NCBI GenBank assembly: GCA_963921795.1 | Contig: OY997653.1 | Coordinates: 8,709,092 to 8,773,091, forward strand | Direction of reading: 5' to 3' | Source: Nannobrachium achirus | Taxonomy: Eukaryota; Chordata; Actinopteri; Myctophiformes; Myctophidae | DNA length: 64,000 nt | Shown here: positions 1 through 64,000 of the stretch, in pieces | How the letters are laid out: the number at the start of each line of letters is the position of its first letter | Position numbering within the stretch: the first letter of the stretch is position 1 | Position numbers and translations under genes: made by a program | The notes under the pieces: model-generated | Databases searched by the model: none | Told to the model about the DNA's origin: nothing | The model's input: the letters and a program-made list of their open reading frames with translations, nothing else

Positions 1-9
1 CTCCCCTCT

Positions 10-205
10 CTATAGAGGGTATGCGCGTGACATCATCATCATACCCGGAAGTTGTGGGAACGCGTATTGAGTGTCAAAAAACTACTTTCTTGCCTTGACA
101 GCCCATACATCCAAACAGAAAAGTCCTGTCTGATTGCATTAAACAACGTTAAACTCACTTTGCCACTCGATTTGTCATTCACTTTATGCATGCGCAGGCC
201 TTTAT
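10..205. mobile_element. MITE fragment, TAGAGGGTATGCG family
   Basis: It starts with tatagagggtatgcg and runs through a body (gacatcatcatcatac, cagcccatacatccaaac, ctttatgcatgcgc) that recurs at 45261-45470, 46289-46712 and, inverted, at 52661-53369. Fuller copies end in the inverted terminus taccctcta. This copy lacks a clear right terminus. It is non-coding and lies upstream of the visible part of connexin A, probably in an intron. Confidence 0.55.
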
Positions 206-217
206 TAAGTTGTTATG

Positions 218-514
218 ATGTATGTTCCTAAGTACAGTTTTAATGTGTTATAATAATCTTAGTTTAATAATGTAGGTTAGTTAAATCAGCACAGGGTTTT
301 ACAGTGTATCTGGTGTGTCCATAAAGCCTGGCAAAGCACAGGAGGAACTGCTCCAAATTAAAATGATGGAAATCACAGTTGTCTGTCCTCGCAAATAAAA
401 ACGTGTAGACTGTATGTCTCTCCACCTGTTTCTATTGGTTCAATAAAGACAAAACTGGGAAAATAATGTAGGTTATAATTGTATAGGTTCCTAAGTACAG
501 CTCTGACATGTTAT
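218..514 (+). repeat. Duplicated 5' edge of the connexin A exon at 1055, two decayed copies
   Basis: The start of the exon at 1055 with its acceptor (tag|gttcctaagtacagc) is repeated at about 486-506 (tataggttcctaagtacagc) and, more decayed, at about 222-238. Each copy is followed by the same intron-like tail (atgttataatgtaataatg or a variant). The unit is about 57 bp. A later hAT-like insertion (515-1017) separates the nearer copy from the functional exon. The copies lack the rest of the exon. Confidence 0.7.
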
Positions 515-1017
515 CAGTGTTGTAAAAAGTACTCACATTTTATACTTAAGTAAAAGTATCAATACAGCAATATAGAAATACTCCGTTACAAGTAAAAGTC
601 CAGAATTCAAAATGTACTTGAGTAAAAGTATGAAAGTATTGGCATCAAAATGTACTTAAAGTGCCAAAAGTAAAAGTACAAAATGTTTGAAAATAGCCGT
701 TCTACAAGCTCACAACGCGTCGCATCGCGACGCGTTGTGAGCTTGTAGATCGGCTATTTTCAAACAGCCAAGGGATAAAATAAGGCTAAAGTGGTTAATA
801 TATGTTTTTTTATGTATGCAATGTATGCAAAGTAACTATAGTAGCTAAGGTTTTCAAAAACATTAGCGAAGTAAAAGTACAATATTTGGATCCGAGATGT
901 AGTGGAGTAGAAGTAAAAGTATTAGAAATTGGTAATACTCAAGTAAAGTACAGATACCTCAAAATTGTACTTAAGTACAGTACTTAAGTAAAAGTACTTA
1001 GTTACTTTACACCACTG
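515..1017. mobile_element. hAT-like MITE with perfect 8-bp target-site duplication
   Basis: Terminal inverted repeats CAGTGTTGTAAAAAGTA and TACTTTACACCACTG are flanked on both sides by catgttat (507-514 and 1018-1025). The body is rich in AAGTAAAAGTA motifs and holds a long hairpin at 689-764 whose arms read agcc...tctacaagctcacaacgcg. An 8-bp duplication and a CAGTG terminus fit hAT transposons. It has no transposase and is non-autonomous. It inserted between two copies of a duplicated exon edge. Confidence 0.85.
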
Positions 1018-1054
1018 CATGTTATAATGTAATAATGTAGGTTATCTTTTGTAG

Positions 1055-1150
1055 GTTCCTAAGTACAGCTCTGACGAGGGGAAGATCAGCCTGAAGGGAC
1101 GTCTGCTGCGTTCCTACGCTCTGCACGTCCTGGCTAAGATCCTACTGGAG
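1055..1150 (+). CDS. Connexin A exon: cytoplasmic loop end and start of TM3
   Basis: This is 96 nt, 32 codons, phase 0 at both ends. The acceptor is tatcttttgtag and the donor is ctggag|gtattta. It encodes [16 protein letters not shown] and then the TM3 start ending KILLE. It matches residues [15 protein letters not shown]... of connexin B, where an intron lies between the two halves of this segment. Both edges of the exon are duplicated nearby. Confidence 0.85.
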
Positions 1151-4100
1151 GTATTTATAGATCTACTATCTGATCTATATACCTACTGAAATAAAAGGGG
1201 AAGACCACCCATTTTCAATATTGAACTATATCATTAATATCCCTTAGAGGAGTTGTGTGGGGAAAAAAAAAAAAAGGTTCCCCCTCTTCTGTGTTGCCTA
1301 GAACTGGAGGATTGATTTTGGGGTTTGCGTTGCAAATCACAATGTGATGACATCACACCGTTGTACTTTACAATGCAAACCCCAAAATCAATCCTCCAGT
1401 TCTAGGCAACACAGAAGTGGGGGAACTTTTTTTTTTATTTCCACACAACTCCTCTAAGGGATATTAATGACATAGTTCAATTTTGAAAAAAGGTGGTCTT
1501 CCCCTTGAACCTACTTTACCACTGATCTATAGATCCTATGGAGGTATCTATAGGTCTACTATCTGATATAGACTATATACGCTCTGCACGTCCTGGCTAA
1601 GATCCTACTGGAGGTAGGCCCACTGGACCACTGAAATCAGTGGTGAATTATAAACATCTCCATGTGACCGCTCCGCTCTATAACAGACCGCTGTCTAATC
1701 AACGGGCTCAGAGCACCTGCTGCACTCAGGCCGCTGCACTGCGTGGATTTAGTGCCGTATCCAACATGTGTCAGCCATGTAAACAAACACATCATTTACA
1801 ACTAAACGTTGCTCTCAAGAATGCTTAAAAAATGTTTGAGGCGAGAAATAGACGACGCAGTATATCAGAAAATGGATTCTGTTTGATCAGCACAGCAAAG
1901 AAATACTTTTTAGCTTTGAGTCAAAGTATACATGTTATTGAGTAGCCGTGTAATAAGCGGGATAACATCTGGCTGCGCGCTCTTTATGGAGAAATAAAGC
2001 CTGAAGGGACTTTATTTCTCGATAACGACCGCGCAGCCGGATGTTATCCCTTACATATGATTATAATAATATTTGATATAATGTTTAAGGTAGGATTCAT
2101 CACAGGACAGTGTATTATAATATTATAATAGGATATGCTTATTACAGGTAGGATTCATGGTAGGACAGTACTATTATAATATTATAATATGTTTATAACA
2201 GTTAGGCTTCATCGTAGGACAGTACTATTATAATATTATAATATGTTTACAGATAGGATTCATCGTAGGACAGTACTATTATAATATTATAATATGTTTA
2301 TAACAGGTAGGATTCATCGTAGGACAATAATATTATATTATAATATGTTTATAACAGGTAGGATTCATCATAGGACAGTACTATTATAATATTATAATAT
2401 GTTTATTACAGGTAGGATTCATCGTAGGACATTACTATTATAATATTATAATATGTTTATTACAGGTAGGATTCATCGTAGGACAGTACTATTATAATAT
2501 TATAATATGTTTACAGATAGGATTCATCGTAGGACAGTACTATTATAATATTATAATATGTTTATAACAGGTAGGATTCATCGTAGGACAATAATATTAT
2601 ATTATAATATGTTTATAACAGGTAGGATTCATCGTAGGACAGTACTATTATAATATTATAATATGTTTATAACAGGTAGGATTCATGGTAGGACAGTACT
2701 ATTATAATATTATAATATGTTTATTACAGGTAGGATTCATCGTAGGACAGTACTATTATAATATTATAATATGTTTATTACAGGTAGGATTCATCGTAGG
2801 ACAGTACTATTATAATATTATAATATGTTTATTACAGGTAGAATTCATCGTAGGACAGTACTATTATAATATTATAATATGTTTATTACAGGTAGGATTC
2901 ATCGTAGGACAGTACTATTATAATATTATAATATGTTTATTACAGGTAGGATTCATCGTAGGACAGTACTATTATAATATGTTTATTACAGGTAGGATTC
3001 ATCGTAGGACAGTACTATTATAATATTATAATATGTTTATTACAGGTAGGATTCATCGTAGGACAGTACTATTATAATATGTTTATTACAGGTAGGATTC
3101 ATCGTAGGACAGTACTATTATAATATTATAATATGTTTATAACAGGTAGGATCCATCGTAGGACAGTACTATAATATTATAATATATTTATAACAGGTAG
3201 GATTCATCGTAGGACAGTACTATTATAATATTATAATATGTTTATAACAGGTAGGATTCATCGTAGGACAATAATATTATATTATAATATGTTTATAACA
3301 GGTAGGATTCATCGTAGGACAGTACTATTATAATATGTTTATTACAGGTAGGATTCATCGTAGGACAGTGCTATTATACTATTATAATATGTTTATAACA
3401 GGTAGGATCCATCGTAGGACAGTACTATAATATTATAATATTATAATATATTTATAACAGGTAGGATTCATCGTAGGACAGTACTATTATAATATTATAA
3501 TATGTTTATAACAGGTAGGATTCATCGTAGGACAATAATATTATATTATAATATGTTTATAACAGGTAGGATTCATCGTAGGACAGTACTATTATAATAT
3601 GTTTATTACAGGTAGGATTCATCGTAGGACAGTGCTATTATACTATTATAATATGTTTATAACAGGTAGGATCCATCGTAGGACAGTACTATAATATTAT
3701 AATATTATAATATGTTTACAGGTAGGATTCATCGTAGGACAGTACTATAATATTATAATATATTTATAACAGGTAGGATTCATCGTAGGACAGTACTATA
3801 ATATTATAATATTATAATATATTTATAACAGGTAGGATTCATCGTAGGACAGTACTATAATATTATAATATTATAATATATTTATAACAGGTAGGATTCA
3901 TCGTAGGACAGTACTATAATATTATAATATTATAATATATTTATAACAGGTAGGATTCATCGTAGGACAGTACTATAATATTATAATATTATAATATATT
4001 TATAACAGGTAGGATTCATTGTAGGACAGTACTATTATAATATTATAATATATTTATAACAGGTAGGATTCATCGTAGGTCAGTACTATAATATTATAAT

Positions 4101-7100
4101 ATTATAATATATTTATAACAGGTAGGATTCATCGTAGGACAGTACTATAATATTATAATATTATAATATATTTATAACAGGTAGGATTCATCGTAGGACA
4201 GTACTATAATATTATAATATTATAATATATTTATAACAGGTAGGATTCATTGTAGGACAGTACTATTATAATATTATAATATATTTATAACAGGTAGGAT
4301 TCATCGTAGGTCAGTACTATAATATTATAATATTATAATATATTTATAACAGGTAGGATTCATCGTAGGACAGTACTATAATATTATAATATTATAATAT
4401 ATTTATAACAGGTAGGATTCATCGTAGGACAGTACTATAATATTATAATATTATAATATATTTATAACAGGTAGGATTCATTGTAGGACAGTACTATTAT
4501 AATATTATAATATATTTATAACAGGTAGGATTCATCGTAGGACAGTACTATAATATTATAATATTATAATATATTTATAACAGGTAGGATTCATCGTAGG
4601 ACAGTACTATAATATTATAATATTATAATATATTTATAACAGGTAGGATTCATCGTAGGACAGTACTATTATAATATTATAATATATTTATAACAGGTAG
4701 GATTCATCGTAGGACAGTACTATTATAATATTATAATATATTTATAACAGGTAGGATTCATCGTAGGACAGTACTATTATAATATTATAATATATTTATA
4801 ACAGGTAGGATTCATCGTAGGACAGTACTATAATATTATAATATATTTATAACAGGTAGGATTCATCGTAGGACAGTACTATAATATTATAATATATTTA
4901 TAACAGGTAGGATTCATCGTAGGACAGTACTATTATAATATTATAATATATTTATAACAGGTAGGATTCATCGTAGGACAGTACTATAATATTATAATAT
5001 ATTTATTACAGGTAGGATTCATCGTAGGACAGTACTATAATATTATAATATTATAATATATTTATAACAGGTAGGATTCATCGTAGGACAGTACTATAAT
5101 ATTATAATATATTTATAACAGGTAGGATTCATCGTAGGACAGTACTATTATAATATTATAATATATTTATAACAGGTAGGATTCATCGTAGGACAGTACT
5201 ATAATATTATAATATATTTATAACAGGTAGGATTCATCGTAGGACAGTACTATAATATTATAATATATTTATAACAGGTAGGATTCATCGTAGGACAGTA
5301 CTATTATAATATTATAATATATTTATAACAGGTAGGATTCATCGTAGGACAGTACTATAATATTATAATATATTTATAACAGGTAGGATTCATCGTAGGA
5401 CAGTACTATTATAATATTATAATATGTTTATAACAGGTAGGATTCATCGTAGGACAGTACTATTATAATATTATAATATGTTTATAACAGGTAGGATTCA
5501 TCGTAGGACAGTACTATTATAATATTATAATATATTTATAACAGGTAGGATTCATCGTAGGACAGTACTATTATAATATTATAATATATTTATAACAGGT
5601 AGGATTCATCGTAGGACAGTACTATAATATTATAATATTATAATATATTTATAACAGGTAGGATTCATCGTAGGACAGTACTATAATATTATAATATTAT
5701 AATATATTTATAACAGGTAGGATTCATCGTAGGACAGTACTATAATATTATAATATTATAATATGTTTATAACAGGTAGGATTCATCGTAGGACAGTACT
5801 ATAATATTATAATATATAATATATTTATAACAGGTAGGATTCATCGTAGGACAGTACTTGCTGTTTGGATTCACCCTCCAACATCGCTACATCTGTGACC
5901 ACTCCCCCTGTCCTCACCAGGTGGACTGTTTCCTGTCCAGGTGGGTACACTTCCTGTCCAGGTGGGTACACTTCCTGTCTGGGTGGGTACACTTCCTGTC
6001 TGGGTGGGTACACTTCCTGTCTGGGTGGGTACACTTCCTGTCTGGGTGGGTACACTAAATGACTGATCAAATTACATGAATTACACATATTTAAATGATT
6101 GATCACACGATTACATTAATTACACATATTTCAAATCAAGGACATTTACTCTATGATTCTAGTTAGTTTTAGTACAGTTTATAGATACAGTACAGTTTCA
6201 TTTGGTCATAGTTTTTTGTTAAGCCATTTTATTTATTTATATTTTTTAACTCTAATAACACTAATTGTGCTTTCAGAACTACAGAGAAGTCAGGTTCTAA
6301 TGACATTGTGTCTTAAAACCTACAGAGAAGTCAGTGTTCATCTGGTTGTAATGACATTGTGTTCCCAGGCCTACAGAGCATCGCAGTTGAAGCTCCACCC
6401 CGTCCTCACTCTGGTGTCGGAAGCGTTTTCCGCATTCATTTCTTCCATAGACATTTCATAAAGTATTTATTTAAACGTTTTTAAGCCTTGGACAAAGCCA
6501 CCTCGGCTGGAGAGGGATCATGTTAATATTCACATTTTTTTGAATGCAAAGATTAATTAGAAAGCTGAAAAAAAGGGCAGGGTACAAGACTGTGTACATC
6601 ATTATTTTTAAAATTGCGGAAACTACACTCCCAGAATGCCTTGCGAATGTTGTTGTTGTTTCCTGAAATAAAGCCCTTAAATCACGCTCAGTTTAGTTAT
6701 CCAGGCCAGCATATGGCCTGAAATGTAGTGATTGTCATCTCTTATCGTCATCCTTAACATAGTGCATCATATTTGTAAAAGAAAGACGATCGCTCAAGGA
6801 GTTCTGCTGACGTGCAATAATCCGCCGGGAAGACAGGGGGCAGTAGCTACTTCCGCGGTAACCGCAAGATACATGAAAGAAGAAGAAGCTAGACCAATCA
6901 CAGACGTCGATTTCACCGGATGTACATGTTTAGCAGTATGGGAAATGCAGTTCTTCTCCGTGCGATCTTGATTAAAACGTGTTTTTACTAAAACGTGCAA
7001 TAATCCGCCGGGAAGACAGGGGGCAGTAGCTACTTCCGCGGTAACCGCAAGATACATGAAAGAAGAAGAAGCTAGACCAATCACAGACGTCGATTTCACC

Positions 7101-8661
7101 GGATGTACATGTTTAGCAGTATGGGAAATGCAGTTCTTCTCCGTGCGATCTTGATTAAAACGTGTTTTTACTAAAACTAGAGTGATTGCATACATACTCG
7201 GGGGTTCTACAGGAGCATATAGAACCATTTTACAACCACCAGCCTAGTGGTAAGTGTACATTGAATTGCTACGACTTTGTGGCTGATAATGAAAAACGCT
7301 ATGGTGAAAATGAATGGGTTGTTTACTTCCGACACCGCACTGCGATGCTCTACAGAGAACGGTGTTCATCTGGTTGTAATGTTATTCTCAGGTGTTCATC
7401 TGGTTCTAATGTGTTCTCAGGCCTACAGAGAAGTCAGTGTTCATCTGGTTCATGCTGGTGGCAGCGGGTGTGTCTCTCCTCCTCAGCGGGGCGGAGCTCT
7501 GCTACCTCAGTGTGCGCGCCGTCAGGCTCTGCTCCGCCCAGAGACAGGTAAGGTGCGTCCCCATAAGTCACATCTGCCCATGAGAGATCGTGGTGCATCT
7601 TGGGAATGGGCTTATTGTGTCTAAAAAGACATATTTAGTCAATTATTTAGCAATGCACTTGCATGCATGCATGCCCCCAACCTGGGGGTTAAGGAAGGCC
7701 CTCTTACATCTAACAACTTTGAAAAGATTTTGGAAATATTTGGAACAATTTCTAAAAGACTACCCTCTCACACTATGGGGCTTTTAAGCCGTGACATCAT
7801 TTTGTAGTCAGACCTCCAAGCAGATTTATTATCAATATCTGTCCCTCGCTATTTCAACAGATCCGAGACAAAAATAAAGACTAAAGTATAATTCTACCAC
7901 TTTCCTTTCAACAACAAAGAGAAGAAACATTTGTAAATAGTCAAAATAGTAAAAAGATTTACGGGCACTGGGTACTTTTGGCCCCAAAAGTTCTCCTCTG
8001 CCTACAAAATGATGTCAGATTTAACAGCCCCATAAGATTTGAAAAAGACTTTCCAAAGACTTTAAAAGATTTCAGTTGTTAGATGTGAGATGCCTCTAAA
8101 GATTCTATAATGACTGGTTCAAGATGTCCTTTTATTTTCTGAAATAGGCCTATTATAGCCATGTGTTCTATTCCTCTGAATAGGTGAAATAAAGGGCTGT
8201 CGTAGCCGTACCAACAGGCTGTCGGACCACTATACCTCACACTTAACGATTGAGTAACGCCGCGACTCGTCTTGATTTTATTACGACTGAGAAATCTTTT
8301 CAGAGTTGTGAGGTGTAAGGCTAGCTTTAGAATCACTACAATTATAGAAAGCAATAAATTAAAACATTTTAACTCTCATCTTTTCTTTTCTCTAATTACA
8401 ATCTAAAATATGAACCCTTGTTGTAAAAACAATGTTTTTCCCCTCCCCCAACAGGACTACACGGTGACCCCGGTGACCCCGCCCCTCCAGGACAGGCTCC
8501 GCCCCTTCCAGGACAGGGACCATAAGTTCCAGAACTGGATCAACCTGGAGATGGACCTGCAGCGCTACCACGCCGGGGTCAAAGGTCAGCCGGAGGTCAG
8601 GGGTCAGCCGGAGGAGAAGAGCGTCCACTGGGAGAGCACCGGGGGGGAGGTGCATATCTGA
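1055..8661 (+). CDS. Connexin A (gap-junction protein), 3' half, four exons
   Basis: Four exons join in frame: 1055-1150, 5834-5940, 7421-7547 and 8455-8661. All are bounded by AG/GT and together encode 178 residues and a stop. The product is the C-terminal part of a connexin, a four-pass membrane subunit of gap-junction hemichannels. Visible in order: end of the cytoplasmic loop ([10 protein letters not shown]), TM3 (KILLE then [13 protein letters not shown]), E2 with [12 protein letters not shown] (C-x4-C-x5-C, the alpha-connexin spacing), [15 protein letters not shown] leading into TM4, then a tail ending GGEVHI. The N-terminus, TM1, E1 and TM2 must lie left of the window. Splitting E2/TM4 between exons at SR|PTEK and TM3 at LLE|VGF is unlike connexin B in this window. 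Subfamily Cx32.2/Cx32.7-like is a guess. No broken frame was seen, so it may be functional despite its odd introns. Confidence 0.85.
1194..1507. repeat. Long inverted repeat (foldback MITE) in connexin A intron
   Basis: The left arm (aaggggaagaccaccc, then tattaatatcccttagagga, then aatcaatcctccagttctag in the other orientation) pairs with a right arm ending ggtggtcttccccttg. Each arm is about 130 bases around a short centre (cacaatgtgatgacatcaca). It is non-coding. It separates the exon end at 1150 from decayed copies of that exon end at 1527-1614. Confidence 0.75.
1527..1614 (+). pseudogene. Duplicated 3' edge of the connexin A exon (exon fossil)
   Basis: The last 35 bases of the exon ending at 1150 recur at 1579-1613 (acgctctgcacgtcctgg... 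to ctactggag) and are followed by gtaggcc. A shorter decayed copy of exon end plus donor (gatcctatggaggtat) lies at about 1529-1544. No AG precedes the 1579 copy, so it is unlikely to be spliced as an exon. It could act as a competing donor only if included some other way. Confidence 0.75.
1625..2085. repeat. Intronic interspersed sequence with a 20-bp-arm hairpin
   Basis: From 1969 to 2050 the arms gggataacatctggctgcgc and gcgcagccggatgttatccc form a hairpin around an inner stem made of agaaataaag and ctttatttct. The stretch 1640-1960 reads like an old interspersed repeat. No exon features or connexin similarity were seen. Confidence 0.5.
2086..5833 (+). repeat. Minisatellite of about 65-70 units built from the TM3-exon splice acceptor
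   Basis: The array is nearly 3.75 kb with units of about 45-59 bp. Most units read gtaggattcatcgtaggaca, then gtactat, then (TATAAT)-rich filler, then tttataacag or tttattacag. The first part equals the first eight codons (VGFIVGQY) of the connexin A exon at 5834, and the ending is its splice acceptor. The last unit runs without a break into that exon. Early units (2.1-3.7 kb) are mostly 54 bp with tatgttta. Later ones are often 59 bp with tatattta and carry an in-frame TAA. The unit count is array length divided by mean unit length, not an exact tally. Confidence 0.95.
5834..5940 (+). CDS. Connexin A exon: TM3 and second extracellular loop
   Basis: This is 107 nt, starting phase 0 and ending with two bases of an Arg codon. 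It encodes [20 protein letters not shown] and then [16 protein letters not shown], the canonical connexin E2 with three cysteines spaced C-x4-C-x5-C. The acceptor tataacag is the last of dozens of near-identical acceptors in the upstream array. The donor is ctgtccag|gtgggtac, itself the first unit of a 21-bp tandem repeat. Confidence 0.85.
5926..6056 (+). repeat. 21-bp tandem repeat carrying the exon donor, about six copies
   Basis: The unit is ttcctgtccaggtgggtaca plus c. It is the last codons of the E2 exon (FLSR) plus the donor gtgggt. The first two copies keep AG|GTGGGT. Later copies read ctgtctgggtgggt, so the AG is lost. Because 21 is a multiple of three, using the second donor (after 5961) would insert seven residues (WVHFLSR) without a frameshift. 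Confidence 0.85.
6278..6385 (+). repeat. Duplicated 5' edge of the connexin A TM4 exon, intronic copies
   Basis: Three imperfect copies of the start of the exon at 7421 (gcctacagagaagtcagtgt, then tcatctggtt) are followed by taatgacattgtgt and a cag or similar. They lie at about 6278, 6318 and 6368. The unit is about 51 bp. The third copy keeps cccag|gcctacagag but then diverges. These are non-functional fragments. Confidence 0.7.
6386..6810. other. Intronic sequence without recognised features
   Basis: This lies between exon-edge fragments and the 183-bp tandem duplication. Only generic AT-rich sequence was seen. The short text aaactacactcccagaatgc at about 6620 resembles a common vertebrate interspersed motif. 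No exon is supported. Confidence 0.4.
6811..7176. repeat. Perfect-looking 183-bp tandem duplication
   Basis: Two adjacent copies, 6811-6993 and 6994-7176, begin cgtgcaataatccgccggga and end ctaaaa. I could find no difference between them by eye, so the duplication is recent or homogenised. The period is 61 codons, which keeps a minus-strand frame open across both copies, but nothing marks that frame as a gene. Confidence 0.9.
7345..7420 (+). repeat. Duplicated TM4-exon edge next to the real exon
   Basis: Two decayed copies of the exon start lie directly before it: one at 7352 (tacagagaacggtgttcatc) and one at 7393 (tgttcatctggttctaatgt), each ending near a ctcag. The last ctcag at 7416-7420 is the acceptor of the functional exon. 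Confidence 0.7.
7421..7547 (+). CDS. Connexin A exon: PTEK motif and TM4
   Basis: This is 127 nt. Its first base completes the Arg codon begun in the previous exon, giving [20 protein letters not shown], the conserved connexin motif at the E2/TM4 boundary, followed by [11 protein letters not shown] (TM4) and the start of the tail ([13 protein letters not shown]). The acceptor is gttctcag and the donor cag|gtaagg is near consensus. Confidence 0.85.
7548..8454. other. Last connexin A intron with interspersed repeats
   Basis: The stretch 7562-7680 (tgcatcttgggaatgggc, aaaatacatattta-like) has a relative at about 32790-32880 in connexin B. The bases before the next exon (acaatctaaaatatgaaccc) recur at 37770 and, inverted, at 32575. 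It therefore holds copies of a dispersed element rather than coding sequence. Confidence 0.5.
8455..8661 (+). CDS. Connexin A last exon: cytoplasmic tail
   Basis: This is 207 nt in phase 0, beginning after ccccaacag and ending at TGA (8659-8661). It encodes a 68-residue hydrophilic tail starting [15 protein letters not shown], with an internal repeat ([12 protein letters not shown]). Connexin tails vary greatly, so it cannot be confirmed by motif. Support comes from frame, acceptor and position. Confidence 0.75.
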   Translation, partial: DYTVTPVTPPLQDRLRPFQDRDHKFQNWINLEMDLQRYHAGVKGQPEVRGQPEEKSVHWESTGGEVHI

Positions 8662-8739
8662 GGTCAAAGGCCAAACGTTTAACCATCAAATGTTGTTTAT
8701 TGATCAAACATTGCATATTATGTTATGCTTTAATATAAA

Positions 8740-8745
8740 AATAAA
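8740..8745 (+). promoter_or_regulatory. Possible polyadenylation signal of connexin A
   Basis: An AATAAA lies about 80 bases after the stop codon in an AT-rich run. It is the first such hexamer downstream of the last exon. Confidence 0.4.
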
Positions 8746-8799
8746 AATTAAAAAACTTAGTGCAAAATTTGAATATATCTATTTTTAAAGAGAACATTT

Positions 8800-9030
8800 C
8801 TAACTCAAATATTTGCTTCTGGGTGGTCCCTGGAACTGGGGGCTCCGTGGCCAAATACATGTAATTTTGGGGGTCCTTGACATGAAAAAGTTTGAGAACC
8901 CCTGATTTAGAATCTGGTCAAAAATATTCAAAGACTTGCAGAAATGTTCTTGTTCTGATTTTTCAAAAAAAGAAAATGCATAATTACAAGCTCATAGCTT
9001 GTATATCTGCTATTTTTTCAATAGATAAAT
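8800..9030. mobile_element. hAT-like repeat relic (gggtggtccctgg family)
   Basis: The text cttctgggtggtccctggaa ... ggggtccttgacatgaaaaa ... tttgagaacccctg recurs at 22790-22895 and 48660-48770. The end resembles the TIR of non-autonomous hAT elements. A hairpin with tacaagctcat and gcttgtatatctgctatt follows at about 8985-9022. Confidence 0.5.
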
Positions 9031-9316
9031 CATAAAATAATGGTCAAAGGTGAAATGTTTTTGGATCAAACATTGTGTGTTTAACGATAACACATTGACA
9101 GACTGTATGTGTGAAGATGCTGATCTGTAAGTTGGACCATATCAAAATAAACACGATAAAATGAAAGCAACTGTTACTGTGAATGAATTAACCTCCGAGG
9201 AAAGCCTGTTTACAACGGGCCGTTTGATCCGGTCTAGGCGGAAACCACACAAGCAGAAGAAGCGGCGTTGCTTTGTTTTGGTTCTTCCCGTTTGTTTCCC
9301 CAATCTTTATTTACCC

Positions 9317-9660
9317 TTAAAGGGATATTACACTTTCAAAGTCATTTTATCGTCTAATCAGGCTTTTATGAAAACCCTGAACAGTTTTTAATTTGCTTGA
9401 TTCAATATTTAGATATTTGATGTAAATGTTACCAGGCCCGACACGCCCAGGCCCTCTCCACATACACACCCATTGTAACTTCAAACTCCATTTTAACCAT
9501 GATAGATTCATTAAAAACACCCGTTGTTTTTTCTGTTGACTCATACTACCCTCCTAATACGTGAGCAGGCCGTGTTTTTTCGATAACTTTTTTCATTAAT
9601 TTTTAATAATTATTTGGGAAAATGAAAAATATTTAATACAAAAATGGATTATTAAAAATA
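9317..9660. mobile_element. Foldback-family MITE copy
   Basis: It starts aaagggatattacactttca and includes tttatcgtctaatcaggctt and aatacgtgagcaggccgtgt. Related copies lie at 25722-26304 (a complete inverted pair) and 49033-49445. It is non-coding. Confidence 0.6.
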
Positions 9661-9678
9661 CCCTAACCCTAACCCTAA
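9661..9678. repeat. Short interstitial telomere-like run
   Basis: Three CCCTAA units in a row lie at the edge of the foldback element. This is too short to indicate a telomere. Confidence 0.6.
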
Positions 9679-9679
9679 G

Positions 9680-10646
9680 TTAAAATTTATATTAGTGTTG
9701 TTTTTTTAAACCAAATATCCAAAATGACCTGCGAACAGAACGAAGGTGAAGTGAATCTGAACAGAATGTAACAGGCTCGGATTAGTTGAGAGAGCTTTGT
9801 GGGTGCAGTGACACAAACACAGGATTTCAAGTCCCCGCTGGCAAGTGGCCAGGGCATTTATTAACACAAAAAGTCACTCAGCAAAAATCAACTGCAAAGT
9901 CTCTGTCCCTCTCTGGGAAATAAACAGTTGTCTTTGTTTGGGGAGCACGCCTGCTCTCCTCACACTCCTCACACACTCTGGCCTCACCACAGTCTGAGGC
10001 CTTGATTTTCCCCTGAGCCAGGTGTGTGCTAGATCGGCATTGGTTGGTGCCAACGAGCTGGAATGTCCCTCACCCCACTACAAGAACGTAAGGGTTAAAA
10101 TGCTCGAGTAGCCTAGCAGTCGCTACGAGTTGGACTAAAGATGCAGAATTTTCGAAAAAGCAAAACTACTCTGCATCAAAGGGTTTATTGGCTAGGCCCT
10201 AAAAGTATGTCCTTGCGCGCAGGGGAATTATTTGGGGTTAAAACTGAATCCGGTTTGATCTTTCCGGACAAATTGTAGTCCTTTGAGGACTACAACATGA
10301 CGCAGGCTGTTTCCACTCCCGAATAGAAAGCAATACGACTTACTGTAAGTGGTCATTCAAAATACAGCGGACAACTTAAAGGACAACTCAGCCCTAAATA
10401 ACATCTACAGACGTGCCGTTTCAACTCTTTTGTATTTACTGCTATTGTCCTTCTCCATATAATTGGTCCTCAATAATGTTCACGATAAAATAGCACTATT
10501 CTTTTCTACTCGGTCTGCGTCTCATAGGAGGGCGGTGGGCAGGTCAGAAACCCATCGTCTTGTGACATCATCGCTTGACAGATTCTTTTTATAAACAATA
10601 TTTTTGAAAAAAATATTTAGATTTGTATTATCGCAAGAACAATGGC
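9680..10646. other. Intergenic sequence with one dispersed repeat
   Basis: No gene was seen. The stretch about 10095-10320 (gtttgatctttccggacaaa, ttgtagtcctttgaggacta) occurs inverted at about 31075-31315 in connexin B intron 1, so it is a dispersed element. Confidence 0.45.
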
Positions 10647-10654
10647 TTCCTTAT

Positions 10655-11132
10655 TAGGGCATTAACGAAAAAGTCGACTCATTCGACTTCATTACACAAG
10701 TCGACTCCCACCAGAGAAAGTCGAAAATCGAAGTTGAAAAAAAGAAGAAGAAAAATAAAAAAAACGTTCTATTGTGAAAATAGCAGAAAATCGCGTTGCG
10801 AGGCGTTGTGAGCATGTAGATCTGCTATTTTCACAATTTCTGCCTCTATATATTTGACAATTTGGACAATGTTTAATTTGTCATTTCAGAGGTATTAAAA
10901 AGTCCTTAAATTGTCACTTCAGAAATCTGCAGATACCCTCTATACACTTAAACTTACTTTTGAGTGCAGAAAACAATGTTGCACATTAAGTTAATCATCT
11001 GGGGACCCGGACCCCCCAAAATAATTGGTGTGTGTGTGTGTGTGATGTGATGACATCATCAAACGATAAAGTCGACTTCAACTCAACTTTTTACTGAGTC
11101 AAGTCGACTTGCAAAAAGTCGTTAATGCCCTA
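10655..11132. mobile_element. hAT-like MITE with TSD ttccttat
   Basis: The ends TAGGGCATTAACGAAAAAGT and AAAAAGTCGTTAATGCCCTA are inverted repeats flanked by identical ttccttat (10647-10654 and 11133-11140). GTCGACTT motifs are repeated near both ends, and a hairpin with agcatgtagatctgctattt lies at about 10770-10837. A related right end is at 19890-19970. Confidence 0.8.
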
Positions 11133-11814
11133 TTCCTTATAACAACTTTTCAGGAATAGAAAGCCTGCAGTTTCTATTAGCTTGGATTCTCCATCGATGG
11201 CGTCGCTGGTAGATGAGTTTCTGAACTGCCCACAGCCCTCCTATGAGACCCACACCAAGTAGAAATAAATGGTGCTATTTTATCATGAACATTAGTGAGG
11301 ATGAATTATATGAAGATAGGTTGAAAAGTGGTGAAATCGTATATAAATAATATATATAAATATAGTTCTATAACTCTTTTACAACTCATTACACTGAGAG
11401 GTGTATTACGTTATATAATTCCATTACATGACTGTATTCAGTGTAAAAGGACACATTTCATTCATAAAAAGAGAACAGCAACAGTTCCTCCCTTCAAAGT
11501 GTTCTGTTTGTTTGTAAGTGCTGTGTATAGTTCCACTAGAAGGTCAGTAGGGGGAGATTGAGACTCTCTCTGCTTCAGAAACTCGCTTCAAGGCCGTAAG
11601 GCCTTCTGTGTGAGTGAAGGGAAAGGAGGAACTTAAAAAGTGGGGAACCAAACAGTTTGTTTTGGCTTTGGGTTAAAGTGATTTTGATGTTATATTTGAA
11701 CTACTTCAGCTGGGGACCCCTTTGAAACCCCTTCAAGAACCCCTAAGGATCCCAGACCGCACTTTGAGAACCATTGTGAAAAAGTACACAGTAGATTCAG
11801 TGCCTGTCTGTCTG

Positions 11815-11932
11815 TGTCTCCCTGCGTGTCTCCCTGCGCGCGTGTGTGTGAGAGAGTGAGTGCGTGCCTGCGTGTGTGTGTGTGTGTGTGCGTGCGTGCC
11901 TGCGTGTGTGCGTGCCTGCGTGCATGCATGCA
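11815..11932. repeat. TG/TGCG-rich simple repeat
   Basis: This is an irregular run of gtgtgtg, gtgcgtgc and gcctgcgtg. It is open in several frames only because of its composition. Confidence 0.8.
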
Positions 11933-12808
11933 TAGCAGTTTTAACAGGCTTGGCTCACAGACAGACGGCCTTGGACTGATTACAAGCCAGACAGAGATTC
12001 AGGTCAAACTGTACCTGGGTTGTTGTTGGTTTCAGGTCAACCAGAAACTTTATTTATAATCAGACACAAACTGATGGGGGAGTGGGCAACAGACACTCAT
12101 CCATACTTTCATCCAGGAGTCGGGCGTAGCCAAGGGTGGGCCTGGATAGGCCCAGGCCCACCCATTTCGTATTTGTGCCCACCAAAAAAGAACCTCACTC
12201 AACAGTAAACAAACCAACATAAAGTTTAAGTGTAGAGGGTATCTGCACATTTCTAAAGTGAATATTCGAGGACTTTTGAATACATCTAAAATGACAAATT
12301 AAACATTGGCCAAATTGTCAAATATTAGAGGCAGAAATTGGGAAAATGGCATATCTACATGCTCACAAGGCCTAAAATGAAATGCTTCACCTCTGAGTGG
12401 AGGGTGGGGGGTCTCCAGTTAAAATATGATTATTTGGGGGGGTCTCCAGTTAAAGGGTTATTTTGGGGGTTGCAGCCTGAAAAGGTAGGGAACCACCTCC
12501 CATGTTCCCAGTCTCAAAACCCACCTTTTTAGACCGGCTCTCCCCCCCTAACTCTAATCAATCCTGCTTTCTAGTCTTAGCTTATTGCTTTAGTCTGAGT
12601 TTTTGCCTTTTTTCTATCCTAAATAAAGTTGCTTATTTTGTTTTGTAAAGTGACTCTGGGGACTATAAAATGCTCTATATAATTAAGTGTGATGTATTAT
12701 AATTATCATTGAGAATAATTTTGTACTGTCTTAAAAAAAACATTTCTGTGGACTGGCATGCATCTTATCAGCACAAGGTCGTCTGTCAGCCAAGCCAAGC
12801 CAAGCTCT

Positions 12809-12917
<109 letters not shown>

Positions 12918-13314
12918 GCCAAACCGATTACTCACTGAAATGTGTCTCTTGTACCTGTTGACCCCTCTAGCTGCCCCTCCCTGTCTGGTCCATGTCCTGC
13001 AAAGTGAACCACATCAATCATATCAATCATATCAGATCGAATGATTCGATTGATGAATGGACCAACATATCATATATTATCTATTCATAGTAGAGGGAGT
13101 TGTCACATACATGTGTCACACACAAGATGTGTCTTTTCAAAACTTCACACTTCCTGCAAATTGGTAAGACTGTAGATTTGAAAATGTAATCTACCTATGA
13201 AGGTGGATTCTGCTTTTCAATGGGAATGGAGTGGTTTCTTGCCATTTGCGACTTCCGGCAAAAATATGTTCCATTCTCCATATAAGGGGGCAGGGACCCC
13301 TTAGCTGAGAGAGA

Positions 13315-13386
<72 letters not shown>
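13315..13386. repeat. (GACA)n microsatellite
   Basis: A tetranucleotide run of about 18 units follows cagggaccccttagctgaga. Confidence 0.95.
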
Positions 13387-13588
13387 GCTGAGGTGAGGTG
13401 ACATCACATTCAAACATTTCATTTCATAGATTAAATACAGTAGGTGTGATGATGACACATGTACGGTACGGTGAATGCCCTGAAACAACCTTCTGTGAAT
13501 AGTTAATAAATGATGAGGTTCCGTTACATACAATGTTCATCATTTGATCTGATATGAAGGATACTTCCAGCTTGCAGGGAGCGCCAGC

Positions 13589-13591
<3 letters not shown>

Positions 13592-13672
<81 letters not shown>
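13592..13672. repeat. (AG)n microsatellite
   Basis: An uninterrupted run of about 40 units. Confidence 0.97.
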
Positions 13673-13674
<2 letters not shown>

Positions 13675-13891
13675 GAGTCATAAGGAAGAGCAGATATCTC
13701 AGCTACCAGAATACTATGTGGGGGAGAGGAAGTCATGTTAAAAAGCACAATGTTTTTCTGTAAAGAAATGCCAGCATGCTTCACCAGGACGAGAAATGAG
13801 CCGAATGTGGATCTATTTTGTTTTCCATTCTGTTCCATTTCAGTTGTAATTGGAGGAAAGTGATTTAATCCTTTTGTGCATTGATTAGAGC

Positions 13892-14100
13892 AGTGGTTCT
13901 CAACCTTTTCAGGCCGTGACCCCCAAAATAATCATATTTTAACTGGGGACCCCCCCACCCTGACGAGCGCTAAGAGTTGAGGCATTACATTTTGTGTGAC
14001 ACGGTTCTATTTTCACAATTTCTGCCTCTATATATTTGACAATTTGGACAATGTTTAATTTGTCATTTTAGAGGTATTAAAAAGTCTTTAACCCTGCAAG
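13892..14100. mobile_element. hAT-like MITE fragment (CAGTGGTTCTCAACC)
   Basis: It begins CAGTGGTTCTCAACCTTTTC followed by the gaccccc / aactgggg body seen at 20844-21257. Its right terminus was not found. The reading stops near taaccctgcaagg. Confidence 0.55.
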
Positions 14101-14483
14101 GCCCAGCGTAGCTTTTTGGCAACATTTATATTTTATTTTAAAAAAAAAAGAAAAAAAAAGAGTTTAAATAATTAGTTTTCCTGTTCTTTTTTCACCTTAA
14201 CATGATCCTATTGTTTAGTATTACAATGCCATTGGCCAGGATATTTGCATATGAATACCCCCCACAGAGGCTGACATTCACACAACTTCAAGATCTCTGG
14301 AGTCTCACTTTTTCACTGAAGCTATTCCTCACAAAAACATCAGTAAAATGCCTGTAATAATGTTTTTGGTGATCATTAGAATGTCTAAACATGTACATAT
14401 GTACTTATTGTGAAAAATATCCCCAAAATGTAAATTATATAAAAAAAAAGGGGAAAAAAAAGAAAACATTACATTTTCCTCCG

Positions 14484-14789
14484 ATTAGCCCTATTCACGG
14501 CCCGCCCACTCAGCATCCCCCTGGTGCTGAAGTCACGTTTTGAAGAGGAAAACCCTACTAAAAGCCCATAGAGTTTGCAAATGTAATGCAATTTCCGAAT
14601 AGTAAAGTATAAAATACGGCTAGCATGATCAAGAACACAAAGCATTATAATTTACTTAACCGTTCGAAATAATGATTTGTTGGCTTTAAGGCCAGCTATT
14701 TCAGTTATAGTTTCCCCTTCTAAACTGACATCAGCACCAGGAAGTTGCTGAGAAATTTGCTGAGTGGGCGGGCCGTAAATAGGGCTAAT
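14484..14789. mobile_element. Palindromic-ended MITE (ATTAGCCCTATTCACGG)
   Basis: The ends attagccctattcacggccc and gggccgtaaatagggctaat are inverted repeats enclosing aataatgatttgttggcttt. A second copy is at 38960-39293 inside connexin B intron 3. Confidence 0.75.
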
Positions 14790-15194
14790 TAGGACTCCTA
14801 CAACACCGTCAGATTTAAAAAAATAAATAATTCTTAGCAAAGTAACATGAAATTAATTCGGGTCTCAAATGAAATTAATTCGGGTCTTGCAGGGTTAAAG
14901 GACAACTCAGCCCTAAATAACATCGTTTCAACTCTTCAGTATTTACTGCTCTTTTCCTGAAAATATCCTGCAAATGCCTGTTTTGCCTTTCAAATCTTTA
15001 TGGAGAATGGAGCGTATTTTTACAGAAACTCGCAAATGTCAAGAAACCACTCCATCCCCATTGAAAAGCATAATCCACCTTCATAGGTATAGAGTTAAAC
15101 TTCAAAGTCAGAGAAGTTCATGAAAAATAGCAAAAAATAGCTGATCTACGAGCTCAATGTTCTGCAAATCCCCTGAAAAAAGTCTTGTCAATGG

Positions 15195-15218
15195 CGAGAG
15201 AGAGAGAGAGAGAGACAG

Positions 15219-15296
<78 letters not shown>
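15195..15296. repeat. (AG)n then (GACA)n microsatellite
   Basis: A short AG run is followed by about 19 GACA units. Confidence 0.95.
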
Positions 15297-15714
15297 TGAC
15301 AGAGGCATAGACCCTTATTGCATCTAGAAAACCCACTCATAACAACTCATTACACTGGGAGGAGTATTAGGGTCTATAACAGGACTGTATTCTATAGATT
15401 TATAAAGGCCACATTTCATTGATAAAAAGAAAACAGCAACAGTTCCTCAATGAATGAGCCCTTTTGGGTGTTCTGTTTGTTTGTAAGAAGTGTGTAGTTC
15501 CACTAGAAGGTCACTAGGGGGAGTTTGAGACTCTCTCTGCTTCAGAGACTCACCTCAATGCCTCATGAAGGCCTCGTGTGAGGAACCACACTCGATATAT
15601 AAACTATATTCAAAACCATGGTACACACAACACTGATATATAAACTATATTCACATCCACATCAGTTTTAAGAGTGTCCTGTGAACAGAATAATATCCAT
15701 TTAAACAGTCAGTG

Positions 15715-16097
15715 GTGTTTACACTCTCAGAGTTACAGAGCTGTAAGGGTCCATTTGGTTCCATGTGTACACTCTCAGAGTTACAGAGCTGTAAGGGTCC
15801 ATTTGGTTCCATTTGTACACTCTCAGAGTTACAGAGCTGTAAGGGTCCATTTGGTTCCATTTGTACACTCTCAGAGTTACAGAGCTGTAAGGGTCCATTT
15901 GGTTCCATTTGTACACTCTCAGAGTTACAGACCTGTAAGGGTCCATTTGGTTCCATGTGTACACTCTCAGAGTTACAGAGCTGTAAGGGTCCATTTGGTT
16001 CCATTTGTACACTCTCAGAGTTACAGAGCTGTAAGGGTCCATTTGGATCCATTTGTACACTCTCAGAGTTACAGACCTGTAAGGGTCCATTTGGGTA
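15715..16097. repeat. 48-bp minisatellite, about eight copies
   Basis: The unit starts acactctcagagttacagag and continues ctgtaagggtccatttggtt. Because 48 is divisible by three, long frames are open on both strands (for example 128 codons from 15712). No codon signature, start context or homology supports a protein. Confidence 0.92.
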
Positions 16098-16140
16098 AAG
16101 CCAGTTGGTTAAAGGTAGTAGATTCACAAATCAGGGAAAA

Positions 16141-16162
16141 GGGGGGGGGGGGGGGGGGGGGG
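16141..16162. repeat. Poly-G run of 22
   Basis: A homopolymer in copy 2 of the segmental duplication. It could form a quadruplex-like structure and is prone to length error in sequencing. Confidence 0.9.
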
Positions 16163-16354
16163 ACTTTAAAAATGGGAACCAAACAGTATCTTTTGGCTTT
16201 GGGTTAAAGTGGTGAAAGTGATTTTGATGCTATATTTATTTTGAACTACTTCAGCTGGGGACCCCTTTGAAACCCATTTGAGAACCCCTAAGGGGATCCC
16301 AGACCGCACTTTGAGAACCAGTGTGAAAGAGTACACAGTAGATTCAGTGCCTGC

Positions 16355-16415
16355 CTGTCTGTCTGTCTGTTTGCCTGCATGTCTGTGTGTGTGTGTGTGC
16401 GTGTGCGTGTGCGTG

Positions 16416-16446
<31 letters not shown>
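16355..16446. repeat. CTGT/TG/TGCG simple repeat
   Basis: ctgtctgtctgt is followed by tgtgtgtg and then gcgtgcgtg. It corresponds to 11797-11932 in duplication copy 1. Confidence 0.9.
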
Positions 16447-16500
16447 ACAGTTTGATTAGTGATAGTTTGAGCTCTCCCCCTCCTAACTCTTAATCAAACC

Positions 16501-16986
16501 CAGTGGCGTCAGTTCAGAAAAAGCCATGTTGCCATACCTTATACTAAAGCAACAGGCATGATACATTTATTTTAAGAAGTACATTAAAATGTTCCCCCCG
16601 TTTCTACGGTTTCTTGGGCTGGATATGGCAGCCTGGAACAGTTGTTCAAGTGCAGCTAAACTTGGCATGTTAGTAAACGTGCCACAATTAACAATAATGC
16701 ATTGCACCTGTGCAGCTGACCTGCGGAACCTGGGAATATTCCATTCAGTCAAGATGGGGAGAATACAAGTGTGGAGAATATAATTACAATAGGCTACCTT
16801 GTTAAAGTGACCATTTTGTTAAACTTTGCATTTGTAGTTATTTTACTGTAATTTAACAACATAATAACCACCTCAGATAGACAAAGAGACATTCATGGAT
16901 TTATATTTAAAAGTAACTTTTATTTTCCCCCCTGGACCCAGGGTATGGCAGCTGCATACCCCTGCCATACCCAATTGACGCCCCTG
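16501..16986. mobile_element. hAT-like MITE with TSD atcaaacc
   Basis: The ends cagtggcgtcagttc and ccaattgacgcccctg are inverted repeats. The flanks atcaaacc are identical (16493-16500 and 16987-16994). The right part (gggtatggcagctgcatacc) recurs inverted at about 20730-20800. It has no transposase. Confidence 0.85.
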
Positions 16987-17263
16987 ATCAAACCTCCTCC
17001 CTTTCTGCTTTCTAGTCTCAGCTTACTGCTTTAGCCTTTGCTCAGCTTTTAGCCTTTTAACTTTTTTCTCTCCTAAATAAAGTTGCTAATTTAGTTTTGC
17101 TTGGTTTTGTAAATTGACTCTGGGTACGATAAATGCTCTACTAAGTGTGATGTATAATTATTATTATTAAGAGTTATTTTATAATGTCTTAAAAAAAGAT
17201 ATTTCTGTGGACTGGCATCTAATCAGCCCAAGGTCGTCTGTCAGCCAAGCCTGTTAACTCCCC

Positions 17264-17408
17264 CCCCCCCCCCACACACACACACACACACACACATCCA
17301 GACACAAGAACACACGCACGCATGCACGCACACACGCACGCTTATACACACACACACCAACGCACAAATGCACGCATGCATTGCACGCACGCACGAACGC
17401 ACGCACAC
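17264..17408. repeat. C-run and CA/CACG simple repeat
   Basis: A run of C is followed by acacacac and degenerate gcacgcac motifs. Confidence 0.85.
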
Positions 17409-17609
17409 AGTGAGAAAGACATGCAGGCCTTGAATAATGAGAGGACAGTTTATCTCTCAGTAGATTTCACTGCAGGCTGCTGTGGGGGCTTGTAGATCTA
17501 CAACACCAGCTGCTGTGAGGACTTGTAGGGCTTGTAAAGCCCTACTGGGAGGGGGGGGGGGAGGAGTGAGCTACTCCTTTAATGCCAGAGTGCCGGTGAC
17601 GGTAGCACC

Positions 17610-17757
17610 CTGTGCCTAAGGTTGACCTTTTAACCCCTATGTTCAACACCATGCTTATTGCAACCTCAGTGGAACTGGGCTCCGCCTCGCCCATGACATC
17701 ATCACTATCCGTTTTTAAATCCAAGTTAAAAACCTATTTATTTAGCATTGCTTAATT
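17610..17757 (+). pseudogene. LINE reverse-transcriptase 3' end relic
   Basis: A + strand frame ending at about 17753 reads SVFKSKLKTYLFSIA and then stop. That is the usual C-terminal end of reverse-transcriptase ORFs of teleost L2/CR1-like LINEs. Only the last few dozen codons remain. Confidence 0.5.
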
Positions 17758-18245
17758 GTGGGCTCGCCTGAAAGGCGAGAACACTATGTTATCCTCATTA
17801 TTTATATAAATACTGTATAGTGAGTTCCGCCGCATATTTGTGCCGCAGACAGTACAAAGGCAGAGCCCTTAGCCAATGAGGCGCAATTGGTGGAAACTAA
17901 ATCTGGGAGTGGTATATAGTACATGGAGTATTGGTTGAGCTTCACATGACAGTTAGCACGCTGCAGAATATAGTCACGTTGGCAAACATAAGAAATGAAG
18001 AACAATTTATTTGATTACGAGTTTTTATTTTAGTTATTGTTGTGGGCTCGCCTGAAAGGCGAGAACATGATGTTATCCTCATTATTGTTGGGCTCGCCTG
18101 AAAGACGAGAACACTATGTTATCTTCATTATTTATATATAGTGAGTTCCGTCGCAGACAGTACAACAGCTTCACATGACAGTTTGCACGCTGCAGAATAT
18201 AGACACGAGCAAGCCCACACTGTTTCGTAGGAACAGTATTTCTAG
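17758..18245. mobile_element. GCTCGCCT-hairpin element, short copies
   Basis: The text ttgtgggctcgcctgaaagg followed by cgagaaca occurs three times (about 17757, 18041, 18087). The right end reads agcccacactgtttcgtagg then aacagtatttctagtt. The same left and right parts bound the 1.55 kb units at 33-37.8 kb, so these are internally deleted relatives. Confidence 0.6.
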
Positions 18246-18279
18246 TTGTATGTAATAGTTTTTAGAGTAGCTATTTGTT

Positions 18280-18321
18280 GTTATTTTGTAAATCACTTTG
18301 AATCCCTTGGGATAATAAAGG

Positions 18322-18383
<62 letters not shown>
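18280..18383 (+). repeat. LINE tail with (TATC)n
   Basis: The text tgtaaatcactttgaatccc then ttgggataataaaggtatct leads into about 15 TATC units. The same junction occurs at 61445-61490. Some teleost LINE 3' ends carry such tails. Confidence 0.7.
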
Positions 18384-18588
18384 ATTGCCTCCATGTATGA
18401 AAGGTGCTCTATATAAATAATGTTGCCTTGCCTTTGCCACTGTGCTGCCAATAAGCACAATTCCGTTAAAATTGATTCATTTGTTTCAACTGAAAAGGGC
18501 AGAACGGGAGATATATGAATACCACAACTGGCCCGACATTGGATTAATACAGTATGTGTCTCTTGTACCGGTTGACCCGTAGCTTCCC

Positions 18589-18712
18589 CTCCCTGTCTGG
18601 TCCATGTGACCTCTAGCTGCCCCTCCCTGTCTGGTCCATGTGACCTCTAGCTGCCCCTCCCTGTCTGGTCCATGTGACCTCTAGCTGCCCCTCCCTGTCT
18701 GGTCCATGTCCT
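18589..18712 (+). repeat. 34-bp tandem repeat, about four copies
   Basis: The unit is cccctccctgtctggtccat followed by gtgacctctagctg. The single-copy version is in duplication copy 1 at about 12975-13000. Confidence 0.85.
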
Positions 18713-18997
18713 GCAAACTGAACCATACCAATCATATCAATCATATCAGATCAAATTATTCTATTGATGAATGGACCCATACATCATGTATTAACTATTG
18801 ATACTATTGATGAACACACTGTGTATAATGGACCAACAGATCATTTATTAACTATCCATAGTAGAGGGAGTTGTCACGTACATGTAGTCTTTACCTACTG
18901 TACATGTTCTGTACACTATGACGATGACAATGAAATGTTTGCCGGATGCTGATATCAAACACGTCACCTCGCTGTACCTTAGCTTGTGCTGAATGTC

Positions 18998-18998
<1 letters not shown>

Positions 18999-19074
<76 letters not shown>

Positions 19075-19198
19075 ACGCGTGCGTGCGTGCACGCGTGCGT
19101 GCGTGCATGCGTGCGTGCGTACGCGTGCGCGTGTGCGTGCACGTGCGTGTGCGCGTGTGCGTGCGTGCGTGTGTGCGTGCGTGTGTGTGTGCGTGTAT
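18999..19198. repeat. (TG)n and (TGCG)n microsatellite
   Basis: A TG run is followed by alternating purine-pyrimidine tgcgtgcg / cacgcgtg sequence, a Z-DNA-prone composition. All six frames look open because of this. Confidence 0.95.
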
Positions 19199-19199
19199 T

Positions 19200-20398
19200 G
19201 ATCAGATACATACACATCAGGTGTGTGTAGATACACCTACAGCTCAGAGTCCAATAAGTGTGAGTCAGATTAGCCAGACTTTCACTTGTAATAGAGTATT
19301 TTATTGACGCTTTTACTCAAGTATAAAAACGTGAGTACTTCTTCTAGTTCTTCCACATCGTGACAGATGTCTCAGGGGTGTCAGTGGGGCGTGGCAAGCA
19401 ACTGCCATACCTTAAGGCAGGGTTTTCCTGGGGGTGACGTGATCGACTCAGACTTGAAAAAAAAAATCCTCTGTATTTTTTTCTATCATTATTTTTGCTC
19501 CAAGTGTGCGTCTGTACAGCATTCAAACAGTAGGATTGCTTATTGTCAAGGACGGAATGATCCAATATTACAGTGCTACATTACATTTGGTATAACATGG
19601 TTCAATTGTGAAAATAGCAGATCTACATGCTCACAATGTGAGCATGTAGATCGGGTATTTTCACAATTTCTGCCTCTATATTTTTGTCAATTTGGAAAAT
19701 TTTTAATTTGCCATTTTAGAGGTATTAAAAAGTCCTTAAATTGTCACTTTAGAAATGTGCAGATACCCTCTATAGCCTACACCTAAACTATATGTTGGTT
19801 TGTTTACTGTTGAGTGAGAAAACAATGTTTCACATTAAGTTAATCATCCCCCAAAATAATTGGGGGGTCGTGTGTGATGTGATAACGTGAACGTCATCAA
19901 AGTCGACTTCAACTCAACTTTTTACAGAGTCGAGTCGACTAATGTCGATCACAAGTCGTTAATGCCCTAGAATGCATCAATATCGCTTCGGTTAAACAGA
20001 CCTGATTTGCTCTATACTTTGTTCTTTTTTCCATCTACCCCAACTCTCTTCACCAATCTACAAGCTCAGCTATTGTTGGTGAACCTTACCCCCCAGAATA
20101 GGGATGCTGGGTTTCAAGTGGTTAAGAGTCTAAAGTAGCCTATAAAGTTATTTTCAGTCAGTTCTGATGGAAACTGATATTTCTCGGTGACAAAGATGTA
20201 AATACAATATTTGCGTAAAATGATGTAAAATTCTAAAAATTAACAGTGTAATTCAGGGGTGCCATGCATGACAATGTTATTTACAGGGGTGCCCTGAGTC
20301 AAAAAAGTTTGAACACCCCTGCCTTAGTGACAGGGGTGTTCAGGGACCCCTTTGCTGAGAGAGAGAGATGAAGCAGACAGACACAGAGACAGACATTA
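19200..20398. other. Repeat relics, no gene recognised
   Basis: It includes a hairpin (19601-19665, arms agatctacatgctcaca and tgtgagcatgtagat), a GTCGACTT-family right end at 19890-19970, and hAT-like end fragments (gggtgccctgagtcaaaaaa, 20285). The frame at 19367-19786 crosses these repeats and is not a credible gene. Confidence 0.5.
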
Positions 20399-20730
20399 GC
20401 CCCTTTTCCATTACAGGGCCGAACCAGAACTAGAAACAGAACTTTCCAGAACCAATAACTTTCAAGAACCTGTGAAGTTCCGGGACCAAGTTCTGCTTAT
20501 GTTTCCATAATACCAGACCTATCCGGGAAGGTCCCAAAAAAAGAGCAGCAGTGCTGCTGGCCCCACACCAGAACTAAAGTTTAGTTCTACCTCAGTTGCA
20601 GGACCGAAAAAAAAGGTTCCCAGAACCGTGTCTGAAACCGGGCTGTGCGCTATGGAAACAAAACCAGAACCAAAGAAAATAGGTTCAGGTTCTGGAAAGT
20701 TCTGGTTCCGCCTCATAGTGAAAAAGGGGC
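20399..20730. mobile_element. MITE (CCCCTTTTCCATTACAGGGC)
   Basis: The ends gccccttttccattacaggg and catagtgaaaaaggggc are imperfect inverted repeats. Subterminal ccagaacc and ggttctgg motifs face each other. It is non-coding. Confidence 0.6.
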
Positions 20731-20843
20731 CAGGGGCGTCAATTGGGTATATGGCAGGGGTATGCAGCTGCCATACCCTGGGTCCAGGGGGAAAACCCTC
20801 CCCTGTGCCCATGTTGGCACCGTGCCTATAAGGTTGCCTAGCC

Positions 20844-21257
20844 CAGTGGTTGTCAACCTTTTCAGGCCGTGACCCCCGGAATAATCATATTTTAACTGGG
20901 GACCCCCCCTGCCCTGACGAGCACTAAGAGTTGAGGTTCTACATGCTCACAACACCTCGCGTTGCGAGGTGTTGTGAGCATGTAGATCTGCTATTTTCAC
21001 AATTGCTGCCTCTAATATTTGACAATTTGGCCAATGTTGAATTTTTCATTTTAAAGGTATTAAAAGGGTCTTAAAAGTCCTTAAATTGTCACTTTAGAAA
21101 TGTGCAGATACCCTCTTTACACTTAAACTGTATGTTGGTTTGTTTACTGTTGAGTGAGGGAAAAAGAATGTTTGCACACTAAGTTAAACATCTGGGGACC
21201 CCTCAAAATATGTTGGGGACCCCCTGTTGGTCCCAACCCACAGGTTGAGAACCACTG
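20844..21257. mobile_element. hAT-like MITE with perfect TSD gcctagcc
   Basis: The ends CAGTGGTTGTCAACCTTTTC and CACAGGTTGAGAACCACTG are inverted repeats, with gcctagcc on both sides (20836-20843 and 21258-21265). The centre is a hairpin (20936-21003, arms catgctcacaacacctcgcg and cgcgttgcgaggtgttgtga overlapping). This is the best-preserved copy of the family also seen at 13892, 44098, 47397 and 57199. Confidence 0.88.
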
Positions 21258-21265
21258 GCCTAGCC

Positions 21266-22284
21266 CTGGATCAGACAGATGCGCATCACCAGGGGGTGTG
21301 GTCACATTGATCAGACATCATCGGGGGTGTGGTCACACCTATTGATTAGACACCCCGATCAGAGTCCAATCAGTGGTGAGTCAGGACAGGTGTGTCTGCC
21401 TGTCAATCATCCATCCACAGACATCATTCATTCTATTCTATGAGCAATTTATTACTTATGATTGAATACATGTTCCCATGTTCGTCCTTCCTGTCCGTCA
21501 TCAAATGTCAAACTTGAACCCAACGCCCCTCTTATGGGCATGGCAAGATAGACAGACATTAGCTATTGAAAATAGCAGATCTATATACATTTATATATGT
21601 AGACTCTATGGGCATGGTATGGGAGCCAGACATTAGCTATTGGAAATAACAGATCTATACATGCTAACAGATGTAATATCTTCGGTGAAGAGAAGTTCTC
21701 AGATAAAGTATAGCAGTGAACACAAGACATGTGCTGCATGCTCTCTCTCTCTCTCTCTCACGCACGCACACACGCACACACGCACGCACGCACACACGCA
21801 CGCACGCACGCACGCGTGGGGCTGTCCCCATTTCAAATATTTTTGGGGGGTCACGGCCTGAAAAGGTTGAGGACCACTATATCTAAATATTATCTTCCTT
21901 TAGAAATAATACATGTGGTTCTCAAACAACTTTCTTTGACCCTTCAGAATGAGACAACAGGGAACAAGGAATCCTGACAAATTATACTCTGGGAAAATAT
22001 TCTTGCTTGACGGTGCTGGTGGGCCCTTTATAATACAATTTATAGGAATGAAGCCGCAGGCCGAATAAAATGTGTCCTCGGGCCGTATTTGAACCCCGGG
22101 CCGGACTTTGGACACCCCTGGCTTAATAAGATGACACAAAACAAAACAAAAAAACATGATGGCTCAAGCATCTGTCAATCATTACACGCCTGTTTTTTTT
22201 TCTCTCTCTCGCCTTTTTGGTCAAAGTTTTAAAACTTGTTCCGTTACTGATAGTGTGAACGTGACAGTGGGTAGTTATGCAATA
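21266..22284. other. Simple repeats and hAT fragments, no gene recognised
   Basis: It includes (CT)n/(CACG)n at 21744-21812, a hAT-like right end at 21845-21880 (ggggtcacggcctgaaaagg) and a piece ending ctttggacacccctggctta at about 22100-22125. Confidence 0.45.

Positions 22285-22285
<1 letters not shown>

Positions 22286-22373
<88 letters not shown>
22286..22373. repeat. (AC)n microsatellite
   Basis: An uninterrupted run of about 44 units. Confidence 0.97.
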
Positions 22374-22375
<2 letters not shown>

Positions 22376-22495
22376 CTTATCCAGTCCCCTCAGCAGAACT
22401 CAGCAGGTCTAAAACTCCAAGGTTCAACCACTGTTCAGTTAACTCTTCAACAACACGCAGAGAGGAGAGCCTCTATTTGACTGACACACAGGTAG

Positions 22496-22604
<109 letters not shown>

Positions 22605-22654
22605 AATAATTTTGTATTCCTAGGCTAGAATTATTGAATGCTTTAACCGGTGAA

Positions 22655-23136
22655 AAATAGCAGATATACAAGCTCACAGCGCGGCACCGAGTGCCGCGCT
22701 GCGAGCTTGTAGATCTGCTATTTTTGAAAATGTGTGCAAATCGTTGAATGAATGTATTTTTCAAAGCGAACGTTTGTAACTCAAATTTTGCTTCTGGGTG
22801 GTCCCTGGAACTAGATATATTTGAGATGGGTGTCCGTGGCCAAATAAATATAATTTTGCGGGTCCTTCACATGAAAAGGTTTGAGAACCACTGACATAGT
22901 AGTCTTTCAAGAACAGACTAACTGAGCTCCAGTTAAGTGAAAAGGATATTTTCTTTGACGATGGCTGGCCAGACTGCTTACATAGAAACATAGGTTTTTC
23001 AAAAAACCTTAGAAGGATTCAAAAGACACCTATAGCATCGGGTCAAAATGTCACAACTTTTCAAAAATAGCAGATCTACAAGCTCGCAGCGCGGCCGCGC
23101 TGTGAGCTTGTATATCTGCTATTTTTCAATAGTTAA
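22655..23136. repeat. Two GC-core hairpins around a hAT relic
   Basis: The hairpins at 22655-22727 (core gcggcaccgagtgccgc) and 23061-23136 (core gcgcggccgcgc) share arms agcagat(c/a)tacaagctc and gagcttgtagatctgct. Between them lies the gggtggtccctgg hAT-like relic. Confidence 0.7.
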
Positions 23137-23227
23137 AGCATAAAATAATGATACGCAATAATGTGTACCTGTTCTGAATGGGTTAAAAAAGAAAGAGAAT
23201 TACCCTAAAGCCAAACTTGACATGGGA

Positions 23228-24563
23228 GCCGGTCAGGTTCAGGTTCAGGTTTATTTGTCACACGCATATCCATACAGGTACAGATATACAATGAAATGCT
23301 TGTGCCAGGAGCACTCTCAGCCTTATTACACACACAAGACAACCCAAAGCAACAAGACAACCCAAAACAACAAAAAACATACAGTGTAACAGTGTACAGT
23401 TTAAAAACTGCGTACAGTGCACATGACTACCTACGTCTCGCTTTCATCTCTTCGTTAAGCAACCTGATTGCTTGAGCATAAAAACTATTACTGAGACGAG
23501 TGGTGTGTGATGAGATGCTCTGATAACGTTTTTTGGATGGGAGGAGATAGAACAGGGAATGGGCGGGATGACTGCTGTCCTTTAAGATGTTCTCTGTCTT
23601 TTTCTTACAGCGTGTGTTATAGATTGTGTGTAGCTGTGGTAATTCTGTGCCAATAATTTTAGCAGCTCTCATCACAATCCTCTGTAACTGTTTACTGTTT
23701 TGAACAGTCAGGTTACCAAACCACACTGTGATGCATCCTGTCAAAACACTTTCTATGGTACAGCGATAGAAATTTACAAGCGCCTTGGTGCTCAGGCCAA
23801 ATCTCCTGAGGCGCCTCAGAAAGTACAGTCGCTGCTGCGCTTTCTTAAGGATACCTTTGCTGTTTAGAGACCATGTGAGTGAGTTTGTTATGTATACACC
23901 CAGGAATTTGAAACTGTCCACTATGTCTACAGGTGAACCATTTATGGTTAAGGGACTGTGATTGACTTTAGACTTCCTAAAGTCAACGATGATCTCTTTT
24001 GTTTTACTGACATTTAGAGAGAGATTGTTATTCTGGCACCATAGGGTTAGCTCTTCAATTTCCCTCCTATAGGCCCTCTCATCATCGTTGGATATTAGTC
24101 CTATAACCGTGGTGTCATCCGCAAACTTGAGAATAGAATTATTACCACACCTGGCAACACAATCATAGGTGAACAGACTATACAACAAGGGACTGAGGCA
24201 GCAGCCCTGGGGCGCTCCAGTCCTGGTCAATATCTTAGATGAATGCTTGTTCCCTATTCGCACAGATTGTGGCCTGCCTGTCAAAAAGTCAAACAGCCAG
24301 TTGCAGATACTAGCTACTGCCAAGACCAAGACCCCTGAGTTTCAACACAAGCTTAGATGGTACAATCGTGTTAAAGGCAGAGCTGTAATCTATGAAGAGT
24401 AGTCTGACATAAGAGTTATTTTTCTCCAGATGTTTCAAGGCAATGTGTAGTGCGAGAGAAATAGCATCATCGACTGATCTATTAGAACAGTATGCAAAGT
24501 GTAGTGGATCAGTATTAGCAGGGATAATGTGCGTTATATGTGATATAACCATTTTTTCAGTTT
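23228..24563 (-). pseudogene. 5'-truncated LINE reverse transcriptase (L2/CR1-like)
   Basis: On the minus strand, fragments 24563-24310 and 24329-23427 together encode the middle and end of a non-LTR retrotransposon reverse transcriptase. Visible motifs: FIDYSSAFNT (motif A with Asp), [18 protein letters not shown] (motif B), FADDTTV (catalytic Asp pair, motif C), [16 protein letters not shown] and FKFLGVYI (thumb side). The two parts are in different frames, so there is a frameshift near 24315-24330. The 5' part is cut off at an (AC)n run at 24571-24643. The 3' non-coding tail with ggtttatttgtcaca lies at 23228-23426. The clade assignment is from motif resemblance only. The element is dead as it stands. 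Confidence 0.85.
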
Positions 24564-24564
24564 T

Positions 24565-24570
<6 letters not shown>

Positions 24571-24643
<73 letters not shown>
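24571..24643. repeat. (AC)n microsatellite at LINE truncation point
   Basis: An AC run after a T10 stretch, exactly where LINE coding similarity ends. Confidence 0.97.
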
Positions 24644-24644
<1 letters not shown>

Positions 24645-25721
24645 CATCTGAAATGTTTTCTTTAAGAAATCATTTCTTGGATTATGTTAGGAGGTGAATA
24701 ACGGGGCACATTTCCGTTTGTCAATTTAGTTGAAAAGCAATATCTGATGCTCTTTCGTGTATTTTATACCTGTTAAATGTATATTAAATGTATTCATATT
24801 TAAGTGAACCTCACTGAAATAATATTGACATACAGACGCGCCATCTCAAATCTTCACGCGTCCTGCCATTGGCAAGACAGGAGATTTTCAGGGGTTTGGC
24901 AGAACATTGAGCTTGTAGATCAGCTATTTGTATGACCTTCTCTGACTGTGAAGTTTAAAATCTACCTATGAAGGTGGATTCTGCTTTGCGATGGGAATGG
25001 AGTGGTTTTTTGACGTTTTTTGGGGTTTCTGCAAAAATACGCTCCACTCTGCATAAAGAGTCGAAACGACTTCATTATTGACATATTATTACTAGCATAT
25101 CATTGGTGGTCGTTGAATTGAGAATGGTTACATTGTAGCCTCGCGTAGCCAGACAACTATTCGACAGTCTCTGAATGCTATATAGAGTCTTCGAATTACA
25201 GCTCCCGAACGGCGAGTAATGGAAACTGGCATTATACCGTTCAAGAAAATATATTTTTAAAATGTCGTTTCTGCTAAGCAGCAAGCTAAACATGTCTAGA
25301 TGATTTTTATTTATATAATGATAAATGTGAGACGGAAACGGAAGTGTGGAGGAGGCTTCACTTCCGCTTTAACCGGTTACTCATTGTTCTTCTAAAGTTA
25401 TTCCAGACTGTATGACGGGAGTTTTTCCAAATTGCGGAGTCAACAGTCTGGCCACGCGATTGTAACGACCTCAGGCGACCTCTGGGGTCTCTATAGTAGT
25501 CGTCAGTGTGTCTGTGTGCAGGTCACCAAAGGTCAAGTCCAAATGTCAAGTTCACCTTTATTGTGTTTCATGTTGGATCAACAGAACCAATCATTTAAAT
25601 TCATGTTTATTCATATTATATAAAATATTATACTAACCAACGTGGTATAATTTAAATTCATATTTATTCATATTATATAAAATATTATACTAACCAACAT
25701 GGTATAATTTCAATTCATATT
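24644..25721. other. Intergenic sequence, no gene recognised
   Basis: A copy of the aaggtggattctgctttgcg element lies at about 24880-25060, with relatives at 13190-13290 and, inverted, 15000-15090. The segment 25600-25720 contains two copies of attcatattatataaaatat followed by tatactaaccaac. Confidence 0.45.
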
Positions 25722-26304
25722 TTATTTTATCGTCTAATCAGGCTTTTGTGAACACCCTGAACAGTTTTTACTTTGATATTTGATGTGAACGTTATCAGGA
25801 GGCTTGATCCAGTTCCTCTACCCACACACACCCATTGTAACTTCAAACTCCATTTTAACCATGATAGATTAATCAAAAACACCCATTGCTTTTCTTCTGG
25901 TAACTCATACTACCCTCCTAATACGTAAGCAGGCCGTGTTTTTTCGATAACTTTCTTCATTTATTTTTAATAATTATTTGGGAAAATGGAAAAAATGAAA
26001 TACAAAAAATAATTATTAAAAATAAATGAAAAAAGTTATCGGCCTGCTCACGTATTAGGAGGGTTGCATGAGTCACCAGAAAAAATAATGGGTGTTTTTA
26101 ATGAATCTATCATGGTTAAAATGAAGTTTGAAGTTACAATGGGTGTGTGTGGGGAGAGGCCCTGGGCCTGGAGGGCCTGGTAACATTTACATCAAATATC
26201 TAAATATTGAATCAAGCAAATTAAAAACTGTTCAGGGTGTTCATAAAAGCCTGATTAGACGATAAAATTACGAATAGGTTTTTGAAAGTGGAATATCCCT
26301 TTAA
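25722..26304. mobile_element. Foldback element with two long inverted arms
   Basis: The left arm tttatcgtctaatcaggctt ... tacgtaagcaggccgtgttt is repeated in inverse orientation (ggcctgctcacgtattagga ... aagcctgattagacgataaa). The AT-rich centre is ttaataattatttgggaaaa and relatives. Single arms occur at 9317 and 49033. Confidence 0.8.
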
Positions 26305-27478
26305 ACTGTGACGTGCAATGCTCTTCGGCTACTTATTTTAGTTGAAACGTGTGTGTTGTTGGCATTCCTTCTGCTGTCAATGATTAAGAGTTGATGTTTC
26401 CACTAGGCAATGTGTCTACGTGTTGTTATCCTTGTTTATTAGTGTGGATGCTAACTTGCTATAGTCCAGGGTTCCTCAAAGTGGGTGCCGCGTAATGTAA
26501 TGCCAGTCCAGGGGTGGCTCAGAATAATCTGATCATATTTGGAATTCATCAATATCACCTCACCAATATCACTTCAATATGCTTAGTAAATCAGACCTGA
26601 TTTGCACTGTACTTGAGTTCTTTTTGTCCATTTACAGCCAACTCACTTCACCAAAAGTAGCAGATCTACAAGCTCACAACACGTCACGCGTTGTAAGCTT
26701 GTAGATCTGCTATTTTTGGTGAACCTTCCCCCCCAGAGTAGGGATGCTGAGGTTCAAGTGGTCAAGTATAAAGTTATTTTCTGATATTTCTCTGTGACAT
26801 TCCCTTGTGGAAAGACATGCATGTTTACGTTATGTTTAACATGATGTAAGATTCTAAAAATAATATTAGTGAATGAAACCCCCTGCGATAATCCGAGGCA
26901 CCCCTACATTATAATTTTCACTCCCAGCACCTTATAGCATATCATTGTTGTATGTCCTTATACCTTATATGTCCAAAACTGTTTGTTTTGAATACCATAA
27001 AATGTACTAAACTAGCACACAACACCTCGGGACGTTGTGTGCTTGTAGATCGGCTGTTTTCACTAGTTTTGTGCGACAGTTTGTATGATGAAGCAGGGCT
27101 TTGCTTTACCAAAAGACGTAAACATTTGAAACTTGGAGATACGAGGTTTCTGCCTGACAGTGACGATATTTAAGTGATTATGTTGTGAGGAAAACGTTGA
27201 GATAATAGCCATTTTGGTTAGAACTGACTGAAAATAACTTTGTACTTCAAGTTTAAAACGATACTAAATATTTTTTAAGTGTCCAAATGAATTCCGAATA
27301 CTATCAAATGATCTGCCCTAGGGTGCCCACTTTGAAAACCCCTGCATTAGGTCACAGAATGTTTTGCCAGCAAAGTGAAGCTGCTTTTTCTAAACCTTTG
27401 GAAGTGAAAAGTGAAGCTTTTGGCCATTCACATCACAATAGATATAAAGTTCCCAGAAATGCAACTTTCTAGTTAGTG
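26305..27478. other. Intergenic sequence with hairpins, no gene recognised
   Basis: Hairpins lie at 26653-26718 and 27013-27064. The text acttggagatacgaggtttc then tgcctgacagtgacgatat at about 27130-27170 recurs at 51560-51600, marking another dispersed family. Confidence 0.45.
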
Positions 27479-27864
27479 CAGGGGTAGAACAACCTTAGGC
27501 ACGGTGCCAACATTGGGGGAAGGGTGATCACTGGCACACTGGCAGAAGTGCGAGAGAGAGGATTTATATTTTAATATCAAATAGCCTATATGTTTTAAAC
27601 GTGGTCAATTAAATGAAGTCACCTAATTTACAGCATTACATCCTGTCTAATGAGTCTGACGTTATAACAATGTCCTGACAATCTCAAAATATGTCAGAAT
27701 GTTTGATAGCATGTCTGACATAACATGCTATGACATATCCATGTCATTATCATGTTGTCATTTATGTTGATATAACACACTGACTATCTATAAAAAAAAA
27801 CTAAAAAAAAAAAAAAAACTTAAAAAAACGTGACACTTCATTTCAAAAAGGTTGCTGACCCCTG
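27479..27864. mobile_element. hAT-like MITE (caggggtagaacaacctt)
   Basis: The left end caggggtagaacaacc and right end aaaggttgctgacccctg are inverted repeats. The body accttaggcacggtgccaac, then ggcagaagtg, is shared with 30618-31005. Flanks agttagtg and agttgtag are only partly alike. Confidence 0.65.
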
Positions 27865-28379
27865 AGTTGTAGCGTATTGTATTTGTATTGTAGCGACCCC
27901 TCTTTTATTACTACATCAGTGAGTTAGCTGTGAGGGACTGTAACGCTACAGTATTGTTTTTACTCTTAGTATTTTTACAGCACTTTGGTTCAACACTGTT
28001 ATTAAAGAACACAGAGGATACGGGTAATTATAGAATGCCGTATCTTATTTAGACAGGTGTGAGACTTTATTAAGCACTTTGTTTGTGAAATCTGAATGAT
28101 GGTGTAGTTGTAGGAGGTTAAATAAGTCGCTCTGCCCGAACCCCTGTAAACACGGGAAGATGTCAGTCAGGTCTTGGTCTCTACAACCATGCGTGAGCTA
28201 CGATGGGCTAAAAATCGCTTTGGGAAACTCGGCCAATGATGGATTCCAAAAATGATCAAAGTATTCTGAGGAACCTGCTGGACTCCTGGTATAAGGTAAC
28301 GGAATATAACAGGATAACAGAGGTCTGTGTCTCCTCGTCTCTTTCTTTCTTTCTTTCCTTCGCAGAGCAATAAACCAAG

Positions 28380-28515
28380 ATGGGGGACTGGGGCTTCCTG
28401 TCGTCTCTGCTGGACAAGGTCCAGTCTCACTCCACCGTCATCGGCAAGATCTGGATGAGCGTTCTGTTCCTGTTCCGCATCATGGTGCTGGGGGCCGGCG
28501 CCGAGAGCGTCTGGG
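28380..28515 (+). CDS. Connexin B coding exon 1: N-terminus and TM1
   Basis: This is 136 nt from ATG to the first base of the Gly-46 codon. The donor is ctggg|gtgagt. The start is chosen because MGDWxFL is the universal connexin N-terminus and the acceptor lies just upstream (28355-28365). Confidence 0.9.
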
Positions 28516-31500
28516 GTGAGTTACTGTACACTGAATTCTGTGTCCAGGCCTGGAATTTCATCATTTTAGGGGCAAGGCCACTTGGTCTTTGGTGTTGTCC
28601 ATTATTTGAGGGCACAAAGGCCAAATGCCATGGCAGTCGATTGAAATACTTTGTTGAATTTAAGGGTTAGGGATGATATATAGATAAATAGATACAGTAA
28701 AATAGATAAATGATGGTATTTACAATCTGATCCATGCTCAGCCCTGCAACGATCAAACTCACTGGATTGGTCTAAAGATGGGGACTCGGGGGAGTTAAGA
28801 TTTCAGAATCTCAACAAAAGACACTGGTGTCTACATGACAAGAAAGAGACACTGGTGTCTACATGACAAGAAAGAGACACGGGTGTCCGGTGTCTACTGT
28901 CTACATATTGACCAGAAAGAGACAGAGCAGAAAGTGGTACAGTCAGCTGGGACATTAAGGCCACTGTGGCCTCAGGTCATGCCATTGGGCCAAACTGAGG
29001 GGCAACGACGGCCATGGCCTTCATGGCCTCCATGAAATTCCTGCCCTCTTTGCGTGTGAGGTCCGTTACACGGAATTCTGTGTCTATTAGACCAGTGGTT
29101 CTCAACCTTTTCAGGCCGCGACCCCCAAAATAATCACATTTGTACTGGGGACCCCTCACCCGACACCCCACCCTGCACAAGCACTTCGAATTGTTGGAGA
29201 TGCATTACATTTAGTTTGACTCGATCTATTCCATTGTGAAAATAGCCGATCTTCCATCTCACAACACATCAGTGCATACAAGGACAGGTGCGTAGGAAGA
29301 TTAGAGTTCCCACAATATGTCTTCACTCGCAAAGCTTTGTATTGAATACAGATCAACCCAACCTTCAGTGTATTCAGGCCCCCCCAAGATCATCATTGTT
29401 TGAACTGGGCCCCCCACCCTGTCAAGCACTTGGAGTTGAGGCATTACATTTAGTTTGACTCTGTTCCACAGATAACATTGTCACCCTGAGGTCGCAAGTC
29501 ACCCCGAGGTGTCTTACTAGTATGTCTGTAAAAAGTGTCCTCTCCCGATCATGAATGCAGTTTTCCCTATGGTGAAAGAAATGCAAATGCCCTCTTTCCA
29601 CGCCATACCTGAAGGCAGCATTCAAGATAATTGACTCGTCCAAATTCTCCTGAACTTGAATGCAGCATCTTATGTTGAAAGAATTGCCCTCTCTGTGTAG
29701 ACTAAACCATGCTGTACGTAGGCCTACACCAGGGATGGGAATTGATAAGATTTTAACGATTCCGATTACATTTTCAATTCTGCTTATCTATTCTCATGGG
29801 GAAAGGGTGGGAGGGGGAGGAGAAAGACACACACTGTCTTCGTTTACACAAGTTGTTTAGAGCAGTGGTTCTAAAATAGCAGATCTACATGCTCACAACA
29901 CCTCACAACGCCTCGCGTTGTAGATGTAGATCTGCTATGTTCACAATGTTCGCCTCTTGCTTACTTAATATTTAACAGTTTGGCCAGTCCTGTCGAATAT
30001 TCGACTATTTGAATACTTTGAGGTCGAATAATTAGAATACTAAAAATCACTATTCGTGAATGTCCTATAATAGGTATAGCTTTTCAGAGCGATTTTGAAG
30101 GGGGTTAGGGTTTTACACTCCTTTAAGGCTTGCGGTAGGGCGTTCCACATGTTAGTGGTATAGCAGGAGAATGAGTTTGAGTCAAATCTAGGTTGATTGA
30201 ACATGATTTGTGGCGCTGCCTCTGGTGTTGTGATCGTGGACATCCTTGACATCCGATTCTATAAATGTCTTCAAAATCCTTCTAAGGTTTTTTTGAAAAA
30301 TGCATGTTTGAGCACCACTGACAAAGAAAATGCACTGTCAGTGGTGCTCAAACCTTTTTCATGTCAAGGACCCCCAAAATGATATGTATTTGGCCTCAGA
30401 CCCCCATCTCAAAATATTTAGTTCCAGGGACCCCCCAGAAGCAAAATGTGAGTTACAAATGTTCGCTTTAAAAAAATACATTATATTCAAAGAATAAAAT
30501 TCAAATTCAAATTTGGAGAGGGGAGAGGGCACTTTTTACACACATACTGTATAAAAGGGCCTGGGCTCAAGTCCCCTTTGATGTCTATGTGTGCACGTGC
30601 CTGATAACAAAATGCAAGTGTAGGCAACCTTAGGCACGGGTGCCATCATTGGCACAGGGGAGGGTGATCACTGGAACACTGGCAGAAGTGTGAGAGAGAG
30701 GATTTATATTTTAAAATCCAATGTTGTTTTAAACGTGGTCAATTACATTAAGTCACCCAGTTTGCAGCAAATGACATCCTGCACATAATTCTACATTCAT
30801 TAAAATTCTGAACTCTGACTGGGGAGAGAGTCGGGGAGATAGGTGGGTTATTGCCCCGAGTCTAATGATCATTATAACAATGTCCTGACAAGCAAAATAT
30901 GTCAGCATGTTGATGTGGTGTTGTTAAAGTGAATGTTGACATGGCACACCGACTATCTAGAAAACAAAAACATGGCACTTCATTTCAAAAAGGTTGCTGA
31001 CCCCTGCAATAGAGGGTATGCGTATGCTGGTCTGGGATCACTTCACTTTTCGGGCTTGTAACCGGTCTGGAGCAGAAACCACAACACGTCATGTTGTAGT
31101 ACTCAAAGGACTACAATTTGCCGGAAAGATCAAACCGGATTCAGTTATAACCCAAAATATTCCCCTGCACTCAAGGACATACTTTTAGGGTCTAGCTAAT
31201 AAACTCCTTGATGCGGAGTAGTTTTGCTTTTGAAAAAATCGTTTGGGATTTGCATCTTTTAGTCCAACTGTTAGCGACTGGCAAGACTACACTAGTCTAC
31301 TCGAGCATTTTAATAGGGATTGGGGAAACAAACGGGGGGGAACCAAATCAAAGTGACGCCGCTTCTTCTAGTGGTTTCCGCGCTTTAGGCGGAAACCAAA
31401 CGGCCTGTTGTGAACGAACACCAGGCTTTCCCCCAGAAAGCCTGGTAGGCGAGGTTATGCGTATGCATAAGGTGACTGGCAAATCGAGTGGCAAAGTGAG

Positions 31501-34500
31501 AACATTAGTGAGAACATTAGTTCTATACCAATCAGACAATTGAAACACCCGTGTTGGTCCTCAACATGGCCGTTTAGGACTACAAATGCAACCATGAATA
31601 CGATGTCTAATTGTGAAGCGTTGTCATTGGTCCTCAGGTGACGAGCAGGGCAATTTCATCTGCAACACGCAGCAGCCCGGTTGTGAGAACGTGTGCTACG
31701 ACCACACCTTCCCCATCTCCCACATCCGCTTCTGGGTGCTGCAGATCATCTTCGTGTCCACGCCCACCCTGCTGTACCTGGGACACGTCATGCACGTCAC
31801 GCACAAGGAGAACAAGCTGAGGGAGCAGCTGGCCAGCCCGGCGCCCCCCGGAGGCGGGAGTACCATAAAGCGGCCCAAGTACACCGACGAGAAGGGCAAG
31901 GTCAGTCGGTGATGGAGAAAAAAAGTACTCACGTTTTGGTTTTAGTCGAGTAAAAGTGTCAACACTGTAGACGCTTTTGATGAAGTCCAGTGGGACCGAA
32001 ATGTCTGTCAATTCAAAAGACTAAGACTAAATCTACAGTAAGTCTAAGACTAATGGCTGTAAAAAATAACACTGGTATGCATGCATGCATGCATGCTTTC
32101 ATTATCCCCCATGGCAGTGGCAAAGGGTGTGATATAGCCTTTACAATTTAAGCATTTCGCCGACACTCTTAATCCAGAGCGACTTTCAACAAGTAAGAAA
32201 ATACAGCAATACATCAACGTCATCAATACATCAAATGCACAGCAATATCAATCTAAGAAGAACATAGCTAGACCAAGCAACTATTCAATAAAAAAAAGAA
32301 CAGATAAAAATACTATCTGAAAACATGCATAGTATGGGAAGTTAAAAGTTACTGTGCACCACTGTTCCAACTACAAAGTGGCAAATCCTGGACATTCATG
32401 CCACAGTGGCCCAGACACTGTCCAGGAGGAAGACAAATCAAATAAGACAAGATTTCAGTCCATTGAAAGAATGAATTGAATTTAAGGGATAACCCTAAGC
32501 CTAACCATAACCATAACTGGTTATGCAGTAAACAAAGTTACTGGATTGCTTTAAAGGACAACTTTGTTTTTTTTACAACAAGGGTTCATATTTTAGATTG
32601 TAATTAGAAAAAAGAAAAAGTGAGTGTTAAAATGTTTTCATTTACTTCGTTCTATCGTTTTAGCATGTTTAGCGTGCTATAACGTGGGGGCATGTGTACG
32701 CATGGGGGCATGTGTACAAGTGTCTAAATATATGTCTTTTTAGACACAATAAGCCTGCAATTTCTTTATTGCTATTTACAGTAACCCCAGAAGTCATATC
32801 TGCCCATGAAAGATTGCGGTGCATCTTGGGAATGGGCAAAAATGTGTAAAAATACATATTTAGCCACTTGTACGCATGCCACCAGCCACTGAAATCAAAA
32901 TAATTAAAATCTCTAAAACGATAGGAAGGAGTAAATAAAAACATTTTAACTCTTATCTTTTATATTCTTTAATTGTGGGCTCGCCTATAAGGCGAGCACA
33001 CTTTAGATATTGTCATTATTGTGGGCTCGCCTATAGGCGAGCACACTTTAGTTATTGTGGGCTCGCCTATAGGCGAGCACACTTTAGTTATTGTGGGCTC
33101 GCCTAAAGGCGAGCACACTTTAGTTATTGTCATTATTTATTTATTTCTATACTAGATCAAGTAGACCAAAAACTTCGGTTCCGTTCTACTCCTACATACT
33201 TAGTGAGAAAATGAAAATAAAAACATCAATGTGTTCAGTTTACAGTGGCGAAGTGTGCTATTATTTTCTATAGCAATCGGCCAAATGGTGGCGCTGTAGG
33301 AAGCCTTCGAAAGTGCGATCTTTGAACAGGTATAGCTCATGCTGTGTTTGAGGTCCAGCCATGAAACCTGTATACACTTATGCGTCTCCTCATGCCGAAC
33401 AACTTTTACCCTCTAACTTTTGACCTCTGACCTTTAGGTCTCCCACAATTCGGAATAATATGAAAAACAGTAAAAATCTATCTCCTCCTGGGTTTCTTTC
33501 GTTACGCGCACAAAACTTTTTTCACATGAACTTTGGACCTATACGGTCAAACTGTCTTCGCGGATTTCTTTTAAAGTGAAATATAATTTTTTAATAATTC
33601 AATCAATATTGCGGTTTTATGTAAATTATTCTTCGGCCTCTAAATCATACATGCAAAGTTACACGTTCATGGCATTTGGCAAAGATGTGGAGGGTTAGTC
33701 AAAGTATCACTGAAACCAATTTTATTCCAATCGGCCAAAGGGGGGCGCTATACGAAGCGTTTGAAAATTCAAACTTCAAACGGGCATAAGTCATGACTCG
33801 TTTCGTTTGAAGACATGCAACTTGTTACACGCATGCTTTGAATCAAGCGGAAGACATCTGTGTCGTTGTTAAGTAAGCTCCGCCCTTCGATTTTCCACCA
33901 TTTTGAGCAGTTTGTAAAACGCGTAAACCCGCTTTTATTCTGGAATTTTCGCGTCACATGCACAAAACTTTTTTTACGTGAACTTTGGACCAATATCTAA
34001 AAATCTGTCAGATCGGATTTCTTTAAAATTTAAACATGCTTTTTTAAATAATTCAATGAATATTGCAGTTTTATGCAAATTATTCTTCTGCCTCTAAATC
34101 ATACATGCAAAGTAACATGTTCATGGCATTTGGCAAAGATGTAGAGTGTTAGTCCAAATATCACTAAAACCAATCTTACCCCAATTGGCCAAATGGGGGC
34201 GCTATATCATTTTGAGCAGTTTGTGAAACGCTTAAACCCGTTAGGATTTTTTTTGCAATTTGCATGATACATTCTACACACAATCTAAGGACCTTTATCT
34301 AATATGCCTATGAAGTGCGCACACACAACAAAAAAATAATAATAAATATAGCTGGAAGCAGCGATAAAGTGGCCAAAGCCAAAAACACCTCAAATCATGA
34401 ACACAGCCTGCAATGTGCATGAAATCTTGCAAGCACATTCCCAATAGGTCAAGGAACAAATACCACCCTTCTCGCATTGGCCTGTTATAGCGCCACCAGC

Positions 34501-37500
34501 GGGTCAACTTTTGTACAACACATTTTTGGAACAATATGGACCAATCTTTGACGTCAGTAACGTCAAAGAGAGCACTGCCTGCGATCTTGACATTTTGTAC
34601 TTTTATAGCCATTGTTTTCTGGCTTGAAGCGAGCCCACAATTGTTTCGAAGGAACAATATTTTCTAGTTGTCATTATTTCTATACTATACTATACTATAC
34701 TATACTAGAGCAAGTTCTCCTTCAAACTTCGGTTTCCTATAACTCCTACATACGTAGTGAGAAAATGAAAATAAAAACATCAATGTGTTCAGTTTACTGT
34801 GGCGAAGTGTGCTATTACTTTTTACAGCAATCGGCCAAATGGTGGCGCTGTAGGAAGCCTTCGAAAGTGCGATCTTTGAACAGGTATAGCTCATGCTGTG
34901 TTATACATACAGCCATGAGACCTGTATACACTTATGCGTCTCCTCATGCCGAACAACTTTTACCCTCTAACTTTTGACCTCTGACCTTTAGGTCTCCCAC
35001 AATTCTGAATAATATGAAAAACAGTAAAAATCTATCTCCTCCTGGGTTTTTTTCGTTACGCGCACGAAACCTTTTTCACATGAACTTTGGACCAATACGG
35101 TCAAACTGTCTGGTCAGATTTATTTTAAAGTGAAATATAAATTTTTAATAATTCAATCAATATTGCGGTTTTCTGCAAATTATTCTTCGGCCTCTAAATC
35201 ATACATGCAAAGTTACACGTTCATGGCATTTGGCAAAGATGTGGAGGGTTAGTCAAAGTATCACTGAAACCAATTTTATTCCAATCGGCCAAAGGGGGGC
35301 GCTATACGAAGCGTTTGAAAATTCAAACTTCAAACGGGCATAAGTCATGACTCGTTTCGTTTGAAGACATGCAACTTGTTACACGCGTGCTTTGACTCGA
35401 GCGGAAGACATCTGTGTCGTTGTTAAGTAAGCTCCGCCCTTCGATTTTCCGCCATTTTGAGCAGTTTGTAAAACGCGTAAACCCGCTTTTATTCTGGAAT
35501 TTTCGCTCCACGTGCACAAAACTTTTTTTACGTGAACTTTGGACCGATATCTAAAGATCTGTCGGATCGGATTTCTTTAAAATTGAAACATGCTTTTTTA
35601 AATAAATTCAATGAATATTGCAGTTTTATGCAAATTATTCTTCTGCCTCTAAATCATACATGCAAAGTAACATGTTCATGGCATTTGGCAAAGATGTAGA
35701 GTGTTAGTCCAAATATCACTAAAACCAATCTTACCCCAATTGGCCAAAGGGGGGCGCTATATCATTTTGAGCAGTTTGTGAAACGCTTAAACCCGTTAGG
35801 ATTTTTTTTGCAATTTGCATGAAACATTCTACACACAATCTAAGGACCTTTATCTAATATGCCTATGAAGTGCATACACACAAAAAAAATAAAAATAATA
35901 ATGAATATAGCTGCAAGCAGCGATAAAGTGGCCAAAGCCAAAAACACCTCAAATCATGAACACAGCCTGCAATGTGCGTGAAATCTTGCAAGTACATTCC
36001 CAATAGGTCAAGGAACAGATACCACCCTTCTTACATTGGCCTGTTATAGCGCCACCAGCGGGTCAACTTTTCCACAACACATTTTTGGAACAATATGGAC
36101 CGATCTTTGACGTCGGTAACGTCAAAGAGAGCACTGCCTGCGATCTTGACATTTTGTACTTTTATAGCGATTGTTTTCTGGCTTGAAGCGAGCCCACAAT
36201 TGTTTCGAAGGAACAATATTTTCTAGTTTATCTATCAGGCAGGCAGTCATATCAAGTTCTCCTCAAAACTTCGGTTCCTTTCTACTCCTACATACTTAGT
36301 GAGAAAATGAAAATAAAAACATCAATGTGTTCAGTTTACAGTGGCGAAGTGTGCTATTATTTTTTATAGCAATCGGCCAAATGGTGGCGCTGTAGGAAGC
36401 CTTCGAAAGTGCGATCTTTGAACAGGTATAGCTCATGCTGTGTTATACATACAGCCATGAAACCTGTATACACTTATGCGTCTCCTCATGCCGAACAACT
36501 TTTACCCTCTAACTTTTGACCTCTGACCTTTAGGTCTCCCACAATTCGGAATTATATGAAAAACAGTAAAAATCTATCTCCTCCTGGGTTTTTTTCGTTA
36601 CGCGCACGAAACTTTTTTCACATGAACTTTGGACCAATACGGTCAAACTGTCTGGTCGGATTTCTTTTAAAGTGAAATATATTTCTTTAATAATTTAATC
36701 AATATTGCGGTTTTATGCAAATTATTCTTCGGCCTCTAAATCATACATGCAAAGTTACACGTTCATGGCATTTGGCAAAGATGTGGAGGGTTAGTCAAAG
36801 TATCACTGAAACCAATTTTATTCCAATCGGCCAAAGGGGGGCGCTATACGAAGCGTTTGAAAATTCAAACTTCAAACGGGCATAAGTCATGACTCGTTTC
36901 GTTTGAAGACATGCAACTTGTTACACGCGTGCTTTGACTCGAGCGGAAGACATCTGTGTCGTTGTTAAGTAAGCTCCGCCCTTTGATTTTCCGCCATTTT
37001 GAGCAGTTTGTAAAACGCGTAAACCCGCTTTTATTCTGGAATTTTCGCTCCACGTGCACAAAACTTTTTTTACGTGAACTTTGGACCGATATCTAAAGAT
37101 CTGTCAGATCGGATTTCTTTCAAATTGAAACATGCTTTTTTAAATAAATTCAATTAATATTGCAGTTTTATGCAAATTATTCTTCTGCCTCTAAATCATA
37201 CATGCAAAGTAACATGTTCATGGCATTTGGCAAAGATGTAGAGTGTTAGTCCAAATATCACTAAAACCAATCTTACCCCAATTGGCCAAAGGGGGGCGCT
37301 ATATCATTTTGAGCAGTTTGTGAAACGCTTAAACCCGTTAGGATTTATTTTTGCAATTTGCATGAAACATTCTACACACAATCTAAGGACCTTTATCTAA
37401 TATGCTTATGAAGTGCACACACACAAAAAATAATAATAATAATGAATATAGCTGCAAGCAGCGATAAAGTTGCCAAAGCCAAAAACACCTCAAATCATGA

Positions 37501-40500
37501 ACACAGCCTGCAATTTAGGTGAAATCTTGCAAGCACATTCCCAATAGGTCAAGGAACAGATACCACCCTTCTTACATTGGCCTGTTATAGCGCCACCAGC
37601 GGGTCAACTTTTGCACAACACATTTTTGGAACAAAATGGACCAATCTTTGACGTCAGTAACGTCAAAGAGAGCACTGCCTGCGATCTTGACATTTTGTAC
37701 TTTTATAGCCATTGTTTTCTGGCTTGAAGCGAGCCCACAATTGTTTCGAAGGAACAATATTTTTCTAGTTACAATCTAAAATATGAACCCTTGTTTAAAA
37801 AAAAAAAAAAGTTGTCCTTTCAAAGATGGGGGAGTTAAGAATTCAGAATCTCAACAAAAGACAAGTTATCTACATGACAAGAAAGAGACACTGGTGTCTT
37901 CATATTGACCAGAAAGAGACAGAGGAGAAATTGGGTTAGGGTCATCTTGCCTGGCTCCAGCCAATAGACCCGCCCACTCTCTGAGTGGACTGCTTCTCTT
38001 GGTCTGGAATTGGCATATGATGCGCCTCTTTCTATGGCAAACCAACCAATGAAATCAATGCAAGACGGAGGAGGGGGTGGGTCTAACTTTTGAAAATCAA
38101 CAGAAACAGTGGAGGGAGGGGTGGCTCACCAGAGCTCTTAATTGCTCCCTTTGAACTTCAAAGGGTTTCTGAACTGCAGTAATTGATTGAGCCACACAAG
38201 TGTCAATAGCTCGTTAGTGCTTCTCTCTAATCAATGAAACATCAAAGACAATGACTTGTTTGATGCCAGTCATACAGGGGAGGGGGAGGGGGGAATGTTT
38301 TGTGTACACAAGTCAAACACAACCCCTCCCACCAGATCTCTTGTGATTGGGAATTTCAAATTTTAAATCCCCTCCCCTTTGAAATCTCTTGTCAATGGGA
38401 CAATGTCAGACTCAAGATCCAGCGCAGAGTCTGAAATCAGGCTAATCAGATCATCTGGGGCATTAAGGCCACTGTAGCCTCAGGTCATGCCAATTGGTTT
38501 GAGGGGCACAAGGCCAAACTGAGGGGCAACGACGGCCTTCATGAAATTCCTGACCTGGGTGCCCCACAGCTGCAGCACTACAAACAGACATACTGTGACT
38601 CTGATCATCACAACAATCATAAAGTGCAACCGCTCTCTTGTCGCTGACCTCTGCAGGTGAAGATCAAAGGCAGCCTGCTGTGGAGCTACCTGATGCAGCT
38701 GCTGGTGAAGATCATCATCGAGGCGGCCTTCATCGTGGGCCAGTACTACCTGTACGGCTTCGTCATGGTGCCCATGTTCCCCTGCTCCCGCAAGCCCTGC
38801 CCCTTCACCGTGGAGTGCTACATGTCCCGGCCCACCGAGAAGACCATCTTCATCATCTTCATGCTGGTCGTGGCCTGCGTCTCCCTGGTGCTCAACGTGG
38901 TGGAGATCTTCTACCTGCTCTGCTCCAGGTAATGATAATAATACCAGTAAGACTCCCTAATTAGCCCTATTCACGGCCCGCCCACTCAGCATCCCCCTGG
39001 TGCTGAAGTCATGTTTTGAAGGGTAAAATCCTGCTAAAAGCCCATAGAGTTAACACAGAAATCGCAAATTTAATGCAGTTTCCGAATAGTAAAGTATAAA
39101 ATACGGCTAGCATGATCAAGAACACAAGATAGTAAATGGCACAAAGCATTATAATTTACTTTCCCGCTCGAAATAATGATTTGTTGGCTTTAAGTCCAGC
39201 TATTTCTGTATTAATTTCCCCTTCTAAACTGACGTCAGCACCAGGAATTTGCTGAGAAATTTGCTGAGTGGGCGGGCCGTGAATAGGGCTAATCGGGAGA
39301 TAAGCGACCGTCAGGTCGCAAGTAAAAATAGGCCTGATGGTGGCGCTAAATTGTATAGATCCTTGTTGATGACACGACTCTAGACAAACTGTGTACCGCT
39401 TTGCGTGATTTTCGGGCAAAATCTGTAGTGGCAGTGTCCAAAAATGTGTTTGAAAAAAATCACCCTGATGGTGGCGCTAGATGGGACAGATGCATTTTGA
39501 TGACATGACAGTAGATATATGTACCGGTTTGCGTGATTTTAGGGCAAAATCTGTGGGAGCAGTGTCCGAAAATGTGTCTTGCAAGAATCGGCCTCATGGT
39601 GGCGCTAGAGGAGGGCCATGTGAGAAATTAGTGGGGGTTGTGGTTTGGCAGCCAAGGAGTGTGTGTGCAAAGTTTGGCATGGATAGGGGCAACGGTGGCG
39701 GAGATATGAGTAGGGGAAAAGTGTGACGTATAAGTAACTGCGACCCAACGGTTGCAATGAAGGATATGATGATGTGTAGGATAGAAGACCACATTTTCAT
39801 CATCTTCATGCTGGTCGTGGCCTGCGTTTCCCTGCTGCTCAACGTGGTGGAGATCTTCTACCGGCTCTGCTCAAGGGCAGAAACCTCGAAAATCTCCATT
39901 TTTCACGTTTGTACGTTTTTTTATCACCAAGTAAAAGCCCTGCTTCATCATACGAGGCTGTCGCACAAAAGTAGTGAAAACAGACAATCTACAAGGCGTT
40001 GTGTGCTTGTAGATCTGCTATTTTCACTAGTTTAGTTCATTTTTAAAACGATAAATACAAAATGAAAGGGCAATCCCAGATGACAAAAAAAATAAAATCA
40101 GGAGGGCCTCTTTTTTATATCTAACAAAAAAGAAAGAAAGAAAATTAAAATTGCATCAAAACTAATCAACAAATTAAAAACTGTTCAAACATTGGCCAAA
40201 TTGTCAAATAGCAGAAGCAAAAGGTTCAGTTCAGTTTGGTTTATTGGACAGAAATGCATGTCTGTGTAATGTACAACAGGGCCTGCTAATCTCTAATGAT
40301 CCATGGTCCAGTAGTCATAATGAAGTGTCTCAGAGGAACCAGGAGCCTAGAGCCTCTTCTGTGGACACTGTGTGTTTACAGCACACTCTAGGACAGGGGT
40401 TTTCAAACGTTTTGACTCAGGGCACCCCTGTAAATAACTTTTTCCATCCACGGCACCCCTGAGTAAAGCCCTTTGCACACAGACACGTTTTTCTCGCAAG

Positions 40501-42471
40501 GAAAAAAAAGGACAATTCCATTTTTAAAAGAAAACAATGATTCTCTATGACCTCATGCAGACCGGCTCCGAAGTTGCCATGCGGCAGGGGGCTCACCATG
40601 TTTGCGGCTGTGCGTTTTTTCCCCGATCAAACCAAGTTCGATTTGTGCGTCTTGTCGCATGCGGTAAAAACTCATTCACTCCTTTTATGACTCCTCTTCG
40701 GATCCGCAGTGTGGATTCCGCACAGCCTTGCACACCAAATCCAATGCGTTTTAATCATGCAGCTAACGGAAAGAACAGTCATGTGTGCAAAGCCACAGAA
40801 CCTTTTAACCACTTGAACCCCAGCATGCATATTCAGGGGAAAGGCTCACCAAAAATAGCCGATCTACAAGCTCAGAAGCTACAAGCTCACAACCTATTTT
40901 TGGTGAAGAGAGTTGTCGTAGAAGGAAAAAGAACTCATCACTACAGTGCAAATCAGGTCAGTTTTACTAAGCATAGTGAAGTGATATTGATGTAGTGATA
41001 CTGCTGAATTCCAAATCTTATCAACTTATCGGTAGCACTTTACAATAATGACCTGTTACAAATCATTTATAAACATTTATAAGCAGTTTATAGATGAGTA
41101 ATAAACATGAACAACTTGTTTATTGACATTTGTAAATGTTTAACTAAACATTTATAACTGTTTTAAACATCATTTACATGATATTAGTAAGGTATTAGTA
41201 CGTAGTAAACTAATCATGAATAAACCATTTATATACATTTGTAAATGCTTACTAAATCATTTATAACCAATGCTAAAATTCACATAATGTGTAGGTAGGA
41301 ATGCATTTACAAATGTCTGTTAAGGTGACCTCCATGTGTTGTTCATGTTTAATATACGCTTTGTAGATGTTATCAAGAGCCCTAATGTAAAGTGAAGACT
41401 ATTCATTGCGACCATCAGGTTGCAAGTTACTATGAAAACCTCCCCTGGCCGTCTGTCAGTCCCTCTGTCAGTCTGTCCGTCACGTCACATCACATCACGT
41501 CACGTCACACTTTTGGCCCTACTCTTATCTCCGGCACCGTTTCCCCTATCCATGCCAAACTTGCCAAACTGCTAAACATGAACAAACATGGAGGCCACAT
41601 TAACAGACAGTTGTAAATAATGAATAGTCTTCACTTTACATTAGGGCTCTTGATAACATCTACTAATGATTTATAGATATTTAAGGAATGTTTTACAAAG
41701 CATAACCATGAACAAACAAGGTGGCCACATTAACAGACGACAGATGTAAATAACCAGTAAGACTCCCTAATTGGGAGATAAGCAACCTCATGGTGGCGCT
41801 AGAAGAGGGGCATGTGAGAAATCAGGGGCGGAGGTTGTGGTTTGGCAGCCAAGGAGTGTGTGCAAAGTTTGGCATGGATAGGGCAACGGTGCCAGAGATA
41901 AGAGTAGGGCCAAAAGTGTGGCGTGGCGTGGCGTGACGTGACGTGACGGACGGGCGGACATCCCGTGGAGGTTTGTATAGTAACTTGCGACCTCACGGTC
42001 GCAATGAATAGTCTTCACTTTACATTAGGGCTCTTGATAACATCTACAAAGCGTATATTAAACATGAACAACACATGGAGGTCACCTTAACAGACATTTG
42101 TAAATGGATTCCTACCTACACATTATGTGATTGGTTATAAATGATTTAGTAAGCATTTACAAATGTATATAAATGGTTTATTCATGATTAGTTTACTACT
42201 TACTAATACCTTACTAATAACATGTAAATGATGTTTAAAACAGTTATAAATGTTTAGTTAAACATTTACAAATGTCAATAAACAGTTTGTTCATGTTTAT
42301 TACTCATCTATAAACTGCTTATAAATGTTTATAAATGATTTATAACTGGTCATTATTGTAAAGTGCTACCAAATTATCTCGCGGCACCCCTGGACTGGCA
42401 TCACGGCACCCCAGGGTGCCCCGTCACCCACGTTGAAAACCCCTGGTCTAGGATACATGAACTCACCTGCT

Positions 42472-42570
<99 letters not shown>

Positions 42571-42620
42571 CCTGATTTCAGACTCTGCAGAGAGTGAGCG
42601 GGTCTATGGGCTGGAGCCAG

Positions 42621-42711
<91 letters not shown>

Positions 42712-44065
42712 ACCACAAGTCATTTAAGCAACAAAAAAAAAAAAAAAATGGAGAATGCAATACTTTGGCTTAAGTCACAAAAAAAAAAGAAAAGAAATAA
42801 AGTACAAATACAATCAATATTTAGAAGCATGAACAGGTTGTTTCAAGATGTGAGTACAAGGAAGTCCCGAAGCGGCCAAAAGATGTAACAGATCTGATTG
42901 AAAGAGGGAGATTGTTCCAGTCAGATGGAGCTTTGTAGTGGAATGCCCTGCGTCCAGATTCAGTAGTTATTTTTGGGGAGACAGTGAAATAGGGATGTTG
43001 TGAGTTCCTGAGTGTGACCATTAACACTTCAGTGAGTCCCGTTTTGATGTGAATACAATACAATTCACGTCACGCCAAGTCACACATTTGCCCTACTGCA
43101 CAAACTTTGCACACACACTCCCAGGCTGCCAAACCACAACCTCCACCCCTCATTTCTCATATGGCCCTCTTCTTGCGCCACCACGAGGCTGATTCTTGCA
43201 AAACACATTTTTGGACACTGCTCCTACAGATTATCTCCCGATTAGGGAGTCTTACTGGTAATAACAGTTGTACTAGTTAACATGTTTATGCTTATACTCT
43301 GTAACTTTTCCAATAGAACTAATCTTAAAATTGTCCTAACTATTAAAAAGCTAAAGTTTTGGAACACCCACTCCGTTAATTTCAGCCCCTAAAGCCTTCT
43401 GTAAATATGTTTTCTATGATCCTGGCCGGGGACCGGATTTCGCGGCAAAATTACGTCATCTGCATCCGTATACGTTGTATATAAGTTGGCCAATCACAGC
43501 GCGGATCATACACTACCGGCCAATCACAGCGCGTCTTGCCGTCTCTTCAGGAAATAGCTTGCCTCAGCAACAGTGTTTACGCTGGTGTTGGAGTCTTGCC
43601 TGTTACTCCCCAATGCCTGGTCGCAGAGGGACGCTCCGGTGGTCCGCGGCGACCCCGGGCGAAAAACGGCCGAAAAAAGCAATACCGTTACTGACCAGTA
43701 GTTGAGCAACTTCCATAGTATAGCTTTAAACAAAGAAGGACACCGACATACATACACAACCGAACACAGTACTTGCGCACTCTGCTGGCGCAAGTAATAA
43801 CCTTGTTTAACACGGAACATAATTACCATAACCCGTTTTGTTTTGTTTTCCTGCCGCCTGCAGGGTGCGGTGCCGTCGTGGGCGGAGCCACAGGGTGACG
43901 TCGGCAGAGCACCCCGCCAGCCTGCCCAACAGCGCCCCCGTGTGGCCCAGCGTGGAGGACACCCTGAGGCAGAACAAAGTCAACCTGGAGTTCGAGAGCG
44001 GTCAGAGCATCGCCGGCAGTCTGGACGGAGCAAAGGAGGACAAGAGGCTGCTCAGCGGCCACTAG
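28380..44065 (+). CDS. Connexin B (gap-junction protein), complete, four coding exons
   Basis: Exons 28380-28515, 31638-31900, 38657-38928 and 43864-44065 splice in frame to 290 residues. The product is a four-pass gap-junction channel subunit. Order: N-terminus [22 protein letters not shown]1 about 22-44, E1 with [18 protein letters not shown] and C54-x6-C61-x3-C65, TM2 about 76-99, a short cytoplasmic loop with [20 protein letters not shown]3 about 145-167, E2 with C176-x4-C181-x5-C187, [17 protein letters not shown]4 about 197-219 and a 70-residue tail. All cysteine spacings are canonical for alpha connexins. Length and sequence suggest teleost Cx32.2/Cx32.7-like, recalled rather than searched. 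An acceptor 14 bases before the ATG (ttccttcgcag) implies a 5'-UTR intron. A hAT-like MITE starts 33 bases after the stop, inside the probable 3' UTR. No disabling change was seen. Confidence 0.9.
28516..31637. other. Connexin B intron 1, repeat-filled
   Basis: It includes a segment at 28660-29045 (tgaatttaagggttagggat, atctgatccatgctcagccc) repeated at 48130-48450 and partly at 37830-38560, hAT-like ends at 29093 and 30335-30440, a hairpin at 29872-29946, a LINE tail relic on the minus strand (30040-30252), a hAT-like MITE (30618-31005) and a TAGAGGGTATGCG start at 31009. No exon was seen. Confidence 0.6.
30618..31005. mobile_element. hAT-like MITE, second copy of the 27479 family
   Basis: It shares aaccttaggcacggg, gggagggtgatcactgg, gtgagagagaggatttatat and the right end tttcaaaaaggttgctgacc. 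The left terminus is eroded. Confidence 0.6.
31638..31900 (+). CDS. Connexin B coding exon 2: E1, TM2, cytoplasmic loop
   Basis: This is 263 nt. The acceptor is ggtcctcag and the donor is ggcaag|gtcagt. It encodes [20 protein letters not shown], then [20 protein letters not shown] (E1 end into TM2), and ends [12 protein letters not shown] content is much higher than in the surrounding intron. Confidence 0.9.
31901..32975. other. Connexin B intron 2, first part
   Basis: Dispersed pieces only: AAGTAAAAGT-type fragment at 31918-31965, an inverted LINE/SINE tail at about 32140-32360 (gccgacactcttaatccaga then gcgactttcaac), and an inverted relative of the last connexin A intron at 32540-32960. 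No exon was seen. Confidence 0.45.
32976..33130. repeat. Tandem array of GCTCGCCT hairpins, four copies
   Basis: Each unit holds gtgggctcgcctataggcga followed by gcacactttagttatt, a near-perfect 9-bp-arm hairpin. Unit length is about 36-44 bp. It abuts the 1.55 kb triplication. Confidence 0.8.
33150..37768. mobile_element. Three tandem copies of a 1.55 kb Helitron-like repeat
   Basis: Copies end at 34667, 36226 and 37768, so the spacing is about 1.55 kb. Each starts near aaaacttcggttcc and contains tttggcaaagatgt, ggggggcgctatacgaagcg, agctgcaagcagcgataaag and a right end attgtttcgaaggaacaata then ttttCTAGt. A hairpin shortly before a CTAG|T end is the hallmark of Helitron 3' termini. The 5' TC end is not certain. 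Internal minus-strand frames of about 60-120 codons are alike in the copies simply because the DNA is. No rolling-circle replication or helicase protein is present. Confidence 0.6.
37769..38656. other. Connexin B intron 2, last part
   Basis: It contains acaatctaaaatatgaaccc (shared with 8400), a piece shared with 28800-29045, and a dispersed element at 37950-38450 (ttgcctggctccagccaata ... agagtctgaaatcaggct) with a relative at 42572-42625. Confidence 0.45.
38657..38928 (+). CDS. Connexin B coding exon 3: TM3, E2, TM4
   Basis: This is 272 nt. The acceptor is acctctgcag and the donor is ctccag|gtaatg. It encodes [20 protein letters not shown], then [14 protein letters not shown] (TM3), [12 protein letters not shown] (E2), [20 protein letters not shown] and TM4 ending YLLCS plus two bases of Arg. 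It is one uninterrupted exon here, whereas connexin A splits the same region with two introns. Confidence 0.92.
38960..39293. mobile_element. MITE, second copy of the 14484 family
   Basis: The ends attagccctattcacggccc and gggccgtgaatagggctaat are inverted repeats. It sits inside a dispersed ccagtaagactccctaat / gggagataagc unit that recurs at 41755 and, inverted, at 43233. Confidence 0.75.
39789..39878 (+). pseudogene. Partial duplicate of connexin B TM4 exon end
   Basis: About 90 bases (ttttcatcatcttcatgctg ... gagatcttctaccggctctg) repeat the end of exon 3 with few changes and encode [20 protein letters not shown], then EIFYRLCSR. The donor is lost: ctcaagg|gcag replaces ctccag|gtaatg. 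A tag precedes it at about 39778 but without a clear pyrimidine tract. It is probably a dead exon copy. Confidence 0.8.
40394..42445. mobile_element. 2 kb hAT-like element with nested palindromic element
   Basis: The ends CAGGGGTTTTCAAACGTTTT and ACGTTGAAAACCCCTG are inverted repeats flanked by ctctagga and gtctagga (7 of 8 match). The left body shows ggcacccctgtaaataactt and the right body ggcaccccagggtgcc. No transposase frame was recognised; the 152-codon frame at 40537 does not resemble one to me. A second element (41031-42370) lies inside. Confidence 0.7.
41031..42370. mobile_element. 1.34 kb near-palindromic element nested in the hAT-like element
   Basis: The ends ggtagcactttacaataatg and cattattgtaaagtgctacc are inverted repeats. 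The arms stay complementary for about 365 bases, and an inner pair (ccatgccaaact / agtttggcatgg, cacgtcaca / tgacgtg) continues the symmetry. Flanks aacttatc and aaattatc suggest an 8-bp TSD with one mismatch. Confidence 0.75.
42476..42569. repeat. (AC)n microsatellite
   Basis: An uninterrupted run of about 47 units just outside the hAT-like element. Confidence 0.97.
42624..42708. repeat. (AC)n microsatellite
   Basis: A second run of about 42 units, 54 bases later. Confidence 0.97.
42821..43063 (-). pseudogene. LINE reverse-transcriptase C-terminal relic
   Basis: The minus-strand frame includes [20 protein letters not shown] followed by [13 protein letters not shown]. The pattern A-x-x-WN-x-LP near the C-terminus is typical of teleost LINE reverse-transcriptase ends. 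Everything upstream is missing. Confidence 0.6.
43075..43863. other. End of connexin B intron 3
   Basis: An inverted copy of the gggagataagc / ccaccatgagg unit lies at 43080-43262, then sequence with no recognised feature up to the acceptor cctgccgcctgcag. Confidence 0.45.
43864..44065 (+). CDS. Connexin B coding exon 4: cytoplasmic tail
   Basis: This is 202 nt. The first base completes Arg-224, then [20 protein letters not shown] and a hydrophilic tail ending [10 protein letters not shown] before TAG. The acceptor is ccgcctgcag. Frame and high GC content support it. Tails are not conserved between connexins. Confidence 0.85.
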
Positions 44066-44097
44066 TGGCCAACGCATGCAATCACACACCGCTAGAG

Positions 44098-44476
44098 CAG
44101 TGGTTCTCAACCTGTGTCTTTGGGGGGTCCCCAGATGATTAACTTAATTAATGTGCAACATTTTTTTCCCACTCAACTGTATCTGCCCATTTCTAAAGTG
44201 ACAATTTAAAGACTTCTTTTTAGTACCTCTAAAATGTCAAATTAAACATTGGCCAAATTGTCTAATATTAGAGGCAGACATTGTGAAAATAGCATACCTA
44301 CATGCTCACAACGGCTCACAACGTCCTTAAATTGTCACTTTAGAAATGTGCAGCTATCCTACACTTGATGCTGTATGTTGGTCTGTTTACTGTTGGGTGA
44401 GAAAACAAAGTTGCACATTTAGCTAAACATCTTGGGGACCCCCCTGGGGGTCCCAACCCACAGGTTGAGAACCACA
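44098..44476. mobile_element. hAT-like MITE in the connexin B 3' flank
   Basis: The ends CAGTGGTTCTCAACCTGTGT and CCCACAGGTTGAGAACCAC are inverted repeats. The body shares catttctaaagtgacaattt with 20844-21257. It starts 33 bases after the stop codon, so it probably lies in the 3' UTR. Confidence 0.7.
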
Positions 44477-44709
44477 GTCACAGTATTACCGCCCACGGTA
44501 CGCTGAATACTGCCCAAACGTTTTAACTCAAGAGCCAAAGGAGAAATGAGACGTTTGCCCGGGACCCAACGTAGTGAAAATAGCAGTTCTGCTATTTTCA
44601 TATTTATAAATTATTATTAGATTTTTGAGAGGAGCTAAGCTCCAACACCTGGCTTTGTATGGTTCCCAAACTGGTGGGAAAAAAATGTCCGGGCACTAAA
44701 GTAAACTGT

Positions 44710-45073
44710 ATGGCCTACATCTGGCCTAGATATTGTAATACATCTGTTCTAGATATGGCCTTCATCTGGCCTAGATATGGCCTACATCTGGCCTAGATAT
44801 TGGCCTACATCTGGCCTAGATATTGGCCTACATCTGGCCTAGGTATGGCCTAAATCTGTTCTAGATATGGCCTACATCTGGCCTAGATATGGCCTACATC
44901 TGGCCTAGGTATGGCCTAAATCTGTTCTAGGTATGGCCTACATCTGCCCTAGGTATGGTCTACATCTGCCCTAGGTATGGTCTACATATGGCCTAGGTAT
45001 GGCCTACATCTGGCCTACATCTGGCCTAGATATGACCTACATCTGGCCTACATCTGGCCTAGTTATGGCCTAC
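44710..45073. repeat. Imperfect minisatellite of about 20-24 bp
   Basis: Repeats of tatggcctacatctggccta plus ga or gg occur, with variants tctgttctag and tctgccctag. Roughly 16-18 units. Confidence 0.85.
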
Positions 45074-45260
45074 ACACACTGTGATTGGCTAGCGGGACAC
45101 TTGATGAAAATGATCTCATAAATTCACACAGATCTTTGATTCACCAGAGGTCTGCGCCGCAGATCCAACTTATAGGCTATGGCCATATATGGAGATTTCT
45201 GCATCTGTCAGTCCTTGTCCATTTTGTGCCCATACATGGAGATCCCTAACGTCATCAGTA

Positions 45261-45470
45261 TAGAGGGTATGTGCGTGACATCATCATCATAGCTGGAAGT
45301 TATGCGGGAACGCCTACTGAGTGGCAAAATAACTACTGTACTTTCTGTGCTTGACAGCCCATACATCCAAACAGAAAAGTCCTATCTGATTGCATTAATC
45401 ATTAAACTCACTTTGCCACTCACTTTGCCACTCCATTTGCCATTCACTTTAAGCATGCGCTTACCCTCTA
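45261..45470. mobile_element. MITE, TAGAGGGTATGCG family, near-complete
   Basis: The ends tagagggtatgtgcg and gcatgcgcttaccctcta are inverted repeats flanked by TA. The body matches 10-205. A TA target and about 12-bp termini suggest a Tc1/mariner- or Harbinger-type parent, which I cannot decide. Confidence 0.7.
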
Positions 45471-45872
45471 TATGCCCATATATGGGCATGGTCCCTTTTG
45501 TGCCCATATATGGAGCTGGCTGTCAGTGGCTGACAGCCCAGACACACTCCATATTTGGGCGTAGCGGTTTGAGAAACACAGGCGTACGCTGAAGTACACT
45601 GTGTGAAAAAGTGCTCTTTTAATCCCAGAAAAAAGAAGAAGAAAAAATGGACGCCAGATTAAAAATTAACTGTATTTTATACTAGAGGAACCCCTTCTAA
45701 ATAATCTGTTTTTACATTTTATTATTATTTTCTTCCTTAAAGTTTAGATTATTTTTTTTCTTTGAAAAGTATTGGATTTTTTTTTAAAGGTTTGGTTTTT
45801 GAATGTGTTCACCTACATACAATGACGTGCTTAAAATAAGGACATAGAAGCAATGTACATAATGTGTGTGTC

Positions 45873-45885
45873 TAGTCAGTCAGTC

Positions 45886-45958
<73 letters not shown>
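45873..45958. repeat. (GTCA)/(GACA)n microsatellite
   Basis: A few GTCA units are followed by about 18 GACA units. Confidence 0.95.
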
Positions 45959-45959
<1 letters not shown>

Positions 45960-46136
45960 TGTAATCTTGTGTTAATTTTATTTGGCTTTTTTACTGTTTC
46001 ATTTATAAAATGGTAATATTTTTTTTGTGTGACCATTTTTCAATTACGGATTTATTTCAATCAAACCATTAGTACGGTCATTATGTGAATGTTCTATTTA
46101 TTTCCAATATGAAACATATTTAACGTAAAATGAATG

Positions 46137-46223
46137 AATAAATGTTTGCACTGAGAGATGATAGTGTTTTATTATTTAAAATTCAGTCCTCTGCTCTGAG
46201 GGACACTTTGTGACCAAATAAAA
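46137..46223 (+). promoter_or_regulatory. Possible distal polyadenylation signals for connexin B
   Basis: AATAAA occurs at 46137 and again at about 46217 in non-repeat-looking sequence about 2.1 kb after the stop. No nearer hexamer stands out. Weak support. Confidence 0.2.
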
Positions 46224-46288
46224 CTGTCACTGCCTCGAGTTTGAGTGTTTCTATATTTATTTTATATTTATCTTTGAACTATTTATAT

Positions 46289-46712
46289 ATAGAGGGTATG
46301 CGTGTGACATCATCATCATACCAGAAGTCATGCGTTCTGGAAGTTATGCGGGAACACCTACTGAGTTGCAAAAAAACGACTTTCTGGCCTTGACAGCCCA
46401 TACATCCAAACAAAAAGTCCTGTCTGGTTGCATGGACAAATTAATGTGTATTACCCCCTCAGGCCGGGAACACATGTACAGTATGTGGTACAGTAATCTT
46501 TGGAAAAATATTTAAGTTTTCCAGATTTTCTATGAAGGTGTAAGCTATCAAATAGTTTTGGGATTGTGAGGCTGAGTAATACGTTTTCCAGTAACAACAG
46601 TGAGTAATTTTCTAATTGGACTTAGGTCCATAAGGGTTAAATGCATTAAGCAACGTTAAACTCAATTTGCAACTCGATTTGCCATTCACTTTATGCATGC
46701 ACATACCCTCTA
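46289..46712. mobile_element. MITE, TAGAGGGTATGCG family, interrupted
   Basis: Termini tagagggtatgcg and gcatgcacataccctcta bracket the usual body. About 200 bases of unrelated sequence (about 46440-46640, ccccctcaggccgggaacac) split it. Confidence 0.65.
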
Positions 46713-46823
46713 TTGTCAGCATTACAGTGTCAATTATAGGCAATAATTATTTTATTTAAAACAGTTGTGTACAGCTCGATATTGTGACGTTATCATTGCC
46801 ATAGACATTGCTATAGACTAGAG

Positions 46824-47254
46824 CAGGGGTCTTCAACAGGGGGTCTGGGACGCCAAGGGGGGGGTCCTCAGAGTTACTACAGGGGGTCCTCCAAATCTTT
46901 GTGTGATAGAAACTTTTTTTCTCCTTTTTTATATTAACCACTTGAACCCTAGTGTCCATATTCCGAGAACTTTAGCCAAAATAGCGAGGCGTTGTTAGCT
47001 TGTAGGTCGGCTATTTTCGGCAAGGAGGTTTGGTGGAGAGGGGAAAAAAGAGCGGACTAAGTACAGAGTGAAAGGTCAAGTGTATCAAGTATTGACGGTT
47101 CAAGTAAATATCTGAAAGCATGAATCCAAAATACACTGATGATTGTGCTGTCAAACGACAAAACTATATGGAATCTATGAACAGGTTGTGGGGGTCCCTG
47201 CTTCATCTCTCTCTCAACTAAGGGGTCCTTGCCTGAAAACATTAAAGACCCCCG
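46824..47254. mobile_element. hAT-like MITE with TSD gactagag
   Basis: It starts CAGGGGTCTTCAACAGGGGG and ends aaacattaaagacccccg. The flanks are identical gactagag (46816-46823 and 47255-47262). The body with gagagagatgaagcagggac (other strand here) recurs at 52003, 56120-56560 and 57820-58245. Confidence 0.8.
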
Positions 47255-47396
47255 GACTAGAGTGTGTGTCCCTGTATTATGGGAACATATTAACATTGCA
47301 GACAGGGTGAAGTGAAGATGATTTATGTGATTCATCATCATAGTCCTATCAACCCCTCAGGATCCAGCAAAGCCACAGCCCTTGTGCAGTGGTTCT

Positions 47397-47750
47397 CAAC
47401 TGCGGGTCGGGACCCCCAGATGATTAACTTAATGTGCAACATTGTTTTCTCATTCAACAGTAAACAAACCAACATAAAGTTAGTGTATAGAGGATATCTG
47501 CACATTTCAAGTAACAATTTAAGGACGTTTTAATACCTTGGCTTTAACATTAGCCATATTGTCAAATATTAGAGGCAAAAATTGCATTGCGAGGCGTTGT
47601 GACCATGTAGATCTGCTATTTTCACAATAGAACCAACGGTGTTATACAAAATGTAATGCCTCAACTCTTAGTGCTTGTCAGGGTGAAGGGGTCCCCAGTT
47701 AAAATATGATTATTATGGGGGTCGCGGCCTGAAAAGGTTGAGAACCACTG
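47397..47750. mobile_element. hAT-like MITE (CAGTGGTTCTCAAC)
   Basis: The ends CAGTGGTTCTCAACTGCGGG and AAAAGGTTGAGAACCACTG are inverted repeats. It is the same family as 20844-21257. The flanks do not show a clear TSD. Confidence 0.75.
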
Positions 47751-49032
47751 CACTATTGGACTCAAGCTTTTATTTCAGACCATTGTTATAGTGTTCACCA
47801 CGGCAGGTTTGTCCTCGTGCCCCTAAAGTAATGTCATGACCTGAGGCCACAGTGGCCTTAATGCCCAAGCTGACTATACCACTTTCTCCTCTGTCTCTTT
47901 TTTGTCAATATAATATGTAGAGACACCAGTGGGCTGTATTTTGATTGTCTTAAGTACCAGCTCTTATCCTTTAACTTAAAGGCCTGTCCATACTGTCTCC
48001 GACCAGCAAACTTTTCGTTGGAAAGGTCCGGTTCAACTACAGAATGAAGTCACTCGCATCTTCTGAAAAGCATTACCCCAAATTAGAGTTCGTAAAGCTG
48101 CACGTCAAAAAGTCGGAACTCGGAAATAGTTGAATTTAAGGGTTAGGGATAATAACCTATTCTGCAGTGAAATAGATAAATGAAGGCATTTAGAATCTGA
48201 TCCATGCTCAGCCCTGCACCAATCAAAGTCACTGGATTGGTTTAAAGATGGGGACTTGGGGGAGTTAACAAACAAAAACAACAAAAGACACATATTGACA
48301 AGAATGAGACACCGGTGTCTACTGCCTGCATATTGACATATATTGAGGAAGAGACAGAGCCGAAAGTGGTACAGTCAGCATTAAGGTCACTGTGGCCTCA
48401 GGTCATGCCGTTGGTTTGAGGGGCACGAGGCCAAACTGAGGGGCAACGACCCTCCTGCCCTGGTACTCGTTTTACTGAGTATAAGTGGTTGAACTGAAGT
48501 GATCCACTTTTAGAAGCCATGCTATATACTAGCATTACGTACTCACATCAATGGTATGAGCCCATTTAGGCCTAAAATTATTTAATGCTTTAACTATTGA
48601 AAAATAGCAGATATACAAGCTCACAACAAGTTAAATCGTGATTTCGAACTTTTGTAACTCAAAATTTGCTTCTGGGGGGTCCCTGGAACATCATATTTGG
48701 AGATGGGAGTCCGTGGCTAAATACGTGTGTTTTGGGGGTCCTGACTTGAAAACGTTTGAGAACCACTGATTCAGAAGAACGATTTAGAAGACATTCATAG
48801 AATCGTGTCAAAATCATTCAAAGACTCGCTCAAAAGTAATGTCCACGATTTTTCAATAATAGCAGATCTACAAGCTCACGGCGCGACACCGAGCTTGTAT
48901 ATCAGCTGTTTTTTTAATAGCTAAAGCATTAAATAATGGTTAAAGTGTCACAGATTTGCGTTCAGGACTAGATGCTATAATGAAGCAGCCAGAAAGAGAA
49001 CAGACTAGTGGAAATAGAGTTGGGACAAAACC
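47751..49032. other. Dispersed repeats, no gene recognised
   Basis: 48130-48450 repeats the connexin B intron 1 segment 28660-29045. 48595-48915 holds the gggggtccctggaa hAT relic between tacaagctcac hairpin halves. Confidence 0.5.
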
Positions 49033-49445
49033 TTAAAGGGATATTTCACTTTCAAAAATACTTTTTGTCATTTTATCGTCGAATCAGGCTTTTATGAACA
49101 CCCAGGACAGTTTTTGAGTTTCTTCATTCAGTATTTAGATATTTGATTTTCATTTCCCCCCATTTTCCACCTTCCAGGACCTTCCTATATACAAACCCAT
49201 TATAACTTCAAACTCCATTTTATCCATGATAGATTCAATTAAAACACCTGTCCTTTTTTCCGCGGTGACTCCTGACATGCTCCGAATACGTGAGCAGGCC
49301 GTGTTTTTTCGATAACATTTTTCATTGATTTCTATACATTTTTGGGGGAAATGAAATTTATTAAATAGAATAAAAGACTATAAAAATTTAATGAGAAAAG
49401 TTCTCGAAAAAAACACGGACTGCTCACGTATTCGGAGCGTGTCAA
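49033..49445. mobile_element. Foldback-family copy
   Basis: It carries aaagggatatttcactttca, tcgaatcaggcttttatgaa and acgtgagcaggccgtgtttt, then an inverted ggactgctcacgtattcgga. It is related to 25722-26304. Confidence 0.65.
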
Positions 49446-51029
49446 GGCAACCCACAAAGGGTCCCGACCCAGTGCTTGGGAACGGTACCCTACTGGTTAT
49501 CAAAAGTAGCAGATCTACAAGCTCCAAACGGGGGCTTGTAGATCTGATATACTTACCATGCTTTTCACAGAATTACACACTATTTATGAAGTCACACACA
49601 TTTCCAAAACACCAAGTAGGTCGGGAGTGGCTTATTGTCGGTATCAGCCGGTAACACGTGGGAGTCTGTCCCCGTTACAAAGCGCTAGACCCCTGGGAGA
49701 TGGACTGCTGAGGTGGAGCGCCACACCTACCATCAGCTCCCAGTACTTGACGCACGACTTGCCAAGCCGTGCTACTCATACGCTGACTGAGCTATCCGGG
49801 TACTAATTAACTAAAACACCAAACATGTATTATTTTCGTACATAGATAGCCATACCACCCTATCTATCTACTGTATGTATCACCCTGTTAACCCCTTGTT
49901 TTTATCTATCTATCTACTGTATGTACCACCCTCGTAAGGAATGTGAAGCATATCGCTCACACCCTGATGAAGATAAATCATTGATCGGCTGGAATTATAA
50001 ACGTTCAGATATGGTCAGATATGAAGGTGATCAAAGTCCATTTACATGAGCTGTGGATGCATTTACAACATTTCACCAACCACGTGCTTCTCAACCTGTT
50101 CAGGCCCTGATCCCCCCAATATAATCATATTTGAACTGAGAAAACCCGATATACAATATACATATTTAGTCAAATATGCTAATTAGCTCATTAATTAAGC
50201 ACAATACAAAAAAGTATATTGCAGAAATGGATTCTGCAGTGGAAAATATATAAGAATCAATTTTTCAGGTTTTTCTGCCTGTCTATCATGTTGGGGTAAT
50301 GTAAGATAGTGTCTCGCTTTACCCCGGAGCAATTGTCTCACTTTACTCCACAGCCACATTTTTGGGAAAAAGGACATCTCTTATCAATTCAGGGTAATCT
50401 TCAGCTAGCATCTATCACATGGATGTATATGTTGGTAGTTCATCAACGGTAACATGTCATTAGGTCGAACACCCTTTGGATCGACCACCAAACCCTAATC
50501 CTAACCTCAGTAAAACTATGCCTAACTCTAACCCTAACCCTAAACCTAACCTCAGTAACCGTGACGCGGGGGATTATCTAACCTGCCAACGCTGTACGAC
50601 CCAACGGGAGTTCGACCTATGGGGCAGTCCCCTCATCAACATGTATGATATAAAATGTTCTCCCTGCATCAATTTGCTTTGACACAACAGCTGATTATGT
50701 TGACAGCAAGACAATGTACTTTTAAAATAATAATAATCATATTTGAACTGGGGACACTTACCAACATGTCCTGTGACCTTTCCACCCTGTTACATCTATC
50801 CATGTTTCCTTTCCTAGCAGCCATAGCCTCCATGCTCACCCACACTAAAGGGGAACACACACACCGTACGGCAATGCTGGGAAATAGAACAGGTGCGGCA
50901 GGCGAGGTGTGAACGCGCGTCTGACGCCGCCGGTGTGGGGACCCACAAGACCACAACTAACCCCCATAGTCAGTACAGCCATCATGAACCAGCCCACAAG
51001 GCCACAACAGCCCTGCCAATCGGTCTCAG
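49446..51029. other. Intergenic sequence, no gene recognised
   Basis: It contains a hairpin at 49500-49553, short CTAACCCTAA-like runs at 50495-50550 and otherwise low-information AT-rich sequence. The frames at 50655-50956 lack any recognised motif. Confidence 0.4.
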
Positions 51030-51248
51030 CCCTGTTGGCACGACGGTTTGTGCATTGGTCTGGCGAGCGGGAGCCCCGGGTTCAATCCCCGCTTCTTCCC
51101 ATCACTAAAACTTCCATAGGGAATTAATTGGACGACGCCCCCCCATCCCCCTCTTCCCCCAAGGGGAAGCACAGCTGAGGTGCTTCTACTGTGAGAACAC
51201 GGCCTGGGGGAATTCCAACCGGCCGCTCTACCTCCTGAGCCACTGCTA

Positions 51249-51250
<2 letters not shown>
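51030..51250. mobile_element. tRNA-derived SINE fragments, two orientations
   Basis: On the + strand, ttggcacgacggtttgtgca then ccgggttcaatccccg resembles pol III boxes (the B box GGTTCAATCCC). On the minus strand, the reverse of ctctacctcctgagccactg gives CAGTGGCTCAGGAGGTAGAG, a start common to teleost tRNA-derived SINEs. An (AC)n follows on the + strand. Confidence 0.6.
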
Positions 51251-51253
<3 letters not shown>

Positions 51254-51286
<33 letters not shown>

Positions 51287-51297
51287 ACCACTGCTAC

Positions 51298-51362
<65 letters not shown>

Positions 51363-51373
51363 AGAGAGAGACA
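51254..51373. repeat. (CT)n/(AC)n/(AG)n microsatellite
   Basis: Two blocks of ctctctct plus acacac are separated by cactgctacc, ending in agagagag. Confidence 0.93.
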
Positions 51374-51771
51374 GTATAATATATCGTTGTTGTCGGGTGG
51401 AAACCTTGTATGTCCAAAACCGTTTGTATTTGTCATTTAAAAAATTACTTAAACTAGTGAAAACAGCCGATCTACAAGCACACAACGTTTTCACTACTTT
51501 TGTGCGACGGCCTTGTATGATGATGCAGGGCTTTGCTGTGGGAAAAGATTTACACATTTGAAACTTGGAGATACAAGGTTTCTGCCCGACAGTGACGATA
51601 TGTCACAGTCCATAATAACTCTTCAAACTAATAGCTCTGTCCACCATGCAGTTAAAATATCACAACAGTTCAAGTTTTTAACAATAGTAAATATTACTAC
51701 TTGGTTGAATGGCTGTATGGCATTTCTCTAATTAAATGAAATCTGAAAGATTCATAGGTGAGTTTTAGAGA

Positions 51772-51865
51772 GACGTTCTGGTCGGGAATCGAACCGGTGG
51801 CCTTTGGATTGCTGGAGAGCAGACGACACTGTAGCGCTGAACACAACCGCTTATCTCTGCCGGGA
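51772..51865 (-). mobile_element. tRNA-like SINE fragment
   Basis: The minus strand contains GGTTCGATTCCCGACCAG (a B-box match) and upstream GCAGAGATAAGCGGTTGTG. No complete cloverleaf was found, so it is not called a tRNA gene. Confidence 0.5.
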
Positions 51866-52002
51866 ACTCTCACCACCAGCCAGAGTGGGGGAGGAGGGGG
51901 TGGAGTGGAGGTTATTTACGACCATTTGACTCTGGTACGATCTCCTCTTGCTTCTTCCTGCGTTTACCATCAGTTTGACCTCTGACATTTGAACATCTAA
52001 AG

Positions 52003-52370
52003 CAGGAGTCTTCAACGTTTTCAGGCCAAGGACCCCTTAGTTGAGAGAGAGATGAAGCAGGGACCCCCACAACCTTTTCATAGATTCATAGTTCCATTGT
52101 TTGACAGCACAATCATCAGTGTATGTTGGATTCATGCCAAGTTGTGTTTTCAGATATTTAACCACTTGGACCGTCAATACTTAATAAACTTGACCTTTCA
52201 CTCTGTACTTAGTCTGCTCTTTTTCCCCTCTACACCATCGGCTATTTTTGGCTAAAGTTCTCAGAATATGGACACCAGGGTTCAAGTGGTTCATATAAAA
52301 AAATGAGAAAAAGGTTTCTAAGATTTGGAAGACCCCCTAGGGGTGCCGGACCCCCTGTTGAAAACCCTTG
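52003..52370. mobile_element. hAT-like MITE with near-perfect TSD
   Basis: It starts CAGGAGTCTTCAACGTTTTC and ends cctgttgaaaacccttg. The flanks are atctaaag and atctaaat. The body is shared with 46824-47254 in the opposite direction. Confidence 0.75.
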
Positions 52371-52660
52371 ATCTAAATGGAATGGCAATATATAATATGT
52401 TTACATTAGCCTTCATAATGGTAAATGTTGCCTCTATGCAAGGTGGTTTAAACTGGAGAGATGCATAAGCAGACTGGTCTGTTGCAATTTTCTTCTTTTC
52501 CATTCTTGTTTTCTCCTCCTTCCCCCTCTCCCCTTCTATGTTCTTCCCTCTCCCCCCTGGGCGTAGGCGAATGTTCCCCAGCCCCCCGTGGACACGTTTT
52601 GCTACTAGCCTACTCCTACACATTGTACCCAAAAATCAGATTCCAGTCCAATTGGCTGTA

Positions 52661-53369
52661 TAGAGGGTATGCGAATGCTTAAAGTGATCCCTGACTAATA
52701 CGACAAATATGCCTTAATACATTATAATTGTCCTCTATAACTACAATGTAAAATTAAAAAAACCTCAATTATTGTATTTCTTCTAGAAATAGCGAATCTT
52801 TCACTCAATAGGGGAAATGCCCGTCGCAAGTTGATGATGTCATAAATGTCAAGTGTGATCTATCCCTATGGAATTTATGGCATGCATGTGAAAATAAAAA
52901 CAAACTTAATACTTCCTATGGTTAATATGAGCATCAAATCAATATTTCAAATGTGTTTGTGTTTTGTTTTTTTGCACATGCATGCCATAAAAATGACACA
53001 TGACATTTATGACATCATCAACTTGCGACAGGCATTTCCCCTACTGAGTGAAAGATTAGCTATTTCTAGAAGAAATAAAATATTTAAGGTGTTTTTAATT
53101 TTACATTGTAGTTATAGAGGACAATTATAATGTATTAAGACATATTTGTCGTATTAGTCAGGGATCACTTTAAAGTGAATGTCAAATCGTGTGGCAGATC
53201 GAGAGGCAAAGTGAGTTTAACATGGTTAAATGTTGTTTAATGCAGTCAGATAGGACTTTTCTGTTTGGATGTATGGGCTGTCAAGGCCAGAAAGTAGTTT
53301 TTTTGCCTCTCAGTAGGCGTTCCTGCGTAACTTCTGGGTATGATGATGATGTCACGCGCATACCCTCTA
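52661..53369. mobile_element. MITE, TAGAGGGTATGCG family, with nested foldback
   Basis: The outer ends tagagggtatgcgaatg and tgtcacgcgcataccctcta are inverted repeats. Its right part is the family body in inverse orientation. A separate foldback of about 490 bases (52681-53172; ends aaagtgatccctgactaata and attagtcagggatcacttt) occupies the left half. Confidence 0.75.
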
Positions 53370-53399
53370 TACTATAGGCTGCATGAACACACAGGAACG

Positions 53400-54090
53400 C
53401 GCCTGCCGCTCGCTCGCACTCACACACACACATGCCTTGCACGTGCACACACGATGTGCTTCAGTCCAGACCGCAACATTACATTTTGTCTGAGGTGTTT
53501 CTTCTCACAAACATACAAACATGTGCAACACTAGGCCTACAGGCCTCCAGTAGGCAATTCAGGCATGCATCATCATACAAGGCCGTCGCACAAAAGTAGT
53601 GAAAACAGCAGATCTACAAGCACGCGAGGCGTTGTGTGCTTGTAGATCGGCTGTTTTCACTAGTTTAATAAGTAATTTTTTAAATGACAAATACAAAAAG
53701 AAACGGTTTTGGACATACAAGGTTTCCACCCGAGGCACACAAAGACATCAAAGGGGACTTGGGGTTTTATCTGTCTGTAAAAAGTGTCCTCTCCAGACCA
53801 TGAATGCAGTTTTTACTATTATGGTGAAAGAAATGCAAATTCCCTCTTTCCATGCCATACCTGAAGGCAGCATTCAAGGTCATTTCTTTGCCCAAACTCT
53901 CCTGAACATGGATGCAGCATCTTATGTTGAAAGAGTTGCCCTCTCTGTACGCCACATCTCCAGGATTCACTTCTTTATGCTTGGTTCGGTGTGGTGTCGT
54001 CAAGCACCGTAAAATAGCCGATCTCCCAGCTCACAAAGCCTCTCTAAGATTCTATGCACTTCCCTGCATGGCCTAATACCAATGTTATTT
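53400..54090. other. Dispersed repeats, no gene recognised
   Basis: A hairpin lies at 53600-53660. Segment 53770-54000 (gtgtcctctccagaccatga ... caaattccctctttccatgc) is a relative of 29530-29690. Confidence 0.45.
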
Positions 54091-54091
54091 T

Positions 54092-54240
54092 TTTACAGCG
54101 TAACAGACCAGCCTTGCAGCGTCGCAGGTTCGAGTCCCGATCCTGACGACCTTTGCTGCGTGTCATCCCCACATCTCTCTCCCTGTTTCCTGTCAGCCTA
54201 CTGTACACCTATCAATAAAGGCAGAAAAAGCAAAAAAATA
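54092..54240 (+). mobile_element. tRNA-derived SINE
   Basis: It contains gtcgcaggttcgagtcccga (B box), then gacctttgctgcgtgtcatc, ctctctccctgtttcctgtc and the tail tatcaataaaggcagaaaaa. This series is familiar from abundant teleost SINEs. The 5' part is degraded. Confidence 0.75.
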
Positions 54241-54584
54241 GTATTGGGGGCAGGGTGGAGAGCCAAACAAGCCATTCATGTCTTGATCCTTCCAAAAAAA
54301 GGACCAAAAAAAAGGATTACTGACATTTAGACCAATCCAACAAACAGGTGCCTATCCTATGTCGCCTATCCATCCATGCCACGGTTTTCTGTTTGAGGAC
54401 TGTATGTGCAACCATGTGCAGTTTGGGTTATGGTGGTGCACTGTACATGCTCATTGATGAGCAAGATGTGGAGTTGCAGGAGTGCCAGTAAGCAACAGCA
54501 TTGGAGACATAACGTTGCAAAAATACGTACCGGTACTTTTGCACTTATGTGTCGGCTCTTAATACTGGCTGCCTCTCTCACTCA

Positions 54585-54696
<112 letters not shown>

Positions 54697-55588
54697 ATAA
54701 TACATTGTGGCAAAAAAACAGCTATCTCCAGCTCAAAGCTCAACAGAGGATGCATTCATCCCAAACTGCGGAAATGACAAATATGACGCAGACGCAGGGT
54801 ATGATAGCGACGTGAGGTACCTGTTGTGTCATTTGCAAAACTTCGGGAGAGGAGAGATCACACAGCAACAACGAGATCAGCGTCTCCTGATACAGCCAAG
54901 CCTATAGCAGTCAATCTGTAAGTAGAGATATGATTATGAAATAGTGTTATAATGTGAGTTTTCATGGGATGTGTTGTTCTGTGGAAGGCAGATGATATTT
55001 TAAGTTGTTTAATGAATGTACATTGACTACTATAGGCCAACAGGTGTGGCAGGCCTAGCTTATGGATATAACCATCCATTGTATTGTATATTTGTATTGT
55101 ATTTTCCTTCTGCTATATATTTACTGAATTCCAGAATGATTCAAATTGTTTTGTATTGCCTTTTTTAAAGTTCTTAACATAGTTGTATATTTGTGTGAGT
55201 GTGAAAGTATGGAAAGGCCTTATTTGGGGAGAACGGGGTGAGAAGTTGACCTGGAAGCCAGAAACAGTGAGATGGCAGTGAAATCTAAACACCTACCATT
55301 ATTTCATGTTATTATATATTAGTAGTATTGTCTTTTATCAACATTTGGTTCATCTTTCCCCACGGTCAGCATTTTGACAAAATCTGGCTAGCTTAATGCT
55401 TCAGGCTGATCTTTAGCTCAATGATTCATTATGGTTGTATACATAGTGCATGATACAAAGCTTTAGACCTGGGTAGGCGGACATTTGCTTTAAAATAAAA
55501 AAGGTAAAAGAATAACTTTGACCAGTGATGCTTATCGGTTTGCCCACTTTGCCCATTTCTCAACTCCACAGCCAGGTGGAAATGATGG
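54697..55588. other. Intergenic sequence, no gene recognised
   Basis: The text atatgacgcagacgcagggt ... gtatgatagcgacgtgag (about 54780) with frame KYDADAGYDSDVRYLLCHLQ could be an old transposon-encoded fragment but is too short to name. The rest is AT-rich. Confidence 0.35.
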
Positions 55589-55711
<123 letters not shown>

Positions 55712-55802
55712 TGTTCTTATCTATTTTTCTCCTCTGCCCACTCGTACAGTATGCTTATCTTAAACTGTTCTCCCATTTTGCCTGAGTGAGTCTGGGTGTG
55801 CA

Positions 55803-55925
<123 letters not shown>

Positions 55926-55959
55926 ATATTTCAGCCCGCCTGTACATCTCCCTCTACTC

Positions 55960-56560
55960 AAAAGGGGGTCCAGGACCCCTAGGGGGTCCTCAGAGTTACT
56001 ACAGGGGGTCCTCCAAATCTTTGTGTGATAGAAACCTTTTTCTCCTTTTTTTATATTAACCACCTGTCCTGAACTAATGTCCATATTCAAAGTATTCAAA
56101 GTAACTTACATTCTAGTGCAGGGGTCTTCAACGATTTCAGGCCAAGGACCCCTTAGTAGAGAGAGAGAGATGAAGCAGCAACCCCCACAACCTTTTCATA
56201 GATTCCATATAGTTTCACCATTTGACAGCACATAGTTTATGTTGGATTCATGTCAATTTGTGTTTTCAGATAACCACGTGACCTTTCACTTTAGTCGTCT
56301 CTTTTTCCCCTCTACACCAAAGCTCTTTGCCAAAAATAGAAGATCTACAACGCCTCGCGCTGTGAGGCGTTGTGAGCTTGTAGATATTTTAATGCTGGCT
56401 TATATATATTGACATGATTCCAAAATACATTGAGGATTGTGCTGTCAAACCATGCAACTATATGGAATCTCTGAAAAGGTTGTGGGGGTCCCTGATTCAT
56501 CTCTCTCTCAACTAAGGGGTCCTTGGCCTGAAAACGTTGAAGACCCCTGATGGCATTATA
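55960..56560. mobile_element. Nested hAT-like MITE fragments
   Basis: ggtcctcagagttactacag, ggggtcttcaacgatttcag and aaacgttgaagacccctgat are ends and inner parts of the 46824/52003 family. A hairpin (56330-56383) lies at the centre. Confidence 0.6.
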
Positions 56561-56614
56561 AAATGTACCATTAATACCGGAGCGAAGTAACTTACATTCT
56601 AACTCTAGTGCAGG

Positions 56615-56935
56615 GAGGGGTCTTCAACGTTTTTCATGGACCCCTTAGTTGAGAGAGAGATGAAGCAGGGACCCCCACAACCTGTTCGTAGATTCCATAT
56701 AGTTTCCTTGTTTGACAGCACAATCATCAGTGTATTTTGGATTCATGTCAATTTGTGTTTTCAGGTATTTAACCACTTGAACCGTCAATACTTAATAAAC
56801 TTGACCTTTCACTCTTTAACTTAGTTTGCTCTTTTTCCCCAATACACCAAAGCTCTTTGCCAAAAATAGCGCTGCGAGGCGTTGTGAGCTTGTAGATCTC
56901 ACTCAAAGATTTGGAGGACCCCCTGTAGTAATTGA
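56615..56935. mobile_element. hAT-like MITE fragment, same family
   Basis: It starts ggggtcttcaacgtttttca, contains agagagagatgaagcaggga and a half hairpin (ggcgttgtgagcttgtagat), and ends gatttggaggaccccctgta. Confidence 0.55.
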
Positions 56936-57198
56936 CCCTTCTTCTAGTGATCCAATCAAAGGCCTTTTTTTTTACCCTGCTCTAATCTAGCTATTACTAC
57001 AGATGAAATAACAGAAATATGATCGATACAAGTTTACAATGAACCTTTATTCTCTCCAGGTGGTCATCAGAAGAGCCCTCTGTCTGCGCTTCCAGACATC
57101 CCAGTTCTCCATACATCTGAAATCACTACGTCTTCCAGTCATCTGGGTTCTCCATACATCTGAAAGCAGTAAGTCTCTTATTTCTTATTTATTTAGAA

Positions 57199-57581
57199 CA
57201 GTGGTTCTCAACCTGTGGGTCGGGACCCCCAGGAGGGTCTCCACATGATTTGAGGGGAGGACGGGGGGGGGGGGACAGGCGGGGGGTCCCAGACGACAGT
57301 GACGTGACAATTTAAGGACTTTTAAGACCTTTTTAATGCCAAATTGTCAAGGTTGTGAGCTTGCAGATCTGCTATTTTCACAATACAGTATGTATCTGTG
57401 GAACTGAGTCGAACTAAATTGAATGCCTCAACTCCTACATTTGTGTGTATTCTGGGGTGTCCCCAGTTCAAATATGATTATTTTGGGGGGTCCCCAGTTC
57501 AAATATGATTCGTTTGGGGGGTCACCAGTTCAAATATGATTCTTTTGGGGGGTCACGGCCTGAAAAGGTTGAGAATCACTG
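57199..57581. mobile_element. hAT-like MITE with near-perfect TSD
   Basis: The ends CAGTGGTTCTCAACCTGTGG and AAAAGGTTGAGAATCACTG are inverted repeats. The flanks are atttagaa and atttataa. Near the right end ggtcaccagttcaaatatga is locally repeated three times. Confidence 0.75.
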
Positions 57582-57649
57582 ATTTATAAGAGTAGAATAA
57601 AGCTTATAACCTGTATTGAACAAGGTGATCATCATTTCTGATCATCTAG

Positions 57650-58245
57650 AGCAGGGGTTTGATTGATTGATTGAAGACTTTATTAGAAGTTTGCATAGGA
57701 AAAGGTTCAGTTTTGTGATGGTACAGTTCACTGGTACAAGGTCTGCTAAAAGGCGATCCTAGAAAAGACTATGCTTATTTCCACAGGAAACCATTAAAGT
57801 ATCTCATAAAAATCTCATAAAGTCTTCAACAGGGGGTCCGGGGCCCTCAGAGTTACTACAGGGGGTCCTCCAAATCTTCCAATCCTTTTTATATTAACAA
57901 CTTGAACCCTAGTATCTATATTTTGAGAACTGTAGCAAAAAATAGCAGATCTAAAAGCTCACAACGCCTCGCGCTGCAAGGCGTTGAGAGCTTGTAGATT
58001 GGCTATTTTCGGCAAAGAGGTTTGGTGTAGAGGGGGAAAAGAGCAAAAGTTTAGTAGGTAATGACGTTTCAAGTGGTTAAATATCTTCAAACACAAATTG
58101 ACATGAATCCAAAATACACTCACGAATTGTGCTGTCAAACGATGAAACTATATGGAATCTTTGAAAAGGTAGTGGGGGTCCCTGCTTCATCTCTTTCTCT
58201 CAACTAAGGGGTCCTTGGCCTGAAAACGTTGAAGACCCCTGATCT
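57650..58245. mobile_element. hAT-like MITE (46824 family) with an insertion
   Basis: It begins agcaggggtttgattgattg, is interrupted by a tttattagaagtttgcatag piece, resumes cttcaacagggggtccgggg at 57823 and ends aaacgttgaagacccctgat. A hairpin is at 57945-58013. Confidence 0.5.
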
Positions 58246-58619
58246 AGAGAGAATCTACCAAGACATATCTGCCAAGTAGTGAGGGGGAGAGAGGGAGTGT
58301 TTGGGCACGGCTCGCAAAATGCACACACACTCAGCAATGAAGCATCTCACTACTAAAAATACCGTACTATATCACACTGAAATGCATAAACCAACCCTCT
58401 AACTACTGTATGGATACGTACATTATATAGCCTTCTAAAAGTTAGTTTAAACTGAGGATTTTTTTTTATTTCACCTGGTTTAAAGCAGCAGTGAATTGAT
58501 TGATTGATTGATTATTTTATTAAACAAAAATGGAGAACAGTAAAAGTATAGTCAATACACTAGAAATGTAGTACAGTACAAGTGCTTTGTAGAAGGAGAA
58601 TTTACCCATATTAGTCTTA

Positions 58620-59385
58620 TGGGTTTGTCATATCAGATCATTGTGTGCGCTCCCTCTGGTGCTGTGGCTGTGGGTGTCGCTAACTTTTTGGAGATGTTTG
58701 GTCAGATATGCGGGTGATGAGGGGATTGAGGGCAGATCTGCATTGACTATTTTGAAAGTCAATCCCATTTTTAGTTGTTTTACCCTGTCTTCAACGCTGA
58801 GCCATCTTAAGCTAGCAAAATGTGTGGGAGAAACATGGGTCATGGGGCCAGGGTGGAGAAGTAGCCGAATCAGTTTGTTTTGGGAGGTTTGGAGTTTTTA
58901 GTGGCTTTTTGGTGTTGGAGTACCATGAGGTGCAAGCGTAGTCAAAGTCGGACTGAATGAGGGCCCCAGCATGAGTCCTGAGGGCACTTTTGTTGACGAA
59001 AGTGGAGAATCTGCCCTGGAATCTTGTTCTTTGATTTACTTTTTTGATCACCATTGTTGCCATGCTATCCCCATACAGGTATTTGTCAAGAATACAGCCC
59101 AAATAAGTAATCTCTTCCTTGCTAGCGATTACTGTCATCAACTTTGACCTTGAAATCGTTTACATTTATCTCACTCAGAGAATGTCTGGTCCCAAACAGA
59201 ATGGATTCTGTTTTACCAAGGTGTAGAGACAGTTTGTTATCAGTAAGCCAAGTACGAAAGCATGAAGTCAGATGATGACAGAGAACAGAGAAGTGTTCAG
59301 ACCACAGAGGACAGACTGAGGAGAATGAGCTGTGTTGAAAAACCCCTGCACATAACCACACCCCCAGCCACGGTTCAACCAATCA
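58620..59385 (-). pseudogene. LINE reverse-transcriptase relic, multiple frames
   Basis: Minus-strand pieces read in order: SCFRTWLTDNKLSLHLGKTE, SILFGTRHSLSEINVNDFKV (59382-59122), YLGCILDKYLYGDSMATMVI then RTHAGALIQSDFDYACTSWY (59141-58812), and SVEDRVKQLKMGLTFKIVNA (58843-58628). This is the thumb and C-terminal portion of a non-LTR reverse transcriptase, broken by frameshifts. Confidence 0.75.
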
Positions 59386-59433
59386 GTGATTGCTCTAGTC
59401 TCACACACAGAACATAACTTACACTGTCACTTA

Positions 59434-59434
59434 G

Positions 59435-59477
<43 letters not shown>
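59434..59477. repeat. (CTG)n trinucleotide repeat
   Basis: About 14 units with one ctgttg interruption. There is no coding context. Confidence 0.9.
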
Positions 59478-59540
59478 AGTCTAAACTCTAGAGAATGCTC
59501 TGTAATATCACTAGGAAATACATGTAGACTGAGTTATATT

Positions 59541-59880
59541 CAGTGGTGGAAACAAGTCATTTACTTATAAGCACTGAAAGTACAATGTTGAGGTATTTGT
59601 ACTTTACTTGAGTATTTCCAATTTCCAAAACTTTGACTTCTACTCCACTACATATCTCGTATCCAAATGTTGTACTTTTACTCCACTACATTTATGTGAA
59701 GAAGTAACTACTAGTTACTTTGCAGATTTTGATTATTATTTAAACACTTCAACCCTACATTTTGGACAAAATGCTTTAATTGACATGATTTCACAAACCA
59801 TGTTAGCCAGTCTGGGGTCACTTGGCACCTTCTGGCTCCTTCTGTTTATGTTGTTTAGGCTCCATCATTCTACCATGGCT
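59541..59880. mobile_element. Relative of the 515-1017 hAT-like MITE
   Basis: It starts ttcagtggtggaaacaagtc and carries tactccactacat and gtaactactagttacttt motifs. The right end was not located. Confidence 0.55.
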
Positions 59881-60099
59881 GACTGAAAAGGTTCACCTGG
59901 CTTTTACATAATCTTCTGTCACACTTTTTAGCCACCCTTATTCTTTTACCCACTCAGTTCTATACTTGTTCTGACATCTCTTTCATTTTTTCTTTAGACA
60001 TTTGGCTTGTGTTCTGTCATATCTGTCAGTCTGTGTCCTTTTATGCCCATATATGTGCATACTGATGTGCCCATAAATGGAGACCTCTGCAAGATTGCA

Positions 60100-60405
60100 A
60101 TGGACAGAGCAGTGTAATAAAGACTCACCTCTTCAGAATCCACCTAAACCCATAGTACTACTGTAACACTGCCCACACTGTGACCACACATGAAGATACA
60201 TAGCAATTTTAGGTTTTAGAAGTTTGTTACTGATTATAGGTGCGTGGTCTACCTATGTTATTGTTTTTCTAGATTGATATTCCTATGCATTTGTTATATT
60301 GTTGTTGATGTACTGACCTATTATCTTGCTTATTATATTGATGTATTACCTGCTATTGTAAATCGCTTTGGATTAAAAGTGTCTGCTAAATGCCTAAATT
60401 GTAAA
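60100..60405 (+). mobile_element. LINE 3' tail relic
   Basis: It begins with codons like KTHLFRIHLNP (from 60121) and ends attgtaaatcgctttggatt then aaaagtgtctgctaaatgcc, a very common teleost LINE 3' end. The inverted relative is at about 32140. Confidence 0.65.
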
Positions 60406-60414
60406 TTGTAACCT

Positions 60415-60720
60415 TGGTCTCTGCCATGCAGCTTGTCAGGCCAGCTGAGGCCACAAAGCTTGACTGACCTCCAATCCACAAAGTGGATGGAAAGTCATCA
60501 GATCAGCTGATCTCCCCCCTTCCCCAAAAAGATAAATCTGAAAATCCCCATATATGGCCACAAAAGGGAACTTGTGGTCTCCGAGTAGACCAGTGCTCAG
60601 AGAGCATAATCGTGAGATTACATAATTACAAAAATACAAAATTACAATATTGCAAACTTAGAAAAGAATAATCACACCCAGCGGAGCCATTTATGAGTTA
60701 ATTTCATTAAGTGTCTGGAG
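60415..60720 (+). repeat. Upstream copy of the connexin C 3' flank
   Basis: The text ccttggtctctgcca, aggccacaaagcttg, gtggatggaaagtcatcaga then tcagctgat, tctgaaaatccccatatatg and tcatttatgagttaatt-like sequence matches 62843-63180 with many small changes. It is either a leftover of a duplicated connexin gene or a dispersed element. Confidence 0.6.
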
Positions 60721-60732
60721 AAGCTTGGCCAC

Positions 60733-60779
60733 TATGTATGTATGTATGTATGTATGTATGTATGTATGTATGTATGTAT
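60733..60779. repeat. (TATG)n microsatellite
   Basis: About 11 units. Confidence 0.93.
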
Positions 60780-60890
60780 ATAGCACAACACTTGTCTAAA
60801 GTGTATTAGTCAAATTCACAGCTGCATAATGCTGTACAAGAAAGAAAACATTTGCACCTGCCAGTAGCCCACAGCTTGTTGTTGTTTTGA

Positions 60891-60896
<6 letters not shown>

Positions 60897-60951
<55 letters not shown>
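60897..60951. repeat. (TA)n microsatellite
   Basis: About 27 units. Confidence 0.95.
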
Positions 60952-61019
60952 CAGTTAGTCTGTAATGTCTGTTAGTTATGTAACAGTTAGTTTGAGATTC
61001 AGGGTTGGGTGCCTTTTGT

Positions 61020-61345
61020 CACCAGTTGTGTTTTTAGGACCTCCAGGAGGGCCTCCACAGAGGATAGGAGGCTATGTGAGGGATTATAGGGAGGCACCAA
61101 GTCAGTAACATATTGTGGGGCAAGACCCTTTTGTGCCTTAAAAGCTATTAAAAGAATCTTAAAATCAATTCTAAAAACTACGGGAAGCCAGTGAAGGGTT
61201 GCTAAGACAGGGGTGATATGGGCCCCTTTTATTTGTGTTCATCAGGAGTCTGGCAGCTGCGTTAATTTGTACCATTTGCATGTGAGAAATTGGTGTTGGA
61301 GAAATGGCTTTGTGTGTTAGGCAGGTGCATAGGCCATTGCAATAA
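61020..61345 (+). mobile_element. Interspersed repeat (ggaagccagtgaagggttgc family)
   Basis: The series aaaagaatcttaaaatcaat, gggaagccagtgaaggg, ggggtgatatgggccc, ggagtctggcagctgcgtta is familiar from LINE 3' regions common in teleost genomes. It is non-coding. Confidence 0.6.
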
Positions 61346-61444
61346 TCTCACTTATATAAAATCTAAACCCTTAAAAACATGTGTTTGCATCTAACATTAA
61401 AAAAAGGGCAAACCTTGAATCCTAGGTAACTACTGAATTTCCCC

Positions 61445-61500
61445 CTTGGGATAATAAAGGTATCTATCTATCTATCTATCTATCTATCTCTCTCTCTACT
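61445..61500 (+). repeat. LINE-type tail with (TATC)n
   Basis: The text cttgggataataaaggtatc leads into TATC units and then ctctct. Same junction as at 18310. Confidence 0.75.
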
Positions 61501-61871
61501 GTATGTGAAAAAGGACGGGCTGAGACGGCTCAAGCTTGTTTCCAAATAGAAAAAAGGGAATTGTAATCATTGCCGACACCTATGCAGAGACTTGCATAGA
61601 ATAGGCATTTTGTCATCAAGGTGGTAACTTGAACAAAAGACAGAATCCAGAACACACATGTTTCTGTTCAGGATAATGCTTCCAAGAAGAACAGAGTAGG
61701 AACGATTACATAATCAAGTTAATGAGAAGTATAATTGATCGTCCCACAATTTTTGAATTGCAAAATGTCACACTTTCTGCCAGAAGTTTGAGAAGTGAAC
61801 AACCTTTTCACATATTTCTCCCACTATTCCTGTTCTTGTGTGTTTTGCAGAACCAGTAGATCTCAAGGATC

Positions 61872-62729
61872 ATGCCAGAATGGGGATTCCTGTCCAGTTT
61901 GATGGACAATGCCCTGGCTCACAGCAACCACATCGGGAAGATATGGATGGCTGTCCTCTTTCATTTACGCCTGGTGGTGCTGTTTACTGCCGTTAAAGAC
62001 GTGTGGAAAACGGGGGGTTTCCACTGTGTCGTGTTACTGGCGGGTTGCAAAGACTTTTGCTACGACTACTTCTTCCCCATCTCACCTATGCGCTACTGGA
62101 CGATGGAGATCATATTTGTGTCAACCCCCACCCTGATCTACTTGGCTCATGTGACGTTCATCACCAGCCAGGAGAACAAACTGCGTGAGCAGCTGGCCAA
62201 CCCACAGCTGGCCAACCCCACCAGACGGCCCAGGTTCACCGATGAGAGCGGACATGTGAAGATCAAAGGAAAACTGCTGTGCACATACCTGCTACAGCTG
62301 TTAGGCAAAATCCTTATTGAAGCGGCATCCGTCTGGGGACAATACTACCTGTATCAGTTCAAAGTGCCGCTCGAGTACATATGCAATGCAGAGAACATCC
62401 CTAACCATCCCTGCCATGGAGCAACATTGTGCTACACGAACCTTCGTACAGAGAAAAGAATCTTCATCTACTATATGCTGACGGTTATCTGTCTCTCTTT
62501 GCTCCTCAACTTGCTTGAGGTGGTGTACCTCCTGTGCAAGCAGAAGTGCTGCAAGAAACGCAACCGCGGCCGAGTGGTGGTGGAATACGCGGACAGCGAC
62601 AGCTACAACTCTCAAATGTTGGAGAACCTCCAGAACAACGATGTCAACCTGAACATCGATGGAGACGAGGGAGGAGCAGCAACAACTAGAGCTCTGGTTC
62701 ATCGTCAGGGAAGGCGCACTTACGTATAG
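61872..62729 (+). CDS. Connexin C, divergent gap-junction protein, uninterrupted coding region
   Basis: This is 285 residues, with ATG 21 bases after an acceptor (tgtgttttgcag), implying a 5'-UTR intron as in connexin B. It is a four-pass connexin: N-terminus MPEWGFLSSLMDNALAHSNH, TM1 about 22-44, E1 Cys52-x6-Cys59-x3-Cys63, TM2 about 75-97, loop with [16 protein letters not shown] (a short internal duplication), TM3 about 138-161, E2 Cys171-x9-Cys181-x5-Cys187, TM4 about 198-221, tail ending RRTYV (a possible class I PDZ ligand). Oddities: P instead of G at position 2, VWKTGGFHC in place of VWGDEQxxFxC (two residues shorter), VVLLAG where NTQQPG is usual, five extra residues between the first two E2 cysteines, and LRTEKRIF for SRPTEKTIF. 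The open frame and intact hydrophobic segments argue for a working membrane protein. Docking may differ. Closest guess is a divergent Cx32.2-like paralogue. Confidence 0.93.
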   Translation: MPEWGFLSSLMDNALAHSNHIGKIWMAVLFHLRLVVLFTAVKDVWKTGGFHCVVLLAGCKDFCYDYFFPISPMRYWTMEIIFVSTPTLIYLAHVTFITSQENKLREQLANPQLANPTRRPRFTDESGHVKIKGKLLCTYLLQLLGKILIEAASVWGQYYLYQFKVPLEYICNAENIPNHPCHGATLCYTNLRTEKRIFIYYMLTVICLSLLLNLLEVVYLLCKQKCCKKRNRGRVVVEYADSDSYNSQMLENLQNNDVNLNIDGDEGGAATTRALVHRQGRRTYV

Positions 62730-63180
62730 TCAACGTCACCGAATGAAAATGCCCTGTAATCCATAAACACAGTGGACAGTGTTTCTCTTCATCTCCTGCC
62801 ATCCGTCCAGCTCCTCTGAACATTCTACCACCAGCCTCCATCCAGTCTTGGTCTCTGCCAATCAAGAACATGCAGATAGGCCACAAAGCTTGCCTGACCT
62901 GCCTTCCACAGAGTGGATGGAGAGGCATCAGATCAGCTGATCCCCCCCCCCCCCCAAAAAAAAAAAGATACATCTGAAAATCCCCTTATATGGGCAATTT
63001 GTGTTCTCCGAGTAAATCTCTGCTCAGAGAGAATAAAACATGTTTTTTAAATGTTCAAAACTGAAATAAAATAAAAAACTGAGATTAAAAAAATACAAAA
63101 TTACAATATTACAAACTTTTTGTTCCCACCCATAATTTATGAATTAATTTAAGTGTCCAGAGAAATTGGCCAATGTGAAC
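62730..63180 (+). other. Connexin C 3' flank / probable 3' UTR
   Basis: It follows the TAG at 62727. AATAAA occurs at 63032-63037 and again near 63063, giving plausible polyadenylation signals. The part from 62843 has a diverged copy at 60415-60720. A C-run and A-run lie at 62942-62967. Confidence 0.5.
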
Positions 63181-63219
63181 CTGGGCGTACAAACAGACAC
63201 CAATTGACAAGTCAGTCTA

Positions 63220-63370
63220 TAAATGTTCCTTCTGTATCTATCAGTCCTTGTCCCTTTTATGCCCATATATGGAGATATCTGTATCTATAAGTCCTTGTCC
63301 CTTTTATGCCCATATATGGAGACATCTGAATCTGTCAGTACTTGTCCCTTCTATGCCCATATATGGGCAT
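63220..63370 (+). repeat. Three tandem units of about 60 bp
   Basis: The unit atctgtatctatcagtcctt then gtcccttttatgcccatata and tggagata repeats three times. Related single units lie at 45200-45260, 45475-45515 and 60020-60090. Confidence 0.8.
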
Positions 63371-63489
63371 AAAAATATAATTATTTTTCATATGAAGAAT
63401 GAAAAGTCCTGTTATTGACCCTCACTGCACCAATAACTACCAGCCCATCTCAAACTCGGACACTGGGACTCTTCCACACTAACTCTGGG

Positions 63490-63568
63490 GAAGGCCCGGG
63501 ATCGAACTGGGAACCTTGCAGTTCTCCATCCGTCCGCTCTACCGGCCACTCTACCCCTGAGCCACTGC
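63490..63568 (-). mobile_element. tRNA-derived SINE fragment
   Basis: The minus strand reads AGCAGTGGCTCAGGGGTAGA ... GGAGAACTGCAAGGTTCCCA then GTTCGATCCCGGGCC, giving A-box- and B-box-like sequences. It is similar to the minus-strand SINE at 51180-51250. Confidence 0.65.
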
Positions 63569-63569
63569 T

Positions 63570-63950
63570 TCCTCAACTCTACTTCCCCTCCTCCACCATC
63601 ACTGCCTTCACCCACTCCACCTACTGCACCCTCACCCCACGGCCCACACTTGACCCACGTCAAACAACCTGTCTAAAACTTCACCCAATAACCCATGAAC
63701 TCTTCATCATTGACCCAGACTCCACCAACTCCACCCATGACTTCTCCCTTAATATTGACAGCTCCACCACTGTCAGCCCCTCCTCCACCCAGGTTCACAA
63801 CCTTGGTGTCATCCTGGACCCCACCCTCTCCAGTCGCATGTCAACCAGGTCTTCTTTCACCTTGGTGAAATCCTCAGGTCATTTAACACCACGCTGTGGC
63901 CTTCTCAGTGGCCCCGCCCCCTCACTATGGAACAGGCACGTGCACATATA
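63570..63950 (+). pseudogene. LINE reverse-transcriptase relic
   Basis: The + frame contains FSLNIDSSTTVSPSSTQVHN followed by LGVILDPTLSSRMSTR. The NLGV-x-(L/F)D pattern is typical of the reverse-transcriptase thumb region of teleost LINEs. The frame continues out of similarity at about 63900. Confidence 0.65.
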
Positions 63951-64000
63951 GATATCAAAGGGGGCTTGAGCCCCTGCCCTTGTGTCCATCTGTAAAAAGC

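Follow-up and report, generated by a model that had tools for sequence, protein, structure and literature searches.

The window, a stretch of 64,000 bp from the fish Nannobrachium achirus (contig OY997653.1, positions 8,709,092 to 8,773,091), contains on its forward strand a gene whose product carries a connexin domain (PF00029, E 3e-95). Among the relatives listed, the best with full query coverage share 63–67% identity and most of them are named gja11, Cx34.5 or Cx32.7; the eight lowest E-values listed belong to longer proteins (395–564 residues, 49–59% identity), some of which are named Cx32.2 or Cx32.3. Based on the names and identities of these relatives, rather than on a tree, we classify the host gene as a gja11-like connexin (Cx34.5/Cx32.7). 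A second copy of the gene (copy B) lies 370 kb from the copy in the window (copy A), on the same contig and in the same orientation. Coding exon a (1055..1150) is an open frame with 100% amino-acid identity to its counterpart in copy B. Exon b (5834..5940), which encodes TM3 and the second extracellular loop, is open in both copies, and coding comparison of A and B delimits exon c (7421..7547; TM4) and the last coding exon, d (8455..8661; C-terminal tail and stop). All seven coding exons are open in both A and B. The copies differ at 13 of 318 codons, with only 2 differences changing the amino acid (dN 0.003, dS 0.053, dN/dS ~0.05; P 1.1e-5, assuming that 75% of sites are nonsynonymous), indicating that both are likely to be intact and under purifying selection. 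A genome search for the start of exon b, allowing up to 3 mismatches, placed it at 2 sites only, and we set aside the idea of further genes with this exon.

A minisatellite across the start of exon b

Intron a/b (1151..5833; 4683 bp, with borders taken from the open frames in A and B) hosts a minisatellite of 69 units of 46–59 bp that accounts for 3744 bp of its length (2090..5833). TRF placed the array at 2088–5858 (period 54, 69.5 copies, 91% matches, score 5572), and a unit-by-unit parse showed that it runs without a break into the functional exon at 5834–5940. In each unit, ~30 bases from the end of intron a/b are combined with 24 bases from the start of exon b: the head, GTAGGATTCATCGTAGGACAGTAC, differs from the exon start (VGFIVGQY) at few positions, and the tail is TTATAACAG in 52 units, TTATTACAG in 14 and TGTTTACAG in 3. 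All 69 units end in AG. These data confirm the initial annotation, which had described a minisatellite at 2086..5940 made of a connexin splice acceptor plus the first codons of its exon, with the true exon last. Its estimate of 65–70 acceptors agrees with our count of 70 joints, the functional one included, and its statement that most units beyond about 3.7 kb have an in-frame stop holds for 36 of the 38 units from 3700 on (17/31 before 3700; 53/69 in all).

We observed at least 71 matches to a 27-base core of the unit, CAGGTAGGATTCATCGTAGGACAGTAC, in the 1.66-Gb genome, each within the array of copy A or that of its paralogue. The same string read backwards had 0 matches in the same genome search, indicating that the array is not a product of chance. 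We also searched with the AT-rich part of the unit (33 bases, up to 3 mismatches; simple repeats skipped, counts being lower bounds) and again found at least 71 matches, each inside one of the two arrays. We therefore rejected a dispersed repeat as the seed of the array, the origin of which looks local. Sequence directly 5' of the array resembles the unit tail, with scores of 15–22 against shuffle means of 6–9 (2 to 21 of 300 shuffles reach the score), as expected for the original end of the intron. RNA hairpins in the AT-rich part were considered and discarded, folding being no better than that of most shuffles (z of 0.78, 0.12 and -1.58 for two single units and one dimer).

The array of copy B has 30 units. 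The collinear flanks of A and B are ~91–99% identical, and the order of the units differs. The divergent first unit of A (2090..2147; 58 bp) is shared with B, 55 of 58 bases being equal (0.95), compared with 0.71–0.84 for units 2–6 of B, and the fifth units of A and B are identical in type. By contrast, unit 2 of A matches its counterpart in B (0.94) no better than it does units 3 and 6 of B (0.96 each), so that only units 1 and 5 support a one-to-one correspondence between the arrays. Blocks of several units have been copied whole within the arrays, and each array has private interior blocks (in unit-type letters, BBHK twice in A and AAAAADCLB twice in B). Taken together, the array probably predates the gene duplication and then expanded separately in A and B, and its growth would have been by unequal exchange or slippage. 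The initial annotation had raised the prospect of an assembly artefact, or of a relic in a dead gene; this is answered in part by the 30-unit paralogue with the same flanks, the seven open exons in each copy and the low dN/dS. One contig might in principle have retained two haplotypes as A and B; however, their separation, shared orientation, similar flanks and different unit order argue against this, and the open, constrained coding exons argue against a dead gene, such that we regard either as hardly credible.

Splice signals at the array joints and acceptor choice

AG|GT is found at 67 of the 70 joints in copy A, including the functional joint; 66 of the 69 units begin with GT, and three lack it. 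In copy B, GT starts all 30 units and AG ends 29 of them, with one unit lacking AG. Thus, the description of the units as acceptors in the initial annotation is correct but incomplete, and nearly every joint could in principle serve both as the end of one intron and as the start of another. Using a donor weight matrix that was not derived from N. achirus, we scored the donor CAG|GTAGGA at 8.43 bits (top 1.2% of the 966 non-array GT sites), the reconstituted joint GAG|GTAGGA at 7.39 bits, as compared with 4.52 for exon a's own donor GAG|GTATTT, and the exon b donor GTGGGT, 107 bases downstream of the last acceptor, at 9.92 bits. Judged by sequence alone, each of these YAG|GT joints, with its good-scoring donor, looks like a recursive splice site, and an early acceptor chosen in error could be spliced a second time. 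Straight read-through from an early acceptor meets a stop before the end of exon b in every case (69/69 in A, 30/30 in B). The earlier claim that choosing such an acceptor would normally truncate the product therefore stands for straight use, and is softened by the possible re-splicing of every joint except the three that lack AG|GT. Pyrimidine tracts are poor at the unit acceptors (0.45–0.55); the acceptors of exons X and a of the same gene also reach 0.55, and the others 0.65–0.80. The branch motif YNYTRAY was found near 0 of 11 acceptors examined, so the scan does not discriminate between acceptors, and we set aside a branch-point motif as the deciding signal.

With modest confidence, we favor the interpretation that the border-spanning array is a tolerated passenger in an apparently intact, constrained gene, with the last acceptor selected by exon definition and some re-splicing. 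The array would have no selected task, and would be tolerated because splicing copes with it. Exon definition would favor the last acceptor, since no other acceptor has an ordinary-sized exon with a strong donor downstream of it. If an early acceptor were used, the resulting joint GAG|GTAGGA could be re-spliced towards the last acceptor, consistent with its scoring above the donor of exon a. All complete splicing routes would remove only whole units, and would yield an identical mRNA. Rescue by this route would be opposed by the exon junction complex, which represses a second round of splicing at joints of this kind.

Alternatively, the array may be inert in splicing, with exon definition joining exon a to exon b, the 69 early joints unused and AG|GT merely the copied codon border GAG|GTA. 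AG|GT follows from these codons, so selection need not be invoked to explain it in the units. We consider this a plausible, though less probable, explanation. It is supported by the weak unit acceptors, by the strong exon b donor at an ordinary distance from the last acceptor only, and by the related arrays of amphioxus, which, in the available part of the report, seem by RT-PCR to be regularly spliced (PMC3087553), a point that also suits the tolerated-passenger interpretation. On the other hand, little local sequence distinguishes the last acceptor, the last 9 bases of which are those of 52 of the 69 units, and inner units also have a donor 46–59 bases downstream of their acceptor, such that the units themselves look like small exons.

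A more active role is less probable still. The array could serve as a ladder of recursive splice sites, up to 67 in number, along which the spliceosome steps; exon a would gain a donor stronger than its own at the first step, and the number of units would set how much mRNA survives. We consider this unlikely; if true, it would be a satellite built of recursive splice sites, offering a natural copy-number series for splice-site choice. We found no description of such a satellite in the openly licensed literature, among the matches listed. A dampener or switch, in which early acceptors are often used, stop-bearing products are lost to nonsense-mediated decay and copy number (69 vs 30) tunes output, appears more doubtful again: the stops in all straight read-throughs would suit it, and the layout fits the RS-exon switch model as given in the accessible part of its source (PMC5126111), but neither copy number nor the joints showed a clear signal of selection. 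Mismatched cells in the unit heads number 5/414 in columns 1–6 and 26/1242 in columns 7–24 of copy A, and 0/180 and 13/540, respectively, in copy B; the lower mismatch in columns 1–6 is in the direction expected for conservation of the joint, with the units not being independent. Units could also act as in-frame cassette exons that add 17–18 residues to TM3, since the frame is open and the length a multiple of three in 11/69 units of A and 16/30 of B. This is very improbable, given the stop in most units of copy A and the doubtful use of an extra hydrophobic stretch in TM3 of a four-helix channel.

With 70 near-identical acceptors in a row, one of them correct, in a constrained vertebrate gene, the locus is a natural experiment on acceptor choice. 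It asks how the spliceosome selects an acceptor when local sequence helps little, and the paralogues, with 69 and 30 units, provide a built-in dose comparison.

Comparison with known border repeats and recursive splice sites

The initial annotation knew of no described vertebrate gene with this arrangement. This overlooks the internal tandem repeats at exon-intron boundaries of segmentally duplicated human genes, the number of which differs between recent paralogues (PMC2812944, available part). Like the connexin array, these are vertebrate border repeats with copy number varying between paralogues; the human repeats, however, are tied to new introns and RNA-supported alternative splicing, whereas the fish case is known from DNA and both paralogues keep the border. 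Outside vertebrates, the same claim also overlooked the amphioxus "mirage" minisatellites of Adh3, the globins BflGb6 and BflGb9, TnC and PGBD5 (PMC3087553, PMC3902484). According to the accessible parts of these reports, mirages are tandem repeats across an exon-intron border in which many units have AG/GT signals; either border can be affected, and length differs between haplotypes. The connexin array has the same border-spanning layout, each unit joining 24 exon bases to an intron tail, and AG/GT signals in nearly all units; its unit number differs between paralogues (69 and 30). Adh3 units span 10–72 bp, and BflGb6 has 6 and 3 units of 150–160 bp in two haplotypes, as against 69 and 30 units of 46–59 bp in the fish. 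As far as those sources go, the fish array also differs from mirages in having AG|GT at nearly all joints and in that five borders of one gene lie in repeats.

We also compared the joints with recursive splice sites and RS-exons, which are described from long vertebrate introns (PMC5126111, available part). The likeness lies in the YAG|GT joint and in a second donor 46–59 bases downstream, with a stop codon. In contrast to the very long introns that host recursive sites, the fish intron is 4.7 kb, and its sites are near-identical repeats without clear conservation. We conclude that the fish array is an extreme case of a rare, already known kind of repeat; what seems new is how many copies it has and that almost every joint reads AG|GT. 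No border-spanning minisatellite from a teleost was among the matches listed in a search of titles and abstract starts of openly licensed papers.

Other repeated borders and the origin of introns

Four further splice borders of the gene also lie within direct repeats, which the initial annotation had overlooked. The acceptor border of exon a is repeated at 462..507, in a copy that takes in the end of the intron and the start of the exon (91.3% to 1031–1075, E 1.8e-8), and again, in degenerate form, at 219..237 (94.7% to 1050–1068, E 0.067). A second copy of the 3' end of exon a, donor included, lies at 1578..1616 (100% to 1115–1153), with a third, degenerate copy of this donor border at 1531..1567 (92.1% to 1137–1174). 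The end and donor of exon b form a 21-bp repeat of 6 copies at 5930..6056 (TRF score 226), with 4 copies counted by eye in paralogue B. Degenerate copies of the exon c acceptor border lie at 6293..6378 (6319–6347, 100% to 7422–7450; 6358–6378, 95% to 7410–7430), and more at 7362..7421 (TRF 7361–7421, period 30), with 6334–6353 matching 7362–7381 and 7392–7411. In all, repeats cover 5 of 12 splice borders against a mean of 1.8, and coverage at least as high arose 496 times in 12614 rotations and 2344 times in 100000 random placements, in a test that includes the array by construction, uses a 19-base cut with E up to 0.1 and has dispersed repeats in its background. The enrichment is modest, and suggestive only.

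At its 5' end, intron X/a repeats the first bases of exon a (GTTCCTA..AGTAC.GCTCT). Introns are reportedly gained by tandem duplication at AGGT, a model said to go back to Rogers in 1989 and Gao and Lynch in 2009, and a copy of the exon a start at the beginning of the neighboring intron is as this model predicts. The array unit differs in being intron tail plus exon head, suggesting that the array grew inside a pre-existing intron. Introners are intron-carrying transposons that take their splice sites from the target that is duplicated. A similar case is seen on contig C15, where sister connexins carry, at the same GAG|GT position, introns made up of a transposon copy plus a duplicated target of ~8 bases. 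Intron a/b showed no such element, and inspection by eye for a transposon origin revealed no convincing target duplication or matching ends. The available part of PMC9860276 contains neither "vertebrate" nor "hat" as a whole word. Introns in this connexin family appear transposon-derived (the C15 genes) or tandem-duplicated (intron X/a), with one now largely minisatellite, and the setting suggests ongoing intron turnover within one fish connexin family. The donor of exon a, GTATTT, is unlike the start of exon b, whereas the copy of the exon a end at 1613 continues into GTAGG, as in exon b.

Anatomy and splice signals of the array

We parsed the minisatellite in the intron between exon a (1055-1150) and exon b (5834-5940) of the gja11-like connexin gene (copy A) unit by unit, and found that 69 tandem units, each 46-59 bp long, span 2090-5833; they comprise 25 distinct sequences. 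The head of each unit repeats, with few mismatches, the 24 bases that begin exon b, and its end resembles the intron just 5' of that exon. AG precedes all 70 joints, i.e. the borders before the 69 units and before exon b (CAG at 69, AAG at one), and GT follows 67 of the 70, the exceptions being the units at 2202, 2253 and 2517. The initial annotation's description of a minisatellite built from a connexin splice acceptor and the first codons of its exon is therefore accurate as regards the acceptors; it overlooked the donor GT that the units also carry and the repeats at further borders of the gene. With the exception of a few that lack GT or AG, the units are both complete small introns (GT...AG) and complete small exons (AG/unit/GT).

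Donors were scored in bits with a donor weight matrix not derived from this species; the background was the 966 GT sites that lie beyond the array in window 1-9000 plus 10 kb upstream. CAG/GTAGGA scored 8.43 bits, within the top 1.2% of the background; the donors of exon a (GAG/GTATTT) and exon b (GTGGGT) scored 4.52 and 9.92 bits. Joining exon a to the usual unit re-forms a donor, GAG/GTAGGA (7.39 bits), that scores higher than that of exon a itself, indicating that choice of an early acceptor does not close the splicing route. The earlier expectation that early acceptors lead to truncation thus applies to straight read-through, which runs into a stop codon before exon b is complete for 69/69 early acceptors in copy A and 30/30 in its paralogue, copy B, but not necessarily to a joint that can be re-spliced. 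Excision from any GT to a later AG keeps whole units only. Inclusion of a single unit keeps the frame open for 11 of the 69 units in copy A and 16 of the 30 in copy B, a clear prediction for RNA.

Splicing would reach the last acceptor because it alone is followed by an exon, exon b, that is of ordinary length and has a strong donor; re-splicing would act as a repair once an early acceptor had been taken. We lean towards an array that is tolerated with some re-splicing. Against re-splicing, the unit acceptors are weak, AG/GT can be explained as the codon border, and the exon junction complex represses re-splicing of such joints. An array that is inert in splicing is a less probable but serious alternative, and a dampener, cassette use or an artefact, taken together, are improbable.

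The array has the sequence make-up that defines the mirage minisatellites of amphioxus; those also vary between haplotypes and appear to give normal mRNA (PMC3087553, PMC3902484). Human exon-intron border repeats in duplicated genes provide a vertebrate precedent (PMC2812944). The YAG/GT form of recursive splice sites is present in the joints and the layout of RS-exons is matched, but recursive splice sites typically lie in long introns, and intron a/b has no such length (PMC5126111). The array may work like a recursive splice site, but we do not class it as one. Within the openly licensed literature searched, its scale, nearly all-AG/GT layout, paralogue pair and fish host are new.

Gene identity, constraint and history of the array

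Three of the gene's seven coding exons lie upstream of the window. Read together, the seven give an uninterrupted frame of 322 codons in copy A; in copy B, which sits 370 kb along on the same contig, the frame has 318. The product contains a connexin domain (E 3e-95) and matches Cx46, among other connexins whose structures have been solved; exon b codes for TM3 and the second extracellular loop, including its cysteines. Among 120 of 3668 matches, the best full-coverage relatives (63-67% identical) are mostly named gja11, Cx34.5 or Cx32.7, and the gene is therefore called gja11-like by similarity; the eight lowest E-values among the same 120 belong to longer proteins (395-564 residues, 49-59% identity), some named Cx32.2/Cx32.3. 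The nearest protein relatives make a teleost host most likely. Copies A and B differ in 13 of 318 compared codons, with two differences altering the residue (dN 0.0027, dS 0.053; P 1.1e-5, taking 75% of sites as nonsynonymous), and their non-coding collinear stretches are ~91-99% identical. Exon X of copy B is missing four residues relative to copy A. The gene is constrained, although part of this signal could be mimicked by gene conversion between the copies.

The array of copy B has 30 units, nine of them distinct. Unit 1 of copy A has an identity of 0.95 to unit 1 of copy B and 0.71-0.84 to units 2-6, and the fifth units of the two arrays, at identity 1.0, belong to one type. Unit 2 is not distinctive (0.94 to unit 2 of copy B, 0.96 to units 3 and 6). 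Because units 1 and 5 correspond, some array was probably already present before the gene duplication. The copies have five unit types in common, with a longest common run of two exact types, and their whole-block repeats are not the same: copy A repeats BBHK and copy B repeats AAAAADCLB. A stable edge with a changing interior is the outcome that unequal exchange would give. The bases directly 5' of the array look like a unit tail, as if they were the original intron end. A search of the genome (1.66 Gb, 564 contigs; window at C16:8709092-8773091), in which counts are lower bounds, found no copies of the array core or its AT-rich part beyond the two arrays.

Border repeats and apparent intron gain in connexin genes

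Repeats cover 5 of the 12 borders of the gene, including the array, which counts by construction (mean expectation 1.8, P ~0.02-0.04), a suggestive enrichment. Sequence comparison placed copies of the exon a acceptor border at 219 and 462 and of its donor border at 1531 and 1578; the exon b donor border carries a tandem repeat (21 bp x 6), and the exon c acceptor border is also repeated (tandem repeat/sequence comparison). Between the exon a donor copies lies a 312-bp inverted repeat (1195-1506, 89.6% self-complementary), probably a foldback element. Intron b/c contains a perfect 183-bp tandem duplication (6810-7177; two copies, 100% identity).

At nine connexin loci a single open frame covers the query from residue 1-3 to ~240, and these loci therefore lack introns at these positions; other loci are split. 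GAG/GT is present at the intron site in 3/4 inspected unsplit loci, and the array occupies one intron located at such a site. On another contig, C15 (~56.487-56.571 Mb; stretches L013, L014 and L023-L027), connexin introns consist of an element plus a target duplication, with two elements at one site. In five copies a 412-413-base element forms the intron at the same GAG/GT position; GGTGACG(A/T) borders it on either side, and the 5' side has two additional bases. Full or near-full-length matches to this element occur on many further contigs (40 scored out of 2836 first-look candidates). In L014 a different element, with ends TAGGGGTGGGCGATATGG and duplication GGTGACGT, occupies the site. For both types the acceptor AG comprises the last A of the element and the first G of the duplication. 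We take the elements to be hAT-like from their 8-base duplication and TAGGG ends. These vertebrate introns look as if they were gained in the manner of introners.

Intron X/a (from -3725, in the upstream stretch L009, to window 1054) opens with a copy of the first bases of exon a, and its donor, GTTCCT, is very weak (1.0 bit); this pattern fits intron gain by tandem duplication. Together with the apparently transposon-derived introns on C15, it suggests that the connexin family acquires introns by more than one route. For intron E1/X (L009, window -5476 to -3816; L011:777-1648), the ends in copy B read TAGGGGTGTAACC...GGTTACACCCCTA, and a GCAGCAGG duplication inside a CAG-rich stretch flanks the intron; judged by these features, it may be a transposon insertion too.

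A second split connexin gene, perhaps gja12/gja13, lies at 28380-28520, 31637-31828 and 38654-38917. One of its introns holds three tandem copies (96-97%) of a ~1.5-kb unit (33188-37763), and part of its TM4 exon recurs at 39796-39872 (77 bp, 96%). A third connexin reading frame (61872-62729) is a single open frame with unusual second-loop cysteine spacing. In another stretch, L020, a 36-bp sequence at 2762-2797 is copied at 3306-3341 (89%) and probably includes the exon end of a different split connexin; this may be one more duplicated border.
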